Source: Lachnospiraceae bacterium
GTDB lineage: Bacteria > Bacillota > Clostridia > Lachnospirales > Lachnospiraceae
NCBI GenBank assembly: GCA_014804365.1
Contig: JAAUZX010000014.1
Location: 1-64,000, forward strand
Direction: 5' to 3'
Length of the DNA: 64,000 bases
Shown here: piece after piece, positions 1 through 64,000 of the stretch
Layout: the number at the start of each line of letters is the position of its first letter
Numbering within the stretch: position 1 is the stretch's first letter
Position numbers and translations under genes: made by a program
The notes under the pieces: model-generated
Database searches by the model: none
Seen by the model: the letters and a program-made list of their open reading frames with translations, nothing else
Told to the model about the DNA's origin: nothing

Positions 1-275
1 AAAATAAACCCGATCTGTTTACGTCTGAAGATCGTCGCCTGCTCCGCATTCAGTTTGGCAAGTTCCTGACTGCCGATTCTGACACTGCCTTCGCTTGGAA
101 CGTCCAGACCTCCCAGCATATTTAGCAGCGTGGATTTACCGCTCCCGCTGGTGCCGATGATAGCGGTAAATTTGCCCCTCTCGATCTCCAGATCCACGCC
201 GTCAAGCGCCTTGACAAGCGCTTCTCCCTCTCCGTAATACTTCTTCAAACCCGTAGCCTTCACGATCGCTTCCAT
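1..275 (-). CDS. ABC transporter ATP-binding protein (5' part only)
   Basis: Only the first 91 codons are visible; the gene runs off the left edge. The start ATG is at 273-275. The translation shows a Walker A motif, GTSGSGKS, near residues 40-47, followed by LLNMLGGLDVPSEG, which is typical of the MacB/LolD/FtsE-like ATPases that energise FtsX-type permeases. It is clearly paralogous to the complete ATPase at 4271-4951 (shared KALDGVDL and FRRK segments). The partner permease presumably lies left of the window. Four 11-bp-phased repeats upstream (389-429) suggest control by an OmpR-family regulator. The family is clear; the exported substrate cannot be told. Confidence 0.9.
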   Translation of the reverse strand, partial: MEAIVKATGLKKYYGEGEALVKALDGVDLEIERGKFTAIIGTSGSGKSTLLNMLGGLDVPSEGSVRIGSQELAKLNAEQATIFRRKQIGFI

Positions 276-374
276 ATAGATTATCCTGCCTTTCCCTTAC
301 GATATCAGCGCTGCAAGATGTTGCTCGAAATCGTCGGATATACCCTCGTATCAACATCTCCTGCTCTATAGGAA

Positions 375-429
375 ATTGTATCAACCCTAAGTTACAATCA
401 AGGTACAGAAAAGGTACATTTTTGTGACA
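375..429 (-). promoter_or_regulatory. Predicted activator-dependent promoter with four phased 11-bp direct repeats
   Basis: On the plus strand AAGTTACA (389), AAGGTACA (400), AAGGTACA (411) and TTGTGACA (422) follow each other at exactly 11-bp steps. In the direction of the ABC gene they lie just upstream of a -10-like TACAAT (375-380) that has no good -35. Helical-turn-phased direct repeats covering the -35 are the classical arrangement for OmpR/PhoB-family activators. The repeats and spacing are read directly; the regulator family is inference. Confidence 0.55.
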
Positions 430-529
430 TTGACCGATTTACATGAAAAAAGGACATCTTCATTTTGAAAATGCCCTGTAACTGCTCTGTAAATGCTTTT
501 ATTGTTATTAGATACCGCCAGAATGATAC

Positions 530-760
530 CTATGAACAAATTTCTTTTTTATACATATCCGCTATATAAGACGAACCATTCCACCAGAGTTTTGAAGATT
601 CATCATATAACAATGCGCCTGTTTTTGATGCAATAAATTCTTTCAGCATTGTGGTGGGAGGAATATTTAAGTCATTAACCAATTCTTCAACGACCAAAGT
701 AACCATTGCATCCACAGCAAACTTCTTTTGCTCTTCTGTGACATCTTTTAATTTCTCCAT
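530..760 (-). CDS. Small protein, third gene of the DUF3990 module
   Basis: A 76-residue soluble protein with no signal peptide or membrane segment. The N-terminal part is helical and acidic (EEQKKFAVDAMVTLVVEEL), and the C-terminal part is aromatic (KLWWNGSSYIADMYKK). It overlaps the end of the DUF3990 gene by 13 bp, so the two are probably translationally coupled. A weak ribosome-binding site (AAAGTGAG) precedes the ATG. I recognise the C-terminal style from small proteins encoded next to DUF3990/DUF3791 genes but cannot name a family. By position it is an antitoxin or accessory subunit; this is inference from context only. Confidence 0.7.
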   Translation of the reverse strand: MEKLKDVTEEQKKFAVDAMVTLVVEELVNDLNIPPTTMLKEFIASKTGALLYDESSKLWWNGSSYIADMYKKEICS

Positions 761-1314
761 ATCTGCTCACTTTCTACAAATGACAGGCATTTCAGCCCTG
801 CATCTGTTCTGAAACAAAACTGATTTTCCAAACGCTCCGGGATTAGTCTGCCTATACACAAGGCATCTGCCTCTTTGCTTCCGATTGTGCCATAGGCACC
901 AACTAAGTATGTCAGTATTGTAACATTAGTTGCATCATCTGCAATCTTCCCGGCTATAATGTCATATTTTTTCATTTCATTGACAACAGTCTGAAATGTA
1001 TTTGCCTTTCTATGTCCTACGACGCAATGCAGCCAGTCGGCATCCGCATCTTGAAAAATATAATCTGTTATACTTTCACTCTTATGATAGCAAAATGCTG
1101 ATATCACTCCATACCTTTGATCTTCAGCAATTACCCTCTGAAATTTTGCTTTTTTCAGCGATGTATTGATAAAATTCTCTGCCTGCTCCTTAGATGATGT
1201 CAGATAAAACCCTTTTCCGAAATCCTTGAAATCAGCACACTTTGACAACTCCGGGGTTTTTACTTCACAGTAGCTTCCATGATAGAGAAGCATGCCATCA
1301 GATAATTCCAGCAT
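748..1314 (-). CDS. DUF3990 protein, ADP-ribosyltransferase-like, probable toxin
   Basis: A 188-residue protein. It opens with LLYHGS (His12) and then FGKGFYLTSS, which match the first two signature strands of the ADP-ribosyltransferase fold (His, then Tyr near residue 37). A C-terminal segment, NQFCFRTDAGLKCLSF, matches the DUF3990 pattern. DUF3990 has been placed among predicted ART-fold effectors in computational surveys; catalysis is not shown here. The start at 1314 is supported by AAGGGGG 9 bp upstream and by overlap with the preceding gene; Met8 is a weaker alternative. It is flanked on both sides by overlapping small genes, the arrangement of a toxin held by small partners. Confidence is good for the family, moderate for the toxin role. 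Confidence 0.8.
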   Translation of the reverse strand: MLELSDGMLLYHGSYCEVKTPELSKCADFKDFGKGFYLTSSKEQAENFINTSLKKAKFQRVIAEDQRYGVISAFCYHKSESITDYIFQDADADWLHCVVGHRKANTFQTVVNEMKKYDIIAGKIADDATNVTILTYLVGAYGTIGSKEADALCIGRLIPERLENQFCFRTDAGLKCLSFVESEQIWRN

Positions 1315-1531
1315 TCACATTTACCCCCTTATTTTTCAACACAGTTTTTATTTCATCAAATACCGCATAATCACCTTCCATATGAAAAACATCATAGCAC
1401 TCCTCAATAAATTTTAGGATGCTATATTGATCAAATAATGCATTCACCTTCTGAACAGATGTATTCCACTCTTCTGCTGCAAGCCGAAGCAATCTGACCT
1501 GCATAAAAATTATTTCAGCTCTTTGATTCAT
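1298..1531 (-). CDS. DUF3791 domain protein, probable partner of DUF3990
   Basis: A 77-residue helical protein. The pattern FMQVRLLRLAAEEWNTSVQKV, then a helix containing FIEECYDVFHMEGDYAVFDEI, resembles DUF3791 proteins, which are commonly encoded beside DUF3990. It has a good ribosome-binding site (AAAGGGG) and is the first gene of the three-gene overlapping module; its stop lies 17 bp inside the next gene. Antitoxin-before-toxin gene order is the usual arrangement, which fits an inhibitory role. The function is inferred from neighbourhood. Confidence 0.75.
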   Translation of the reverse strand: MNQRAEIIFMQVRLLRLAAEEWNTSVQKVNALFDQYSILKFIEECYDVFHMEGDYAVFDEIKTVLKNKGVNVNAGII

Positions 1532-1756
1532 ATCAGCATCCCCTTTCCTTTTTATTCTAATCAGGTATTTCTGTGCTATATTCTTTTCTAACTAACCCTA
1601 TATCATAGTCATTGTGTCGCTACGAATTGTAAACGACGTGTGCAACAAGCTTTTCTGAATATATTCTAACATCAATAATCCTCTCTTACAATGAAAATGA
1701 AGCTTTCACCGACTGACATTTTTCGTCCAGACAAAAACAATGCTATAACTCCTCTC

Positions 1757-4267
1757 TCACTCCGCCACCCTCAACCTCTCCGTAACACTTTCTCTCATGA
1801 CCAGACGGAGACAGCACAGCGGAACCAGAAGTGCGGCTGCGAACAGAAACGGCAGCACGATCCACATCGGCATTAGGGAATATCTCCATGTGGCGCACCA
1901 CGCGCTTGTCGTATGGGTAATCCACCATCTTCCCAACAGCCATGTCAATGCCGAAACCACCGGCACAAGGAAGGCAGTCAGCACACCACCGTATGTCAAT
2001 CCTTCATAAATAAGCAGCCTGCGGATCTGTCTCTGCGTCATGCCCAGACTCTCATACACCGCAAACTCTTTTTTCCGTACAAGCACGCTCGTCACCAATG
2101 CATTGCCGAAATTCAACACACCGATCAGCAGCAAAACCGCCCCTACAAACATAGGAATCATATAAGTATGGAACAGCGCGTTCTTAAACTCCCACTGATT
2201 GTCGCTTCGCATCGTAACCCCGATTCCCGTGTCCCCTATAAGTTCCTTCAGAAAAACTTCAAACTCTTCCTGACTATTCTGGTCAATATCTACCAATATA
2301 TTCCTGACACCACTGTCAGTAAATAATTCTTCATAAGTCTGCACCGGCATATAATAGGAAATGTTATACTCCGCCTTCCGGCTGTCGGAACCGGTAATCA
2401 TGTGGCTCTTATATGAAACAGCCGCCATGATCTCAAAAGAACGTCCGCCGATCTCCACCTTGCTTCCCACCGGAGGTGTCGAGACGAAAGACGTGGCGCT
2501 GGCACCCGCGGCGATCACATAATCTCCCGTGGCAAACAGGTCTGCGTCGTAGGAGCCTTCAACGTATTCTCCGTCAAGCAGAGCCACAGACAACGCCAGT
2601 CCGTCTATTCCTGTAGCAATGCCGATATACTCTCCGGTTTCCCGGAATATCTCATAACCCGCTAACCAGTCCGGTGAGCCCGCCATGGCCTCTTTTCTGG
2701 CAACGCCGTCCGAATCCTCACTCTCGAAATTCTCTACAATAATTGCACGCTCTTCCTCGCTTGCATACATAGGCACTTCCATCGTGCGTATCGTTCCCAG
2801 TTCTGTCACCGCCTCATGTTCCGCAAGCTTTTGCATAAACTCCGGTGTGATACTTCGGCTCCACGGATTATAGCGCTGAAGATTGGTAGCCGCAGAGGCA
2901 TCTGCAATCAGATAATCGCTGTAAGCAATATCCTCCAGATACTTATCCTCGTCAGCACTGACATACTGCGTCCAAAGAACACACAGCAAGGTTAGGGACA
3001 GCAGCATGGAGGCAGCCGCCAATGCGGATTTGCCTTTGTCCCGTCTGATTCCGGACAGCTTCATAAGCGGTATCACGGTACGCCGCGGCACTGCACCGAC
3101 AAACCGCACAGCCTCGGCAGGGCTGATCTTTGATACGAATTTCGCAGGCAGCATACAGGCCGTCAGCGTGATAAAATACGTGAACAGCGCACTGTACACA
3201 AACGGAGCCAACCGGAAAAACAAAAGCGCCGGATTCTGTCCGCCCGTATTTAAGATCACATACGGGGCCACTGCGGCACAAAGCGCAAATCCAAGCAGCC
3301 AGCCTACAGGAATTGCCGGAAGGCACAGATATGCCGCCTGCCCTGATAAAAGCCGGCCGATCTGCCTCGGACTCATCCCAAGACTCTTCACCCTCCCGTA
3401 GAATCTCACATTCTCTCCTGCGGAGATTCGCACGATACTATACACCATCAACATGCCGCACGCCGCAACTGCAATATTAATCATATAGTATGGCACTGCT
3501 TTTCCTTCCGCACGTTCTACTCTGGCCTCGTTATACGCCAGATTGGTATCATATACGACACCGTCCACCCCCAGATCAGCGAGCAGTTCCTCGGCCTGCA
3601 TATCCAGATCATCCGGCCGGTACAAAGTCACTCCCAGCGTCACAAGATCCGGCGCATCGGGACAGAGCCTGTCCGCGGCCGCCGGAGTGATCCATGCACA
3701 AGTCTCCGTAGAACCCATGTCACTGCTCCACCATCCGCAGAGCCGGAAAGTACTCACCCGCTCCTCACCGCCATCCACGGGAATCCAACGCAAGACCACC
3801 TCTGCTCCTTCCTTGTGCGGAATCGCCAGCGACCGCATGGTAAGCTCGTCCATGGCAATCTCATCGTCAGACTCCGGCATCCGTCCGAAAACAGGTACCG
3901 CCTCCGTTGCCGCCGCCCAATCAGAATCGACTGCCGCAAGCTTCACACTGCGATATTCCATCACATCATCGGCTAAAATCCCTATCGCTCTCACAAACAC
4001 CGTCTTTTTCACATCGGCGTGATGCGCGATCGAAGACGCCTGCGCGCTGTTTAACCCATAATACAGAATATGGCTCGTAGAACCGTAACGAACCTGATAG
4101 CCGTACAAATATCCGTCACGGATCACAAATCCCAATGCAAAAGAAAAGGTACACAACATACTCACCAGCGCAATCGCCGTCATAAGAAGTATGCTGCGTC
4201 CCTTATGAAATTGAAACTCCCGCCGCACCAGCTTACGGCAGACCTTAAGATTATTATTCTCTAACAT
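1757..4267 (-). CDS. FtsX/MacB-like ABC transporter permease
   Basis: An 836-residue integral membrane protein with the duplicated FtsX architecture. One N-terminal helix (about 25-50) is followed by a large external domain (about 55-250), a cluster of helices (about 255-380), another helix (about 410-430), a second external domain (about 435-710) and three C-terminal helices (about 715-825). The segments KSLGMSPRQIGRLL and ESLGMTQRQIRRLL are the cytoplasmic coupling motifs of the two halves. The gene starts 3 bp after the ATPase stop and is the last gene of the operon. Such pairs export peptides or lipids, or detoxify antimicrobial peptides with a linked two-component system. The substrate is unknown; the DegV-like domain encoded two genes upstream hints at an amphiphile. 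Confidence 0.92.
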   Translation of the reverse strand: MLENNNLKVCRKLVRREFQFHKGRSILLMTAIALVSMLCTFSFALGFVIRDGYLYGYQVRYGSTSHILYYGLNSAQASSIAHHADVKKTVFVRAIGILADDVMEYRSVKLAAVDSDWAAATEAVPVFGRMPESDDEIAMDELTMRSLAIPHKEGAEVVLRWIPVDGGEERVSTFRLCGWWSSDMGSTETCAWITPAAADRLCPDAPDLVTLGVTLYRPDDLDMQAEELLADLGVDGVVYDTNLAYNEARVERAEGKAVPYYMINIAVAACGMLMVYSIVRISAGENVRFYGRVKSLGMSPRQIGRLLSGQAAYLCLPAIPVGWLLGFALCAAVAPYVILNTGGQNPALLFFRLAPFVYSALFTYFITLTACMLPAKFVSKISPAEAVRFVGAVPRRTVIPLMKLSGIRRDKGKSALAAASMLLSLTLLCVLWTQYVSADEDKYLEDIAYSDYLIADASAATNLQRYNPWSRSITPEFMQKLAEHEAVTELGTIRTMEVPMYASEEERAIIVENFESEDSDGVARKEAMAGSPDWLAGYEIFRETGEYIGIATGIDGLALSVALLDGEYVEGSYDADLFATGDYVIAAGASATSFVSTPPVGSKVEIGGRSFEIMAAVSYKSHMITGSDSRKAEYNISYYMPVQTYEELFTDSGVRNILVDIDQNSQEEFEVFLKELIGDTGIGVTMRSDNQWEFKNALFHTYMIPMFVGAVLLLIGVLNFGNALVTSVLVRKKEFAVYESLGMTQRQIRRLLIYEGLTYGGVLTAFLVPVVSALTWLLGRWWITHTTSAWCATWRYSLMPMWIVLPFLFAAALLVPLCCLRLVMRESVTERLRVAE

Positions 4268-4270
4268 ATT

Positions 4271-4951
4271 CTATAAACTGATCCTCTGCTCCCTGAGCTT
4301 CCCGTCCTCCATATACAACACCCTGTCTGCAAGCTGCGCCAGCTCTTGATTATGTGTGATCATCACCAGTGTCCGGTGATAAAGTTCAGCAGTCATTTTC
4401 AACAATCCCGCCACATTCTGTCCGTTACGGGAATCCAGGTTACCGGTAGGCTCGTCAGCCAGTATGACCGACGGCCCTGACACCAGCGTTCTGGCGATTG
4501 CCACCCTCTGCTGCTGCCCGCCGGAAAGAGCCGACGGATATGCGTGCAGACGCTCTCCTAATCCCAGCAGTTCCACGACCTCCTTCAGATAATCCTCGTT
4601 TGGTGCAGAACCGTCCAACTCTAACGGGAACAAAATATTCTCCTTCACTGTCAGAGTTGGAACGAGATTATAATTCTGGAATATGAATCCCACCTTCTTA
4701 CGGCGGAATACCGCAAGCTGCTCCTCCCGCAAACCGGCGAGACTCACACCGTCCACAATCACTTCGCCCTCTGTAGGCACATCCAGACCGCCTATCATAT
4801 TGAGCAGTGTAGTCTTGCCGCTGCCCGACGCACCTACTATAGCAACGAATTCGCCTCTTGCGACGGACAGATCGACTCCATCCAGTGCCCGTACCTGATT
4901 ATCCCCGCTGCCGTAATATTTCTTAAGCTTCCGTACCGTAACCATATCCAT
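4271..4951 (-). CDS. ABC transporter ATP-binding protein (MacB/LolD type)
   Basis: A 226-residue ATPase with Walker A GASGSGKT (40-47), the Q-loop in FIFQNYNLVP, the signature LSGGQ (about 142-146) followed by RVAIARTLV, Walker B VILADEPT, and the switch His in MITHN. Length and motifs are standard for the FtsX-permease partner class. The start overlaps the upstream kinase gene by 29 bp, and no clear ribosome-binding site precedes the ATG, so translation is probably coupled to that gene. It drives the permease at 1757-4267. Paralogue of the truncated gene at the left edge. Confidence 0.95.
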   Translation of the reverse strand: MDMVTVRKLKKYYGSGDNQVRALDGVDLSVARGEFVAIVGASGSGKTTLLNMIGGLDVPTEGEVIVDGVSLAGLREEQLAVFRRKKVGFIFQNYNLVPTLTVKENILFPLELDGSAPNEDYLKEVVELLGLGERLHAYPSALSGGQQQRVAIARTLVSGPSVILADEPTGNLDSRNGQNVAGLLKMTAELYHRTLVMITHNQELAQLADRVLYMEDGKLREQRISL

Positions 4952-7655
4952 ATTGACTGTCTTTATCTTTATCCTTCTTTTTCACAAACATCAGACCAAA
5001 CACACCCACACCGCAGTTACTTGACACTGTCGCAGAAGCCTTCTGGGTAATGATCCTGTCAAAATGCATATATTTCTCCACTTCTTCCAGAATCTCTTCG
5101 ATCTGGTGCACCGTACACCCGGCATAGGTGAGAAAGAGAACGCTCGTATCGATCTGCTTACCGTGCCGAAGCAGCTTCTTCACATATCTGCTCCGTACAT
5201 ACTTCATATTGCCACCCATCTCTATCTTCCAGAGCTTCAATTCGTTCTGTGACATATGGAGCACCGGATGAAGATTCAGACCGCTGCATACCTTATGCAC
5301 CGCAGCGCTGACCTTTCCGTTGCGATAAAGCGCCGCCGTACTCGGCACAAGGAAATTGGAACATACCCTGTCCCGGAACTGATTTAAAGCCTTGCAGATC
5401 TCCTGGACGTCTTTCCCTTCTTCCGCCATAGATGCAGCGTACAATACCATAAGGCCATGGCCGCTGCTGATATGGGTAGAATCCACTATGGTGACATTAC
5501 CAAAACTTCTGCTCGCCTGCAGCGCATTCGGATAAGCCCCGCTTAAGTCAACGGTAGCCGTGATGTGGATCACATGCTCCGCACTTTCCAGCGTATCCGC
5601 AAAGAAATATTCATATTCCGAAGGCTCCGCCGTGGAAGAATGGGCATAATTCCCCTCTGTCTGCAAATAATTTAACAGGCTGTCGGAAGAGACCTCGAAC
5701 AGGTCGCAGAAACACCCTTCTTTCGTATGCACATAACAATACATCAGCCTGATCTGATATTTCTCCAGCAAATCTTTAGGCAGATCGCAGATGCAGTCGG
5801 CAGTGATCGCGATTTTCCGCTTCCTTACGCCGCTCACACGGTTAATGGTCGTCTCTCCTTCCATCTCATCCTCGTCTTCCTGTGCAACGTACTCGATCAG
5901 CTCATCCGGCAGATACTTTAACAGACTTGCCTCCAAAAGCGCCGAGTTAATGGGTTTCGCCAGATATCCGTCAAATCCCATATTCTGGTATACCTGTTCG
6001 GCATTCGTCATGACATTGGCAGTCAGGGCAACAATAGGCACCTTCTGACAGAACCCTTTCGTCTGGGCGCGCACCGCTTTCATCGTTTCCTCACCGTCCA
6101 TATCCGGCATCATATGATCCATCAGAATCACATGGTACAGATTCTCGGCAGTCCGCTTCAGACATTCCTTGCCGCTCTCCGCTGTATCAACTTTAATCCC
6201 CGTACCCCTAAGCAGTTTGATGGCTACCATACGGTTCATATCATTATCATCTACAACAAGTACTCTGGCATCAGGCGCCGTGAAGCTCTGTTTATATTTT
6301 GCACGGTTATTCAACTGTTTCTGCGATGCAAAGTTGATTACGCCGATGGGCCGTACATTGACAATACGCTGTTTGACCTCCACCGTAAAAGTGGAGCCTT
6401 TGTGGTATACGCTGTCCACATAGATCCTGCCGCCCATCATCTCCATCAGTTGTCTGGAAATATTGAGTCCCAGTCCGGTTCCTTCAATATGACGATTATC
6501 GCTTTCGTCCACGCGTTTAAAAGAACTAAACAGGTCGTCCAGACTCTCTTTACGTATTCCCATACCGGTATCCGTCACGGAAATACGCAGCATGATCTGG
6601 TCCGCCGCAATTCTTTCACCCTTAGCCGTCAATGTGACAGACCCTTCTGCCGTGTACTTGACTGCATTAGTCAACATATTGGTGACTACCTGCTTTATAC
6701 GTACTTCATCACCGTAGAGCATTGACGGAATCTCCGGATCAATGTCCACCTTAAACTCCAGCTCTTTCTCATGAGCACGAATCCATATCAGATTCACCAG
6801 ATCGCTGAACATGGCGCTGATCTCATACTGTGCGGGTACGATCTCCATATTGCCTGACTCTATCTTGGACAGATCCAGAATATCATTGATGGTGGTCAGT
6901 AACATCTTACTGGCATTCTGGATATTAATGGCATTCTCGGCAATCTCGTCGGAGATATCTTCCCTGAGGATCATCTCATTCAAACCGATGATCGTATTGA
7001 TCGGCGTGCGGATCTCATGGCTCATATTAGCAAAAAAGGCATCTTTTGATCTTGCGATCCGCTCGATTTCCTCTTTCTGCTTCTCCGTCACTTCCTGCTC
7101 TTTATTATACGTCCACACCTGAATTTTCATCAGCATACCGACAAAACAGCTCACCACCAGCATCGTGATATAGGAATCAACGAAGCTGTAGGCGCGGCTT
7201 CCCCTCGGCACCATATTCGGATACTGGTAGGCAATATAATATGTAATAAAAAAAGTAAGCACGGAAACCACCAGCGCAAAGATCATTTCTTTGCCGTCAA
7301 ACAACAGGAACACATAGACCAGCCCCAGCACAAACCAGACCGGCGTACCGCTCTCTATGCCCCCGCTCAAAATAAAGATCAACGGGAACAAAATGAGATT
7401 GGATGCATAGACAAGCAGCTTGGCAGCCTTGTTGATCTTGCGCCGGTCCGCGGCTATATGAATCGCAACAAAAGATACGACGCACATTGGGATCAGCGCA
7501 TACAACACCACAGGCGCCGCTCCCAGCGCAACGCGCCCCATTCCGATAATAGAAGCGACAAATGCCAGCATCAAAGCGATCCGCATGAACCTGTCCTGAA
7601 AATTCACCTGTTCATTCAACTGAGATCGTAAAAACCTGCGTATTCTCTTAATCAT
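4923..7655 (-). CDS. Hybrid sensor histidine kinase with C-terminal DegV-like domain
   Basis: A 910-residue protein. Six predicted membrane helices (about 25-170) lead into a HisKA domain with the phospho-acceptor His213 in MSHEIRTP. The HATPase domain has GLGLNIS, and the receiver domain has Asp513 in ILMDHMMPDMDG. Residues about 612-890 look like a DegV fatty-acid-binding domain: KIAITADCICDLP, the SSTAEPSEYEYFF segment, ATVDLSGAYPNAL and VDSTHISSGHG match conserved DegV blocks in order. Fusion of DegV to a kinase is unusual. The ribosome-binding site GGAGG is embedded in the last codons of the preceding kinase gene (8-bp overlap), and the 3' end overlaps the ATPase gene. The kinase part is certain; the DegV assignment is by motif reading. 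Confidence 0.92.
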   Translation of the reverse strand: MIKRIRRFLRSQLNEQVNFQDRFMRIALMLAFVASIIGMGRVALGAAPVVLYALIPMCVVSFVAIHIAADRRKINKAAKLLVYASNLILFPLIFILSGGIESGTPVWFVLGLVYVFLLFDGKEMIFALVVSVLTFFITYYIAYQYPNMVPRGSRAYSFVDSYITMLVVSCFVGMLMKIQVWTYNKEQEVTEKQKEEIERIARSKDAFFANMSHEIRTPINTIIGLNEMILREDISDEIAENAINIQNASKMLLTTINDILDLSKIESGNMEIVPAQYEISAMFSDLVNLIWIRAHEKELEFKVDIDPEIPSMLYGDEVRIKQVVTNMLTNAVKYTAEGSVTLTAKGERIAADQIMLRISVTDTGMGIRKESLDDLFSSFKRVDESDNRHIEGTGLGLNISRQLMEMMGGRIYVDSVYHKGSTFTVEVKQRIVNVRPIGVINFASQKQLNNRAKYKQSFTAPDARVLVVDDNDMNRMVAIKLLRGTGIKVDTAESGKECLKRTAENLYHVILMDHMMPDMDGEETMKAVRAQTKGFCQKVPIVALTANVMTNAEQVYQNMGFDGYLAKPINSALLEASLLKYLPDELIEYVAQEDEDEMEGETTINRVSGVRKRKIAITADCICDLPKDLLEKYQIRLMYCYVHTKEGCFCDLFEVSSDSLLNYLQTEGNYAHSSTAEPSEYEYFFADTLESAEHVIHITATVDLSGAYPNALQASRSFGNVTIVDSTHISSGHGLMVLYAASMAEEGKDVQEICKALNQFRDRVCSNFLVPSTAALYRNGKVSAAVHKVCSGLNLHPVLHMSQNELKLWKIEMGGNMKYVRSRYVKKLLRHGKQIDTSVLFLTYAGCTVHQIEEILEEVEKYMHFDRIITQKASATVSSNCGVGVFGLMFVKKKDKDKDSQYGYGYGTEA

Positions 7656-10587
7656 AATTGCCTCCGTTCTGACTTCCCGTAATCTTCTCCTTCAACTCCT
7701 CCAATACGCCGCCGGCGCCGAGGAAATCGAATTCATCCACGCTCTGTCTGATTTTGGCCGTTATTTCATTCAGATTGATCCCGTGATATGTGCAGGATTC
7801 CAGCTGTTTCAGAATATCCTCTATGCCATCGCTCTCGAAATTATCCAGCTGCTCCTGCAAAAGAGCTATCTGTCCGTTCAATGTCTGTCCGTCTGTCTCC
7901 TGTAACACCTGTCCCGTATCGGTATTCCCTGTATCTCCATTCTCTCCTGCCTCCTCTCCGGATGCATCCGATCCGGAATCAGGACAGCCATCGGGATAAA
8001 TAAAGGAATTCTCCGCAAGAGCCGCCAGAAGCTCTTCATGCTTCTTCATAAACTCTGCATGATGTTCTATAATATATTCGATCCGGTTTTCTTTGCCTGC
8101 CATCTCCATACTGAGGGCAAGCTCCGCCAGATCATTTGCTCCGATCCCTCTGGAATTACTCTTCAGGGCGTGTGCGGTAATGGAATAATTCTTCCAGTTC
8201 TGCTCCTCAAATAACTGCTGTAACTGCCGGCTTCTTCCCGCTCCCTGCGCATGATACATGGCGATGATCTCGCGCAGTCCTTCTCTGTCACCGCAGTAAG
8301 AAATGCCCTGCGAAATATTGATGCCCGCGCGGCTGAGTGCCTCTAATCCTTCCGATTCGGATGAAGCTCCTGCCGGTTTCTCTGATTGATCTGTGGCAGC
8401 GGGTTCTGCTGCCGTCCCGGGACTGTTCTGTTCCACAGCGTCCTCCTGCCCCGCTGAAGACTGTCTGCCGCCCCTGCTGCCGTTCTTACCGGAGACATCT
8501 GCGTCCTCCTGCATCTGCGGATCTATCTTCACCTGCTTCTGCTGCGGGATATACCGCTGCAGCATTCTCTCCAACACGCTCAGTTCAATGGGTTTGGCAA
8601 TAAAATCATCGAAGCCCTCTTCCATGAACATCTCTCTCGCCCCGCCGATGGCATTCGCCGTAAAAGCGATTATCGGAAGCGTCTGGAAATACGGCCCCGG
8701 CTTCTGGCGTATCCTGTGAAGCGTCTCCACACCATCCATCTCCGGCATCATGTGGTCTAAGAATACGCAGTCATAATCCATGCTATTCAATTTATCAAGC
8801 CCTTCCTGCCCGCCAAGCGCCATAACCACCTTGATCTGATAAGGAAGAAGAAGCCTTGCCATGACTTTCAGGTTCATGGCGTTGTCATCGATCACAAGAA
8901 CCTTCGCCGTAGGAGCCACAAATCGATAGCGGCTGTGCTGCTCATCGCTCTGCAGCACCTTCTCGCCATTTAGCACCGCTGCAATAGACAGTACGGTAAA
9001 AGGCTTGTAAATACGGAGCATATTGCTTCCGCTCTGCATCTCCTGATCATAGTCGAGGATCAATACGACCTTAAGCTCCTGCGCCATTTTCTCAAAAAAT
9101 GCCTTATCCTCATTGTACTCTTCCCAGCCGATAAAAATATGCGTGTAATTCTCATTCTCTATACGCCTCTTTAACTCCGAGAGATTCCTGCATACACGGA
9201 ACATAACACCGAACTGTTCCGCCATATGACGCATGCATTTCTCATAGCCTTCCCGCACCACGGAGTAATCATATTTATCCATATTGATATAGCTTGCAAC
9301 GAAAATACGGCTCTTGTTCCTGATGGAGACAATAGGCGTTTCATCCAGCACCTTCTGCGGAATAGTAAACTGGAATTCCGTACCGTTTCCGGGCTCACTT
9401 TCCACGGTGATAAATCCGCCCATATTGCGCACCAATGCCTGCGTGATGGCAAGACCGAGTCCGATACCGCCCTCTTCCCGGTTCCTTCCGGAATTGACCT
9501 GACTGAAGCTGGCAAAAATATTCTCCATATCCTCCTGCTTCATGCCGATCCCGGAATCTTTGATGCTGACTAACAGGTTAACGCCATACTCCTCTTTCCG
9601 GCTCTTGATCCGCAGGATCACGCCGCCTTCCTTCGTGAATTTAATGGCGTTTTCCATAAGATTCATGACAATGCGCCGGAACTTCTGTTCATCTCCCAGC
9701 AAGTTGCTTGGCAGATTCGCATCACAGTCCACGATCAGTTCCAGTTGCTTGCCGTTCTCAAGCGTCAGCGCCATATTAATGATATCCGTAACCGTGGAGG
9801 TAATATTATAACTCTCCTCCGCCAGCTCCATCTTCCCGCTCTCTAATTCCGAGAAATCCAGAATATTGCTGACCGTGGCAAGAAGATTACGTCCCGCAGT
9901 CTGAATATCTATGATATCGCGTCTCACATTCACGGGAATATCCTCATGCAGGATAGCCTCGCTCATGCCGCACACCGCATTGATGGGCGTCCGAATTTCA
10001 TGGGAGATGTTCACCATAAAATCATCCTTGCTCTTCTCCACGATCTTCAACTCGCGGATTTTTTCTACCAACTGCTCATTAGTCTCCTGTCTGGTGCGTA
10101 TCGTGATCCATGTGACGAACAGAATTGCATATGCCGAAAGAATATGTAAGAAGAGCCTGAGAACCTCATTGGCTGTCTCTACTTTGAATGTCCGCAGAAC
10201 AAACACGTGATAGGCTATGATCACCGTAGCGCAGAACAGATCAATATAAATGATATCCGTAATACTGAAGATACCGAGCAGGACGATCAGCGCAAGCATC
10301 GTGGACAACATCGAGGTAAAGCTCACTGACTGTGTTGCATAGATGGCAAAATTCACCCATGTCATGACCGCCAGAAATTTGGCGCGGTACTTATAGTCCC
10401 GGTATTTCCTGCTAAAAACGATCCATCCCGCCACAACAGTCGCTATAATGAGCTCCTTGAGCAGAATATGCCATGCTAACAGAAACGAGGAGACAAACAT
10501 CGAAAGCGAAAAAATCGTGAAAAAAATCAATACGATCTGTTCCAGCTTCCTGCTCATTTTCTCATTCCCAAACTGTCTCTCTTCCAC
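7648..10587 (-). CDS. Hybrid sensor histidine kinase with receiver and HPt domains
   Basis: A 979-residue membrane kinase. N-terminal helices (about 15-165) are followed by HisKA with His196 in ISHEIRTP and HATPase with GLGLAIT. Next comes a receiver-like stretch without a clear acceptor site (about 430-540), then a canonical receiver with Asp611 in FLDHMMPEMDG. A low-complexity acidic/Gln linker leads to an HPt domain with His806 in AHALKSNS. This is a complete intramolecular His-Asp-His relay able to pass phosphate to a separate regulator, possibly the HD-GYP regulator encoded just upstream. It starts with GTG preceded by AAGGTAGG; ATG at residue 11 is an alternative. Its last codons carry the ribosome-binding site of the next kinase. 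Confidence 0.93.
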   Translation of the reverse strand: MEERQFGNEKMSRKLEQIVLIFFTIFSLSMFVSSFLLAWHILLKELIIATVVAGWIVFSRKYRDYKYRAKFLAVMTWVNFAIYATQSVSFTSMLSTMLALIVLLGIFSITDIIYIDLFCATVIIAYHVFVLRTFKVETANEVLRLFLHILSAYAILFVTWITIRTRQETNEQLVEKIRELKIVEKSKDDFMVNISHEIRTPINAVCGMSEAILHEDIPVNVRRDIIDIQTAGRNLLATVSNILDFSELESGKMELAEESYNITSTVTDIINMALTLENGKQLELIVDCDANLPSNLLGDEQKFRRIVMNLMENAIKFTKEGGVILRIKSRKEEYGVNLLVSIKDSGIGMKQEDMENIFASFSQVNSGRNREEGGIGLGLAITQALVRNMGGFITVESEPGNGTEFQFTIPQKVLDETPIVSIRNKSRIFVASYINMDKYDYSVVREGYEKCMRHMAEQFGVMFRVCRNLSELKRRIENENYTHIFIGWEEYNEDKAFFEKMAQELKVVLILDYDQEMQSGSNMLRIYKPFTVLSIAAVLNGEKVLQSDEQHSRYRFVAPTAKVLVIDDNAMNLKVMARLLLPYQIKVVMALGGQEGLDKLNSMDYDCVFLDHMMPEMDGVETLHRIRQKPGPYFQTLPIIAFTANAIGGAREMFMEEGFDDFIAKPIELSVLERMLQRYIPQQKQVKIDPQMQEDADVSGKNGSRGGRQSSAGQEDAVEQNSPGTAAEPAATDQSEKPAGASSESEGLEALSRAGINISQGISYCGDREGLREIIAMYHAQGAGRSRQLQQLFEEQNWKNYSITAHALKSNSRGIGANDLAELALSMEMAGKENRIEYIIEHHAEFMKKHEELLAALAENSFIYPDGCPDSGSDASGEEAGENGDTGNTDTGQVLQETDGQTLNGQIALLQEQLDNFESDGIEDILKQLESCTYHGINLNEITAKIRQSVDEFDFLGAGGVLEELKEKITGSQNGGNYD

Positions 10588-10646
10588 AGTAACCTACCTT
10601 ACCTTTCATCCGCATTCCGTCGGTAATCCCTGTCAACCGCTCTTTA

Positions 10647-11714
10647 TCAACTGATACCCAGCACTTCTTTTAACATCGGAAGCATTTCCATGAACACATC
10701 GATGATCACCGGATCAAACTGTGTTCCCCTGCCCTCCTGCATGATCTGCATAATACGCTCTATGGGACGGACCGGCGGCTTATAACACCGCTCTTCATAC
10801 AACGCGTCGAAGACATCCGCCACAGCCATGATGCGCGCCGCCAGCGGTATCTCCTCCTCCTTAAGTCCGGTAGGGTAACCCGTACCGTCCCACCTTTCAT
10901 GATGGTACATGGCGATATCCTCCACGATCCCCACATAATGTTCGTCTTCCACATCACCGATGATCATCTTGATGATCGTACTGCTGTGCGTGGTGTGCTG
11001 TTTCATCGTATCAAACTCTTCCGGGGTAAGCCTTCCGGGTTTCTGCAAGATCGCATCGGGAATCTTGATCTTCCCCACGTCATGTAACGGCGCTGCTTTA
11101 CACAGATCCTCTATGTATTCTTCCGTTAATTCCTGGGCAAAAAGATTCCTTCTTCGCAGTTCGTTGGCGATCATCCGCACATACATCTGCGTGTTTTTAA
11201 CATGTTTTCCTGTGCTTCCGTCCCTGCTCTCAATCAGATTTGCCATGCCGACAATGACGGAATCCTGAATCTTACTGATACGTCTGGCATCTTCCGTGAT
11301 CTTTTCCGCCTGCTCTTTTACCATGTTCTCCAGATTATGACGATACTGATCCAGCTCGATCGTCTTATCCACCCGGCTAAAAAGTATATCCGGAACAAAA
11401 GGCTTGGTGACGAAGTCCATGGCGCCCATCTGAAAACACTTGATCTCCGTCTCCGCCAGATTATCCGCCGTCAGGAAAATGACCGGGATCGTCTTAGTCT
11501 CTTCTTTCGCCCTGATCTGTTCCATCACCTCATACCCGTCCATGTCCGGCATATTGATATCCAGAAGGATCAGCTCCGGACGATGATTCTCCAGATATTT
11601 CAAAGCGCCCCTGCCGGAATTAGAAGCGGCAATACGATACCTCGGCATAAGGATCTTCTGCGCCAGTGCCAGATTCGTCTTATCATCATCCACAACCAAA
11701 ATCGTATTTTTCAT
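10647..11714 (-). CDS. Response regulator with HD-GYP phosphodiesterase domain
   Basis: A 355-residue protein. The receiver domain (1-120) has acceptor Asp52 in LLDINMPDMDG and the conserved Lys in VTKPF. After a short coiled linker comes an HD-GYP domain with LHDVGKIKIPD, the HHERWDGTGYP block and VFDAL. HD-GYP domains hydrolyse cyclic di-GMP, and all metal-ligand motifs I can check are present, so the enzyme is probably active. Strong ribosome-binding site AAGGGAG. It sits between a classical two-component pair and the two hybrid kinases, making it the likely phosphate recipient of one of them. Confidence 0.93.
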   Translation of the reverse strand: MKNTILVVDDDKTNLALAQKILMPRYRIAASNSGRGALKYLENHRPELILLDINMPDMDGYEVMEQIRAKEETKTIPVIFLTADNLAETEIKCFQMGAMDFVTKPFVPDILFSRVDKTIELDQYRHNLENMVKEQAEKITEDARRISKIQDSVIVGMANLIESRDGSTGKHVKNTQMYVRMIANELRRRNLFAQELTEEYIEDLCKAAPLHDVGKIKIPDAILQKPGRLTPEEFDTMKQHTTHSSTIIKMIIGDVEDEHYVGIVEDIAMYHHERWDGTGYPTGLKEEEIPLAARIMAVADVFDALYEERCYKPPVRPIERIMQIMQEGRGTQFDPVIIDVFMEMLPMLKEVLGIS

Positions 11715-11766
11715 TGAATTCTCCCTTCGTTGACAATTGATTTCTCTATAATCAACTGTACTACTT

Positions 11767-12825
11767 CTAGTTTAACAGATATACGGAAAAAGTGCTGCCT
11801 TTTCCGATCTCTGACTTCACACTGATATACCCCTTCTGTCTGGTAATGATTCCCTGCGCCAGATAAAGGCCCAGACCGACTCCCTCCTGACCGGCAGTCT
11901 CTTCTCCCCGGTAGAACCGCTTGAATACATCGTTGTAGCGCTCTTCCGGTATGCCGATCCCTGTGTCAGTAATATCCACGCGGGTATAGAACTGCCACGG
12001 GCGGACGCTGATACGGATGCTTCCGCCATCCGGCGTATACTTGACTCCGTTGTCCAGAAGATTGCCCAGAGCCTCCGCCGTCCACTTGGGATCGTGTCTC
12101 ACCTGAACGGATTCCTCACATTCCACCGTAAATCTGATATTCTTGTTCTCCGCCTTTGTAAGAACACCGTTTAACGCCTGTGCGATCGTGTCATACAAGC
12201 TCGCCTCTTTAGCATGCAGCACAAACGTTCCCGTTTCCAATCGCGACATCTTAATAAGCGACTGCATGAGAAAATCCAGTTTACCGATCTGACCCGCCAT
12301 GGTCTCCAAAAATTCCGACCGTTTCTCCTCGCTCAGCCGATGTTCCCGCAGAATGCCTATAAACATTGAAAGATTGGCGATAGGCGTCTTGACCTGATGT
12401 GAGATGTCGCTCACCAGCTCCTGTATCGTCTGTTTGTCCTGCAGGCTGCGCCTCCATCCTTCATTCATCAGATCGTAATATTGCAGTAATTTACCCTGCA
12501 CCCTTGCCGTCAGGGTATCCTCATAAGGATAATAGTTCTCCGGCTCGCGTCCGGCCATAAGCTCATCCAGCGTCCGGCACAGCTCTTCTGCAAAACGGCA
12601 TACCTGCCGCCGCTGCCACAGACACCATATAAGCGCAGTCAGACACGTCCCTCCGCACAAAAACAATAATGTATACCGCACAGAGGCACGGGGAACCCAC
12701 ATCCACAAAACATACAGAAATCCTGCAAACAACGCCGTCCCCATGACAATCATCACCGTCGTGACCGCATGATTACCCACCGTACTGCCCTCTATATGCT
12801 TTCTCTGTGCCTGTTCCATTCTCAC
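11767..12825 (-). CDS. Two-component sensor histidine kinase
   Basis: A 352-residue kinase with two membrane helices close together (about 22-42 and 50-70) and almost no external loop, as in intramembrane-sensing kinases linked to ABC exporters. The HisKA acceptor is His143 in DISHQVKTPIA. HATPase N, G1 and G2 boxes (LLDNGVKYTPDG, DTGIGIP, GVGLGLYLA) are present. The GTG start overlaps the stop of the response regulator gene by 4 bp; an ATG two codons later is an alternative. Partner of the regulator at 12822-13520. Linkage to a MacB/FtsX-type exporter in the same operon suggests it senses an antimicrobial or envelope stress; the signal is inference. Confidence 0.93.
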   Translation of the reverse strand: MRMEQAQRKHIEGSTVGNHAVTTVMIVMGTALFAGFLYVLWMWVPRASVRYTLLFLCGGTCLTALIWCLWQRRQVCRFAEELCRTLDELMAGREPENYYPYEDTLTARVQGKLLQYYDLMNEGWRRSLQDKQTIQELVSDISHQVKTPIANLSMFIGILREHRLSEEKRSEFLETMAGQIGKLDFLMQSLIKMSRLETGTFVLHAKEASLYDTIAQALNGVLTKAENKNIRFTVECEESVQVRHDPKWTAEALGNLLDNGVKYTPDGGSIRISVRPWQFYTRVDITDTGIGIPEERYNDVFKRFYRGEETAGQEGVGLGLYLAQGIITRQKGYISVKSEIGKGSTFSVYLLN

Positions 12826-13520
12826 ATCCCCTGTTTCTTCTGCCAGACATATCCCATCCCGCGCACAGTCTTGATGTAGGCATGTTCCTCATCCTCAATC
12901 TTGGCGCGAAGCCTGTTCATGGTCACCGTCAGTGTATGGTCGTCTATGAAATTACCGTCACAGTCCCACAACCGCGTAAGTAAACTCTGTCTCGTGACGA
13001 CCTTCCCTGCATTGGCTGTCAGAATCTTTAATAATTTATATTCATTCGGTGTGATCGTCAGTTTCTCGCCCCCGCGGACTGCGGTAAGCGCTGTGAAATC
13101 CACCTGTAAGAAATCATCCCGATAACAATCCCCGACGGCTGCCGGTTCCGCCAAAGCGCTGCCCCGGCGGATCGCAACTTCAACCCGTCTCAAGAGTATT
13201 TTCATATTAAAAGGTTTCGTAATGTAATCTTCCGCGCCCAGATCAAATCCGTTTAATACGTCTTCCTCTAAATCATTGGCCGTAAGGAAGATCACGGGAA
13301 TCTGCGGATTACGGCTCTTAATCTCCCGACACAGTTCAAAACCGCTTCCGTCAGGCAGATTCACATCCAAAAGCATAAGCGCATATTCTTCCTGTTCCGC
13401 CAGATATCTGGCCTTGCGGCAGTTGTAGGCCGCCTGCGACACATAACCCGCCGCATCCAGTTCAAAGCACAGGCCCGTGCTGAGGGCAAGATCGTCTTCC
13501 ACGACTAAAATCCGTTCCAT
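12822..13520 (-). CDS. OmpR/PhoB-family response regulator
   Basis: A 232-residue regulator. The receiver has acceptor Asp52 in LLDVNLPDGSG and the conserved YITKPF segment. The C-terminal winged-helix DNA-binding domain (about 130-228) contains LTITPNEYKLLKIL and the recognition-helix region HTLTVTMNRLRAKI. Strong AAGGAG ribosome-binding site. First gene of the seven-gene operon and cognate partner of the overlapping kinase. As an OmpR-family protein it is a candidate for the phased 11-bp repeats at 389-429, but no such repeats are visible at its own promoter. Confidence 0.95.
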   Translation of the reverse strand: MERILVVEDDLALSTGLCFELDAAGYVSQAAYNCRKARYLAEQEEYALMLLDVNLPDGSGFELCREIKSRNPQIPVIFLTANDLEEDVLNGFDLGAEDYITKPFNMKILLRRVEVAIRRGSALAEPAAVGDCYRDDFLQVDFTALTAVRGGEKLTITPNEYKLLKILTANAGKVVTRQSLLTRLWDCDGNFIDDHTLTVTMNRLRAKIEDEEHAYIKTVRGMGYVWQKKQGM

Positions 13521-13639
13521 TTAAGTCTCCTTAGCAGTTTCTGCCTATTTATCCGGCATAAATCCATCACATTGACCTGTCTGATACCGTCTTCTCCCAT
13601 TGTCAGTTTCCCATTCTTACCGACATTATCTCATTAGAT

Positions 13640-13668
13640 ATAGTATCATATTTCCGCTCCGTCCTCAA
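13640..13668 (-). promoter_or_regulatory. Predicted promoter of the seven-gene signalling operon
   Basis: Reading toward the response regulator gene, TTGAGG is followed after 17 bp by TACTAT. This is the best sigma-A-like match in the 332-bp gap 13521-13852 and would give a leader of about 110 bases. The rest of the gap holds the sigma/anti-sigma terminator and a direct repeat of GCGATAGGTT (around 13684 and 13699) of unknown meaning. Confidence 0.4.
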
Positions 13669-13777
13669 CAAAAAATCGAGTTGCGATAGGTTCCGCCGCG
13701 ATAGGTTGCGGGATTTGCTTATAAGTTGCTGCGCATCTTGGCAAACTCGAAAAGAACGGCGCAATTTCCTATATCGT

Positions 13778-13813
13778 AAAGAGCAGGCGCCATCTTTTCG
13801 ACAGCGCCTGCCC
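13778..13813 (-). terminator. Intrinsic terminator after the anti-sigma gene
   Basis: GCAGGCGC (783-790 of 13,000) pairs perfectly with GCGCCTGC (804-811), followed in the minus direction by CTCTTTA. It separates the sigma/anti-sigma unit from the signalling operon downstream. Confidence 0.6.
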
Positions 13814-13852
13814 GTATGAGCAATATAAAGTTTTTTCCGTAATAAAAGCAGA

Positions 13853-15430
13853 CTACATCCCCGGCATGTAGTAGAAACAGGTCTTCTCCGGAACCGCAAG
13901 AAATCTTTTTCCCAGAGGGTGCTCCTCTACGCGGTAGTCACTGGCAGCCGCAACCACGATCCTGCCATCGTAAAGTGCGCAGTACCTTGTCCCTTCCCAA
14001 TCGCAGGGTGCCTCATAGACCGGCAGGACGTTCACGGCTTTGTCGTCTCCCAGATTATACGTAAAGATACCGTTATATCCCCAGAACACGAAATCCGACT
14101 CCGCGCCCGACGCTATGATGTCAATCATAATCGTATTCTCCGGCATGATATCATAATAGATTTCATCCAGTGTCCCTTCCTCCGCATTAAGAGAGGCAAT
14201 TCCCATTCTGCGCTCCGGCTTCTCGGGATCATAGTAATTCTCGATACACGTGTAAACTTTACCATCCTTGCCGACGCCCAGTCCACCGTTCAGATTCAGG
14301 GCATACTCATCGGGCGCAATACGCGAAATATAATTTCCCTCCCGGTCTAACACGAGGATCTCACATTCCTGCGCTTCCTTAGGCGACTTAAGTCCCGCCA
14401 CACTGAGATAGAGATAGCCGTCTGCACCGATTGTCATTCGTCTTGTGTAACCTGTTCTTTCCGGTGCCATATAAGGGGACATGTCGATCTCGCGAAGCAG
14501 TTCTCCGTCCTTATTCACTACCCATACCGCAAACTCTCTGCTCTCGAAATCATTCTCATCCGGCCACTGCCACAACGCCATATAGACGTCCCCGTTCACA
14601 TCCTGACACATCGCAAGGATTCTCGTCTCCACACCGAAATCATCGAAGAAAAGCTCGGAATCACTGCTGCCGATCTCCATCCGGTGTACGGTGTTATACC
14701 CTGCCAGGAACAGTTCATTTCTCCCTGCCGCTATCGTCAGATCCAGTTCCAGATCTCCCGTGTAAGGAATGGTCAGTTCCTGCGTCGGTTCATAGACTGC
14801 ATCGCCTTCAAGGATCGATATGTCGGTTGCCTCAATTTCTTCTTCCTCGATCTTGGGCATCTGTGCCTCTCCCGCCGCGATCATCTCATTCATTTTCTGC
14901 AGGCTGTAATCCCTCTTGTGTATGAAATCGATAATCTGCAGCAGTTCTTCGTCGCTCATCTCCTTATCTGGGAAGAAAAAGGTCGTTGTGTCACCTAACA
15001 GAGCAACCCCTTTGCCCTTATACTCCTCCGCCTTCTCTATCATGGTGAGCTCACCCTTTGGGAAACACGCCTCGTTCTCATAGGCTTCCCGCAGCTTACT
15101 CATCCGCTCTTTCTCGGTATCGGTATATGGCCTGTTATAATTGTCAACTCCGATCTTTGAAGCATATATCTGTGTGAAATACTCTTCCATCTTCTCCCTG
15201 TTCATGGCTTCCATCCGCTCTCTGAGCGCACCCACCGAAGCGACCGCTGTCGCGGAGATCAGCATGATCATCGCCGCTGCAAGGATTATGCTTTTCTTAA
15301 AGTTCATGCGAAACCGTTTCGCTTTGGGTTTACATAATATTTCTTCTATTCTGTCGGTCATGCTCTGCGGCATGACCATCTGCTCTTGTTCTGCCATATG
15401 AAAAATCGTCTCTTCCCATCTGTCTTGCAT
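13853..15430 (-). CDS. Anti-sigma factor-like membrane protein with large external sensor region
   Basis: About 525 residues from the ATG at 15430, chosen because AAAGGAG lies directly upstream; an in-frame ATG at 15469 lacks such a site. A short cytoplasmic N-terminus and one membrane helix (about 45-65, SIILAAAMIMLISATAVASV) are followed by roughly 460 external residues. The last 300 contain repeated units such as NGDVYMALWQ, DGYLYLSVAG and DGKVYTCIEN, suggesting a beta-propeller. The gene lies 77 bp after an ECF sigma factor, and the topology is that of a transmembrane anti-sigma factor. No zinc-binding anti-sigma motif is seen, so this role rests on context and topology. Confidence 0.75.
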   Translation of the reverse strand: MQDRWEETIFHMAEQEQMVMPQSMTDRIEEILCKPKAKRFRMNFKKSIILAAAMIMLISATAVASVGALRERMEAMNREKMEEYFTQIYASKIGVDNYNRPYTDTEKERMSKLREAYENEACFPKGELTMIEKAEEYKGKGVALLGDTTTFFFPDKEMSDEELLQIIDFIHKRDYSLQKMNEMIAAGEAQMPKIEEEEIEATDISILEGDAVYEPTQELTIPYTGDLELDLTIAAGRNELFLAGYNTVHRMEIGSSDSELFFDDFGVETRILAMCQDVNGDVYMALWQWPDENDFESREFAVWVVNKDGELLREIDMSPYMAPERTGYTRRMTIGADGYLYLSVAGLKSPKEAQECEILVLDREGNYISRIAPDEYALNLNGGLGVGKDGKVYTCIENYYDPEKPERRMGIASLNAEEGTLDEIYYDIMPENTIMIDIIASGAESDFVFWGYNGIFTYNLGDDKAVNVLPVYEAPCDWEGTRYCALYDGRIVVAAASDYRVEEHPLGKRFLAVPEKTCFYYMPGM

Positions 15431-15507
15431 AGTTCTCTCCTTTCTGCCCGCTGCAAGCAGTACATTCACGGAATATTTTTTTTCCTGTTTTGCAGCGTTT
15501 TTCCTGT

Positions 15508-15978
15508 CTATTCCTCCAACATCTCCTTCAGCGCCTTTTTTGCTCTGTACAATCTTGATTTTACGGTTCCCTCCGGCACATGAAGAATCCTGCCGATCTC
15601 CTTAATTGAAAACCGCTCGTAGAAATACAGCATGATCACTTCCCTGTGCGCCGTCTCGAGCTGCATAACCACATCCCATAATTCATGGTTCTCATCTCTG
15701 AATGACGGCATATATGCCTCCATGTCTTCCATCGGCGTGATCCGTCTTTTTTTTCCGTATATCCTTCTGGCTTCGTTCGCCACGATCTGCATGATCCACG
15801 ACTTAAATCGGTTCCGGTCTCGAAGTGTATGCCTCTTCTCGTAAGCCATAAGCACCGCTTCACTGACCGCATCCTCCGCATCCTGCCTGTTATGCAGCAT
15901 GGCAAGCGCCAGCCGGTACATGTTCGGCGCATATTCCCGTATATTCCGTTCAAATGTCTCTTGTTCCATGCCGGACAC
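15508..15978 (-). CDS. ECF-type RNA polymerase sigma factor
   Basis: A 156-residue sigma-70 family protein with only regions 2 and 4. Region 2 includes MLHNRQDAEDAVSEAVLMAY and FKSWIMQIVANEARR. Region 4 has the helix-turn-helix FSIKEIGRILHVPEGTVKSR. The start is GTG at 15978 with AAGGAGG just upstream; ATG three codons later is possible. It is co-transcribed with the membrane protein at 13853-15430, its presumed anti-sigma factor. The regulon is unknown. Confidence 0.93.
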   Translation of the reverse strand: MSGMEQETFERNIREYAPNMYRLALAMLHNRQDAEDAVSEAVLMAYEKRHTLRDRNRFKSWIMQIVANEARRIYGKKRRITPMEDMEAYMPSFRDENHELWDVVMQLETAHREVIMLYFYERFSIKEIGRILHVPEGTVKSRLYRAKKALKEMLEE

Positions 15979-16037
15979 AGCACCTCCTTATTTGATGTTC
16001 ATTCCCACAGAATGCCAAGCACATATTCATCCGCCTG

Positions 16038-16066
16038 ATACACCCTTAAAACGATCGTTCTGTCAA
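16038..16066 (-). promoter_or_regulatory. Predicted promoter of the sigma/anti-sigma operon
   Basis: Minus strand: TTGACA, 17 bp, then GTGTAT. The spacer starts with GAACGATCGTT, which contains the perfect palindrome AACGATCGTT, a possible binding site or part of an ECF-type autoregulated promoter. Confidence 0.4.
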
Positions 16067-16071
16067 TTAAG

Positions 16072-16103
16072 ATAAAAGAAGCAGGGAAAAGGTTCCCTGC
16101 TTC
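16072..16103 (-). terminator. Intrinsic terminator after the membrane HD-GYP gene
   Basis: GAAGCAGGGAA pairs with TTCCCTGCTTC around a 4-base loop and is followed in the minus direction by TTTTATC. An 11-bp perfect stem with a short U tract. Confidence 0.8.
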
Positions 16104-16188
16104 CGTAAATTATTTTCTAAATCGTAACTGTTCAGAACTCTGTTCTTCACAGTTACGAAGATGCACGCTGATACATCTCACCGTCCCA

Positions 16189-18219
16189 TCATGCTTCGGC
16201 GCTAATGACTTTCAAGAACACCTGCACCAGCTGCGGGTCAAACTGCGTACCGGAACACCGAAGCAGCTCTTCCGCCGCCTGATCATGGCTCATAGCCTTG
16301 TGATAAGGTCTGTCGTGCACCATGACATCATGGGAATCCACCACCGTAATGATACGGGACAACAGCGGGATCTCCTCCCCTTTCAGTCCGCCCGGATAGC
16401 CGTTGCCGTCCCATCTTTCATGATGGTGTAATATGTACTCCGCAATAGGCTGCAGTTCCTTGGAGGCACTGGCGATCCGGTATCCCTTCTCCGTGTGGCT
16501 CTTCATGACTTCCCACTCTTCGTCCGTCAGCTTACCCGGCTTAAGCAGTATTGCATGCGGAATCGCGATCTTACCGATGTCATGCAGCACTGCCAGCAGA
16601 GCCAGCCGCCCCAGATCGGTGTCAGATAGGTTGATCGCCTTGCCAAGTTTTACGGCCATCTCTTTCGTGCGTTCCACATGCTCCTCCGTTTCATAGTCGC
16701 TCTCCGTCAGCGTCTGTGTCAACGAATCCAACAGGGAACTCTTCTGGGACGTCTCATTCATCAGCTTCTTCGTATGCATACTGTCGGAGGCTTCTTTCAG
16801 CGCTTCCTCTACACTCTTGCTGTCATCTCTGATCACCGCAATACCGTATTCCAGATCCGTGTTGATTCCGGTATCATTGCTTTCACGGTACTGTTCCCTG
16901 ATATTTTCAAAAAGGCGAATCGCATACTCCTGTTCGACCTCGGCGAGTCCGGCCGCCATATCTCCGTCCTCCAGCCGTGCAAGCACGGCGGTATTCGGCA
17001 GGTTATCCCGCAGCAGATCTGCCGCTCTTCTGAGCATCTCATTGCCTTTGGTCCACCCGAACACATCATTTACCAGCCCGATCCCGTTGGTGTTGCAGAC
17101 CACTACCGTAATCGGATAGATACTTTTCTCGATTATACGGTTCATTCTGGTATGGAAGCTTTGCTTAGAATACAGCTGTGTCAGCATATCCCGCTCCACT
17201 TCCAGATTCTTCATAATAAGCAGATGTCCGATGTTTCTGCCCTTCTCATCCTGAAGGCAGGTGAAATTGCACTGATACACCTTCTCGCCGCCCTCATCGG
17301 AGTTTCTCCACTCAAACACCTGATCCGTCACCGTGCTCTGTAGTTCTTTGAAAGAAGCGATCTGCATGAAATCCATCATGCTGATCCTCCTATTCTGCTG
17401 ATTTAATATAGGAAAAAGCTCCCGCATGTCACGGTTCGTATCCGCCACATATCCCTCGTAATCGAACAGCACCATCGGCGTTCCCATATATTCCAGAACC
17501 ATCTTTCGGGTAGAATTCAGCATTCCCTTAGACGTATAATCAAATATATTGCCATATATGACCATCGTGATAAAACCGTAAAACAGCACCGAAAGATCTA
17601 TGCCCACCTTGAGCACCCCCGAGATATATCCGCTGCTGAACAAAATCACAATTACAAGTCCGGTCAGCATATACCTATATCTCCCACTGTAGATCTTAGG
17701 CACCGTATATACTTTTACAATAAGGACATAAACAATGACCGCCCCCATGAAGAACGTAAACCCAAAATGGAAATAAAATAGCGGTTTGGGCACATACATA
17801 AACTTGATCGCATATATACTGTACAAATTGTACTGATAACGCAGCACGATCTCATGGGAGATGTTGACGATAAGCAGCGCCGCATCAACCAGCGCGATCC
17901 CGACATGCAGCAGATAAATATATTTTCTGCGTTTGGGTGCCAGTATCTTATAATTCGTAAACTCCACGACAAACTGAAATGTCGTGACTACCAGCAGATC
18001 CATACATATGAAATATATGCTGGTGCACAAAGATGCCATAAAATACGATTTTACAATGATTCTCGCGATGTATGCTATATTCAGCATACCTGCCGCCAGA
18101 AACGCGTTTCCCGCAAACACGCCCAGACGGCTTTTCTTCCCATAACTTTTGAAAGCATAGATAATCGCGCATAGAGCGGCAAGCCCATGCAATACATAGA
18201 ACCAGACATTATCCCCCAT
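16189..18219 (-). CDS. Membrane HD-GYP protein with degenerate GGDEF domain
   Basis: About 676 residues. The start at 18219 is preferred because GAGGGA lies 7 bp upstream; an in-frame ATG at 18234 is poorer. About seven N-terminal membrane helices (first 220 residues) resemble the 7TM sensor region of histidine kinases. A PAS-like segment follows (LEYMGTPMVLFDYEG), then a GGDEF-like domain (about 335-460) in which the catalytic signature is replaced by LEDGDMAA, so it is probably inactive. The HD-GYP domain (about 500-670) is intact, with LHDIGKIAIPHA and HHERWDGNGYPGG. Predicted membrane-bound cyclic di-GMP phosphodiesterase. It forms a single-gene unit with its own terminator. Confidence 0.9.
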   Translation of the reverse strand: MGDNVWFYVLHGLAALCAIIYAFKSYGKKSRLGVFAGNAFLAAGMLNIAYIARIIVKSYFMASLCTSIYFICMDLLVVTTFQFVVEFTNYKILAPKRRKYIYLLHVGIALVDAALLIVNISHEIVLRYQYNLYSIYAIKFMYVPKPLFYFHFGFTFFMGAVIVYVLIVKVYTVPKIYSGRYRYMLTGLVIVILFSSGYISGVLKVGIDLSVLFYGFITMVIYGNIFDYTSKGMLNSTRKMVLEYMGTPMVLFDYEGYVADTNRDMRELFPILNQQNRRISMMDFMQIASFKELQSTVTDQVFEWRNSDEGGEKVYQCNFTCLQDEKGRNIGHLLIMKNLEVERDMLTQLYSKQSFHTRMNRIIEKSIYPITVVVCNTNGIGLVNDVFGWTKGNEMLRRAADLLRDNLPNTAVLARLEDGDMAAGLAEVEQEYAIRLFENIREQYRESNDTGINTDLEYGIAVIRDDSKSVEEALKEASDSMHTKKLMNETSQKSSLLDSLTQTLTESDYETEEHVERTKEMAVKLGKAINLSDTDLGRLALLAVLHDIGKIAIPHAILLKPGKLTDEEWEVMKSHTEKGYRIASASKELQPIAEYILHHHERWDGNGYPGGLKGEEIPLLSRIITVVDSHDVMVHDRPYHKAMSHDQAAEELLRCSGTQFDPQLVQVFLKVISAEA

Positions 18220-18328
18220 CTTATGTTCCCTCATTATCCATCAGTTCAGACACTGATACTTTATTCTTAGCATTCTGCCGACATACTCACAGATCTCCCC
18301 ATCTGTTCACAAAATAAACCGTATTAGT

Positions 18329-18358
18329 ACTATAATAACATAATTCGCCGCCATTCAA
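18329..18358 (-). promoter_or_regulatory. Predicted promoter of the membrane HD-GYP gene
   Basis: Minus strand TTGAAT, 18 bp, TATAGT, located about 110 bp upstream of the start codon. Moderate match only. Confidence 0.35.
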
Positions 18359-18415
18359 CAGTTTTCCTTTATTGTCATAACGCACAAATATAGGCTGTTT
18401 AAATTGTACACATTG

Positions 18416-18967
18416 CTACCGATAAGTGATTCCCGCACCGGCATGCGGCCGCATCGCACTGTAGGCCGCATCCGCCGCAAACAGACATAATACCAGCACA
18501 CCAAGTCCGATCCTGACTCTCACCGGCACTCTCCGGTACAGCGAATAAAACAGAGGACTGACCACCCACACAAGAAGCATCCCGCCAAGCCCGAAGAGCA
18601 CACTGCTTAGGACACAGATCCTGCCGTGCAGATTCCATGGCATATCGCTGTAATCCCACCATTTGACTCCCCAAGTCAATTCAAGATACCATCCCGAAAG
18701 ATACTCCAATGCGGTGCACAACAACATAGATGACACAAAGATCAGAACCGGCCGGTCGCGCCACCTGTGAAACAGTATCTCCAGCATAACGGCGCCTGTT
18801 CCGTAGATCGGAAGCCACGGTCCTGTCAGAAATCCCCGATTGACATACGTGTCATCTTTAAAAAGATACAGAAAACCTTCCCAGAGCCACCCGAACACTG
18901 CCGCCAAGACAAAAAGCCAGACATAATAAAAGAAATCCGTTCTAAACTGCTTTATTTTCTCTCCCAT
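18416..18967 (-). CDS. CmpB-family (PF06541-like) membrane protein, putative ABC permease
   Basis: About 183 residues from the ATG at 18967, supported by GAGGAA 6 bp upstream; an ATG at 19003 is in frame but poorly placed. Four to five membrane helices. The segments FGWLWEGFLYLF, NRGFLTGPWLPIYGTGAV and WDYSDMPWNLHGRI are the conserved blocks of the family annotated as putative ABC-transporter type IV (formerly DUF1113). No ATPase gene is adjacent, so a transporter role is doubtful. A palindrome shared with the pspC promoter region lies just upstream. Confidence 0.8.
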   Translation of the reverse strand: MGEKIKQFRTDFFYYVWLFVLAAVFGWLWEGFLYLFKDDTYVNRGFLTGPWLPIYGTGAVMLEILFHRWRDRPVLIFVSSMLLCTALEYLSGWYLELTWGVKWWDYSDMPWNLHGRICVLSSVLFGLGGMLLVWVVSPLFYSLYRRVPVRVRIGLGVLVLCLFAADAAYSAMRPHAGAGITYR

Positions 18968-18986
18968 GTTACGTTCCTCACTCTTT

Positions 18987-19006
18987 TTGACTATTATAGT
19001 CATTCC
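18987..19006 (-). promoter_or_regulatory. Palindromic operator candidate, copy 1
   Basis: Minus-strand reading GGAATGACTATAATAGTCAA. The arms TGACTAT and ATAGTCA are perfect around one base, and a -10-like TATAAT sits in the middle. A matching 20-mer with 17 identical bases lies at 30565-30584 upstream of pspC. Both are about 20 bp before a start codon. The common regulator is unknown. Confidence 0.5.
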
Positions 19007-19152
19007 CTTTGTGATGTAGGATATCCGTTTTTTTCTCTCTTAATCCCTTTATTATATCCATTGGCACGGTCTAAAAAACTCAATTTGGCACTTTCAATCA
19101 TGCCATTTTGCGGTATAGTTATCTATAACATTGTTAGAGGAGGAATGTAATT

Positions 19153-19746
19153 ATGAAAAACGAAAAACTTCTGAAAATTGTACTGACCGGTATTTTTGCC
19201 GCACTTTCCTATGTAGTGTTTACCTTCCTGCAGATCAAGATCCCCATGCCCGGAGGCGATGCCACTTCCATCCACCTGGGCAACGCGGTATGCGTACTCG
19301 GTGCCCTGCTGCTGGGCGGATTCTACGGCGGTCTCGGCGGGGCCATCGGCATGACCATCGGCGATCTGTTTGATCCCGTCTACATCGCCTACGCTCCCAA
19401 GACTTTCATTCTGAAGCTCTGCATCGGACTCATTACAGGTGTTATTGCTCATAAGATCGGCCATATCAGCACCGAAAAGGATAACGGCAAAGTTTTAAAA
19501 TGGACGATTGCCGCAGCCGTGGGCGGACTGCTGTTCAACGTAATCTTCGATCCGTTAGTCGGTTACTTCTACAAGCTGCTGATCTTAGGCAAACCCGCCG
19601 CAGAACTGACACTGGCATGGAACGTGGCTTCCACCTCCATCAACGCCTTTACCTCCACCATCGTGTCTGTCGCGGTATACATGGCGCTTCGTCCCGCGCT
19701 TAAGAAATCCGGACTTTTCATAACAGCTGCTACTGCAAAAAATTGA
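19153..19746 (+). CDS. ECF transporter S component
   Basis: A 197-residue membrane protein with about five to six helices. FAALSYVVFTFLQIKIP near the N-terminus, SIHLGNAVCVLGALLLGG and GAIGMTIGDLFDPVYIAYAPKTF are hallmarks of substrate-binding S components of energy-coupling-factor vitamin transporters. Ribosome-binding site GAGGAGG. It stands alone, as S components usually do, and would share EcfA/EcfT encoded elsewhere. The substrate cannot be read from the sequence, and I see no recognisable riboswitch in the 150 bases upstream. Confidence 0.88.
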   Translation: MKNEKLLKIVLTGIFAALSYVVFTFLQIKIPMPGGDATSIHLGNAVCVLGALLLGGFYGGLGGAIGMTIGDLFDPVYIAYAPKTFILKLCIGLITGVIAHKIGHISTEKDNGKVLKWTIAAAVGGLLFNVIFDPLVGYFYKLLILGKPAAELTLAWNVASTSINAFTSTIVSVAVYMALRPALKKSGLFITAATAKN

Positions 19747-19749
19747 CAA

Positions 19750-19801
19750 AAGGGGCCGTTGCGCCATAGATGATTACTCATCTATTTTGCAACGGCCCCT
19801 T
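19750..19801. terminator. Bidirectional terminator between ECF S component and GH26 genes
   Basis: A perfect 13-bp outer stem, AAGGGGCCGTTGC (19750-19762) with its complement (19789-19801), encloses a second stem, ATAGATGA/TCATCTAT. Minus-direction transcripts then meet a T-rich stretch, so it can end both converging genes. Confidence 0.85.
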
Positions 19802-19836
19802 CTGTTATATGGATTCGGCCTAGGCGTAATATGCTA

Positions 19837-22800
19837 TCAGTCAAGCGCTTCCATCATGAGTGCTGTGATCTCCGCGACCACATTTTTAAACTCTTCTGCA
19901 AGATTGGTTTCCATTCCTCTTGCATTGATTGTGAATGTAACTTTCTTAGTTCCGCCGTACTGTCCCTTACCAGCCAGAACCAGAGTCGCTTTGCCCTTCT
20001 TATCATTCTTGCTGTAAGAAACAATATCGTATTCATCGTCTCCTACCGGATTGTTCTTGTATGTCACGATCAAATCATCCTTCTCCAGCTCGGTTCCGTA
20101 CTGACTAAAGAACTGCTTTTTCTCAGGCTTGATCTTTACCTTAGCTTCACTAATCATCTTGCCGGTGATTCTGAACTCAAATTCCTTCGCCTCACCTGCT
20201 TCTCCTACAACATAATCAGAACCGCTCAGCGTGATAATGACCTTCGCCGTATGACTTTGCCATTCGTCTGCTGTTATATCTCCGATATCCTCTTTCGTGT
20301 TGGATGCATACGCTACCGTATAATCCTTGTTCTTCGTAAGCTTCTTGCCGTTGTCGTATACAACCGGATTAGGCGTGTACCGAGCCTTACTGCTGCTGTA
20401 CTTCATATCCGGAACTTCTACGGTAATCTCACCGCTGTCCCATGATTTCGGCTCGATCTTTAATTCTACCGCTTTCTTCAGGCTGCCTTTGAAATTACCT
20501 TTACCTGCAATATTGATCCATGCCTTCTTCGTCTCGCTGGTAGTATTCTTGTTGCCTGTATAGGTCAGCTTATAATCCCGATCTTTTATAAGCGTCCTGC
20601 CTTCATATACAAGCTCTACATCCGGCGTAGCGCCTGCACGATTCTGCTTTACAGTAATCTCTTTACGTTGCAGCATATTGCCATTCAGCGCAACCTTCTC
20701 AATTGTAAAGTTCTTCTTGATCGTACCGCTGTATTTGCCCAGACCGGTAATTGTCATTGTTACCGTACCTGCATTCACATGCTGCTTTACATATGCAATT
20801 CTATAATCTACGTTCTTCTCCAATGGCTCTTCAGATTCGGTTGTCTTATCCTTCAATACCGGATTCTGGTATACAGCTTTACCCGTATAAGGAAGTTTTG
20901 TCTCAAAACCTGTTATCTCAATAGTATTTGTAGAGAACACTTTGCCCTTAATGGTAAAAGTCTTACGTACGCTTCCCACATACTTGCTGTCTGGTCCTGC
21001 AGTGATCACTACACTGGCAGTTCCGACCTGCTTGTTATTATCATAGGAAACCACATAATTATTAACAGTGCCATCCTCATCCTCTTCTGTCTGAGGAATA
21101 ACCTTGCCTTTCAGCTTCACGACGATCTGTGACTCTTCAAACTTGACCTCTTTTCCATCGTCATAATCCAGAGATTTCGGAATCGTCACTGTCGCTTTGC
21201 TTAAAAGATCCTTATCCTTTACAACCTTGCACGTTAATTCTGTCTCACCTGTATAATTACCTTTCATGGTAATCTTGATTTTGTAAGTACCTTCTTCTTT
21301 CGCTTTCTGTACTTCTGCAGTCTGCCCTGATCCGTCGTCAAAAGTGATCACCTGTGTGTAATCATTCTTTGTGCCCAGTTTCTTCTTACCATCTTTCACG
21401 GTCACAGCGATATTCTGCTCTCTTCCGTTATAGATGATATATTCAGGAGCTGTGATCGTCAGTTCACCAATCTCTTTCTCCAAGATCTTGAAATGCCCTG
21501 TAATTGTCTCACTGTAGTTTCCTTTACCTTTGATGATAACATCCGCATCTCCGGCTTTCGTATTATTCTTATAGCTTACCGTATAATCCTTCTTCGGTGT
21601 CAACAGCTTCGCATCATCATATACCTGTACATCCGGTTTGATTGCTTTACCTGTGTATGTCTGTGCAGGGATCTCCTTAAACCAGATGCCCTTATAAGCC
21701 GTAGGCGCAAAGTCAACCGCCGTCTTATCGGTAGTCACTACCTTGAATTCATCGTAGTAGAGAGTTGTACTCAACGGGAACTCTACACCCTCTTTGGCAA
21801 TTGCATTGCACCAGAGTCCGATGCTCTCGATTTTGCTCGGATCTAATTTTGCATCCTTGCTGTCTCTTCCCACAAACGCACTGAAAGGAATCGTTACCTT
21901 TACAGGGAATCCGTTTGCCGCGTTGTCCGTGTAGCTGTCAAATTCCTGCAAATAAACCTCAAACACCTGATTGCCCGCCGTAACCTGTACTACAATTTTC
22001 TGCCCGTTTGTCTCGGGAATCGTGTAGAACTCAAGTGCATTACCATCACTCCAATCGGCCACGAAGCTCTTCGTAGCTCCTGCCCATGCATCGGATGCCG
22101 CCAGCGTAATATCCATCTGTAAGCCATAATCTCCGCCAAAGACTTTTTCTGAATCATTTGTCAGAGAAAGAGTAATCTCACTGCCGGAAGCCTTATTGGT
22201 CGCCCATGTAAGTCCTAACTGCTGGCTGTTACCATTGTAACCCTCGAAATCCTCGGGCACCATATCGTCCTGCTCTGCCTCAACCATATTGAATCTGGCT
22301 GAGATTTCTGATATCTTTTCATTATTTACAAGCAAAGTGATCGTTCCCATGGCTTCGCCCATACTGACGAGTGCACTGTCTTTCAGTTCTGCTTCCCAGA
22401 CAGCTTCCTCCTCATTGTAAGCTGCCTTAAGGATCACCTCATCAAACTCTGTTGAAACTACGAACTGCACGCTGAGATCTTCCGCCTTAGAATCAACACC
22501 TGATACTTTCGCGGCTATGCGCGTTTTCGGATTATTTTCATCAGGAAGAATCCTGTCGCCTGACTGAGGCGCTATAAAATAACCGGACACATCGTTTTCC
22601 TTCGTCGTATTGGTAACGCCGCTGACATTCTTAAACCCACTGTTCATATCCGTCGCGAAAACACTTCTGCCGTCATTATAGAACCTGATGAATTCATCCA
22701 TCATCTCATGTCCGTGAAGATAACCGTCTTCTTTCTTCTCTACTGCATAAGGAAGATAGAAGCTGCCGTTTTCACCGAAATTCGCCCATACGAGGAAATA

Positions 22801-25800
22801 ACTTACGCCATCGTTACTGATCTCATCGAGCAGCTGCATATACCAATCCATAACCGTATTGCCGGTACGCTGCAACGCTATATCTTTACCCGCTGCATCC
22901 TTATCAGCCACACCGGTTTCTGTGATGGCATATAATTTATTGTGTGCTGTTGCGAAATCTCTTAAAATAGTATTCTGCTTTTTGATGCTCTGCAGATACC
23001 CTGCTTCATTCTCCTGCGAAGGATTCTGATGATACAAGTCATATCCGATCATATCAACATATGCATCGCCCGGATATCTTGCGCTGTACTCACTGACGTT
23101 TGCCGCCTCACTGCCGGGTCCGTATACATATATTATGTTATGTACGTCCCTGGTCTCTTTCAGATAATCTACCGTATAACGGTACAAATTAATATATGCC
23201 TGCTCGTCACAGAACGCAGCGCCCCACCAGAACCAGCTTCCCGTATTCTCATGAAGCGGTCTGAACAGAATGGTAATGTCGTACTCTTCCACTGCCTTCG
23301 CATAATCTGCAATCAGATCCAGATAATCCGTATAGAGATAATTCAAGTCCTGACCGGGCATGATCCTCGGCACTATATTTCCGCTTGTGGTACCCGGTGT
23401 ATAACCGGAGAAGTTGTACTGTTTCTCCCCGTTTACTTCCCAATAACCCAATGTTTCATTCGTATTTCCGGTTTTTCCCGATGCTTCATACTTCTTAACT
23501 CTCTGATCGATTAACTCAAAGTTCGGCATATGCGCTGATAAGGTGATGATAGCGCCTTCTGCCGCCGCTTCTCTTGTAATCTCTGCGACTTTGGCAATTC
23601 TCTCTGCTTCCGACGTATCCCACGTAGATGCCTCATTACCTGTAAGAGACAACGTATCAATACCGACAACGCCTGCTATACTGCCTGTCAGATCCTTGGT
23701 ATCGGAATTGGTGAACCCATCGCCCTTACTTCCTGCCTTGTGGTGCGTATCATTCTGATGCCCGAAGATCACACTGTCAGATTCTCCGACCGCCTTCAAA
23801 TATGCGTACAGCTTCTGGGTTGCCATGGTAGCCCCGGCATCCACCATCTCCACCTCTTCAGCAATGGCAAATTGCTTTCCGCTCGCCGTCCGAATACTTC
23901 TTCCGTCATCAGCAACTTGGATTCCGGGTCCTTTCACAGGAAGGATCGTGGAGTCCACGTAAACATCCTCTGCGTCCTCTACGGTAACCTTCGTAAATCT
24001 CATATTGTCGAGATATACATCTCCTACAAAGTCAGTGTTCTTACCTACAAAACCAAATGTCAGATTTGTAAAAGCTCCAGCCGGGAATCTGTTATTCAGT
24101 ACAAACTCCGCCTTATAATAGCCTTCTAATCCCGAAATATTTGCCGGTTCACCTGCCGGTAATGCAGCGTCACATTTAATATCCGGAATACTAGCATATA
24201 ACTGAATGCCAAAGCTGCCCGTCTTCTTATCTGCCGGTTTATAATACACATCCGCCTTAAAAGCATTATATCCCTGCAGTGTATCCACAGTTTCCGGATG
24301 GGTATATTCAAACTTTGCCTCACTCCAGTCATGGCTCGTATCCGCAGAATAGTCCATTGAAGCAACTAAAAACATCTTGTCGCCAACCGTCTCATTCTTG
24401 ATCTTGCTCTCCCCCGTATACTGATAAGAATTCGCAGATACTTCCCAGTTCGATGTATCCAAGTTCAAGAACAGATCTTCTGTAGGCTCGGGAATATCAC
24501 TGCCGGATTCGTTCACAGCCCAGACTTCAAGGTTATCCAGATACAGATCTCCCTCATAAGTGCTGCCTGATCCTACGAAACACGGGATGACTGCCTGAAT
24601 AGGTGTGATATTCTCAAAAGGATACGGTTTATTTGCCTTAAGATCATTATCATATGTCTCAAAGTCGGTCATATCGATTTCTACATGGACTTTCTTATAA
24701 CCGGGTACACTATCATCTTCTACCAACTTAGTCGTCGTAAACTCAGGAATTGATTTTGCAGTAGCCCATGTCCAATTCCCACAAGATAATGCTGCCTGTG
24801 CCTTCATGGAATCAAAGCCTGTTCCCACTTTATCTGCCGGGAAGTATACATCATAGCTCATGACTACTTTTTCAGCAATCTTTTTTGTATAAGACGTTGT
24901 TAAATTAAACTGCGCCTTAAAAATATCGTCCCAGCCACTTCCGGATAATTTGACAGAATACTTCACTGCCTTGTTGTCTGTCGCAAGCTCTGCAAGCGTA
25001 GGATTCGCTCCACTTACATTTTCACTGAGAACACCTGTAATATCTGACAAAGAATTAAAGTTATTCTCATAAATCAGCTCTTTGCTTGCCGCCGGCGGAT
25101 CCTCTTCTTCGGATTTGCTTACCGCTATTACTTCGAGGTTATCCAGATACAAGTCGCCTTCATAAGTGCTGCCCGATCCTGCGAAACACGGGATGACTGC
25201 CTGAATAGGGGTGATATTCTCAAACGGATAATCTTCACCATTATATGCGAAATCAGACATATCAATTTGTACGTGAATCTTCTGGTAACCCGGTACGTTC
25301 GCATCCTCCTTCAGATCAGTTGTCTTAAACGCAGGCCATGACTTCTGAGAAACCCATTTCCAACCTTCTCCGCACTTTAATGCTGCCTGTGCTTTCATGG
25401 AATCAAAGTTCTCTCCCGCACTATCTTTAGGGAAGTATATATCATAACTCATGACAACCTTATCACTGATTGTTTTATCATAAGACGGTGAAACCTTAAA
25501 CTCTGCCTTAAAAATATCTTCCCACTCTTTACCGGATAATTTGACAGAATACTTCACCGCCTTATTTCCATTTGCAAGCGTTGCAATCTCCGGGGTTGCA
25601 CCCTCTGCATTCTCCGTCAAAACACCTTCAAGGCTTTCCAGAGAATCAAAGTTGTTCTTATAAATCAATTCTCCTTCTATCGGATCTTCTTTGCCGGGGT
25701 CGTCCGGATTATCATCGCCATCTGTGACACCCACCGCCTTAACCTTCAAGTTATCAAGGTAGATATCTCCCTTGTATGTGCTTGTATTCCCTGCAAGACA

Positions 25801-27486
25801 CGGAATGACGGCTTTGATTGGTGTGATATCCGCAAATGGAAAATCTTCATCTTTGCTCGCAGCATTATTCCATGTTTTAAAATCATTCATATCAATTTCA
25901 ACATGAAATACTTTATAACCATCTACATCCGAATTTTCGGCCCATTCCGTTGTTGAGTAATCAGAACCCTGTTTTCCCGTAACCCAAGTCCAACCTGTTC
26001 CGCTCTTCAATGCGCCCATAGCCGTCATTTTTCCAAAATCTTCCCCAACACTATTCTCAGGGAAGTACAGGTCATAGCTCATGACAACCTTCTCACTGAT
26101 TGTTTTCGCAAATTCATCTTCAAGGTTAATCGCCATTTTGAAAATATCCGCCCATTCACTGGTTCCGGATAAATCAGCAGTTATCTTGATTGCCTTATTG
26201 CCTTCTGCAAGTTGTGCCAGTTCTACAAGTGTTTTGCCGTCTTCACCTTTAGACACTTCACCGAATTGACTTCCTGCCACATCCACAACGTCTTCAAGGT
26301 TTTTCACGTCGTTGAAATCATTCGTATAGAAAACATCTTCAACATCTGGTTCTTCCGGCTCCTCATTCCCGGAATCAGAGGAAGTATCCTTTAAAACTAC
26401 GTTGTCAATATACAGCTTACCATTATAGGTACTTGTGTCTCCTACAACCTTTAATGAAACCGCTCTTAATGACGTAAGCTCTTTAATTTCCCAAGACTCA
26501 CTCGCATTACCTGTGTTACCTGTTATATCAACTGAAATATGAATCTTGCTATACCCTTCAATATCACAGAGTACCAGATCTTGCGCTGTAATAGCAAAAT
26601 CCTCATCTGCTACAAGCCACTCCCAGTCATCCCCATTATTAAGTACAGTCTGTACTTTCATGGTTCCAAAATCACTTATACTGCCCTCTTCTACAGCCTC
26701 AACGTCTTCATCTCCGTCAACTGTACTGTTCGGGAAATAGATGTCGTAACTCATTGTCATCTTTTCTTTGACCGGCGTTTCATATGCCTGTCCCAAAGCA
26801 TAAGATGTCGTGAAAGCTTCTTCCCAGCTATCCTTTCCTTCCAAAGCCACATTATATTCCATGGCATTATTACCGTCGGCTAATTCTACCACAGTACCCG
26901 TTTTTTTGCCATCATCCGATTGGTCACCTACTGATGCAGAATCAAAATCATTCTCATAAATAATCTTGCCTTCTACATCTTCCTCCGCATCAGACGAAGC
27001 AGCCGCGTACACTTTACGAGCCTTCTTTACTACCGAAGGCTTGTCTTCTTTCTTATCCTTCTCATCATCAGCCTTGACATCAGAGTCATCTTCCTGATCC
27101 GTGCTATCGTCCTCCGTCTTTGAGTCCTCATCAGGAGCATTTACGTCTTCTCCCTCTGTCTCGTCAAGGTCATTTGTACCTTCCTCCGCTTCATTTCCGG
27201 CATTTTCGTCTGCCGGGCTTCCGCCAGCCGAATTGTCCTGTGAGGAATCATCATCTTTGGAATTCACATCCTCAAAATCTTCGTCTTGGTTTTTTCCGCC
27301 TTCCGTCTCGTCCGGTTCCGCCACTTCCGCAGAATCTTGTTCAGTTGTATTCTCCTGAACATTCATTCCCACTTCCTGTGCCATAGCCGTGACAGAAAGC
27401 TGAGGAACCGAAGTTGCCATAATAGATGCCGCCATTGCAATGGACAGGCTTCTATTAAAGATTCTTCTCATCTTTCCTATCACCAT
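19837..27486 (-). CDS. Secreted multimodular GH26 beta-mannanase
   Basis: A 2,549-residue extracellular enzyme that cleaves beta-1,4-mannan. Modules in order: signal peptide (cleavage near residue 37); acidic Asp/Glu/Ser-rich linker (about 45-165); four tandem related carbohydrate-binding-like repeats of about 180-210 residues (about 173-1000), each opening with an Asn-Asp/Asn-Phe motif such as IYENDFDS; a CBM27-like module (about 1005-1160); the GH26 catalytic domain (about 1210-1560) with acid/base Glu1413 in RPLHENTGSWFWW and nucleophile Glu1523 in AITETG, 110 residues apart as in known GH26 enzymes; a CBM23-like module (about 1670-1910); and seven Ig-like repeats (about 1930-2530) with YTGK and GKGNY motifs. 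No LPXTG or SLH anchor is visible, so surface retention must be by other means. Divergent from GH36. GH26 is certain; CBM family numbers are tentative. Confidence 0.93.
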   Translation of the reverse strand: MVIGKMRRIFNRSLSIAMAASIMATSVPQLSVTAMAQEVGMNVQENTTEQDSAEVAEPDETEGGKNQDEDFEDVNSKDDDSSQDNSAGGSPADENAGNEAEEGTNDLDETEGEDVNAPDEDSKTEDDSTDQEDDSDVKADDEKDKKEDKPSVVKKARKVYAAASSDAEEDVEGKIIYENDFDSASVGDQSDDGKKTGTVVELADGNNAMEYNVALEGKDSWEEAFTTSYALGQAYETPVKEKMTMSYDIYFPNSTVDGDEDVEAVEEGSISDFGTMKVQTVLNNGDDWEWLVADEDFAITAQDLVLCDIEGYSKIHISVDITGNTGNASESWEIKELTSLRAVSLKVVGDTSTYNGKLYIDNVVLKDTSSDSGNEEPEEPDVEDVFYTNDFNDVKNLEDVVDVAGSQFGEVSKGEDGKTLVELAQLAEGNKAIKITADLSGTSEWADIFKMAINLEDEFAKTISEKVVMSYDLYFPENSVGEDFGKMTAMGALKSGTGWTWVTGKQGSDYSTTEWAENSDVDGYKVFHVEIDMNDFKTWNNAASKDEDFPFADITPIKAVIPCLAGNTSTYKGDIYLDNLKVKAVGVTDGDDNPDDPGKEDPIEGELIYKNNFDSLESLEGVLTENAEGATPEIATLANGNKAVKYSVKLSGKEWEDIFKAEFKVSPSYDKTISDKVVMSYDIYFPKDSAGENFDSMKAQAALKCGEGWKWVSQKSWPAFKTTDLKEDANVPGYQKIHVQIDMSDFAYNGEDYPFENITPIQAVIPCFAGSGSTYEGDLYLDNLEVIAVSKSEEEDPPAASKELIYENNFNSLSDITGVLSENVSGANPTLAELATDNKAVKYSVKLSGSGWDDIFKAQFNLTTSYTKKIAEKVVMSYDVYFPADKVGTGFDSMKAQAALSCGNWTWATAKSIPEFTTTKLVEDDSVPGYKKVHVEIDMTDFETYDNDLKANKPYPFENITPIQAVIPCFVGSGSTYEGDLYLDNLEVWAVNESGSDIPEPTEDLFLNLDTSNWEVSANSYQYTGESKIKNETVGDKMFLVASMDYSADTSHDWSEAKFEYTHPETVDTLQGYNAFKADVYYKPADKKTGSFGIQLYASIPDIKCDAALPAGEPANISGLEGYYKAEFVLNNRFPAGAFTNLTFGFVGKNTDFVGDVYLDNMRFTKVTVEDAEDVYVDSTILPVKGPGIQVADDGRSIRTASGKQFAIAEEVEMVDAGATMATQKLYAYLKAVGESDSVIFGHQNDTHHKAGSKGDGFTNSDTKDLTGSIAGVVGIDTLSLTGNEASTWDTSEAERIAKVAEITREAAAEGAIITLSAHMPNFELIDQRVKKYEASGKTGNTNETLGYWEVNGEKQYNFSGYTPGTTSGNIVPRIMPGQDLNYLYTDYLDLIADYAKAVEEYDITILFRPLHENTGSWFWWGAAFCDEQAYINLYRYTVDYLKETRDVHNIIYVYGPGSEAANVSEYSARYPGDAYVDMIGYDLYHQNPSQENEAGYLQSIKKQNTILRDFATAHNKLYAITETGVADKDAAGKDIALQRTGNTVMDWYMQLLDEISNDGVSYFLVWANFGENGSFYLPYAVEKKEDGYLHGHEMMDEFIRFYNDGRSVFATDMNSGFKNVSGVTNTTKENDVSGYFIAPQSGDRILPDENNPKTRIAAKVSGVDSKAEDLSVQFVVSTEFDEVILKAAYNEEEAVWEAELKDSALVSMGEAMGTITLLVNNEKISEISARFNMVEAEQDDMVPEDFEGYNGNSQQLGLTWATNKASGSEITLSLTNDSEKVFGGDYGLQMDITLAASDAWAGATKSFVADWSDGNALEFYTIPETNGQKIVVQVTAGNQVFEVYLQEFDSYTDNAANGFPVKVTIPFSAFVGRDSKDAKLDPSKIESIGLWCNAIAKEGVEFPLSTTLYYDEFKVVTTDKTAVDFAPTAYKGIWFKEIPAQTYTGKAIKPDVQVYDDAKLLTPKKDYTVSYKNNTKAGDADVIIKGKGNYSETITGHFKILEKEIGELTITAPEYIIYNGREQNIAVTVKDGKKKLGTKNDYTQVITFDDGSGQTAEVQKAKEEGTYKIKITMKGNYTGETELTCKVVKDKDLLSKATVTIPKSLDYDDGKEVKFEESQIVVKLKGKVIPQTEEDEDGTVNNYVVSYDNNKQVGTASVVITAGPDSKYVGSVRKTFTIKGKVFSTNTIEITGFETKLPYTGKAVYQNPVLKDKTTESEEPLEKNVDYRIAYVKQHVNAGTVTMTITGLGKYSGTIKKNFTIEKVALNGNMLQRKEITVKQNRAGATPDVELVYEGRTLIKDRDYKLTYTGNKNTTSETKKAWINIAGKGNFKGSLKKAVELKIEPKSWDSGEITVEVPDMKYSSSKARYTPNPVVYDNGKKLTKNKDYTVAYASNTKEDIGDITADEWQSHTAKVIITLSGSDYVVGEAGEAKEFEFRITGKMISEAKVKIKPEKKQFFSQYGTELEKDDLIVTYKNNPVGDDEYDIVSYSKNDKKGKATLVLAGKGQYGGTKKVTFTINARGMETNLAEEFKNVVAEITALMMEALD

Positions 27487-28038
27487 ATTCTACTCTCTCC
27501 CTTCTTAAAAATAAAATGACACTACACAAAATGTATAACTTTAAAATAACATAATATTCGCTTAATTTATATTGATTTTTTAGCTAAATAAAAAAGTTAT
27601 TTTTGTTTATATCTCACAAATATATTTTGCATTTTATTAATCAAACAAATATACTGTATTTGTTTTAATAAGTTTTCCGATGCCCATAGATATATAAAAA
27701 TCGTGTATATATTGCAATTTTCATATATTTTCACATATGACGCTCCTTCTACATCCGAACCTGTTTAAAATTGCTATATATTTTATATTGTTTATTAATA
27801 TAAGCTAAACACGTATATTGATTTACTTAAAGCAATTGTTTGTTATAGCATACCCATCGAAGCGGCGCTATCTTCCGTCTGCCGTGTGTCACTGTTGCTT
27901 ATGTCCGCAGTATATTTATCCTATTTTTTCTATGCTGTTTTGCTAATTTATCTTGTCTTTTGCTTTAATTAATTATATTATTAGATTAAAATTAATTGGA
28001 CGAGGATTGATACGAATTATACTACAAGGAGTTTCACT
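27487..28038. other. AT-rich 552-bp divergent regulatory region between GH26 and GH36
   Basis: Very A+T-rich compared with the flanking genes, with no ORF. It must hold the promoters for both mannan genes. I see no convincing -35/-10 pair: the best match toward GH36 (27996-28023) would place the start of transcription past the ribosome-binding site and was discarded. No copy of the promoter pattern found at 41706 and 47747 is seen here, so these two genes may be controlled differently from the rest of the locus. Confidence 0.6.
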
Positions 28039-30249
28039 ATGAATATTACCTATCAAGAACGGAACAGAATCTTTAAACTGGATACAGCGCATACAAGCTA
28101 CTGCATCGGTATCGTGGACAAAGAAAATTTTGTCGGACATATTTATTATGGAAGAAAGCTGACGGAAGATAATCTGGCATATCTGATGCGCACGGAGGAA
28201 CCTCCTTATGTTCCATCCGAGAACAACAGGGATAGAACTTCCTTTTTAGATACATTTCCTATGGAATACACAGGCAGCGACCTGGGGGATTATCGCGAGG
28301 GAACACTTGAGGTCAGAACCACGAGTGGTCACACAGGTGTGTCTCTGTCCTACTTATCCCACAGAATCTACGATGGCAAGGAGAAGCTTTGCGGACTTCC
28401 CGCAACCTTTGGTCAGGATCCGGAATGTAAAACGCTTGAGCTGACATGTGAGGATAAGATTTTGCACTTGCAGGTGATTCTTTCCTACAGCATCTTTGCA
28501 GACAGTGATGCCATTGCCCGAAGTGTAAAGATAATAAATAACGCAAAAGAGCCGATCTATCTGACCAAAGTGCTGACGGCATGTATTGACATGGACAATG
28601 ACGATTACGAGATGATCACACTGCATGGCTCCTGGGCGAGGGAACGCGCGATTCAGACAAGACCCGTCACGTTGGGAAAGCAGAGTGTTTCTTCAGTGAG
28701 GGGAGAGTCCAGCCATCAGGAGCACCCTTTCATGGCATGGAAAAAGAGTACGACTACGGAAGAAAGCGGAGACATATACGCAATGAATTTCGTGTATTCG
28801 GGTAATTTTCTGGCACAGATCGAAATGAATCAATTTAGCAGCATACGCGCCATGATGGGAATTCACCCGCATGATTTCTGTTGGAAGCTGGGTGCGGGAG
28901 AGAGTTTTCAGGCGCCGGAAGTGATCTGTGTCTATTCCTCGGAAGGGATTGGCGGCATGACAAGATGCTTCCACGACCTGTACCGCAATCACCTGATACG
29001 AGGTGAGTACAAAGACAAGAAGCGTCCCATTTTGATCAATAACTGGGAGGCGACCTATTTTGATTTCAACACGGAGAAATTATTAAATATTGCCGGACAG
29101 GCTTCCAAGCTGGGCATTGAGATGCTTGTTATGGATGACGGATGGTTCGGTCACAGAAATGACGACAATACGAGTCTGGGCGACTGGCAAGTCAATGAGG
29201 AGAAAATTGGCGGCGGTCTAAAATATCTGGTGGACGAAGTGAACAAACTCGGCATGAAGTTCGGTATCTGGTTTGAGCCCGAGATGATCTCGCCGGACTC
29301 CGATCTTTACCAAAAACACCCCGACTGGGCGATTGCCATTCCGGGCAGGATGGGCAGTCTTGCCCGAAACCAGTATGTGCTCGACCTGACCAGACAAGAA
29401 GTGCGGGATTATGTGTATGAGATGTTTGCTGCGATTCTTCGCAGCGCCAATATCGAATATGTTAAGTGGGATATGAACAGACAGTTGAGCGACCCCGGAA
29501 GTTACGGACTTCCTGCCGACAGGCAGGGAGAACTTTTCCACAGACAGGTACTGGCTGTCTATGAGCTGCAGGACAGAATGACAAGAGAGTTTCCTCATTT
29601 GCTGTTGGAGAACTGCTCCGGCGGCGGTGCCAGATTCGATGCGGGCATGTTGTACTACAGTCCGCAGATTTGGTGCTCCGATGACACCGATGCGATAGAA
29701 AGACTTTCGATTCAGGCGGGCACGGCGATGATCTATCCACTATCCACTATGGGAGCTCATGTGTCCGATTGCCCGAACCATACAGTGGGCAGAGTAACGC
29801 CTTTTGAGACGAGAGGTTATGTAGCGCTGGCCGGAACGTTTGGCTATGAATTGGATGTCACGAAGATATCCGAGGAGGATCGAAACCTGATCCCGAAGCA
29901 GGTCGCCATGTATCATCAGTACAATGACTTAATCAGAAGCGGCGACTATTATCGTATCGCACACTACGCGGATAATCATTATTATGACTGTTATGAGGTG
30001 GTGGCGAAAGATAAGAGCGAAGCGCTTGTTACCTATATCCAGATACTTAACAGACCGAATTACCACAGCAGGCGCATTCACATTCCGGGACTTGATCCCA
30101 AGAGAACATATGAGATAGTCAACGCGGAAGACTGGCCGGAGATGAAACAGACCGAATACAAGGGTGATACGCTGCATTATGCCGGCATCAACATTCCGCC
30201 GCTGTGGGGTGATTTCAAGGGCAGATTGATGCACTTGAAAGCCATATAA
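28039..30249 (+). CDS. GH36 alpha-galactosidase
   Basis: A 736-residue intracellular enzyme (no signal peptide), the usual length for tetrameric bacterial GH36. The N-terminal beta-sandwich has HIYYGRKL. The barrel has VMDDGWFGHRNDD, GIWFEPEMIS, nucleophile Asp478 in VKWDMNRQ and the acid/base region WCSDDTDA (Asp548 or 549). It removes alpha-1,6-galactose from galactomanno-oligosaccharides or raffinose-type sugars. The ribosome-binding site AAGGAG is 8 bp before the ATG. Divergent from the GH26 mannanase, which supports galactomannan as substrate. Confidence 0.95.
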   Translation: MNITYQERNRIFKLDTAHTSYCIGIVDKENFVGHIYYGRKLTEDNLAYLMRTEEPPYVPSENNRDRTSFLDTFPMEYTGSDLGDYREGTLEVRTTSGHTGVSLSYLSHRIYDGKEKLCGLPATFGQDPECKTLELTCEDKILHLQVILSYSIFADSDAIARSVKIINNAKEPIYLTKVLTACIDMDNDDYEMITLHGSWARERAIQTRPVTLGKQSVSSVRGESSHQEHPFMAWKKSTTTEESGDIYAMNFVYSGNFLAQIEMNQFSSIRAMMGIHPHDFCWKLGAGESFQAPEVICVYSSEGIGGMTRCFHDLYRNHLIRGEYKDKKRPILINNWEATYFDFNTEKLLNIAGQASKLGIEMLVMDDGWFGHRNDDNTSLGDWQVNEEKIGGGLKYLVDEVNKLGMKFGIWFEPEMISPDSDLYQKHPDWAIAIPGRMGSLARNQYVLDLTRQEVRDYVYEMFAAILRSANIEYVKWDMNRQLSDPGSYGLPADRQGELFHRQVLAVYELQDRMTREFPHLLLENCSGGGARFDAGMLYYSPQIWCSDDTDAIERLSIQAGTAMIYPLSTMGAHVSDCPNHTVGRVTPFETRGYVALAGTFGYELDVTKISEEDRNLIPKQVAMYHQYNDLIRSGDYYRIAHYADNHYYDCYEVVAKDKSEALVTYIQILNRPNYHSRRIHIPGLDPKRTYEIVNAEDWPEMKQTEYKGDTLHYAGINIPPLWGDFKGRLMHLKAI

Positions 30250-30269
30250 GTGTCAAACAGAAAACATAA

Positions 30270-30294
30270 GGCAGCCTCCGTTGCGATGGCTGCC
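30270..30294. terminator. Hairpin between convergent GH36 and pspC
   Basis: GGCAGCC and GGCTGCC form a 7-bp perfect stem 21 bp after the GH36 stop. The following U tract is poor, so termination strength is uncertain. Confidence 0.45.
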
Positions 30295-30339
30295 CTATAG
30301 ATTGACTGTTTAGACATGTATTGAAATGTTTTTTTCTGT

Positions 30340-30549
30340 TCAACCTACGATCCCGTCATCTTCCGGCATAATCACCGCCGCCACCAGATAGATCACCAGA
30401 CCCGTTCCGCAGCTTACCAGAGAACACAGCAGCCACACGAGACGAATCAATGTAGGGTCCACATTCAGATACTCCCCGATTCCTCCGCACACACCGCATA
30501 TTGTCCTGTTTGTCCGTGAACGCATTAATCTCCTATAGTCATTACTCAT
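30340..30549 (-). CDS. PspC domain protein
   Basis: A 69-residue protein with the complete PspC domain: MRSRTNRTICGVCGGIGEYL, then NVDPTLIRLVW and one membrane helix. PspC proteins act in envelope-stress responses at the membrane. It is encoded downstream of the PadR, DUF1700 and DUF4097 genes but 52 bp away, with its own operator-like palindrome upstream, so it may be transcribed separately as well. Confidence 0.92.
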   Translation of the reverse strand: MSNDYRRLMRSRTNRTICGVCGGIGEYLNVDPTLIRLVWLLCSLVSCGTGLVIYLVAAVIMPEDDGIVG

Positions 30550-30564
30550 AACTTTTTCCTCCTA

Positions 30565-30584
30565 TTGACTAGTTTAGTCATTCC
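30565..30584 (-). promoter_or_regulatory. Palindromic operator candidate, copy 2
   Basis: Minus-strand GGAATGACTAAACTAGTCAA, with arms TGACTA and TAGTCA around three bases. It matches the site at 18987-19006 in 17 of 20 positions, including the flanking GGAA and A, and lies 15 bp upstream of the pspC start. Confidence 0.5.
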
Positions 30585-30601
30585 TTATTTTCCTACCGTT
30601 T

Positions 30602-31657
30602 TCATTCCGCAAAATCCACATGCACATTTCCCATAGAGCACTCGATCTTATAAGTACTGCTGCTCCCGTTGGAAATATTCACTTCATCCGCCAATCCCGT
30701 ATAGCTGCGGCTTCCCACACGCACATTTCCCATAGAGCATTCGATTTCATAATTGTGATCTTCCTCCGCATCGTCCAGGCTCAATTGCACATCGCCCATG
30801 CCGCAATCGATGTCCATATTCCCGCTGAACAGCCCGGTCAGTTCCGCCTTGCCCATGCCAAGCTCAAGGTCTGTCTCCCGCGCCACCTGTGCACCGTCAA
30901 TATGCAGTTCTCCCGCACCCACATCCAGATCCAGCTCGCCTGCACTTAGTGCATCCAATGTAATCCGTCCCGCGCCGACCGACATTCCTATGCTGTCCGC
31001 TGCCGTAAGGCCGTCGATGCTGCATGCACCTGCACCCACCTCAATATCTATTTCACGCGCCTCCAGACCGACCGAATCCATGCTGCCGGCTCCTATTTCG
31101 ATGTCCATGTATTCCGGATTAGTCCCCTTCGGCAGATAAAGATATACCTTAGCCTCCGTCTTAACCGTAATGCCATTCCCCGACCAGTTCCACACACCAC
31201 GCCCCGTTCTGTGTAACATCCTCAGGGTATCTCCGTCCTCCACGATGTAGCGGAAATTTTTCGTATTCCCGGTCATACGGATCCCGACATGATCTCCCGT
31301 CGTTTCCATAATGTGAAGTTCACACGCGCCCAGCTCCATGTAAAGCGAGCGAAGAGTATCTGCCGTCAATTCCAGTTCTACTTCCCCGTCCTTTTCACTG
31401 ATACGGTTCCACTTCTCATATTTCGACCAGTTAAAGTCATCGTCCCAATCATCGTCCCAGCCGAACCCAAACCGCAGGCCGCCGCCTGTACGGGTATAAT
31501 GAAAAGGAATCCCCGTTATGCCCATAACATCCACGTCTCTCAACACCCTGAAGCCGCCAAACATCGCCGCTATGCCGCAGATCAGACAGCCGATGATAAA
31601 AAAGACCAGTGCCGTCATCAGACACCCTTTTGTAAACTTACTCATTCCTGTTTTCAT
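30602..31657 (-). CDS. DUF4097-family membrane-anchored beta-helix protein
   Basis: A 351-residue protein. One N-terminal membrane helix (about 13-33) is followed by repeated short beta units rich in Gly and Asp: IEIGAGSMDSV, IEVGAGACSIDG, LDVGAGELHIDG and LELGMGKAELTG. This is the right-handed beta-helix pattern of DUF4097/adhesin-like proteins. The start ATG overlaps the stop of the DUF1700 gene (ATGA). PadR, DUF1700 and DUF4097 genes together form a common envelope-stress unit in Firmicutes; its biochemical function is not established. Confidence 0.88.
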   Translation of the reverse strand: MKTGMSKFTKGCLMTALVFFIIGCLICGIAAMFGGFRVLRDVDVMGITGIPFHYTRTGGGLRFGFGWDDDWDDDFNWSKYEKWNRISEKDGEVELELTADTLRSLYMELGACELHIMETTGDHVGIRMTGNTKNFRYIVEDGDTLRMLHRTGRGVWNWSGNGITVKTEAKVYLYLPKGTNPEYMDIEIGAGSMDSVGLEAREIDIEVGAGACSIDGLTAADSIGMSVGAGRITLDALSAGELDLDVGAGELHIDGAQVARETDLELGMGKAELTGLFSGNMDIDCGMGDVQLSLDDAEEDHNYEIECSMGNVRVGSRSYTGLADEVNISNGSSSTYKIECSMGNVHVDFAE

Positions 31658-32553
31658 GCCCGTGCACCTCCTCTGTTAAAAAGTCTCCGGCATAGAGAGA
31701 CGATCCCTCTGATAAACGCCGGTATTGCCGTTCCGGCCATCAGCACCATCAACCACACAAACACAAGTCCGATGGCAAACAAAATAAACGCCGTTCCTAC
31801 TAAACTTATTCCGCCCAAAGGTACGGAGAACAACAGTACGATGCCCGTAATCAGGAGCGCAATTGCAACTACGATTAATCCGATACCCGCAACTAAAAAC
31901 GCAATGAACACTGCGAACAGTGTTGCCAGAAGTCCGACCGCCACTCCGAAGAGTCCTCCCAGCAGTCCGATCCAAATCGGAGAAGTGAGCACTGCCAGAA
32001 TCACGATCAGCGCGATCGTCCCGCCCGGCATATCCTGCTTCGGCTGCGTATGCTGACCACCCGAAGGATTTCCGGTGGAATTACCGGCATTCGTCTGCTC
32101 ATACGGGTTACTGTGTTTCCTCGTATCCTCTCTGCCTCCGTAGAAGCTGTCCGCACCGCTTCGTTGATAATAACCGCCCTGATAATAAGCATTATCCGCC
32201 TGTGCGGTATTACCGCCTGCCTGCTTGAATGTCTCCGCTCCGTTTCCTGCTGTATCAGCTCTTCCGTTTTGTCCTACATCCTCTGTCCGAATCAACTCAT
32301 CCCGCGGTGCCTGCGTATATCCGCTGAAACCGGACTCCGTGAACTCACCGGTGTTCCCGCCGTCACTCAATCCCGCTTTGATCGTTCTCGCCAGCTCCTC
32401 CGGCGTACCCAACGACGCGATGACACCGCTCTCATTCTCTGCTCCGGCATCGTCGAAGTAATCATTATAATATTGGATGGCTTCATCCCGCTCCGTCGGT
32501 AATACATCGCCAAGAAGCTCTGTCAGACGCCTCATAAACTCTGCTCTATTCAT
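31654..32553 (-). CDS. DUF1700 (HAAS-type) membrane protein
   Basis: A 299-residue protein. The N-terminal cytosolic helical domain is MNRAEFMRRLTELLGDVLPT then EAIQYYNDYFDDAG, the HAAS/DUF1700 signature. A Gln/Asn/Gly-rich linker (about 85-170) follows, then four membrane helices (about 178-285). HAAS-domain proteins are usually partnered with PadR regulators and are thought to be their membrane-linked effectors. Overlaps PadR by 8 bp and DUF4097 by 4 bp. Confidence 0.9.
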   Translation of the reverse strand: MNRAEFMRRLTELLGDVLPTERDEAIQYYNDYFDDAGAENESGVIASLGTPEELARTIKAGLSDGGNTGEFTESGFSGYTQAPRDELIRTEDVGQNGRADTAGNGAETFKQAGGNTAQADNAYYQGGYYQRSGADSFYGGREDTRKHSNPYEQTNAGNSTGNPSGGQHTQPKQDMPGGTIALIVILAVLTSPIWIGLLGGLFGVAVGLLATLFAVFIAFLVAGIGLIVVAIALLITGIVLLFSVPLGGISLVGTAFILFAIGLVFVWLMVLMAGTAIPAFIRGIVSLCRRLFNRGGARA

Positions 32554-32872
32554 GCTTCAATCCTCCCTCAAAGATACTGTTTAACTTGGCGGAATACCGA
32601 TACCACTCACTGATATACAGATTAAGCTGTGCCCTTCCCTTCTCTGTCACCTTATAGTATCGTCTGTTCCTGCCCGCACATTCCATATCGTAGACTTCCA
32701 GACATTCATCCTTCTGCAGTCTCCTGAGCACGGGATATAACGTGGATTCCGAAATCTCAATGACCTGCCGCACTTCCTGCGTGATCTTATAGCCGTATGT
32801 CCCTTCCGGTTCACTGGACACTACCGCCAGCACGATCGCATCAAGCAGCGCCGCACCTGTGTTAAAAACCAT
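32546..32872 (-). CDS. PadR-family transcriptional regulator
   Basis: About 108 residues from the ATG at 32872, selected for AAAGGAG 8 bp upstream; an in-frame ATG at 32908 lacks one. A winged helix-turn-helix with GYKITQEV, ISESTLYPVLRRLQKDECL and RRYYKVTEKGRAQL, as in all PadR proteins, plus a C-terminal dimerisation helix. First gene of the envelope operon. It probably represses itself through the AT-rich palindromic repeats upstream. Confidence 0.94.
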   Translation of the reverse strand: MVFNTGAALLDAIVLAVVSSEPEGTYGYKITQEVRQVIEISESTLYPVLRRLQKDECLEVYDMECAGRNRRYYKVTEKGRAQLNLYISEWYRYSAKLNSIFEGGLKHE

Positions 32873-32934
32873 GCGATAAACTCCTTTCCTGCTTTTTACA
32901 TACCTCATAACGAATCATCCTCGCATTATGCATC

Positions 32935-33053
32935 AATAATATTATATGAAGTTACATATGTTGAACATTATAATATTATTGATCTCTATAATATTATATG
33001 CTGTATAATATTGTTTCTGTAGATACTATACGGCATATAATATTGTTTGTCAA
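32935..33053 (-). promoter_or_regulatory. Promoter with repeated ATAATATT operator elements before padR
   Basis: Minus strand TTGACA (33048-33053), 17 bp, TATAGT (33025-33030) is a near-consensus promoter. At least five copies of a TATAATATT-type element with the palindromic core AATATT lie at about 32936, 32970, 32989, 33004 and 33036, one of them inside the spacer. This pattern fits autorepression by the adjacent PadR protein. Confidence 0.6.
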
Positions 33054-33106
33054 CATATATTTTTAAGAAATTAAAGTTCGCAAAAACACCTGCAAAAAAT
33101 TGCGCT

Positions 33107-33336
33107 GGCAGATCGCACAAAATGTTCACGCAGTTGTCTTGCGTAGGAATATGAGATTTTCTTAATATTCCGTTCAATACCCAGTAATTTCGGGACAAGG
33201 ATGTTCCGAAAAGCCCGACCTGAGCCCGGATGGCGAATGTCGGGCGGTTACGTCCGCAGCCTCAGTTCAGCCGGAATATTTTAGAAAATCCATATGACGA
33301 AGCCGATAACTGCGGGAACATTTTGTGTGATCTGCC
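33107..33336. repeat. 230-bp fold-back element or structured RNA candidate
   Basis: A left arm at 33107-33172 and a right arm at 33272-33336 are imperfectly complementary over about 65 bases, with perfect blocks such as CACAAAATGTTC and ATATTCCG. The 99 bases between them contain three further hairpins: TTTCGGGACA with TGTTCCGAAA, GCCCGAC with GTCGGGC, and GCGG with CCGC. There is no ORF. It could be a MITE-like dispersed repeat or a non-coding RNA; I cannot tell the strand. Positions 33337-33492 hold nothing I recognise. Confidence 0.55.
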
Positions 33337-33497
33337 CTCCGTACTTGATGCGCCCTAATCTTTATAGCTTTAAAATCTCTTCTCACACTATATAACGCCA
33401 TACACACCTCAATATCTTCACAAGTCGCCATACAGAATCCAAACTGTTCGCGGCGGTCGGTTCCCTGTTGCTCTGCTCATTACCTGATTTCTGGCAC

Positions 33498-33526
33498 AAA
33501 AAAAACGGTTTGCCCACGCAAACCGC
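33498..33526 (-). terminator. Intrinsic terminator after hydF
   Basis: Minus strand CGGTTTGC, loop GTGG, GCAAACCG, then eight T residues. A textbook terminator about 50 bp after the hydF stop. Confidence 0.9.
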
Positions 33527-33573
33527 ATCGTTGTTTCTTTATTATATTGATCGGATTAGTCACCATCGTTCTG

Positions 33574-34791
33574 CTAAACAGCCATCGTGTCCGATAACAT
33601 TCCCAACACCTCAGGGAACGGCTGTAAACTCCGTTCAAGAATCCCATGCATATGTGCTATTGCTACGCCGTAGTTAACGATCGGCACCCCCGCCGACCTT
33701 GCTGCTTCGACGCGCCGCTGCACCTCCTTTTCGTTGAGCATACAGCCGCCACAGTGCACGATCAGAGAAAGCCCGGAAAGATCATCGGGGAAGCCGCCGC
33801 CGGATGTAAACGTATATTCAGGCTTCACTCCCGCGTATTCCTCGATCCACTTCGGTATTTTTACCGTGCCGATATCGCCGCATTGCCGGTGGTGGGTACA
33901 GCCTTCCGAGATCAGCACCTTGTCGCCGTCCTTAAGTCCTGACAACGCCGCAGCGCCCTTTACCTGCTCTGCCAACTCTCCCTTATACCGTGCGAACAGG
34001 ATCGAAAACGATGTAAGCATGATTTCTTCCGGCACATCTTTAGAAACTCTGTCAAACGCCTGCGAGTCCGTGATGACAAGCCTCGGCTTCCCGGGCAGCA
34101 CCGCCAGCGTATCCGGCAGTTCCTCGGGCTGACAGCCGACGAACGTGCAGTGATGATCCAGAATTTCGCGCATGGTCTGCTGCTGCGGAAGTATCAGTCT
34201 TCCCTTGGGAGTGGCCGCGTCCACGGGAATTACCAAGACCACAACGTCACCGTCACGCAGCAGATCGGCAATGATGTACTTTTCGTTTTGCAGGCTCCCT
34301 GCAAACTCACCGATTCTTGTTTTGAGGACGTTTACATTTTCGCCCGTTACGGCGCTTAAGTAGAGCGAGTCTCCGTGGAGCGACGGCCTTTCGGATAGCA
34401 GATCGGCTTTGTTATACGCAATCAGATACGGTAGGCTGCGCTCCTTAAAAAGCGCAATCAGTTCATTATCCTTTGCTGACAGCCCCTGTGACGCGTCCAC
34501 AACAAGCACCGCAACATCGGTCTTTACAAGTATCTCTCGCGCCTTTTTGACGCGCAGCGCACCAAGCTCGCCCTCATCGTCAAGCCCAGGCGTGTCGATA
34601 ACGACGACCGGTCCGAGCGGTAGCAGCTCCATTGCCTTACGGACGGGGTCGGTAGTCGTGCCGCGAACCTCGGACACTACCGAAAGCTCCTGCCCCGTGA
34701 ATGCGTTTACAAGACTGGATTTTCCCGCGTTGCGCATACCGAAAAAGCCTATGTGCAGGCGCTCAGCGGATACGGTATCATTTAATCCCAT
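33574..34791 (-). CDS. hydF: [FeFe]-hydrogenase maturation GTPase HydF
   Basis: A 405-residue protein that serves as the scaffold on which the two-iron subcluster of the hydrogenase H-cluster is assembled before transfer. The N-terminal GTPase domain has Walker A GMRNAGKS (18-25), DTPGLDDEG, and NKAD (in YNKADLL). The C-terminal iron-sulfur domain has Cys298 in CTHHRQCGDIG and Cys347/Cys350 in HCGGC, the expected ligands. Full length. Last gene of hydE-hydG-hydF, 15 bp after hydG. Confidence 0.97.
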   Translation of the reverse strand: MGLNDTVSAERLHIGFFGMRNAGKSSLVNAFTGQELSVVSEVRGTTTDPVRKAMELLPLGPVVVIDTPGLDDEGELGALRVKKAREILVKTDVAVLVVDASQGLSAKDNELIALFKERSLPYLIAYNKADLLSERPSLHGDSLYLSAVTGENVNVLKTRIGEFAGSLQNEKYIIADLLRDGDVVVLVIPVDAATPKGRLILPQQQTMREILDHHCTFVGCQPEELPDTLAVLPGKPRLVITDSQAFDRVSKDVPEEIMLTSFSILFARYKGELAEQVKGAAALSGLKDGDKVLISEGCTHHRQCGDIGTVKIPKWIEEYAGVKPEYTFTSGGGFPDDLSGLSLIVHCGGCMLNEKEVQRRVEAARSAGVPIVNYGVAIAHMHGILERSLQPFPEVLGMLSDTMAV

Positions 34792-34806
34792 AGCTGTGTC
34801 CTTTCG

Positions 34807-36255
34807 TTAAAAACGGAAATCGCGGCGGCCTAAGTTCTTGATATCCTCAATGTTGCGCCGCGCGATCTCGCGCACCTTTTCCTTAGGTATACGCTCCAGC
34901 TCGCGCTCCACCATCTCGTAGCCGACACGTTTTGTGTCCTCTAGGGCATAGTCCTCGAGATACTCCGAGAGCGTCATAAGCGCGTTGGGGTGGCAGCAGT
35001 TGAGTATCTGTCCGCTCTTGCACAGGCTCATAAAGCGGTCGCCCGTTCGTCCCTCGCGATAACATGCGGTGCAGAATGATGGGATATGTCCGCTCTCCAT
35101 AAGCCACTTTACCACCTCGTCAAGCGTTCTCTGATCGGAAACGTCGAACTGCTCGGTGTCATGCGGGCGCGTTTCTTCCGTGTAGCCGCCGACCGACGTG
35201 CGCGAGCCGCCGCTTACCTGTGAAATTCCCAGACGGAGCAGCTTAGAGCGCACCTGCTCGGATTCGCGCGTAGATATGATCATTCCCGTATAAGGTACGG
35301 CAAGACGTATGCAGGCGGTGATCTTCGCGAAAGTCTCATCGTCAATACCGTTGTCGAATGCGGCAGGGTCGATATCGTCGGCGTGTTTGACACGCGGTAT
35401 GCTTATCGTGTGAGGACCTACGCCGTGAGCAGCCTCAAGGTGCTCCGCGTGCATAATAAGACCTGCAAATTCGTATTTATACATCTCCAACCCGAACAGA
35501 ACACCCAATCCCACGTCGTCAATGCCGCCCTCCATTGCCCTGTCCATTGCTTCAGTGTGGTAGGCATAGTCGTGCTTCGGTCCCGTGGGGTGCAGATTAA
35601 GATAGCTCTCCTTGTGGTAAGTCTCCTGGAAGAGAATATAGGTACCGATCCCTGCTTCTTTCAGCCTGCGGTAGTTCTCGACGGTGGTCGCGGCGATATT
35701 GACATTTACCCGGCGGATATCACCGTTCTTGTGATGAACGCTGTAAATTGTCTTAATACAGTCGAGTATGTACTCGATCGGGTTGTTGACAGGATCTTCC
35801 CCTGCCTCAATGGCAAGACGCTTATGTCCCATATCCTGAAGCGCTATGACTTCCTTCCTTACTTCCTCATGCGTAAGCTTTTTGCGCGTAATGTGCTTGT
35901 TTTTCATGTGATACGGACAGTAAACGCAGCCGTTAACACAGTAATTCGAGAGGTACAGCGGCGCGAAAATAACGATTCTGTTGCCGTAGAACGCAAGTTT
36001 GATCTCCTCTGCGATCTCGTACATCTTCTCGATCAGCTCAGGGTCCTCGCACGCCAGAAGAACCGATGCCTCTCGATGGGTAAGCCCGGCGCATACGCTG
36101 CCCGTCTCGGTCTTCCGGGGACGAGCCTTTTCGAGTATGCTCGCGATCAGCTCCTTGTTATTTTTATTTTCCTCGGCATAAGCGAGGGTTGCTCGGATCT
36201 CCTCATCATTAATGAATTCCTCCGCTTTTAATGATTTAGGGTCATAATTACTCAT
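34807..36255 (-). CDS. hydG: [FeFe]-hydrogenase maturation radical SAM tyrosine lyase HydG
   Basis: A 482-residue radical SAM enzyme that cleaves tyrosine to supply CO and cyanide ligands of the H-cluster. The SAM-binding cluster motif is Cys106-x3-Cys110-x2-Cys113 (YCVNGCVYC). The C-terminal auxiliary cluster has FCTACYREGRTGDRF and a further Cys in LCKSG. GGSRTSVGGY is also typical of HydG, distinguishing it from ThiH. Starts inside the end of hydE (8-bp overlap). Confidence 0.97.
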   Translation of the reverse strand: MSNYDPKSLKAEEFINDEEIRATLAYAEENKNNKELIASILEKARPRKTETGSVCAGLTHREASVLLACEDPELIEKMYEIAEEIKLAFYGNRIVIFAPLYLSNYCVNGCVYCPYHMKNKHITRKKLTHEEVRKEVIALQDMGHKRLAIEAGEDPVNNPIEYILDCIKTIYSVHHKNGDIRRVNVNIAATTVENYRRLKEAGIGTYILFQETYHKESYLNLHPTGPKHDYAYHTEAMDRAMEGGIDDVGLGVLFGLEMYKYEFAGLIMHAEHLEAAHGVGPHTISIPRVKHADDIDPAAFDNGIDDETFAKITACIRLAVPYTGMIISTRESEQVRSKLLRLGISQVSGGSRTSVGGYTEETRPHDTEQFDVSDQRTLDEVVKWLMESGHIPSFCTACYREGRTGDRFMSLCKSGQILNCCHPNALMTLSEYLEDYALEDTKRVGYEMVERELERIPKEKVREIARRNIEDIKNLGRRDFRF

Positions 36256-37312
36256 AGCGTTTTCCTTTCCTGATATCTCCGATATCTGTTGCGATCTCGT
36301 ATCCTATTGAATTCATTCGCTGTTCGAGACGGCTTCTGGACTGAGCTGACTCATCGCCCGTGTATATCTTGTTGTCGTACAGCTCGTATTTGTTCCGCAC
36401 CGAAATCGGTGACAAATTCGGCATCACTACATTCGCACCTGAGAGTATACCGCGCTCCCTTCCATCCGGGGCAATCGTGCCCAGCGCCGTTGTCGCTGGC
36501 AGCAGCACCGGCGGATAAATCAGCCGTATGATCGACAGCAGAAAGCAGGTCAGTTCAAGCGTTCCCGGCGGCTCGTCCTTAAACGGCGTGTCATGGTGCG
36601 GGACAAACGGCCCGATTCCGCACATATCGGGCTTGAAATTTTCAATAAACTTCAGATCCTCTGCAAGCTCCCTCGATGTCTGAAAAGGCGATCCCACCAT
36701 AAAACCGCAGCCCACCTGATAACCGAGCCCACGCAGATCGTTAAGGCAGCGCATACGGTTGTCAAACGACATCTCCGGCGGATGCAGGCGTTCGTAGTGC
36801 GCTCTGTCGGCGGTTTCGTGACGTAGAAGATACCTGTCCGCGCCTGCTTCACGCAGCGCTGCATAGCTCTCAAGACTCCGCTCGCCAAGCGAGAGCGTTA
36901 CCGCGCAGTCAGGGTGCGCCGACTTTAATTGTCGGATCATGCCGCACATGACCTCGTCCGAGAAATACGCGTCTTCGCCGCCCTGCAGAACAACCGTGCG
37001 GAAGCCGAGTAAATAGCCTTCATCGGCACATTCAAGTATCTGCTCCTCTGTCAGGCGGTAGCGGTCGCAACTACGGTTGCTTCGTCGAATCCCGCAGTAC
37101 AGACAGTCATTCTTACAGATGTTGCCGATCTCGATCAGTCCGCGCACGAACACCGCGTTTCCGTAGATCTCACGCCGTACCCTGACGGCGTGTTCTGCGA
37201 GAAAAGCCGCAGCATCAGCGGAGCGGTTTTCGATCAGATATTGATACTCCTCCCCGACAAGGCTGCGTTCCGTAATCAACCGTTCTGCCAGCTCTTTCAT
37301 ACGCTCATTCAT
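36248..37312 (-). CDS. hydE: [FeFe]-hydrogenase maturation radical SAM protein HydE
   Basis: A 354-residue radical SAM protein. Cys66-x3-Cys70-x2-Cys73 in NICKNDCLYCGIRRSN binds the cluster; GFRTVVLQGGEDAYF and the C-terminal PNLSPISVRNKYELYDNK are diagnostic of HydE over BioB and PylB. It acts with HydG and HydF in building the two-iron subcluster. No hydrogenase structural gene is in the window. Immediately upstream is a 12-codon remnant discussed separately. Confidence 0.96.
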   Translation of the reverse strand: MNERMKELAERLITERSLVGEEYQYLIENRSADAAAFLAEHAVRVRREIYGNAVFVRGLIEIGNICKNDCLYCGIRRSNRSCDRYRLTEEQILECADEGYLLGFRTVVLQGGEDAYFSDEVMCGMIRQLKSAHPDCAVTLSLGERSLESYAALREAGADRYLLRHETADRAHYERLHPPEMSFDNRMRCLNDLRGLGYQVGCGFMVGSPFQTSRELAEDLKFIENFKPDMCGIGPFVPHHDTPFKDEPPGTLELTCFLLSIIRLIYPPVLLPATTALGTIAPDGRERGILSGANVVMPNLSPISVRNKYELYDNKIYTGDESAQSRSRLEQRMNSIGYEIATDIGDIRKGKRYE

Positions 37313-37343
37313 CGGACTTCACACTCGCTACTCTTGTTCCCAT
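37305..37343 (-). pseudogene. 12-codon ORF before hydE, possible remnant of a TM1266-type regulator gene
   Basis: An ATG with a strong GGAGGG site opens a short frame reading MGTRVASVKSDE, ending in a stop that overlaps the hydE start. The first residues resemble the start of the small iron-only-hydrogenase system regulator (TM1266 family), which often precedes these maturation genes. It may be the scar of an internal deletion that kept both ends, or simply a leader peptide. Tentative. Confidence 0.3.
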
Positions 37344-37356
37344 AAAAACCCTCCAA

Positions 37357-37388
37357 CCAAAAAAGCCGCGTCCTATACAAGACACGGC
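37357..37388 (-). terminator. Terminator between the DUF6465 gene and hydE
   Basis: Minus strand GCCGTGTC, 8-base loop, GACGCGGC (one mismatch), followed by six T residues. It ends transcription from the DUF6465 gene, or attenuates entry into hydEGF if no promoter lies between. Confidence 0.75.
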
Positions 37389-37504
37389 ATGTTATCATAC
37401 CCAAAATACAAGCTGCAATACACGCGGTATCACACCTTGCTCTATTCCATATAGCCGTGCCTTTCCTCAGACCGAAGTCTTTATGTCAGGCGACAAAAAC
37501 ATTC

Positions 37505-37861
37505 CTAAAAAAGATTCACTTTCCCGACAATGCCGTCATTAATGACATAGTAAGCAGTGAAATCCTCCGGTTTAATATAGATCTGCATATTTTCGATAGA
37601 TTCTCTCTGATGACCCTTAGCGCAATAGTGAGATTTCACCCGCTCAGTCACCTCTTCCATAGTTACCTCATACTCCCGATACTGCAGAAACACTTCGGGC
37701 ACCACATCCTTCTTTACAGACGCCTGTTTCTCATCTGCGCTTTTTACTTCAGAGTCTGTCACAATCTTTGCACTTTCCTCTGCTCCGGACACTGCCGGAA
37801 TAACCGCTTCACCCTTCATCTCTGTTTCCATTGTGTTTCCTGTTAACTCCTTCTTGTCCAT
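37505..37861 (-). CDS. DUF6465 family protein
   Basis: About 118 residues from the ATG at 37861, which follows AAGGGGGAG. An in-frame ATG at 37996 is excluded because the likely promoter (37959-37987) falls inside that extension. A disordered N-terminus rich in Lys, Glu and Ala is followed by a compact C-terminal domain with VFLQYREYEVTMEEVTERV, IYIKPEDFTAYYVIND and GKVNLF. The pattern matches DUF6465, a small Clostridia family of unknown function, possibly related to amphipathic or cell-surface-associated proteins. Confidence 0.82.
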   Translation of the reverse strand: MDKKELTGNTMETEMKGEAVIPAVSGAEESAKIVTDSEVKSADEKQASVKKDVVPEVFLQYREYEVTMEEVTERVKSHYCAKGHQRESIENMQIYIKPEDFTAYYVINDGIVGKVNLF

Positions 37862-37958
37862 CAACTTCTCCCCCTTGCGCCGGTTCGCCGGCTTCCTCTG
37901 TATCTGTAGTGACGCACGCACCCCCTGCGCACACCCCATCATCATAACAACTATTGCT

Positions 37959-37987
37959 ATTGTAACATTGTTTCCCTTAATCCACAA
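37959..37987 (-). promoter_or_regulatory. Predicted promoter of the DUF6465 gene
   Basis: Minus strand TTGTGG, 17 bp, TACAAT, about 95 bp before the chosen start codon. Confidence 0.45.
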
Positions 37988-38028
37988 GTAATACATGTCG
38001 GATTCGAATATTCAAATATTTGCAACAA

Positions 38029-38072
38029 CAAAAAGACCGGCGCCCACACAGTCTCCCATATGTCCGCCAGTC
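38029..38072 (-). terminator. Terminator of the epimerase-GH130 operon
   Basis: Minus strand GACTGGCG pairs with CGCCGGTC (one G-U pair) and is followed by TTTTTG. It lies about 75 bp past the GH130 stop. Confidence 0.65.
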
Positions 38073-38145
38073 CCATTATTATCTTTTTACTTCTATAAAA
38101 CTTCTGCCACGCCTCTTACGCCGTGAAACATCCGTTCCGCACGAA

Positions 38146-39168
38146 TTATCTAATGCCGATCTCCGTATCAGACTCCGTTACATGGCTGTGCGTCTTGATA
38201 TAGTCCACGATCTCGTCCAGCTTCGTGAATGCAAGGCCCACATAGCTGTCCGCACATCCATAATACAATGCGATCTTGCCACTCTCGGAGTCATGAATGG
38301 TTGCGCACGGGAAACATACATTCGGTACGAATCCTCTCTCCTCATACCACTCTTCCGGTGTCAGCAGGAAGTTCTCACATCTGTAAAGTACCTTGGACGG
38401 ATTGTCGATATCGAGAATCGCGCCGCCGATGGAGTATACGAGTCCGTTGCAGGTTCCGCTTACGCCGTGGTAGAACAGGAGCCATCCTTCACTTGTCTCG
38501 ATCGGAGCAGCGCCGCCGCCGATCTTAACGGACTCCCACCACTCGGAGCTTCTGCCCATCACATGTCTGTGTCTGCCCCAATATACCATATCCGGACTCT
38601 CGCTTAAGAAGATATCGCCGAAAGGCGTATGCCCGGAATCCGAAGGTCTGCTTAAAAGCATGAACTTTCCGTTAATCTTACGAGGGAATAGCACCGCATT
38701 TCTGTTAAACGGAATAAAGGGATTCTCAATTCTCGTAAATGTCTTGAAGTCCGTGGTCTTCGCCATACCGATGGAAGCGCCGTAGAAATCCTGACACCAG
38801 ATGATATAGTAGGTATCCTCCACCTTAACCAGCCGGGGATCATATGCATAGATCGGCATGAAGTCATTGCCTTCCTCGTCTTTAAAGGGAATCTTCTCCT
38901 TATCAAATTCCCAATGAATCGCATCCTTGCTGTGTCCCAAATAGATATACGGAATGCCGTTAGTCTGCTCTCCTCTGAATACGCCGATAAATTCATCGCC
39001 GTAAGGCATAACCGCACTGTTAAAAATTCTCGCCACACCCTCAACCGGATTTCTGCCGATAATAGGATTCTCATTATACCGCCAGATCGGTGCGCCTTTT
39101 AAGCCTTCCGGCTTCTCCTGCCACGGCACATTTTTTACAGCAGGACTGATCATTTTCACTTCACTCAT
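38146..39168 (-). CDS. GH130 beta-1,4-mannooligosaccharide phosphorylase (GH130_2 type)
   Basis: A 340-residue five-bladed propeller phosphorylase without signal peptide. The catalytic Asp110 is in YAYDPRL, and the phosphate-binding basic residues are in SRPSD and the WWESVKIGGGAAP region. It removes mannose from the non-reducing end of manno-oligosaccharides as mannose 1-phosphate. Sequence style fits subfamily 2, distinct from the neighbouring MGP-type enzyme. Third gene of the operon; AAAGGAG lies 12 bp upstream. Phosphorolysis conserves energy, in keeping with the ABC import of the oligosaccharides. Confidence 0.92.
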   Translation of the reverse strand: MSEVKMISPAVKNVPWQEKPEGLKGAPIWRYNENPIIGRNPVEGVARIFNSAVMPYGDEFIGVFRGEQTNGIPYIYLGHSKDAIHWEFDKEKIPFKDEEGNDFMPIYAYDPRLVKVEDTYYIIWCQDFYGASIGMAKTTDFKTFTRIENPFIPFNRNAVLFPRKINGKFMLLSRPSDSGHTPFGDIFLSESPDMVYWGRHRHVMGRSSEWWESVKIGGGAAPIETSEGWLLFYHGVSGTCNGLVYSIGGAILDIDNPSKVLYRCENFLLTPEEWYEERGFVPNVCFPCATIHDSESGKIALYYGCADSYVGLAFTKLDEIVDYIKTHSHVTESDTEIGIR

Positions 39169-39211
39169 TTTGTAACTGTACTCCTTTCGCTCCTATGTTT
39201 TTATTTTACGG

Positions 39212-40387
39212 TTACTGTCTCGATAAGAATTCGAGGTTCTTTTTGATCAGATCACACCTCTGTGCCACACACTCTACAGAGCGCAGCGGATCATTCGGTG
39301 TATTAAATACATAATCGATCAGCTTGTCGATCGTTGTTGTCGCCACATGCATCCTCGTATCACTGGACGCGTAATAAATATATACTTCTCCGTTATCTTT
39401 CGCAATAGCGCCGTTGGTGAACACCACATTCGACACATCGCCCACACGCTCGCCCTCTCTCGGTCCGATCAGCATGCCGGAGGGTTCCGCAATCACCTTG
39501 GAAGGATCGTTTAAATCTGTGGCAAACGCATAGATTACATAGCGCAGTCCGGCTGCCGTGTTTCTCACACCGTGAGCGATATGAATCCATCCCTTGTCTG
39601 TCTTGATCGGGGTTGCGCCCGCTCCGTTTTTCGCCTCGGTAATGGTATGGTACTTGCGCAGGGAAGTCATCTTCTCCTCGTCGATCACCGCATGGGTAAT
39701 ATCGTCGCACAGTCCGAAACCGATACCGCCGCCGGAACCTGTGTCGATGAAATCGTCCATCGGTCTTGTATAGAACGCATATTTACCGTTCACGAACTCC
39801 GGATGAAGCACCACATTTCTCTGCTGCGGGGAGCGGAGTGTGGTCAGATTATCCAGTCTCTCCCAGTTCTTTAAATCTTTTGTCCTTACGATACCTGCCG
39901 CAGCCACCGCTGCAGACAGATCATTCACTGTCTTATCCTTACTCTCGGAGCAGAACACACCGTAGATATAGCCGTCCTCATGCTTGGTCAGCCGCATATC
40001 ATACACATTTGTCTCCTCCGGACAGGTATCCGGCAGAAGGATCGGGTAATCCCAGAACTTAAAACCGTCGATTCCGCTGTCACTCTCCGCTACGCCGAAG
40101 AAAGACTTTCTGTCATTGCCCTCAATACGCGCTACGAGATAATACTTGCCGTTTAACTCGATTGCTCCGGAGTTCATGACCGCGTTAACACCGAGCCGCT
40201 CCATGAAATAGGGATTCGTCTCCGTATTCAGGTCATATTTCCACGTGAGCGGAATATGCTCTCTGGTCAGCACCGGATACTCATATCTGTCGTATATTCC
40301 GTTATATATTCCGGACTTCACATTTTTTCTGTTGATCAGTTTATTGTATTTCTCTAATTCCACATAGTAATTACCATGTAACATCAT
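39212..40387 (-). CDS. GH130 4-O-beta-D-mannosyl-D-glucose phosphorylase (GH130_1 type)
   Basis: A 391-residue cytoplasmic GH130 enzyme with catalytic Asp130 in NVYDMRL and the subfamily 1 segments [25 protein letters not shown] and [11 protein letters not shown]. It phosphorolyses mannosyl-glucose, the product of the 2-epimerase encoded just upstream, to mannose 1-phosphate and glucose. Starts 17 bp inside the epimerase gene, with GGAGGG upstream; a second ATG follows directly. The tight coupling supports the mannobiose to mannosyl-glucose route known from Bacteroides and Roseburia. Confidence 0.93.
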
Positions 40388-41558
40388 TGTTGCCCTCCGC
40401 TCTTCTAATCACTTCCAGACACATTCTGCCGTTATGATACGGACATTTCCAAGGTTCCACAATAGGCTTGCCGCTCACTGCCTTACCCTCTCTGTCCACA
40501 ATCCAGAACCATTCTGACCCTTCTCTCTTATCAACCACATAATTCCTGATAAATTCCCATTCCGCCTCGGCAGCATCCCTGTATTCCGTATGCTCCGGTG
40601 CCAGCGCATAGGCATTCAAGAATCCGACTATCGCCTCCGCCTGCACCCACCAGATGCGATTCTGATCCACCACACCCTTCTCGCACTCGTTCGCAAAAGA
40701 ATGTCCGTCAAAAGCCACCTTATATACTTGACCGGTTAAGTCAAGAATAATCGGAAGCATTTTCTCTTCATATGCCTTCTCTCCCAAAACGTCCGTGCCT
40801 CTGCGGATCAGCCATGCCGCCTCAATATCATGCCCGTAAGAGTGCAGATCTAAGATCGAGTTCATCTCTCTATCGAAGAACACTTCCTGCCTGTGAAGCT
40901 CCGGATTATAGATTTTATCCGCGATGGTATCTAAGATCCACTCCAGACGTTTCTTCACATCAGCATCACCGCTCACGCGGTACAGTTCCGTATACGCCTC
41001 AAACACATGTAAGAGCGTATTCATCGTCTTATCCGCGATCACGCCGTTCTCGGACAGCTTATCGTTCTCGATCTCCTTAAACTCTCTGTCGAAAGCTTCC
41101 TTATAGCCGATCTCGTCCGTACACCGTTCTTCTATGATCCGGAATAGCTCCATCGCAGTCTCAAGCGCCTCTTTATCTTTAGAAGCATCATAATAGGAAG
41201 ACAGCGCATAGATGGAAAACGCCTGATTATAGGTATGTTTCGTCGTATCCTCCGGTGTTCCGTCATAGGCAACCGACCAGAACACACCGCCCTTATCCTT
41301 GTCAACACAGTACTTCTGCATAAATTCATAACCGTGTTTCGCTTCCTGAAGCAGGGATTCATCGTGCAGTGTCATATACGCGTTCGCATAAAACCACGTG
41401 ATACGACTGTTTAAAATACACCCCTTCACAGCTTTCTTATCCACCTGCAGATCATAATCCATATACCCATAATAACCGCCGTTCTCATCATCCCGCAGCT
41501 TCTTCCAGAATGGAATAATACAGTCAGTCAGATGGTTCTTTATCTCTTCTACCATCAT
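40371..41558 (-). CDS. Mannobiose/cellobiose 2-epimerase (AGE family)
   Basis: A 395-residue alpha/alpha-barrel epimerase, the normal length of cellobiose 2-epimerases. The conserved catalytic-site blocks include [35 protein letters not shown] and [12 protein letters not shown], with the active-site histidines in the second and fourth. It converts beta-1,4-mannobiose to mannosyl-glucose. Its operon position next to the mannosyl-glucose phosphorylase makes mannobiose the likely substrate; cellobiose is also possible. It has its own promoter and an unusual 5' hairpin. Confidence 0.93.
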
Positions 41559-41638
41559 CGCTTATTGTCTCCCCTCTTCGTTACTGTTCCTGTGCTCTCC
41601 GTCTGTTTCTCTAATTACCTTGCAATTTTTCTTATTTA

Positions 41639-41690
41639 TTATTTTACTCGTTTTTAAACTTAAATTTCGGTTTAAAAACGAGTAAAATAA
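41639..41690 (-). other. Perfect 21-bp stem-loop at the predicted 5' end of the epimerase mRNA
   Basis: The arms 41639-41659 and 41670-41690 are exact reverse complements (core ACTCGTTTTTAAAC) around a 10-base loop. The stem begins about 10 bases after the predicted transcription start and 80 bases before the start codon, with no U run after it. It may protect the mRNA 5' end or, as DNA, bind a dimeric regulator. Confidence 0.8.
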
Positions 41691-41705
41691 ATAACTTTAA
41701 TTTAA

Positions 41706-41733
41706 ATTATAAGGTAATTCGTAATAATGTCAA
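41706..41733 (-). promoter_or_regulatory. Promoter of the epimerase-GH130 operon
   Basis: Minus strand TTGACA (41728-41733), 16 bp, TATAAT (41706-41711), a perfect consensus pair. The surrounding 34 bases are nearly the same as at the lacI promoter (47744-47777), implying shared control, probably by that LacI protein. Confidence 0.8.
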
Positions 41734-41805
41734 CATACTAAGAACAAAACTGTCACCTTTACCCAAATATAATTTATTTTTTGTTCAACTTCACTACATG
41801 TACGA

Positions 41806-42654
41806 TTAACCTTTTACCGATCCTGCAGTCATGCCGCTGTAAATCTGCTTCTGGAAAAGGATGAATACAATGAGCGCCGGCAGGAGGGAAATAATAACAC
41901 CCGCACAGATCAGATTGTATTGGCTTCCGAGCGGTCCCACGAAGGTATACAGTGAGGTCGCCACCGTCGGATACAGCTTCTTGTTCTGCAGATACAGATT
42001 CGCACAGTAATACTCGTTGTATGTGCCCACGCCTTTTAAGATGCAGGCCGTAACGATCGCCGGACGCAGAAGCGGAAGCAGTATTTTATAGTAGATTTTA
42101 AAATATGATGCCCCGTCTATGATCGCCGACTCGTCTAACGATACGCTTATGTTCTCAAAGAACTGAATGTAAATATAGATCGCTATGACATCCGTACCGC
42201 ACATCATGATAATATATCCCACAAGGGAGTTGATCAGTCCCAGCTTAAACATGATCTCATATACCGCGATCTGCATAGCAACACCGGGAAGCAGCGTTGC
42301 AAACAGGAACAGGCTTCTGATCAATCCGTTGCCCGGAAACTGAAATCTGTTCAGTACATAAGCAAGAGATGTACCTACCAGCACGGACACTACCAAAACA
42401 CTTATCAGAATAATGGTAGAGTTCATAAATGCACGGCCCATATTGGCTCTTGTAAACGCATCCACGAAGTTGTGGAAGTTCAGCCAACTCTCCGGCAGCT
42501 CCATAACATTGGTCTGCGCGTACTCGGCCTCTGTCTTAAATGCCGTGATCACGCAGGATACGATCGGCAGGACCGCTACAAAAGCAAAGAATACAAGTGA
42601 AAAATATTTTAAGAAAGTAAGTAAAACTTTACCGGTTTTCTGTAATGCTGTCAT
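41806..42654 (-). CDS. ABC sugar transporter permease (MalG type)
   Basis: A 282-residue inner-membrane subunit with six helices and the EAA loop in ESAIIDGASYFKIYYKILLPLLRP, the site that docks the ATPase. CUT1 family. The ATG follows directly on the stop of the partner permease. It works with the MalF-type subunit and the lipoprotein encoded upstream to import manno-oligosaccharides. No ATPase gene is present; a shared MsmK-type ATPase encoded elsewhere is expected, as is common in Firmicutes. Confidence 0.93.
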   Translation of the reverse strand: MTALQKTGKVLLTFLKYFSLVFFAFVAVLPIVSCVITAFKTEAEYAQTNVMELPESWLNFHNFVDAFTRANMGRAFMNSTIILISVLVVSVLVGTSLAYVLNRFQFPGNGLIRSLFLFATLLPGVAMQIAVYEIMFKLGLINSLVGYIIMMCGTDVIAIYIYIQFFENISVSLDESAIIDGASYFKIYYKILLPLLRPAIVTACILKGVGTYNEYYCANLYLQNKKLYPTVATSLYTFVGPLGSQYNLICAGVIISLLPALIVFILFQKQIYSGMTAGSVKG

Positions 42655-43659
42655 TTATCTCCCTGCCTTTCTCGCCGCTTGTTTTGCAAGTTTCTTGTCA
42701 CGACGCTTAGTTGCGTTAAAATCCTCGTCCTCCGAATTCTTAAAGACATACTTAAAGAAAAGTTTCTGCAGAATCGTCGCCGCAAATATAATCATAAGCA
42801 GTACTACCGCCATCGCCGACGCCAGACCTACCTTCTGCTGCGTGTGGGCAATCTCATGCATTACGATAAAGTAAGTTCCTGTCCCGTTGGCACCGTCCGT
42901 GATAACATAAGGCGGCTCGAATGCGCTCAGGGAACCTGTTATGGATAAGATCACATTCAAAGTAACGATCGTCTTAATGCTCGGCAGGATGATATAGATG
43001 AACTGATGGAAACGGTTCGCACCGTCCAACATTGCCGCCTCATACAACTCGGCATCAACCGACATGATCGCTCCGATAAAGAGCACCATGTTCTGTCCGA
43101 AATACCGCCAAACAGAAGTTCCTACAAGTGATATATTGTTAATGCTCTGATCCCTCAACCAGTAAGGCAGATTATCCAATTCAAAGCCACACCACTGAAG
43201 TACAGTATCAAATACAAATCCTCTGGTGTAGAAAAACTTAAAGATAAAACCGATTGCAATACCATTGATCAGATAAGGGAAAAACATGAATCCCTTAAAT
43301 ATATTGCCGCCCTTTACCTTGAAACTTAAGACAGTTGCCAGATAAAGCGCCAGTACAAGCTGTACCAAAGAACCGCCCATATAATACAGACTCAGTTTCA
43401 AAGCTCTGAAGCAGTCTTTTCTGTTGAATACACTGACATAATTGTCCCAACCTACGAACTCTCTCTTGCCGATGTATTTCATTTTCATAAAACTGTATCC
43501 TACCATCTCACCGAACGGAAGGTATGTAAAAGTAAATAACAATGCAAGCGGAATGATCATAAATGCAATAATGATAATCGCCTGCTGACCCTTTCTGCTC
43601 TTAAGCCACTGCGAAAAGGTCTTTTTCTGTGTTCCCACTGTATTTGCCTGTGCCGCCAT
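42655..43659 (-). CDS. ABC sugar transporter permease (MalF type)
   Basis: A 334-residue permease with six to seven helices and the EAA motif in YEAAMLDGANRFHQFIYIILP. CUT1 family partner of the following gene. The strong AGGAGG site fixes the start. Both termini are long and charged. Membership in the mannan import system is inferred from the neighbouring lipoprotein and phosphorylases. Confidence 0.93.
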   Translation of the reverse strand: MAAQANTVGTQKKTFSQWLKSRKGQQAIIIIAFMIIPLALLFTFTYLPFGEMVGYSFMKMKYIGKREFVGWDNYVSVFNRKDCFRALKLSLYYMGGSLVQLVLALYLATVLSFKVKGGNIFKGFMFFPYLINGIAIGFIFKFFYTRGFVFDTVLQWCGFELDNLPYWLRDQSINNISLVGTSVWRYFGQNMVLFIGAIMSVDAELYEAAMLDGANRFHQFIYIILPSIKTIVTLNVILSITGSLSAFEPPYVITDGANGTGTYFIVMHEIAHTQQKVGLASAMAVVLLMIIFAATILQKLFFKYVFKNSEDEDFNATKRRDKKLAKQAARKAGR

Positions 43660-43680
43660 ATGCTATCCTCCTGATAATTC

Positions 43681-43710
43681 GAGCCGGGGTAATAATTCTA
43701 TCCCCGGCTC
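43681..43710 (-). other. Intercistronic hairpin between the SBP and permease genes
   Basis: GAGCCGGGG and CCCCGGCTC form a perfect 9-bp stem without a U tract, just after the binding-protein gene. Such stems protect the upstream message and allow more binding protein than permease. Confidence 0.7.
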
Positions 43711-43776
43711 AAATGCCATCAATTAATACCTACATGAATCATATCTATGAAGCTACTTATTGATACTGCTATTTTC

Positions 43777-45237
43777 TTAATAGGAAACCTCTACACCAAG
43801 TGCCTCCTGAGCGTCATTCCACTTAGCTGTCCAGTCTGCCATGATATCATCAAAGCTCTGGGAGCCTGTAGCTGCCGCTTCTACGATTCCCTGAACCTTA
43901 GCGTCGCCGCCAGCGTTGAAGGAAAGTTCGGATTCAGCGTTCATCTCGTTCATGATGTCTTCCTCGCCTGTCAGAGCAGTTACGTTCGTTACAACATTAA
44001 CGCCGTCGAATACGAAAGAAGTAGGAGCTGTCTTAGAGATCGGGTAACCGCCTTCTAAATCACACCAGCCGGACTCTTCTACCATGAACTTAACAAATGT
44101 CATAGCTGCTGCCTTGTTATCGTCAGATGCGTTGATGTTGATACCATAGCAGTAGTCAGGACCTGCTGTTGTGTACTGCTGTCCGTTTACGGTGATCGGG
44201 AAAGGCATATATCCGATATCATCCGGATTATCGCCGGCCGCTTTCATCTGTGCGATTGCCCAGGAACCAAGTACCATTGTACCAATCTCACCATTGTTGA
44301 TCATTGCCTTACAGCCTTCCCAGTCAGTTGTTGTGTAGTCGTCCTCGATCAGACCCTGTGCAACTGCGTCATAAAGGATTTTGTACAGAGCATATGCGCC
44401 TGTGCCGTCGCCGTTATCCTTGAAAGGCTCTGCCGTGTGAACAAACTTCTGATTTAACCATGTCTCGTCGCCTGTTGTGATTGCGCCAAGGAATGCGTCC
44501 CACTGACCGCCCATGGTCCAGCCTGCCGCGTAGTTAGTGTACAGCGGAATAGCGTCTGTGTTATCCTTGATTGCCTGTAACGCCGCGATGAAGTCATCGG
44601 GAGTTGTCGGAAGTGTTGTAATACCTGCGTCAGCGAATACCTTGCTGTTGTAAAGAATACCCTGCGCGTTACCCATGTAGCCGATACCATAGCAATTGCC
44701 TGCCGTGTCTTTCCACTGATCAGCAAAGTTCACAAGCTCACTCATTTCATCTACTGTTCCGTAAGGAATGAAATAAGAAGAAAGATCTGCTGCGTCTACA
44801 GCCGGAATAAACATTACATCGCCCCAGTCGCCTGTAGAGAGACGAAGAAGTGCATCTTCCGCATAATCCGTGATACCTTCTGTTTCAACAGTGATGTTAG
44901 GATACATCGCGTTAAACTTGCTTATCAGATCTGCCATGGTGCCATCATCTTCACGGTCTGTCTTATGATGGATAAATTTGATTGTTGTCGTGATGTCCTC
45001 GTAATCCTCACCAAGTGTGATGGAAGCGTAGGTCAAACCACCTGCAGGTGCCGCTGTGTCATCCGCCGTATCATCTGCTGCGGGTGCCGCTGCATCATCA
45101 GTAGTATCATCTGCCGTATCATCAGCGGATGTGTCTGCTGCCGGCGTGTTTGCTGCTGTGTCATCGCCGCCGCAGCCTACTAATGAAAAAGTCATCGTTG
45201 CTGCTAAAGTAAGCGCTAATACTTTCTTCAGTTTCAT
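43777..45237 (-). CDS. Sugar ABC transporter substrate-binding lipoprotein
   Basis: A 486-residue family 1 solute-binding protein. A lipoprotein signal with lipobox LVGC (Cys22) is followed by an Asp/Thr/Ala-rich tether (about 25-70), which spaces the domain through the wall. The binding domain includes the typical GDVMFIPAVD, MVLGSWAIAQMKAAGD and AMTFVKFMVEESG. Probable manno-oligosaccharide-binding protein by position; it is the counterpart of the mannan-binding lipoproteins of gut Firmicutes. Its promoter has a good -10 but poor -35, suggesting activator control by the divergent AraC protein. Confidence 0.9.
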   Translation of the reverse strand: MKLKKVLALTLAATMTFSLVGCGGDDTAANTPAADTSADDTADDTTDDAAAPAADDTADDTAAPAGGLTYASITLGEDYEDITTTIKFIHHKTDREDDGTMADLISKFNAMYPNITVETEGITDYAEDALLRLSTGDWGDVMFIPAVDAADLSSYFIPYGTVDEMSELVNFADQWKDTAGNCYGIGYMGNAQGILYNSKVFADAGITTLPTTPDDFIAALQAIKDNTDAIPLYTNYAAGWTMGGQWDAFLGAITTGDETWLNQKFVHTAEPFKDNGDGTGAYALYKILYDAVAQGLIEDDYTTTDWEGCKAMINNGEIGTMVLGSWAIAQMKAAGDNPDDIGYMPFPITVNGQQYTTAGPDYCYGININASDDNKAAAMTFVKFMVEESGWCDLEGGYPISKTAPTSFVFDGVNVVTNVTALTGEEDIMNEMNAESELSFNAGGDAKVQGIVEAAATGSQSFDDIMADWTAKWNDAQEALGVEVSY

Positions 45238-45454
45238 AATAAGTATCCTCCTTTTTATTTTGCTCTTTTTTAAGAGCTGTTAGTTAATTGATTAACTTTA
45301 AATTAAGTATACATCACTTTATTTTTTAATCATCACCCATTATTGTTATTTATATATTATTATTGCTGTATTTGTACTTTTCTTCTATTTATACAATTTT
45401 AACTGCTGTTTTTTGTGCATTTTCACAAATCATTTCTTGATTTCAATATCATCA

Positions 45455-45483
45455 TTGACATTCTCCAGATTAAATTATAAGGT
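45455..45483 (+). promoter_or_regulatory. Divergent promoter region of araC and the SBP gene
   Basis: Plus strand TTGACA (45455-45460) followed by TATAAG (15 bp) or TAAGGT (17 bp) could drive the AraC gene. The same AT-rich block read on the minus strand gives TATAAT (45474-45479) for the SBP gene with no good -35. The block TTAAATTATAAGGT also occurs at the epimerase promoter. The remaining 331-bp gap (45238-45568) is AT-rich and holds nothing else I recognise. Confidence 0.4.
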
Positions 45484-45568
45484 TTAATTAGTTTATTTTT
45501 TAGCTTGCACTAATAATGATGCTATAGACAAGCAAACAGCTTTTTGCCGACAATCTGAGGGAAACCAT

Positions 45569-46471
45569 ATGACATTTCAGGAAACTTTTGAAAAATCCAT
45601 ATCCGTCAAGCCGTCTCTGACACCCGAGTTTCTGCCGGAAGCTTTCGTCGGAAGTTTCTATGAGCTCTCGGAAGAGACGACAGACCGTCTGACCACTGTG
45701 CTGTGCGGCGGCACCATCGAGTTTCCTTCTATATATAAGCTCACCTGTGACCCGATGGACTGTCACATGCTGCTCTATACGCGCACAGGCAGCGGAAATC
45801 TGCTTTGGGGCAAAAAAAATCACAGCCTGACGGAAGGTACTTTTCTCTACATGGACTGCTCTGCCGCTTCTTTCACACTGGATGCAGCACAATCCCCATG
45901 GCAGATCAGTATTTTCCTGGTTCGCGGCACTCTTCTTGCCACACTGGATTCCCTTGTCCCCTTTGGCGGACTATTGCTGCACACCATCGTATCTACTCAT
46001 TCTCCCGTACTCAGCGGTATGGAGCGACTTCTTTCGGGCAGCACTGACGCAAATCTCCGCAATAAGCTGACGGACGCTTCACTTCTGCAGGGCATGATAA
46101 CGGACTTATTCATCGATGCATGGAAGCTGGAAGCGCCGGCAGACAAGTGCGCACCTTATCTGTCCGAGATCAGACAATATCTGAATACGCACTTTGCCGA
46201 TCCGCTCCGGCTGGATGATCTGGAAAAGCGCTATCACATCAGTAAGTACCGCATATGCCACGAGTTTTCTAAGGCATTCGGTTCTCCACCCGTGCGCTAT
46301 CTGAATCTGAGGAGGCTGGAGGTCGCCACGCATCTGCTTCTGACCACCGACAGACGGATACACGAGATCTCTCTCGACGTGGGCTTCGAGAACACCAATC
46401 ATTTCATCAACCTTTTTAAGCGCGAAATGGGCACCACGCCGCAGGCGTACCGAGATGCACACAGGGGTTAA
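45569..46471 (+). CDS. AraC-family transcriptional regulator
   Basis: A 300-residue regulator. An N-terminal cupin-like sensing domain (LLYTRTGSGNLLWG) is followed by a C-terminal double helix-turn-helix (about 200-298) with DDLEKRYHISKYRICHEF and IHEISLDVGFENTNHFINLF. It is divergent from the mannan importer and likely activates it on binding an imported sugar. The effector is inference from location. Confidence 0.93.
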   Translation: MTFQETFEKSISVKPSLTPEFLPEAFVGSFYELSEETTDRLTTVLCGGTIEFPSIYKLTCDPMDCHMLLYTRTGSGNLLWGKKNHSLTEGTFLYMDCSAASFTLDAAQSPWQISIFLVRGTLLATLDSLVPFGGLLLHTIVSTHSPVLSGMERLLSGSTDANLRNKLTDASLLQGMITDLFIDAWKLEAPADKCAPYLSEIRQYLNTHFADPLRLDDLEKRYHISKYRICHEFSKAFGSPPVRYLNLRRLEVATHLLLTTDRRIHEISLDVGFENTNHFINLFKREMGTTPQAYRDAHRG

Positions 46472-46505
46472 AGTAAGGCCGGTTCGCCTATACTTTAACC
46501 CCTGT
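46461..46505. terminator. Hairpin terminator between convergent araC and lacI
   Basis: A perfect 15-bp stem, ACAGGGGTTAAAGTA (46461-46475) with its complement (46491-46505). It begins inside the last codons of araC. U tracts are weak on both strands. Confidence 0.65.
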
Positions 46506-46588
46506 TCTGTTCCGGGATTATTCTTTTTATCCTTCATTTCTTAGTTGCCTTTATCGCGCTGCGTAAAGGCTGCACATGATCAAATCAT

Positions 46589-47617
46589 TTATCCCCGTCT
46601 CGCCACACTGTTCTTGCAGATCAGCCGGCCGTTAACGATGTACACGCCCTGCTTGTAATGATCTCCCGATATCTTGCGAATCATATTCTTGACGGCACGT
46701 CTTGCCATCTCTTTCATATCCGCCTCATAGGTAGTGATTCCTACATCGCACAGCCCCGGCGGCTGATAATTGTCATATCCCACCACCGATATATCCTGCG
46801 GTACCCGATACCCCGCCCGCTCCAATGTCTGCACGAGCATCGCCGCCGCCGCATCATTGTTGCATACAAACGCCGTAGGCATCCGCTCCGGCAGCCTGAT
46901 TTCAAATCCCTCGTCCGATCTTCCCGTATCCGGATCTCTGTCGTTTAGCACCCACGCCTTATTCACATCAATGCCATGTTCATACAGAGACTTCACGTAG
47001 CCGAAATAACGATCCGTGATGCTGTCCGTGGCGAGCACGTTGCCTACAAAACCGATATCCTGGTGCCCCATATCAAACAGATAATTCGTCATGATATACA
47101 TGCCGTGGAAACTGTTGGACACGATAGCATCACACTTCCCGTCCCGGTCATAGAAATCCAGAAAGAATACGGGGATCGAAGCATATTCCATCAACTTCTC
47201 CAGATAATCCTTCTTGAGCCTGCCGATGATCACCAGCCCTTCCGTCTTCTTTTCCTGCAGTAGTTTAGGCATGATCATCTGATTCTCGTCCTCACTCTGC
47301 AGCACCTCCAGCATGGTAAAACACCCTTTCTGTACCGCTGCCGTAGCCACGTCCTGATACAGTGTCCAGTAGAAAGATTCATATTTGGCCAGAAACCGGT
47401 CCGCCACGATGACACCAATGGTATAGCTTGCATTCTTCTTCGCCCGTTCCCGACTTATGGAAGCCGCCGTCCGGTATCCCATCTCCTGTGCCTGTTTCTT
47501 GATTCGGGCGCGAAGTTCCTCGCTGACGCCCTTCTGGTCAGACAACGCCTTCGATACCGTGACTGTACTGACCCCCATAACCTTGGCAATATCTGCCATT
47601 TTAACCGTTTTCGCCAT
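46589..47617 (-). CDS. LacI-family transcriptional regulator
   Basis: About 342 residues from the ATG at 47617, where the DNA-binding domain begins (MAKTVKMADIAKVMGVST) behind GGGGGA. A longer in-frame start at 47689 adds residues that do not belong to the family. The N-terminal helix-turn-helix and hinge are followed by a periplasmic-binding-protein-like sugar domain (YTIGVIVADRF, SVVGYDNYQPPG). Its promoter closely matches that of the epimerase-GH130 operon, so it probably represses both itself and the mannan catabolic genes. Confidence 0.93.
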   Translation of the reverse strand: MAKTVKMADIAKVMGVSTVTVSKALSDQKGVSEELRARIKKQAQEMGYRTAASISRERAKKNASYTIGVIVADRFLAKYESFYWTLYQDVATAAVQKGCFTMLEVLQSEDENQMIMPKLLQEKKTEGLVIIGRLKKDYLEKLMEYASIPVFFLDFYDRDGKCDAIVSNSFHGMYIMTNYLFDMGHQDIGFVGNVLATDSITDRYFGYVKSLYEHGIDVNKAWVLNDRDPDTGRSDEGFEIRLPERMPTAFVCNNDAAAAMLVQTLERAGYRVPQDISVVGYDNYQPPGLCDVGITTYEADMKEMARRAVKNMIRKISGDHYKQGVYIVNGRLICKNSVARRG

Positions 47618-47746
47618 AATTCCCCCAATATTGTGCCTATAATTGCGCTGACCTGCTCTTTGTATTGTGATATCCGAAACTGCGTACAATACCAGACTAT
47701 GCCGATTGTGACTGATTACAGACTAAAAATTAAGCAACATACTTAA

Positions 47747-47774
47747 ATTATAAAGTAATTTACAATAATGTCAA
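47747..47774 (-). promoter_or_regulatory. Promoter of lacI
   Basis: Minus strand TTGACA (47769-47774), 16 bp, TATAAT (47747-47752). The block matches the epimerase promoter in most positions, including within the spacer, where a common operator is expected. Confidence 0.75.
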
Positions 47775-47859
47775 CACCATTACACTGGATTTTTCAGATA
47801 GGCAGATATTTCACATTGGCAGATCATACGTTATTGTTCGTACATTCGCCAAGAATAAG

Positions 47860-47894
47860 GCCTGAACAGATAAGAATTCACTATCTATTCAGGC
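47860..47894 (-). terminator. Terminator of the ABC exporter operon
   Basis: GCCTGAACAGATA pairs with TATCTATTCAGGC (one mismatch) around nine bases, 32 bp after the stop of the second exporter gene. The U tract in this direction is only fair. Confidence 0.6.
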
Positions 47895-47925
47895 TGCTTT
47901 TCGACACGGATACAAAACTTGACAC

Positions 47926-49698
47926 TTACGCGCAAAACTGTGCCATGTACAACTGATAATATATCCCTCTTTTTTCCATCAGTTCCCGTGCATTTCCCTC
48001 CTCAACGATCCTGCCGTCGTCCACAACAAAAATCCGGTCGGCTTTCTGGATCGTGGAGAGCCTGTGAGCTATGACAAAAGACGTCCTGCCTGCCAGCAGA
48101 TGTTCGATTCCATCCTGTACCAACAGCTCCGTCTTCGTGTCAATGCTGGATGTAGCCTCGTCCAGAATCAGAATCTTCGGGTCGGAAACCATCGTCCTGG
48201 CAAAAGCCAGCAGCTGCCTCTGTCCGATGGACAATCCGCCGCCCCGCTCCGAAAGCTCGGTGTCATACCCCTTCTCCAAGCGCATGATAAAATCATGAGC
48301 ATTGACCGCCTTCGCCGCCGCAATAATCTCTTCATCCGTGGCGTCCAATTTTCCATAACGTATGTTGTCTTTAATTGTGCCGGAAAACAGGAAGTTATCC
48401 TGTGTCATGATGCCCATCTGCCTTCTCAGGCTTTCTATGGACACCCTCTTCACATCATGCCCGTCAACGGTTACGGTTCCCTCCTGCACATCATAGAACC
48501 GGCTGATCAGATTGACGATCGTAGATTTCCCCGCACCGGTAGGTCCTACCAGCGCGATCGTCTCGCCCGGCTTAATCCGGAAACTCACGTCATCCAATAC
48601 TTTCACTTTATCGTCATAGGAGAAGCTCACATGCGCAAAAGTAACTTCTCCCCGGATCGGCGGCATCTGTGCCGCTCCTTCTCCGTCCGCAATCGCCGGC
48701 GGTGTGTCCAGTATCTCGAAGATCCGCTCTGCTCCCGCAATATTGGTCACCAACTGATTATAGAAGTTACTGATATTGTGAATCGGCTGCCAGAACATAT
48801 TCAGATAAGTTCCGAAAGCAATGAAAGTACCCACTGAAACCTGATCCACGCCAAGCACCACAATGCCCGTATAATACAGCAGTATGCATCCCAGTCCCCA
48901 GGACAGATCGATCACCGATCCGAAAGCGTCACTCATGCGCACCGCATCAAAGAAGCTCGTGCGGTGTTCCATTAACAGATCATCGAAGGTATCCTCTGTC
49001 TCCCCCTGCGCGTGGAAACTCTGTATAATCCGCATCCCAGCCATGTCTTCATGAATAAAAGCATTTAAGTTGGCCGATTTCTTCCGAAACAGCTGCCATC
49101 GCGGATGCGCTTTAATCTGAATAAATAAAATCGCCGCCGCCATAAACGGAATCGTCATCATGGACGCAAGCGCCAGCTTCGGATTCTTCCAGATCATAAT
49201 CACCACCACCGCAATAACCGTCAATCCGTCCGGTATCAGAGTCGTCACACAGTTGGACAACACATCTTTGAGCGAATTGATATCTCCGATGATTCGGGAT
49301 AATATTTTACCGGTCGGTCTGCTGTCAAAGAAACGGAAATCCAGTTTCTGAATATGTGTATAGAGCTCCTGCCTGATAGTCAGCAGGATCTCGTTGCACA
49401 CCTTCGCCATAATATACATGCGCAGTTTCACCGTCACCACCAGCAATAAGTTGATCACCAGCGCGACCGCCAGCAGCTTATAAAGTCCGCTCAGATCTCC
49501 CACCGCGATGTGATCATCTATCGCTGACTCCATAATCAACGGATTGACCAGGCTGATCAATACACCATATCCCATAATCAGCAGCACTAATATGATCTGC
49601 CATTTATAAGCGAGCAGATAACGAAACAGGCGCATTAAAGTCTGTGTTTTGCCGCGCTCCACACTCTGCTCGTCATCTTTATAAGAATTTACTGCCAT
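47926..49698 (-). CDS. ABC exporter half-transporter, catalytic subunit (BmrD/LmrD-like)
   Basis: A 590-residue TMD-NBD protein with six helices in the first 320 residues. The nucleotide-binding domain has Walker A GPTGAGKST, the non-canonical signature LSIGQ, and Walker B with catalytic Glu514 (ILILDEATSS). In heterodimeric type IV exporters one subunit keeps the Glu and carries an altered signature; the upstream gene product shows the complementary pattern. Likely multidrug efflux or peptide export. Second gene of the operon, 113 bp after the first, with a hairpin in the gap. Confidence 0.93.
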   Translation of the reverse strand: MAVNSYKDDEQSVERGKTQTLMRLFRYLLAYKWQIILVLLIMGYGVLISLVNPLIMESAIDDHIAVGDLSGLYKLLAVALVINLLLVVTVKLRMYIMAKVCNEILLTIRQELYTHIQKLDFRFFDSRPTGKILSRIIGDINSLKDVLSNCVTTLIPDGLTVIAVVVIMIWKNPKLALASMMTIPFMAAAILFIQIKAHPRWQLFRKKSANLNAFIHEDMAGMRIIQSFHAQGETEDTFDDLLMEHRTSFFDAVRMSDAFGSVIDLSWGLGCILLYYTGIVVLGVDQVSVGTFIAFGTYLNMFWQPIHNISNFYNQLVTNIAGAERIFEILDTPPAIADGEGAAQMPPIRGEVTFAHVSFSYDDKVKVLDDVSFRIKPGETIALVGPTGAGKSTIVNLISRFYDVQEGTVTVDGHDVKRVSIESLRRQMGIMTQDNFLFSGTIKDNIRYGKLDATDEEIIAAAKAVNAHDFIMRLEKGYDTELSERGGGLSIGQRQLLAFARTMVSDPKILILDEATSSIDTKTELLVQDGIEHLLAGRTSFVIAHRLSTIQKADRIFVVDDGRIVEEGNARELMEKRGIYYQLYMAQFCA

Positions 49699-49720
49699 TT
49701 ATATCACCATCCTCTCACTC

Positions 49721-49755
49721 TGACACACATGCCGTTTTATACGACATATGTGTCA
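49721..49755 (-). other. Intercistronic hairpin between the two exporter genes
   Basis: TGACACACATGCCG and CGACATATGTGTCA pair along 14 positions with two G-U pairs in the minus-strand RNA. No U tract, so more likely an RNA stability or processing element than a terminator. Confidence 0.55.
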
Positions 49756-49811
49756 TATTTCTCGTCTTCCTGTACTCCGTATCGTCAAGTTCCTTCTGCC
49801 CGTCTCCCGGA

Positions 49812-51545
49812 CTACACGGCCGTATTTGTCTGTACATCACCGTACTGTGATTCGTAAGTCTCATAATAGAGCCCTCTCTTAGCTAACAGTTCTTCATGGG
49901 TGCCCCGCTCCGCAATCGCACCGCCATCTAATACAATGATCTCATCTGCATGCCGCACCGCACTGATCCTGTGCGCGATAATAATCTTCGTCGTATTCTC
50001 CAGCGTCTTTAGTGTCTGCTGGATTAAATGCTCCGTCTCCATATCAAGCGCCGACGTGGAATCGTCCAGCACAAGGACAGGATCTCTCTTGGCCAGTGCC
50101 CTTGCGATACTGATCCGCTGTTTCTGTCCGCCGGACAGACCCACACCACGCTCTCCGATCACCGTGTCATAGGCCTCATCCATGCGCTCGATAAATCCGC
50201 TCGCCTGTGCCTGCTTGGAAGCTTTCCTGACCGTCTTAAAATCTATGTACTCTTTCTTGCCCAGCTTAATATTGTCATTGATCGTATCCGAAAACAGGAA
50301 TACGTCCTGCATCACGTAGCTTACGCTGGTACGAAGCTGCTCCAAGGACATATCCTTAATATTCACATCATCCAGATAGACGGCTCCGTCCGTGGCATCA
50401 TACATGCGCTGAAGAAGCTGTACGATGGAAGTCTTCCCGGCGCCGGTAGCACCCATGATCCCCAACGTCCTGCCCGCCTCCACCGTAAAGGAAATGTCAT
50501 GCAGAATCTCATACTGATCTGCTTTATGGAATGATACATGGTCGAAGCAGACTTTCCCGGCCACTTTTTCTAATTTGACCGGATTAGTCGATTCCACAAC
50601 GCTTGGTTTCTCCTCATAGATCTTCTTTATTTTCTTATTGGAAGCCACCGCCGCGGAGAAACTGTTAGTTAACCAGCCCAGCATCTCCATCGGCCATACG
50701 ATATTGGTGGAATACTCCACAAAAGCCGTCAGCTGCCCCAACGTCATCTCGCCGTCTATGACAAATTTTCCGCCGACCAGAATAGTCAACAGCGGTAATA
50801 TCTTAGTCACAACAGAGAAACACGGATAATACCGCACAAACACCTTAGACTGTTCCATATTCAAATCATAGTACCTTTTATTATGTGACAGAAATTTGCC
50901 GATCTCAAACTTCTCTCTGGCAAAAGCCTTCACTGTCCGCACACCCGCCAGGTTCTCCTCCGCCACCGTGTTGAGCACTGCATTCTCCTCGCTGATCTCC
51001 TCATAGACCTTTCCCAGTCTGCGCTCCATGATTACCGCAATAAAACCACAGAGCAGCATTGCCGCTGTAGGGATTAGCGCCAGCTTCCAGTTAAGCATAT
51101 ACATACACGCCAGAATGATGCTCGTGTGGTACATTACCTCAATCAAAAGCATACTGACATAGCTCATTGCATCCCAGATACGATCTATATCCTCTTTTAC
51201 ACGCGCCATCAGCTCGCCCGTATTATTCCTGTCAAAGAAGTCTGCGCTGAGTCCCTGAATGTGCCTGAACAGATCTCTTCTCATGTCGCCGGATATCTTC
51301 GTGCCGTTCTTATCAAAGGTATATTCCTTCACATACTGAAAAACGCACCTGCCGAGTCCGATCCCCAGAAATCCCAACAGCAGATAGTTCAATTCTCCGA
51401 TATTACCGCCTACAATAACGTCATCCACTACCCGTGCCGTCAGCCGCGGTCCCATCATGTCAAGCGTAACCGCAATCAGCAGCGACGCGATGGCAATCAG
51501 GTACGGAATCTTGTACTCCCATATGTAACTCGATATTTTTTTCAT
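49812..51545 (-). CDS. ABC exporter half-transporter, degenerate-site subunit (BmrC/LmrC-like)
   Basis: A 577-residue TMD-NBD protein with six helices. The NBD has Walker A GATGAGKTS and a canonical LSGGQ signature, but Walker B reads VLVLDDSTS, with Asp495 in place of the catalytic Glu. That is the mark of the degenerate site in BmrCD, LmrCD and TM287/288-type heterodimers. The AGGAGG-like site is strong. The gene follows a small peptide gene and terminator, an arrangement like Bacillus subtilis bmrBCD. The exported substrate is unknown. Confidence 0.93.
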   Translation of the reverse strand: MKKISSYIWEYKIPYLIAIASLLIAVTLDMMGPRLTARVVDDVIVGGNIGELNYLLLGFLGIGLGRCVFQYVKEYTFDKNGTKISGDMRRDLFRHIQGLSADFFDRNNTGELMARVKEDIDRIWDAMSYVSMLLIEVMYHTSIILACMYMLNWKLALIPTAAMLLCGFIAVIMERRLGKVYEEISEENAVLNTVAEENLAGVRTVKAFAREKFEIGKFLSHNKRYYDLNMEQSKVFVRYYPCFSVVTKILPLLTILVGGKFVIDGEMTLGQLTAFVEYSTNIVWPMEMLGWLTNSFSAAVASNKKIKKIYEEKPSVVESTNPVKLEKVAGKVCFDHVSFHKADQYEILHDISFTVEAGRTLGIMGATGAGKTSIVQLLQRMYDATDGAVYLDDVNIKDMSLEQLRTSVSYVMQDVFLFSDTINDNIKLGKKEYIDFKTVRKASKQAQASGFIERMDEAYDTVIGERGVGLSGGQKQRISIARALAKRDPVLVLDDSTSALDMETEHLIQQTLKTLENTTKIIIAHRISAVRHADEIIVLDGGAIAERGTHEELLAKRGLYYETYESQYGDVQTNTAV

Positions 51546-51577
51546 CTTTTCCTCCCCTCCCTCATAAACACATAGAA

Positions 51578-51607
51578 AATGGCTGTGGTAAAATTACCAC
51601 AGCCATT
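51578..51607 (-). terminator. Terminator/attenuator between the peptide gene and the exporter genes
   Basis: A perfect 14-bp stem, AATGGCTGTGGTAA with its complement, around a 2-base loop, followed in the minus direction by TTTTC. It starts 9 bases after the peptide stop codon and 33 bases before the exporter start, so any transcript of the exporter from the upstream promoter must read through it. Confidence 0.8.
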
Positions 51608-51615
51608 GAATAAGC

Positions 51616-51753
51616 CTAACACACATATTGACCAGTCCAGTCACAGTTCTTTACTTGGCATGATCCTCTATCTGCGGAGGTAATTTTATGTTTTACCTTA
51701 TTAAAATCTGATTTTGTATGCATATTGATTCTGTTCTTCATATCTTTAAACAT
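51616..51753 (-). CDS. 45-residue peptide, candidate leader peptide or exported peptide
   Basis: ATG at 51753 is preceded by AAAGGAGG with a 9-bp spacing, one of the best ribosome-binding sites in the window. The N-terminal half is basic (MFKDMKNRINMHTKSDFNK), and the C-terminal half is DRGSCQVKNCDWTGQYVC, with three Cys including the last residue. There is no signal peptide, membrane helix or Gly-Gly leader. It lies directly before a terminator and a heterodimeric ABC exporter. Two readings fit: a leader peptide controlling the exporter by ribosome-mediated attenuation, as bmrB does for bmrCD, or a small exported peptide. No modification enzyme is near, which favours the first. Confidence 0.7.
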   Translation of the reverse strand: MFKDMKNRINMHTKSDFNKVKHKITSADRGSCQVKNCDWTGQYVC

Positions 51754-51854
51754 AATTTTTACCTCCTTTGCTTAGTTTATTTGATTGAAACGGATTACTT
51801 CTGCTTTTAACTTTTTACTCTTAAGTTTTCACAAGCTTAAGCAACATTATTGTT

Positions 51855-51883
51855 AGCTTATACCAGTTACGCTTTCTTGTCAA
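51855..51883 (-). promoter_or_regulatory. Predicted promoter of the peptide-exporter operon
   Basis: Minus strand TTGACA (51878-51883), 17 bp, TAAGCT, or with a 15-bp spacer TATAAG. It overlaps the end of the truncated toxin gene and gives a leader of about 95 bases. Confidence 0.5.
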
Positions 51884-52062
51884 CAAAATTTTTCTTTTAT
51901 TTTTTTATAAGGAAAAAACTTTAATTGTGATATAGAATTTCTTAGATCTTTTATGAAATTTCCTGAAGTATCGGGTTCTAACAATGTAAAAGTAATATAA
52001 TCGCCAATATCAATGATATCTTCTCTGGCACGTTTAGTAAGAGTTATTCGGTAATCATCCAT
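51880..52062 (-). pseudogene. Truncated RelE/ParE-type toxin
   Basis: About 60 residues from the ATG at 52062, which overlaps the antitoxin stop. MDDYRITLTKRAREDIIDIG and FIKDLRNSISQLKFFPYKK match the first two thirds of ParE toxins. The protein then ends in KIKEKFC, missing the last strands (family length about 95-105) that complete the ribosome- or gyrase-targeting fold. The lost part is not found in another frame downstream; instead the promoter of the peptide operon begins there, suggesting a deletion junction. Probably inactive. Confidence 0.6.
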
Positions 52063-52207
52063 TGGCACGATACCTCTCTTCCAATTCATCAAAAGCCGTA
52101 TTAAAATCCAAAAGTTTATTATCATACATGTCCTGCAATCCTTCGCCTACAAAGTCCCGAAGTTCTATTCTTGCGTTTTCTGTTAAGGCATAAATAGCTG
52201 GTTCCAT
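52055..52207 (-). CDS. Antitoxin of the ParE-type module
   Basis: A 50-residue acidic protein beginning MEPAIYALTENARIELRDFV, with AAGGAG upstream. It overlaps the toxin start by 8 bp, the usual translational coupling. The C-terminal helix FDELEERYRANG is likely the toxin-binding part. No DNA-binding ribbon-helix-helix is obvious. It is intact although its toxin appears truncated. Confidence 0.65.
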   Translation of the reverse strand: MEPAIYALTENARIELRDFVGEGLQDMYDNKLLDFNTAFDELEERYRANG

Positions 52208-52444
52208 AAGATTCTCCTTCTAGTTTGATATATTTATCGTATCACAATTAAAACGTTGCTACAACGACAAATATTGTTAAATACCGGTTAAGTGCTATGC
52301 CATTGACGTTCCCACGCATCAATGATACGATGATGAAAACAAGAAACCATCCACCATTTTCCCATTCCCACAGGGAAGATCATCGCGCACGCTGCCCTGT
52401 CCATGCAGACTTACGGCAAAGCATGTGCAGAAACGAGGATATCT

Positions 52445-54697
52445 ATGGACCCACGAGAAACCGATCTGCTGGAATTTGAGAATGATCTGCTGAATGCGAG
52501 AAAACAACTGAACGAGTTAATCTATAAGTACGCAGATCAAAACCAGGATCTTCAAAACAATGCAATACAACAGGATAAAATTAATTATTTTGAAACAGAG
52601 CTGAGATATCTGAATAATCAATTACAACTATTGAAAAAATCCCCATATCACGCACCGATATCAAGTGATCCGCCAGTCAGACAGTCTGCCGAAATCTCCT
52701 CCGACATACAGGAGCCCATCTCACAGACTATAGCTCAACAGATGCTGCAATCCCCCTTCCCTGCTATGGCTCAACAGTCTGTACAGTCCCCGGCTCCGGT
52801 TGCATTTCAACAGACAAAGCCTACGACGGACGCTCCCGTTGCCGATACCGCACAGCAGTCTAAGTCCCGTGACTATGAGAAACTGTTTGGCAGGAATTTT
52901 ATGGGTATCTTTGCCTCCGTACTGATCTTCATCAGCTTGATTATTTTTGCCACACTCATGCTGCCCTATCTGACCGACACAATAAAACTGATCGGTCTGT
53001 ATGTCATCAGCTTCTCCATATTAGCGGCCGGATACATACCGTCCAGAAAGAACCGTACCAATAAGTTCTTCACCGCACTGATCGGCTGCGGTATCGGTTC
53101 CCTATACATTTCGCTGCTGTTAAGCGATCTGTATTTTAAGGTAATCGGAGATATGACTTTATATATTCTGATCTTAGTCTGGGCCGTACTGGTGAAATAT
53201 CTGCCCGGACTGAAAAACATGGTTTTCCACATCATAGGCCAGTCCGGCATCCTCATCGCCACAATTCTGGGAACGGCTCTGTGCGTCCACGATGCCGATG
53301 CCGCAAAATATTTCGTTCTGACCGTCTTCTACTTTATCTCCGCCGTTGTCTTTGCCGGCAGGGATCGTACGAATTATATACAGAATCTGTGCAATCACAT
53401 CTGCAAATCCACGAATCTGATCGTTTTCCTGGTGGGATTAGCACTCATGGAACCGACCGGGTTGAGAGTCATCAACATTTTGGTCATCATGCTCTATATG
53501 CTGGCGGAATTTTATTTTTCTTATAGGGAAGAATACCGCGACGGTATTGCTTTTCAGCTATTGACCATAGTAAACTCCGTCACTTTCATCTGGCTGTTCC
53601 ACCTGACGGAGCTTTTTTCAAAAGACACTACTTATCTATTCATGTACATTGCCGCGATCGCACTGCTGCTCTATGTGTATAAAAAACACGCCGAGTACGA
53701 GATTATTTCAGAAATCTTCTTTCTCGCCGTGATCTATCTGGGCTGTCACAACCATCCTTTCATTCAGAACCATCTTTATGCGTATCTGACTGTCATACCG
53801 GCTATGATCTATGGCAAGATAAAGGATAAAAAGCTGTATCTGTATGCCGGTCTGGCATTTACCGCAGAACTGCTTATTCCGAATTTCTCTACCGCATACG
53901 TTTACGGAGCGTACACGTTCACTAATTTTTTCGCAAACCACTGTGTTGATTATCTGATTATGACCGCTGCTATATATCTTACCTTCCTGTTTGTCTGCCG
54001 TACAACAGACCTGACAGGCTTCAAGATAATCGGCTACATCCTGATCAACCTGGTCTTAGTCCTTGTGGTACGTGACAGCGCCTACCGGTTCATGCTAGAC
54101 TATAACGCGGAACATATCGGTACCATAGAATATACCTCGGTCAAAGCGAATCTGATTCCCTTCTTTATCCTGGCGTTGATCCATCTGGTTCTGACAAAAC
54201 TATCCTATTTCGGCACCTCAAAACCGGTGGAACACATGCTTCTTGCGATCAATGCCCTGCTTATGATTGCCGGATGTATCGGCATCAGCTGTCGTCCATG
54301 GAAACCTGCCACAATCATGATCACCGCCTTACTGTTCCTGATTAATTCGCGCAGATTATTGCTCCGTGACCAAAGGACCGGGTACTATATCGCATTCAAG
54401 TATACTGCGTTCATGGTCTGTGTCCTGAATTCCTATGACGTGGTCAATTATATGATCAGCATCAGCTTACTGCTGTTCGCCATCATAAGTATTATCATCG
54501 GATTCTATCGGAATAACATTACTTTCCGCCTGTACGGCCTGATTCTGTCTATGATCAGCATTGTCAAGCTGATCATGATCGATATACAGTATGACAGTAC
54601 CATTGAGAATGCCGTCAGCTTCTTCGTCTCCGGCGTTCTGTGCTTTGCAATCAGTTTCATTTATCATAAGATTGACACAAATTTTAAGAAAAGCTGA
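52445..54697 (+). CDS. Large polytopic membrane protein (DUF2339-like)
   Basis: About 750 residues from the ATG at 52445 behind GAGGA; an in-frame ATG at 52403 is less well placed. The N-terminal coiled coil (about 5-75) leads into a Pro/Gln/Ala-rich linker (about 80-145) and then about 20 membrane helices to the C-terminus, beginning LFGRNFMGIFASVLIFISL. A cytosolic coiled coil and linker before very many helices is the layout of DUF2339 proteins, whose function is unknown. I see no catalytic motif. Single-gene unit with a terminator behind it. Confidence 0.8.
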   Translation: MDPRETDLLEFENDLLNARKQLNELIYKYADQNQDLQNNAIQQDKINYFETELRYLNNQLQLLKKSPYHAPISSDPPVRQSAEISSDIQEPISQTIAQQMLQSPFPAMAQQSVQSPAPVAFQQTKPTTDAPVADTAQQSKSRDYEKLFGRNFMGIFASVLIFISLIIFATLMLPYLTDTIKLIGLYVISFSILAAGYIPSRKNRTNKFFTALIGCGIGSLYISLLLSDLYFKVIGDMTLYILILVWAVLVKYLPGLKNMVFHIIGQSGILIATILGTALCVHDADAAKYFVLTVFYFISAVVFAGRDRTNYIQNLCNHICKSTNLIVFLVGLALMEPTGLRVINILVIMLYMLAEFYFSYREEYRDGIAFQLLTIVNSVTFIWLFHLTELFSKDTTYLFMYIAAIALLLYVYKKHAEYEIISEIFFLAVIYLGCHNHPFIQNHLYAYLTVIPAMIYGKIKDKKLYLYAGLAFTAELLIPNFSTAYVYGAYTFTNFFANHCVDYLIMTAAIYLTFLFVCRTTDLTGFKIIGYILINLVLVLVVRDSAYRFMLDYNAEHIGTIEYTSVKANLIPFFILALIHLVLTKLSYFGTSKPVEHMLLAINALLMIAGCIGISCRPWKPATIMITALLFLINSRRLLLRDQRTGYYIAFKYTAFMVCVLNSYDVVNYMISISLLLFAIISIIIGFYRNNITFRLYGLILSMISIVKLIMIDIQYDSTIENAVSFFVSGVLCFAISFIYHKIDTNFKKS

Positions 54698-54725
54698 GTT
54701 TGGCTATATACATATAACAAACAAA

Positions 54726-54761
54726 TTAGCTGACTAAATTTTGTTTAATTTAGCCAGCTAA
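54726..54761. terminator. Terminator between the polytopic protein gene and livF
   Basis: TTAGCTGACTAAATT pairs with AATTTAGCCAGCTAA, 15 positions with one mismatch, between two converging genes. AT-rich flanks on both sides. Confidence 0.65.
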
Positions 54762-54784
54762 TCATATATTTCTATGTTTCCGCT

Positions 54785-55495
54785 TTATTCTCCTAAGTAC
54801 GCTTTCTTCACCGCCTCATTATGCATCAGCTCATCCGCATCACCCGACAGCGAAATAGTACCCGTCTCCAATACATAAGCTCTGTCCGCTATGGACAACG
54901 CTTTCTTCGCGTTCTGCTCTACTAACAGCACTGTTGTGCCCGACTCGCTTACCCGTCTGATGATATCGAAGATCTCGTTGACAAAGATCGGGGATAATCC
55001 CATGGACGGCTCGTCCATCAGGATAATGTTCGGCTGGCTCATGAGCGCCCGCCCCATGGCAAGCATCTGCTGTTCACCGCCGCTTAAAGTTCCCGCCATC
55101 TGTGTCTTACGTTCCTCCAGTCTGGGAAAACGTTCGTACACCATGTGCAGATTCTCCTTGATCTCGTCCTTATCTTTTCTCGTATAGGCACCCATCAGCA
55201 GATTGTCATAGACCGACATCTGTGCAAACACACGCCTTCCCTCGGGCACATGTGCCATACCCATAGGTACGATCTTATAGCCCGGCGTCTTCGTGATATC
55301 TTTGCCCTCGAAGAAGATACTGCCGCTGGTGGGCTTGATCAACCCCGTAATCGTGTGCAGAGTTGTGGTCTTGCCCGCGCCGTTAGCACCAATCAGCGCG
55401 ATGATCTCGCCCTGTTCCACCTCAAAACTGATTCCCTTGATCGCCTCTATCACACCATAATGTACATGAAGATCTTTCACTTCTAACATTGCCAT
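54785..55495 (-). CDS. livF: Branched-chain amino acid ABC transporter ATPase LivF
   Basis: A 236-residue ATPase with Walker A GANGAGKT (36-43), signature LSGGEQQMLAMGRALM, and Walker B IILMDEPSMGLSP; the GLSP ending and EGRRVFAQMSVYDNL are typical of LivF rather than LivG. Pairs with LivG to drive uptake through LivH-LivM. Last gene of the liv operon, separated from livG by 122 bp containing a repeat hairpin. Confidence 0.96.
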   Translation of the reverse strand: MAMLEVKDLHVHYGVIEAIKGISFEVEQGEIIALIGANGAGKTTTLHTITGLIKPTSGSIFFEGKDITKTPGYKIVPMGMAHVPEGRRVFAQMSVYDNLLMGAYTRKDKDEIKENLHMVYERFPRLEERKTQMAGTLSGGEQQMLAMGRALMSQPNIILMDEPSMGLSPIFVNEIFDIIRRVSESGTTVLLVEQNAKKALSIADRAYVLETGTISLSGDADELMHNEAVKKAYLGE

Positions 55496-55525
55496 ACATT
55501 AATTCTTCCCTTCTATCAGTCTTCC

Positions 55526-55553
55526 GAGAATGCCCGCTGTAAGCGGCATTCTC
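55526..55553 (-). repeat. Intercistronic hairpin repeat, copy 1 (livG-livF)
   Basis: GAGAATGCCCGCTGT then AAGCGGCATTCTC forms a near-perfect stem and is followed by GCAGAC. A nearly identical element followed by CCAGAC lies at 58400-58428 in the same operon. Confidence 0.7.
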
Positions 55554-55617
55554 GCAGACGAAACATAGATTTTCTTTGGCTGCGTTCTTTGCAGACTTAG
55601 AAAATCTTTTCGTCTTG

Positions 55618-56376
55618 TTAACTTCCCAGATATGCCGTAATAACCTCCGGATTATTCAATACGTCCTGCGTATCACCCTGTGCCAGCACCTCACCGAAGT
55701 TAAGCACTGTCAGCCTCTCGCAGATTCCGGACACCAGCTTCATATCATGCTCGATCAAAAGAATCGTCATATCGAAATGATCCCGCACGAAGCGGATCGT
55801 ATCCATAAGTTCCTTCGTCTCATTGGGGTTCATGCCCGCCGCCGGCTCGTCTAACAACAGCAGCTTCGGGTCAGTTGCCATGGCTCTGGCGATTTCTAAT
55901 TTTCTCTGCTGTCCGTAAGGAAGGTTCTCCGCCTGATAGTCCGCATAGTCCTCTAATCCGAACACCTTGAGCAGTTCCATCGCCTTCTCATTCATTTCTT
56001 TCTCTACTTTATGATAACGCGGCAGACGCAGAATCCCCTCTAAGGTCGAATAGGGATAATGGTTATGCAGTCCCACCTTAACATTATCAAGTACAGGCAT
56101 GTCACCAAACAGTCTGATATTCTGAAAAGTTCTGGCAATACCCGCTTTGCAGATTTCAATCGTCTTCTTACCCGTCAGATTCACACCGTCTAAAAGGATG
56201 GCGCCCTCATCCGGCTGATATACTCCCGTCAACAGATTAAAGACCGTCGTCTTACCCGCACCGTTGGGTCCGATCAACCCGTAAAGCTGTCCTTTTTCCA
56301 CAGAAATATTAAATTCATTGACCGCACGCAGACCGCCGAAAGAGATCCCTAAGTTTTTCACTTCCAATAATGCCAT
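55618..56376 (-). CDS. livG: Branched-chain amino acid ABC transporter ATPase LivG
   Basis: A 252-residue ATPase: Walker A GPNGAGKT (36-43), ARTFQNIRLFGDMPVLDNV, signature LPYGQQRKLEIARAM (YGQ form usual in LivG), Walker B LLLLDEPAAGMNP. Partner of LivF. Ribosome-binding site AGGAGG overlapping the end of livM. Confidence 0.96.
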   Translation of the reverse strand: MALLEVKNLGISFGGLRAVNEFNISVEKGQLYGLIGPNGAGKTTVFNLLTGVYQPDEGAILLDGVNLTGKKTIEICKAGIARTFQNIRLFGDMPVLDNVKVGLHNHYPYSTLEGILRLPRYHKVEKEMNEKAMELLKVFGLEDYADYQAENLPYGQQRKLEIARAMATDPKLLLLDEPAAGMNPNETKELMDTIRFVRDHFDMTILLIEHDMKLVSGICERLTVLNFGEVLAQGDTQDVLNNPEVITAYLGS

Positions 56377-56379
56377 GTC

Positions 56380-57453
56380 TTATGCCTCCTTCCCGGACTT
56401 CCTGCCCGCTGTCAAACGCTGCTTCACTCGTTTTCTGAAGAAGATTGCATTCGGACTCCAGTTAAAGATCATCATAGCAATCAACACGATGGCATAGATC
56501 AGCATACGATAATCGCTTAACACTCTTAAGACCTCCGGTAAAAGCGTCAGAAGTACCGCCGCAATGATGGATCCGCGAATATTGCCGATACCGCCCAGCA
56601 CAACAAACACGAGAATCAGAATGGACATGTTATATCCGAAGTTCTTAGGCAGCGCTGTCAGCGAGGACAAATTATGCGCATAGAGTACGCCCGCCACGCC
56701 GGCCAGTGAAGCCGAGATCGTAAATGCAATCAGCTTATATTTCGTCACATTAATCCCCACAGACTCGGCGGCGATCCGGTTGTCACGAATCGACATAACC
56801 GCACGTCCCGTTCTGGAATGGATAAAGTTCAACACGATGAAAAGTGTGACCAGCACAAGAATCACACCGACGGTAAAGTTGGAATCATTCGGCGTGCCCG
56901 TGACTCCCTGTGCTCCCTTAATCAACACCACACCGTCTTCTTCCATATTAAGGGACAATGCGTCCTTCATCGTAAAATGTATACCGTTAGCATCCACGCC
57001 GAGATACAGTGCATTAACGATATTCTTAATGATTTCTCCAAAAGCAAGTGTCACAATCGCCAGATAGTCACCCCGAAGGCGAAGTACCGGAATACCCACC
57101 AGAAAACCTACCAGAGCTGCAGTAACAGCACCGATGAGCAGCGCAATGAAAAACCGCAGTCCGCTCGATATGGCATCTTTAAACGCCAGGGAGAATACCG
57201 CGCTGGAAAAAGCGCCCACGCACATGAACCCCGCATGTCCGAGACTCAGCTCCCCCAGAATTCCTACCGTCAGATTTAAAGCGACCGCCACGATCGCATA
57301 AGTACAGAAAGGCACCAACAGCCCCTGAATCAAACTGGATACATGTCCTGTGGAAACCAGAAGCTGCATTACAATATATGCAAGGATCACCATGGCATAG
57401 GTGATCAGATCATTCTTCGTTGTTTTACTTAATCTGCCCGCTTTCGTTTTCAT
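56380..57453 (-). CDS. livM: Branched-chain amino acid ABC transporter permease LivM
   Basis: A 357-residue permease with about nine helices. LNLTVGILGELSLGHAGFM near the N-terminus, RLRGDYLAIVTLAFGEI and the ATPase-coupling region AVMSIRDNRIAAESVGINVTKYK are LivM hallmarks. The N-terminal 20 residues are basic and cytosolic. Forms the channel with LivH. Confidence 0.96.
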   Translation of the reverse strand: MKTKAGRLSKTTKNDLITYAMVILAYIVMQLLVSTGHVSSLIQGLLVPFCTYAIVAVALNLTVGILGELSLGHAGFMCVGAFSSAVFSLAFKDAISSGLRFFIALLIGAVTAALVGFLVGIPVLRLRGDYLAIVTLAFGEIIKNIVNALYLGVDANGIHFTMKDALSLNMEEDGVVLIKGAQGVTGTPNDSNFTVGVILVLVTLFIVLNFIHSRTGRAVMSIRDNRIAAESVGINVTKYKLIAFTISASLAGVAGVLYAHNLSSLTALPKNFGYNMSILILVFVVLGGIGNIRGSIIAAVLLTLLPEVLRVLSDYRMLIYAIVLIAMMIFNWSPNAIFFRKRVKQRLTAGRKSGKEA

Positions 57454-57473
57454 ATCCTTCTCCTTCCCTTCGC

Positions 57474-58355
57474 TTAAACCTTTTCCTGAATCTTCCTGCC
57501 GAGAAGTCCGGTAGGTTTCACTAACAGCACGATGATCAGAATACTGAATACGATCGCATCGGAAAGCTGGGAAGAAATATAGGCTTTGCTCAGATTCTCA
57601 ATAACACCCAGCAGAATTCCGCCGATAAAAGCGCCGGGAATCGAACCGATCCCGCCGAATACCGCCGCCACGAAAGCCTTAATACCGGGCATGGAGCCGG
57701 TGTATGGCGTAAGCGCCGGATAAGCAGAACATAAGAGCACACCCGCGATTGCCGCGAGAGAGGAACCGATGGCAAAGGTCACGGCAATCGTGCCGTTCAC
57801 GTTGATTCCCATAAGCTGTGCCGCGCCCTGATCTTCGGACACCGCCGTCATGGCGCGTCCGATCTTGGTCTTTTTCACAAAAAGGGTAAGACCGACCATG
57901 ATAACAATATTGACTATAACAGTCACAATAGTCACGCTCTTAATGACCAACTGTCCGTCAAACAATTCCAAATTCGGTAATGTCACTACATTCGTGAATG
58001 CCTTCGTATCCGAACCGAATACGAGAAGCGCAATATTCTGTAACAGGTAGCTGACACCGATTGCTGTAATGAGTACGGCAAGCGGTGAAGCTCCCCGAAG
58101 AGGTCTGTATGCCACCCGCTCAATCGTCACACCTAAGATCGTGCACACCGCCATGGATATAATGATCGACGCGAGGGGATTCAGTCCCATGCCGCTGACC
58201 GTCACAAACACCACATAGCCGCCGATCATAATGACATCGCCGTGGGCGAAATTCAGCATCTTGGCAATACCGTATACCATCGTGTAACCAAGTGCGATCA
58301 GCGCGTACACACTTCCTAAACTGATTCCGTTTATCAAATGGGCTGCAAAACTCAT
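57474..58355 (-). CDS. livH: Branched-chain amino acid ABC transporter permease LivH
   Basis: About 293 residues from the ATG at 58355 with AGAGGTG upstream; a longer frame to 58394 runs into non-conserved sequence. Eight helices. GISLGSVYALIALGYTMVYG at the N-terminus and AMTAVSEDQGAAQLMGINV (coupling loop) identify LivH. It pairs with LivM. Confidence 0.96.
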   Translation of the reverse strand: MSFAAHLINGISLGSVYALIALGYTMVYGIAKMLNFAHGDVIMIGGYVVFVTVSGMGLNPLASIIISMAVCTILGVTIERVAYRPLRGASPLAVLITAIGVSYLLQNIALLVFGSDTKAFTNVVTLPNLELFDGQLVIKSVTIVTVIVNIVIMVGLTLFVKKTKIGRAMTAVSEDQGAAQLMGINVNGTIAVTFAIGSSLAAIAGVLLCSAYPALTPYTGSMPGIKAFVAAVFGGIGSIPGAFIGGILLGVIENLSKAYISSQLSDAIVFSILIIVLLVKPTGLLGRKIQEKV

Positions 58356-58399
58356 ACTTACACCTCTGTTCTCTTGTTCATAAATAAAGTACATTTATG

Positions 58400-58428
58400 G
58401 AGAATGCTCGCTGGCAAGCGGCATTCTC
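58400..58428 (-). repeat. Intercistronic hairpin repeat, copy 2 (SBP-livH)
   Basis: GAGAATGCTCGCTGG then CAAGCGGCATTCTC, followed by CCAGAC. The same element as at 55526-55553, differing by a base change and a one-base insertion in or near the loop. Confidence 0.7.
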
Positions 58429-58450
58429 CCAGACATGACTTAGTTGCATT

Positions 58451-58473
58451 AAGGCACCGTACTTTGGTGCCTT
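58451..58473 (-). other. Hairpin after the liv binding-protein gene
   Basis: AAGGCACC and GGTGCCTT form an 8-bp perfect stem 20 bp after the stop. Together with the repeat hairpin before livH it probably limits read-through and stabilises the binding-protein message. Confidence 0.6.
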
Positions 58474-58492
58474 AGTGTAACTTCATGTCTTA

Positions 58493-59785
58493 CTACATAG
58501 CTGTATATACGCCGTTCTTAATAATAACTGCCTTAGGAGCTTTGGTGGGTTCGCCGGAAGCGTCCCATGTAATACCTGCGCCGGTAAGTCCGTCTACCTT
58601 GATCTGTGTCATTGCTGCTGACAGCGCTGTGCAGATCTCTTCGTTGGACATATCCGCTGTGATCCCTGCCTGCTCTGCCGCTGCCTTGATGGTGTAAACC
58701 GCATCGTAGCCGTCCGCTGCGAACTGGTTCGGGGTCTCGCCGAATTTCTCATTATATGTGGTAACAAACTTAACTGTCAGATCATCTGTTGCGTCTGCTG
58801 CGAAAGGAGTCAGAAGCATAACGTCCTCCGCTAAGGAAGCGTCGAAGTTCTCAACACCCAGAATACCGTCCAGACCGTCACAACCGAAGAACTGCACATC
58901 AAATCCCATATCGGAAGCCTGCTTTAAGATCAGGGCTGCTTCATTATAATAGATCGGCAGGAACACAAGATCTGCTCCCGCATCCTTTGCCTGCTGTAAC
59001 TGTACGGAGAAATCCGTCTTGTTGTCCGCCGTGAAAGCACCTGCCGTCACGATCTCAAAAGACTGATTTGCCGCTTCCTGTGCAAACTTCTCATAAATAC
59101 CGGAGGAATATACATCGGAGCTGTCATAGATGACCGCGATCTTAGACGCAAGACCGTTCTCACCGATATACTGCGCGGATGCCGATCCCTGGTTAGGGTC
59201 TGAGAAACATACGCGGAAAGAGTTATCATTGGTAACACACTCTACAGCAGAACCCGAAGGTGTCAACTGGAATATCTGATCCTCTGCCGACTTAGCCGCC
59301 ACTGCAATGGAACATCCGCTGGTTACGCAGCCGTCCAGCACCTGCATACCCCAGTCCTTCAATGTATTGTACGCATTAACGGATTTCTCCGCATCCAGTT
59401 CATCGTCCTGGAAATTCAACTCAACCGTCATACCGCCTATACCGCCTGCCGCATTGATCTCGTCAACTGCGATCTGAGAACCGTTCATCGCTGCGATACC
59501 GTATACTGCCGCACCGCCGGTCAGAGGTCCGATACCGCCGATCTTAAACGTGCCGCCTGCGCCGGCTGCCTGTGCACCGTCTGCCGCACCTGCATCCTCT
59601 GTCGCATCTGCGCTCTCTGTACCTGCAGCATCCGTTTCCGCATTGTCCGCGCCCGTATCCTCTGCTGCAGCATCCGTTGTTCCCTCAGCCGTACTGCCGG
59701 CATCTGCGCCTGTAGAACCACAGCCAGTCAGCACTGTTGCCATCATGGCTCCTGCAAGCACAAGACTTAACATTTTCTTCTTCAT
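58493..59785 (-). CDS. Branched-chain amino acid-binding lipoprotein (Liv type)
   Basis: About 430 residues from the ATG at 59785, where a strong GAGGAG site and a lipoprotein signal begin (MKKKMLSLVLAGAMMA, lipobox LTGC). A longer in-frame start upstream lacks both. An Ala/Asp/Thr-rich tether (about 25-75) is followed by the periplasmic-binding-protein fold with FKIGGIGPLTGGAAVYGIAA, AVAAKSAEDQIFQLTPSGS and FFGCDGLDG. First gene of the operon; supplies substrate to LivHMGF. Leucine-type ligands are likely, but related proteins bind other amides. Confidence 0.94.
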   Translation of the reverse strand: MKKKMLSLVLAGAMMATVLTGCGSTGADAGSTAEGTTDAAAEDTGADNAETDAAGTESADATEDAGAADGAQAAGAGGTFKIGGIGPLTGGAAVYGIAAMNGSQIAVDEINAAGGIGGMTVELNFQDDELDAEKSVNAYNTLKDWGMQVLDGCVTSGCSIAVAAKSAEDQIFQLTPSGSAVECVTNDNSFRVCFSDPNQGSASAQYIGENGLASKIAVIYDSSDVYSSGIYEKFAQEAANQSFEIVTAGAFTADNKTDFSVQLQQAKDAGADLVFLPIYYNEAALILKQASDMGFDVQFFGCDGLDGILGVENFDASLAEDVMLLTPFAADATDDLTVKFVTTYNEKFGETPNQFAADGYDAVYTIKAAAEQAGITADMSNEEICTALSAAMTQIKVDGLTGAGITWDASGEPTKAPKAVIIKNGVYTAM

Positions 59786-59891
59786 AATCTTCTCCTCATT
59801 TCTGCGCTGCTTCTTGTACATAACGAGTTTGTGACAGGCAACGCACATACACAAATCCCGTGATTGAAAAAAAATTTTTCGGTTAAGGTTC

Positions 59892-59926
59892 AAAAAAGGG
59901 ACTTCTATATAATAATAAGAAGTCCC
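59892..59926 (-). terminator. Intrinsic terminator after the GH13 gene
   Basis: Minus strand GGGACTTCT, 11-base loop, AGAAGTCCC, then six T residues. Ends the GH13 transcript before the liv operon. Confidence 0.85.
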
Positions 59927-59993
59927 ACCCTTGAAACTTAGAAAAATAATAGTCAAATTCTACAATTTTGTCAATAGTTTTTTGTTAATTTTC

Positions 59994-61304
59994 CTATTTT
60001 TCCATTTTCCAGAAAAAAGCGCTGTATCCCGGCAGCTCGCTTCCGCCGCCGAAATCATGGCTTTCTCCGCTGATCAGATCCACCGCCATGCCGCAGCCCG
60101 CGTCGAAATGCGCGGTGTAGTTCTCGCTGTCCGCGTTAATTGCCACAAGCACTCTCTCACTGTCGCACTTACGCTCGAAAATACACTGCTTATTCGTCAG
60201 TACAACGGAACGAAAATCTCCATAGTTGAGAGCCGCGGAATTCTTCTTCGCCTCGGCAAGCCTGCTGATCCAGTCACACAGGTCAGTCCACTCCGGCTTC
60301 TCGAAGCAGGCTCTGAGTGCCGGATCGCCCTCGCTCTTGTGCGCCTTCGCGCCCCACTCACTGCCGTAATATACACAGGGAATGCCGGGCATACCGAAAC
60401 ACAGTGCATAAATCAACGGTAAATGTGCCTCGTTGTTCAGATTGCTCGCGATTCTCGTCACATCATGGTTATCTACAAAAGATAACATGTGTTCTCCCTT
60501 ATATAAAGTCCAGTTCTCAGGACCAAACTGTCTGAGCAGTGAATGATTGATCTCAAACATGTTCATGCTGTTAAAGCTGGAGAACAACCCCTTATAACAC
60601 TCATAGTTCGTAGCGGAATGTAACATCTGCCCATTGACAAGCGTCTTGTAATCACCGTGAAGCATCTCTCCCAATAAATAGAAATCCGGCTTCAGACCAT
60701 CCGTAAAGCCACGCAGCCTCCTGACAAAATCATGATCCAGACAATATGCCACATCCAGTCTGAGTCCGTCGATATCAAATTCCTCTACCCATCCTCTGAC
60801 GCTGTCAAGGATATGTTTGATCACATCCTCATGTCTTAAGTTGAGTTTTACCAGATCGTAATTTCCCTCCCAGCCTTCATACCACAGACCGTCATTATAG
60901 TTGGAGTTGCCGCCCAGATTAATATTGAACCAACTGAGATAAGGAGAATTCTCCCGATTCTTAAGTACATCCTGAAATGCCCAGAATCCTCTTCCCACAT
61001 GGTTGAAGACACCGTCCAGTATCACTTTGATCCCGTTGTCATGCAGATTCTTACATACTTCCTTAAAATCTTCATTCGTTCCCAATCTGCAGTCGATGGT
61101 GTGATAATCCCTCGTATTGTATCCGTGGGTATCGGATTCAAATACGGGAGAAAAATAGATGGCGTTTATTCCCAGCTTCTTCATATGGGGAATCCAGTCA
61201 TTCACTTTCAGGATTCTATGTACCAACTGCCCGTCGTTCTCAAAAGGCGCTCCGCAAAATCCTAACGGATAGATCTGATAAAAAACACTCTCATAAGCCC
61301 ACAT
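59994..61304 (-). CDS. GH13 alpha-amylase family enzyme
   Basis: About 436 residues from the ATG at 61304 behind AGAGGAG; the in-frame ATG at 61334 is upstream of that site. No signal peptide, so cytoplasmic. The (beta/alpha)8 barrel conserved regions are DGVFNHVG (I), GLRLDVAYCLD with the nucleophile Asp (II), LLGEMLHGD with the acid/base Glu (III) and FVDNHDVTR (IV). Short for the family, with a small C-terminal beta domain. Region composition suggests maltodextrin or neopullulanase-like hydrolysis; the precise specificity is not clear. Confidence 0.92.
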   Translation of the reverse strand: MWAYESVFYQIYPLGFCGAPFENDGQLVHRILKVNDWIPHMKKLGINAIYFSPVFESDTHGYNTRDYHTIDCRLGTNEDFKEVCKNLHDNGIKVILDGVFNHVGRGFWAFQDVLKNRENSPYLSWFNINLGGNSNYNDGLWYEGWEGNYDLVKLNLRHEDVIKHILDSVRGWVEEFDIDGLRLDVAYCLDHDFVRRLRGFTDGLKPDFYLLGEMLHGDYKTLVNGQMLHSATNYECYKGLFSSFNSMNMFEINHSLLRQFGPENWTLYKGEHMLSFVDNHDVTRIASNLNNEAHLPLIYALCFGMPGIPCVYYGSEWGAKAHKSEGDPALRACFEKPEWTDLCDWISRLAEAKKNSAALNYGDFRSVVLTNKQCIFERKCDSERVLVAINADSENYTAHFDAGCGMAVDLISGESHDFGGGSELPGYSAFFWKMEK

Positions 61305-61748
61305 AATATTCTCCTCTTCTTTATAATCTCTCATTTTATTTCTTTAAAAACTCACGCCTTTTATTTTATCACTGTTCCCTTATATTTGCAAAGTATCATT
61401 GCATTGACCGGGAGAGTATCTTTTTGAATGAACTAAAATCCGTTTGTCGACTTTTCCACAGCATTTTACCCATTATTTTATGAAAAACGTTGCGATTTGC
61501 CAAAGAAATCCCCAATTTCCACATAGTTATCCACATCGACAGCAATGTCATATCATGATGAATTTTCCACCTTTTTTGTCAAAAAAGAATGTCATTTTCG
61601 GAATTTTCTATTATAATTATGTCACTTTTCTAAATTTCCCATGGTGAAAGGTGTCAATAAATATTGTATAATGTTTTCATAACAGTCAATAGATTTTGTG
61701 GGTTGACGTTTTAAGTCAATCGAATTACGGAAAGGATGGTATTCAGAT
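61305..61748. other. 444-bp AT-rich intergenic region with DnaA-box-like sites
   Basis: Between divergent GH13 and nfo genes. It contains TTATCCACA (61527-61535, an exact consensus DnaA box) and near-matches TTTTCCACA (61452-61460), ATTTCCACA (61515-61523) and TTTTCCACC (61563-61571), all in the same orientation within 120 bp. No replication gene is nearby, so an origin is unlikely. The rest is the nfo promoter region; no ORF or RNA is recognised. Confidence 0.45.
61644..61672 (+). promoter_or_regulatory. Predicted nfo promoter
   Basis: GTGAAA (61644-61649), 17 bp, TATAAT (61667-61672), about 75 bp before the nfo start. Confidence 0.45.
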
Positions 61749-62612
61749 ATGCAGCCGATACTGGGCTCCCATGTGGGAATGAGCGGTAAAGAAATGATGT
61801 TGGGCTCCGCGAAGGAGGCGGTGTCTTATGAGGCGAACACCTTCATGTTATACACAGGTGCACCCCAGAATACGAAGCGAAAGGATATCGGGGAACTGAA
61901 TATCGCCCCTGCATGGGAATATATGCACGCCCACGGAATCAATGAATTCGTTGTTCATGCACCCTATATCATCAATTTGGCTAATACGGTCAATCCTGCC
62001 ACCTATGAAATTGCAGTGGAATTCCTTGCGCTGGAAATCGAGCGCACGATCGCCATGGGTTCCCACATCCTGATCCTGCACCCCGGTGCACATGTGGGTG
62101 CAGGGACCGAAGCAGGTATTGACCGGATTGTTCAAGGTCTGAACGAAGTGCTCACCGGAACACAGGACTGCTATATCGCGCTGGAGACCATGGCCGGTAA
62201 AGGTTCCGAGATCGGACGCAGTTTTGAAGAACTGGCTGCCATCTACGACAAAGTCACACACAGCGATAAACTGCGCGTCTGTATGGATACATGCCATCTA
62301 AACGATGCCGGTTATGATATCGTAAATGATTTCGACGGGGTAATTGACCAATTTGATCAACTAATTGGAAAATCGCAGATCGCCCTGTTTCATATCAATG
62401 ACAGCAAGAACGAGCGCGGCGCAGCGAAAGACCGCCATGCCAACATCGGCGAGGGCACCATCGGAACGGAGGCTCTGCGATACATTGTCCACCATCCTGA
62501 TTTCATACATCTTCCCAAGATACTGGAAACTCCCTATATTCCGTCATTGACTGATCCGGACAAGAAGGTGCCGCCCTATAAGGAAGAGATTATGCTGCTG
62601 CGGGCGCAATAA
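61749..62612 (+). CDS. nfo: Deoxyribonuclease IV (AP endonuclease)
   Basis: A 287-residue TIM-barrel enzyme, the normal length, that cuts DNA 5' to abasic sites in base excision repair. All three-metal ligand motifs are in place: [68 protein letters not shown] and KILETP. The start follows AAAGGATGG. Convergent with the helicase gene, with only 11 bp between stops. Confidence 0.96.
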
Positions 62613-62623
62613 CACGGCGACAT

Positions 62624-64000
62624 TTACAGCCATTCATCCCAGAAGCGTTCTATCCGTCGACCAATATGGTCAACTGTTACAATTTCATAATTTTCCCACT
62701 CTCTGGGAAATAATCTCTGATAAGCAGGCGACAGAAACCTGTCATCTAAGAGCGCCACGATCCCGAAGTCTTCTACGGTACGGATGACTCGTCCCGCCGC
62801 CTGCAGCACCTTATTCATACCGGGATACCTGTAGGCATAATCAAAACCATTCTCTCCCCACCCATCGAAATAATTTTTCAACAGTTCCCTCTCATTGCAC
62901 ACCTGCGGAAGCCCGGTGCCGATAATGACGGCACCGATCAGGCTGTCATTCTTTAAGTCGATGCCCTCACTGAAAATACCGCCCATCACACAGAATCCCA
63001 GCAAACTTCTATCTTCCTCCACCTCAATTTCCATCCTGATCAGCGCATTCAGATCACAGTCCTCATTTCCGGTGAACCTGTTCAGAAACGCCTCCCGCGC
63101 CTGTTCATTCATATAATCTTCCTGCACGATGCACTCCACGGTCCCCTCTGCATTGAAATAATGTATATAGATTTCATAAACATTTCGCAAAAAAGCATGG
63201 GACGGAAAGAACAGCATATAATTGCCATGCCTCTGCCGTACTACCTCATGAATATATGAAGCGATCCGATAATATTCCTCGTCACCTCTTCGCGTATATC
63301 TGCTGGTCACATCGCTACCGATGTACAGCCCCATCTTCTCCGGATTAAACACCGACTTGGCATACACCTCATAATCTCCTTCATCCGCTCCCAGCAGCGT
63401 CTTATAATACCCGATCGGCAGAAGTGTAGCCGAAAACAGGATCGTACTTCTTCCACGCTGCATACACTCTCTGAGATTCTTCGCCGGATTGACGCAGAAA
63501 AGTTTAAGTATAAAACTGCCATCCGACTCCATCTCCGAATAAGTCACATAATTCTCATCCAGAAGCTCATACATCTCCAGAAAATGGGACACCTCAAAAT
63601 AAAACTCCAGTATGTCACTGCGCACCGGACTGTCCTCATGATCCTCCAGATAATCATCGATCGCCGCACTCAGCCTCGTCAATGCCCGCACAAAGGGATC
63701 AATGTGCTCCTCCACCCTATAATTTTCACACTCTCTTTTCAGGGCAAGCAATTCCTTATTACATTTATCCAGATTCTTGGCGATCCGCTCATCGTACGCC
63801 CGGACCGTCCTTTTTAACTCCAGAAAATCTTCCTTCCGAAGCACTGCACTGTACATATCCCGGCCCCGCTCCACCAGATTGTGGGCCTCATCAATGAGGA
63901 AAATATAATCTCCCCGGATTCCCTCGGCAAAAAATCTGCGCAGATACACATGCGGATCAAACACATAATTGTAATCACAAATGACCGCATCGGCAAAAAG
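62624..64000 (-). CDS. Rad3/XPD-like ATP-dependent DNA helicase (3' part)
   Basis: 459 codons are visible; the frame stays open to the right edge, so the start and Walker A are outside. Visible parts: ADAVICDYNYVFDPHVYLRRFF, the DEAH box in FLIDEAHNLVERGRD, a helical arch-like insertion (about 45-140 of the visible part), then helicase domain 2 with SATLLPIGYY, MGGIFSEGIDLKNDSL and motif VI QAAGRVIRT. Belongs to the DinG/XPD superfamily 2 group that unwinds DNA 5' to 3'; in Firmicutes this long form is often annotated simply as ATP-dependent DNA helicase. The iron-sulfur cysteines would lie outside the window. Confidence 0.93.
   Translation of the reverse strand, partial: LFADAVICDYNYVFDPHVYLRRFFAEGIRGDYIFLIDEAHNLVERGRDMYSAVLRKEDFLELKRTVRAYDERIAKNLDKCNKELLALKRECENYRVEEHIDPFVRALTRLSAAIDDYLEDHEDSPVRSDILEFYFEVSHFLEMYELLDENYVTYSEMESDGSFILKLFCVNPAKNLRECMQRGRSTILFSATLLPIGYYKTLLGADEGDYEVYAKSVFNPEKMGLYIGSDVTSRYTRRGDEEYYRIASYIHEVVRQRHGNYMLFFPSHAFLRNVYEIYIHYFNAEGTVECIVQEDYMNEQAREAFLNRFTGNEDCDLNALIRMEIEVEEDRSLLGFCVMGGIFSEGIDLKNDSLIGAVIIGTGLPQVCNERELLKNYFDGWGENGFDYAYRYPGMNKVLQAAGRVIRTVEDFGIVALLDDRFLSPAYQRLFPREWENYEIVTVDHIGRRIERFWDEWL

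Follow-up and report, generated by a model that had tools for sequence, protein, structure and literature searches.

In RpfC–RpfG, an HK-REC-Hpt kinase has a REC-HD-GYP protein as its output. BarA/GacS-type networks use accessory hybrid kinases such as RetS/LadS and, to our knowledge, contain no DegV domain, while the Dha operons of the dihydroxyacetone system employ transcription factors, not kinases. In Xanthomonas, RpfC is activated by the fatty acid DSF, which it binds through a 22-residue N-terminal region (excerpts of PMC5391125). For S. aureus FakB1, a fatty-acid carrier of the DegV family, excerpts of PMC8892158 describe a carboxylate-holding network made of Thr62, Ser95, Ser171 and His270, an acyl tunnel to which A121, A158, V162 and L191 belong, Arg173 acting as a latch and Arg205 as a key residue for docking to FakA, the last being 'completely conserved' in the FakB family. 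The locus presented here encodes a hybrid kinase that ends in a DegV domain and stands next to a second kinase and a putative c-di-GMP enzyme.

A membrane hybrid kinase with a C-terminal DegV domain

The window (the whole stretch of 64,000 nucleotides that was analysed, from a Lachnospiraceae bacterium) carries on its minus strand (4923..7655) a gene for a 910-aa hybrid histidine kinase, hereafter HK-REC-DegV. Its product starts with a membrane region (residues 1-190; 7086..7655), delimited by an AlphaFold2 model and hydropathy, with six predicted transmembrane helices as read off that model (19-39, 48-70, 74-96, 104-118, 121-144 and the start of 154-232). There follow HisKA and HATPase_c domains (residues 204-429; 6369..7046) and a receiver (REC, residues 465-576; 5928..6263), both placed by Pfam and by alignment rows, then a linker (residues 591-610; 5826..5885) predicted to be disordered (pLDDT <50 in the AlphaFold2 model, which covers the whole 910-aa protein with a mean pLDDT of 78.6) and finally the DegV domain (residues 614-893; 4977..5816), recognized by profile and by fold; all these segments are on the minus strand. 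A preliminary description of this DNA had read the frame as a complete kinase and receiver followed by a DegV domain, which a profile search of the C-terminal residues bore out: residues 614-893 match PF02645 with E=7e-44 and 150.6 bits, for a cut-off of 27, over profile positions 1-280 of 280, that is the complete domain. The same residues are predicted to adopt the DegV/EDD fold and belong to the PF02645 family, and a fold comparison with the PDB ranks DegV/FakB structures first, many of them with titles mentioning a bound fatty acid.

The kinase itself appears intact. His213, Asn326, Asp362 and Gly392 of HisKA/HATPase_c, as well as Asp513 and Lys567 of the receiver, are unchanged in 63 out of 63 full-length alignment rows, and the 910-aa protein has the HisKA, HATPase_c and REC domains of a hybrid histidine kinase together with their catalytic residues. 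The REC motif was matched in 71 of 73 loci, the two exceptions (L172 and L181) both lying outside the 63 rows. Mean identity between the window protein and 62 relatives is 49% in the membrane part, 72% in DegV and 78% in REC, and a comparison among relatives gave a low dN for HK-REC-DegV. A membrane input that evolves fast, joined to a DegV domain that evolves slowly, would fit a DegV reading one conserved cytosolic cue.

Distribution of the fusion

Related loci were defined as the best 80 of 468 by score, found with the 910-aa protein as query. In 68 of these 80, the kinase/receiver core and DegV lie within one ORF, with some irregularities (the kinase is in the preceding frame in L009 and L060, L013 is cut, the DegV of L047 is in two frames and L075 is reordered), and the remaining 12 consist of L057, whose contig ends before DegV, and 11 other kinases. 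Recurrence of the fusion in other Lachnospiraceae, a check suggested by the preliminary description, was also confirmed by a survey of 200 genomes of this family, 35 of which have DegV in frames of at least 500 aa (48 copies). Among the 32 of these genomes that were read (all but G079, G120 and G168), 31 have HK-REC-DegV and one has HATPase-DegV. Five relay-type copies coexist in G599, four of them in frames of at least 900 aa and one as DegV-Hpt. This spread, together with the low dN, makes it practically inconceivable that two genes were joined in this frame by chance or by assembly, or that its last domain is decayed; an assembly or frame fusion was thus ruled out and the gene taken as genuine.

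The kinase form was also looked for beyond this family. Among the matches listed for 398 genomes of the phylum (which reach about E=2e-38, with at most six candidates scored per genome), frames of at least 724 aa were seen only in G000, G444 and G180, all Lachnospiraceae; G268 has a 580-aa frame with DegV and no kinase match. A survey of the phylum to which G596 belongs (198 genomes) gave seven genomes with a match and the kinase form only in G596, one of the other six having been read. The sole kinase form of this survey is a Treponema-labelled locus, L061, and the label is believable because a Borrelia_P83-family gene (E=5.4e-90) flanks it. Five of these spirochaete genomes contain DegV in frames of 611-627 aa, the one read being that of L184. 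A tblastn search of a plasmid collection returned no record with 80% query coverage among the matches listed (at least 5000 records).

A conserved three-gene cassette

Seven co-directional genes on the minus strand surround and include the fusion. These are, in order, an OmpR-type regulator and a histidine kinase (together 11767..13520, upstream of the cassette), a 355-aa REC-HD-GYP response regulator (10647..11714), a second kinase that we call HKb (7648..10587), HK-REC-DegV, the ABC ATPase of an FtsX-type exporter (4271..4951) and an FtsX-type permease assigned by Pfam (1757..4267). The REC-HD-GYP regulator, whose HD and GYP motifs were seen by eye, is a probable c-di-GMP phosphodiesterase judging from these features. 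HKb, the usual partner of the fusion, is a 979-aa protein with a TM-HisKA-HATPase-REC-Hpt order, in which about 150 residues without Pfam match precede REC and the Hpt is a weak match (24.9 bits for a cut-off of 24.6). Its gene shares 8 bp with the start of HK-REC-DegV, the end of which overlaps the ABC ATPase gene by 29 bp. The outer kinase/OmpR pair and ABC/FtsX genes resemble what we take to be a Bce-type operon enclosing the three-gene relay, which lies between them (1757-13520) as if inserted, an arrangement confined to near relatives. The gene of another c-di-GMP protein (16189-18234), of 681 aa with a 7TM region and GGDEF and HD-type domains, lies upstream of the HD-GYP gene at a distance of about 4.5 kb, and since the window genome has 24 GGDEF matches, c-di-GMP signalling is likely to be active in it.

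A synteny scan of 85 loci, 84 with one DegV ORF each and one (L057) with none, revealed that the conserved unit consists of the REC-HD-GYP regulator, the TM-HK-REC-Hpt kinase HKb and HK-REC-DegV, although these counts are not independent because the 910-aa protein or its DegV served as the query that retrieved most loci. Of the 81 DegV ORFs preceded by 3.2 kb of sequence or more, 75 have HKb immediately upstream; among the six exceptions it is one or two frames further up in L009, L060, L122 and L171, and was not seen in L170 and L173. An HD-GYP or GGDEF gene lies nearby in 74 of 80 loci (HD-GYP in 65, GGDEF in 11), and none was found nearby in the other six (L064, L065, L122, L172, L178 and L181). 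The preliminary description had the relay controlling the adjacent exporter, a proposal that this comparison does not support: an ABC gene is directly downstream of only 8 of 84 DegV ORFs (81 of which are followed by 700 bp of sequence or more), in L001-L007 and L016, all near relatives, so the exporter link is local rather than general, and the usual neighbours are HKb and a c-di-GMP enzyme.

Other features of the window include a protein of 2549 aa that carries GH26 and CBM27 domains (19837-27486), minus-strand DUF3990 and DUF3791 genes side by side (748-1531) and, as the one match of an Rfam scan at gathering scores, a TwoAYGGAY RNA away from the cassette (33139-33305, 106 bits, E=5.8e-18).

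The DegV pocket compared with FakB

Residues equivalent to those of FakB1 were placed via profile alignment to FakB1 and MAFFT in 141 DegV domains, 103 of which are in kinases, three in REC fragments, one in a DegV-Hpt protein and 34 single; this set leaves out 11 loci without DegV (L069-L074 and L076-L080), copies identical to another one and DegV matches shorter than about 255 residues. Two single domains encoded beside HKb (L167 and L168) were counted as relay DegVs, giving 109 relay and 32 standalone domains. A synteny-based residue count omitted these two (107 relay DegVs), neither of which has Arg at the place of Arg205. The standalone set is a non-random sample of 28 domains picked for their likeness to the relay profile, three genes from the window genome itself and one from L124; of the eight DegV matches in the window genome, four (L083, L085, L087 and L088) are outside this set.

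The two sets differ at the head-group end and at the FakA-docking position. The His270 equivalent is His in all 32 standalone domains, while the 109 relay DegVs have Asn in 105, His in one and others in three. The Arg205 equivalent is Arg in 32/32 standalone domains versus 1/109 relay DegVs, with Met in the window protein. Two alignments of this region lie one column apart, and we followed the one in which the standalone Arg-Gly lines up with the relay Val-Gly; Arg is absent under either, since the alternative column is Gly in 102 of the 103 kinase-fused rows. The Arg173 latch is Arg in 32/32 standalone domains versus Lys in 61, Arg in 28 and others in 20 of the 109 relay DegVs, the window protein having Lys. 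At the other positions of the carboxylate network, relay DegVs have Ser/Thr for Thr62 in 99 of 109 and Ser for Ser95 in 87, the latter being lost in 22, and only His270 separates the two sets cleanly because the Ser171 equivalent is Gly in 32/32 standalone domains. With Ser, Ser, Asn and Asn at the places of Thr62, Ser95, Ser171 and His270, the last being residue 880 of the protein and position 271 of the domain alignment, the window DegV lacks the complete carboxylate network of FakB, just as it lacks Arg205 and the Arg173 latch of the carriers.

These replacements bear on whether the domain could be an ordinary FakB that the kinase tethers to the membrane and that passes fatty acid to FakA. 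Family and fold agree with this possibility, and FakA is present in the window genome and in two of the four other genomes searched. However, the other two of these four (G596 and G598, completeness not stated) have relay DegVs and no FakA match, other DegV genes of the window genome could serve FakA and, above all, the docking Arg is lost, for which reason we rejected this very improbable role. FakA and DegV genes show oddities of their own: by eye, the protein encoded at 1483-3309 (minus strand) of L184 seems to combine an N-terminal part of FakA type with a DegV in which the Gly-Gly-Arg and His motifs are present; in the window genome, a DegV near the FakA gene (L131, G000:C31:8791-9637) is itself split over two adjacent frames, which is either a broken gene or an assembly error; and in a 469-aa protein of L123 (7817-9226), about 190 residues without Pfam match precede the DegV domain.

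Most positions of the acyl tunnel are kept. The equivalent of A121 is Gly in 101 of 109 relay DegVs, that of V162 is Val/Ile/Leu/Met in 107 and that of L191 is Leu/Ile/Val/Met in all 109, whereas that of A158 is Ser/Thr in 103 (Ala in 16 of the 32 standalone domains). Tunnel residues that stay small or hydrophobic, combined with the replacement of His270 and Arg205, suggest that relay DegVs have probably kept the acyl tunnel, altered the head-group end and lost FakA docking. Fatty-acid binding may therefore not be carried over unchanged, and the changed carboxylate network together with a polar residue at A158 may have weakened the binding of free fatty acids or favoured another ligand. It is conceivable that the domain is instead a binding or docking module with a non-lipid ligand, or a ligand-free surface that holds the kinases together. 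We regard this as unlikely, if by no means negligible, in view of the A121, V162 and L191 equivalents and of the DegV/FakB structures, many titled as fatty-acid bound, among the top fold matches. In genome sequences, relay DegVs can be told from carrier FakBs by a signature, an Asn where FakB has its His together with the absence of Arg205.

Varied positions of DegV beside HKb

HK-REC-DegV is the main form in which the domain occurs, but others exist. It is followed by Hpt (HK-REC-DegV-Hpt) in L121, by Pfam, and in L174, L176 and L180, by local comparison. In L167 and L168, DegV is a separate gene that starts inside the end of HKb, by 4 bp and 13 bp, respectively (first start codon); L179 encodes DegV-Hpt without a kinase, the Hpt being under its cut-off; and in L075, the gene immediately following HKb encodes a dCache-HK-REC-Hpt protein with DegV at its N-terminus. 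Finally, proteins in L170 (8951-11563) and L173 (7790-10378) have an HATPase without HisKA match and a relay-type DegV at the end, are followed by a GGDEF gene, and are possibly non-phosphorylating kinases. DegV thus travels while HKb mostly stays, which favours HKb, or the relay to which HKb belongs, as what DegV seems to act on, and speaks against DegV being the mere output of the preceding receiver.

In the fusion, DegV occupies the place behind REC that an output domain would have, and this counts against its being an input. REC phosphorylation might then open or close the lipid pocket, the kinase controlling lipid capture or release, and the REC-DegV order with a flexible linker does resemble a response regulator with its effector. 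However, the DegV of L167, L168, L179 and L075 is not behind a REC of its own protein and, since the FakA-docking Arg is lost, a captured fatty acid would not reach lipid synthesis by the known route. An output role therefore appears improbable to us, and an input role is preferred in what follows.

A tree of 108 of the 141 domains (those <85% identical), rooted at the midpoint, places 77 relay and 31 standalone DegVs on the two sides of one branch with a support of 100/100, the bootstrap being not yet settled. If the root lies between these sides, the separate-gene forms of L167 and L168 branch first among relay DegVs (98/84 and 100/97), which makes plausible a history in which DegV was coupled to HKb first and fused later.

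A model for lipid input into a c-di-GMP relay

We propose that a FakB-type domain has been repurposed to feed a cytosolic signal, probably a lipid, into a c-di-GMP phosphorelay, a proposal we hold with little more than even confidence. The C-terminal DegV of the membrane hybrid kinase would be a FakB-type ligand-binding domain turned into a cytosolic input, the pocket of which, when occupied (most likely by an acyl lipid from the inner leaflet), would alter its contact with the relay. DegV would thereby tune the flow of phosphate through HK-REC-DegV and the adjacent HKb to REC-HD-GYP, the presumed target, altering c-di-GMP, while in some related loci a GGDEF regulator would be the end of the relay instead. 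Cytosolic fatty-acid sensing had already been put forward in the preliminary description; a cytosolic sensor is still the best reading, but the domain is not an ordinary FakB, as His270 and Arg205 are replaced.

A broader and decidedly more tentative view, which we would sooner see doubted than taken for granted, is that of a signalling family widespread in Lachnospiraceae, with one occurrence in a Treponema genome bin, whose c-di-GMP phosphorelay acquired a lipid receptor derived from FakB, initially by coupling to HKb and later by fusion to kinases and Hpt domains. DSF/Rpf fatty-acid signalling would then have a Gram-positive counterpart with a new receptor of altered head-group preference. 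If DegV is an input, acyl-lipid supply or a lipid signal would be linked to c-di-GMP in these bacteria. The system offers a defined three-gene cassette and a one-domain protein available for purification, and a handle on the possible roles of DegV paralogues other than FakA partners.

Comparison with known systems

Relay DegVs share with the FakB/DegV carriers (PF02645, TIGR00762; S. aureus FakB1, 5uto) a whole-domain match, the predicted fold and small or hydrophobic residues at three of the four tunnel positions named above, but differ from them by His270 changed to Asn, the absence of Arg205, an Arg173 that is often Lys and their fusion or coupling to a kinase relay. No description of a DegV-kinase fusion was found among the matches listed in a search of titles and abstract openings of the open-licence PMC literature, and the DegV mentioned in the accessible portion of PMC12688256 is a separate gene. 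The parts are known, and their combination into a DegV-kinase relay appears in none of the listed titles and abstract openings, although databases may already label these proteins DegV family. DhaQ and DhaR-DhaK of the Dha operons are, going by PDB entry titles, EDD-fold proteins that serve as regulatory partners, as relay DegVs would. The top NCBIfam match of HKb is BarA (317.6 bits, under the 890-bit cut-off) and, as in BarA/GacS networks, two adjacent kinases take part in one putative relay; unlike in these networks, the nearby output of the HKb relay is a c-di-GMP enzyme. The likeness to RpfC–RpfG lies in an HK-REC-Hpt gene beside a REC-HD-GYP gene (7648-11714 in the window, the Hpt being weak) combined with a fatty-acid-type binding domain. 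The window relay differs by its separate DegV domain and its second kinase, and the two systems, which belong to different phyla, are likened by layout and not by homology. With this proviso, and with no claim of membership, RpfC/RpfG may be regarded as the nearest working parallel.
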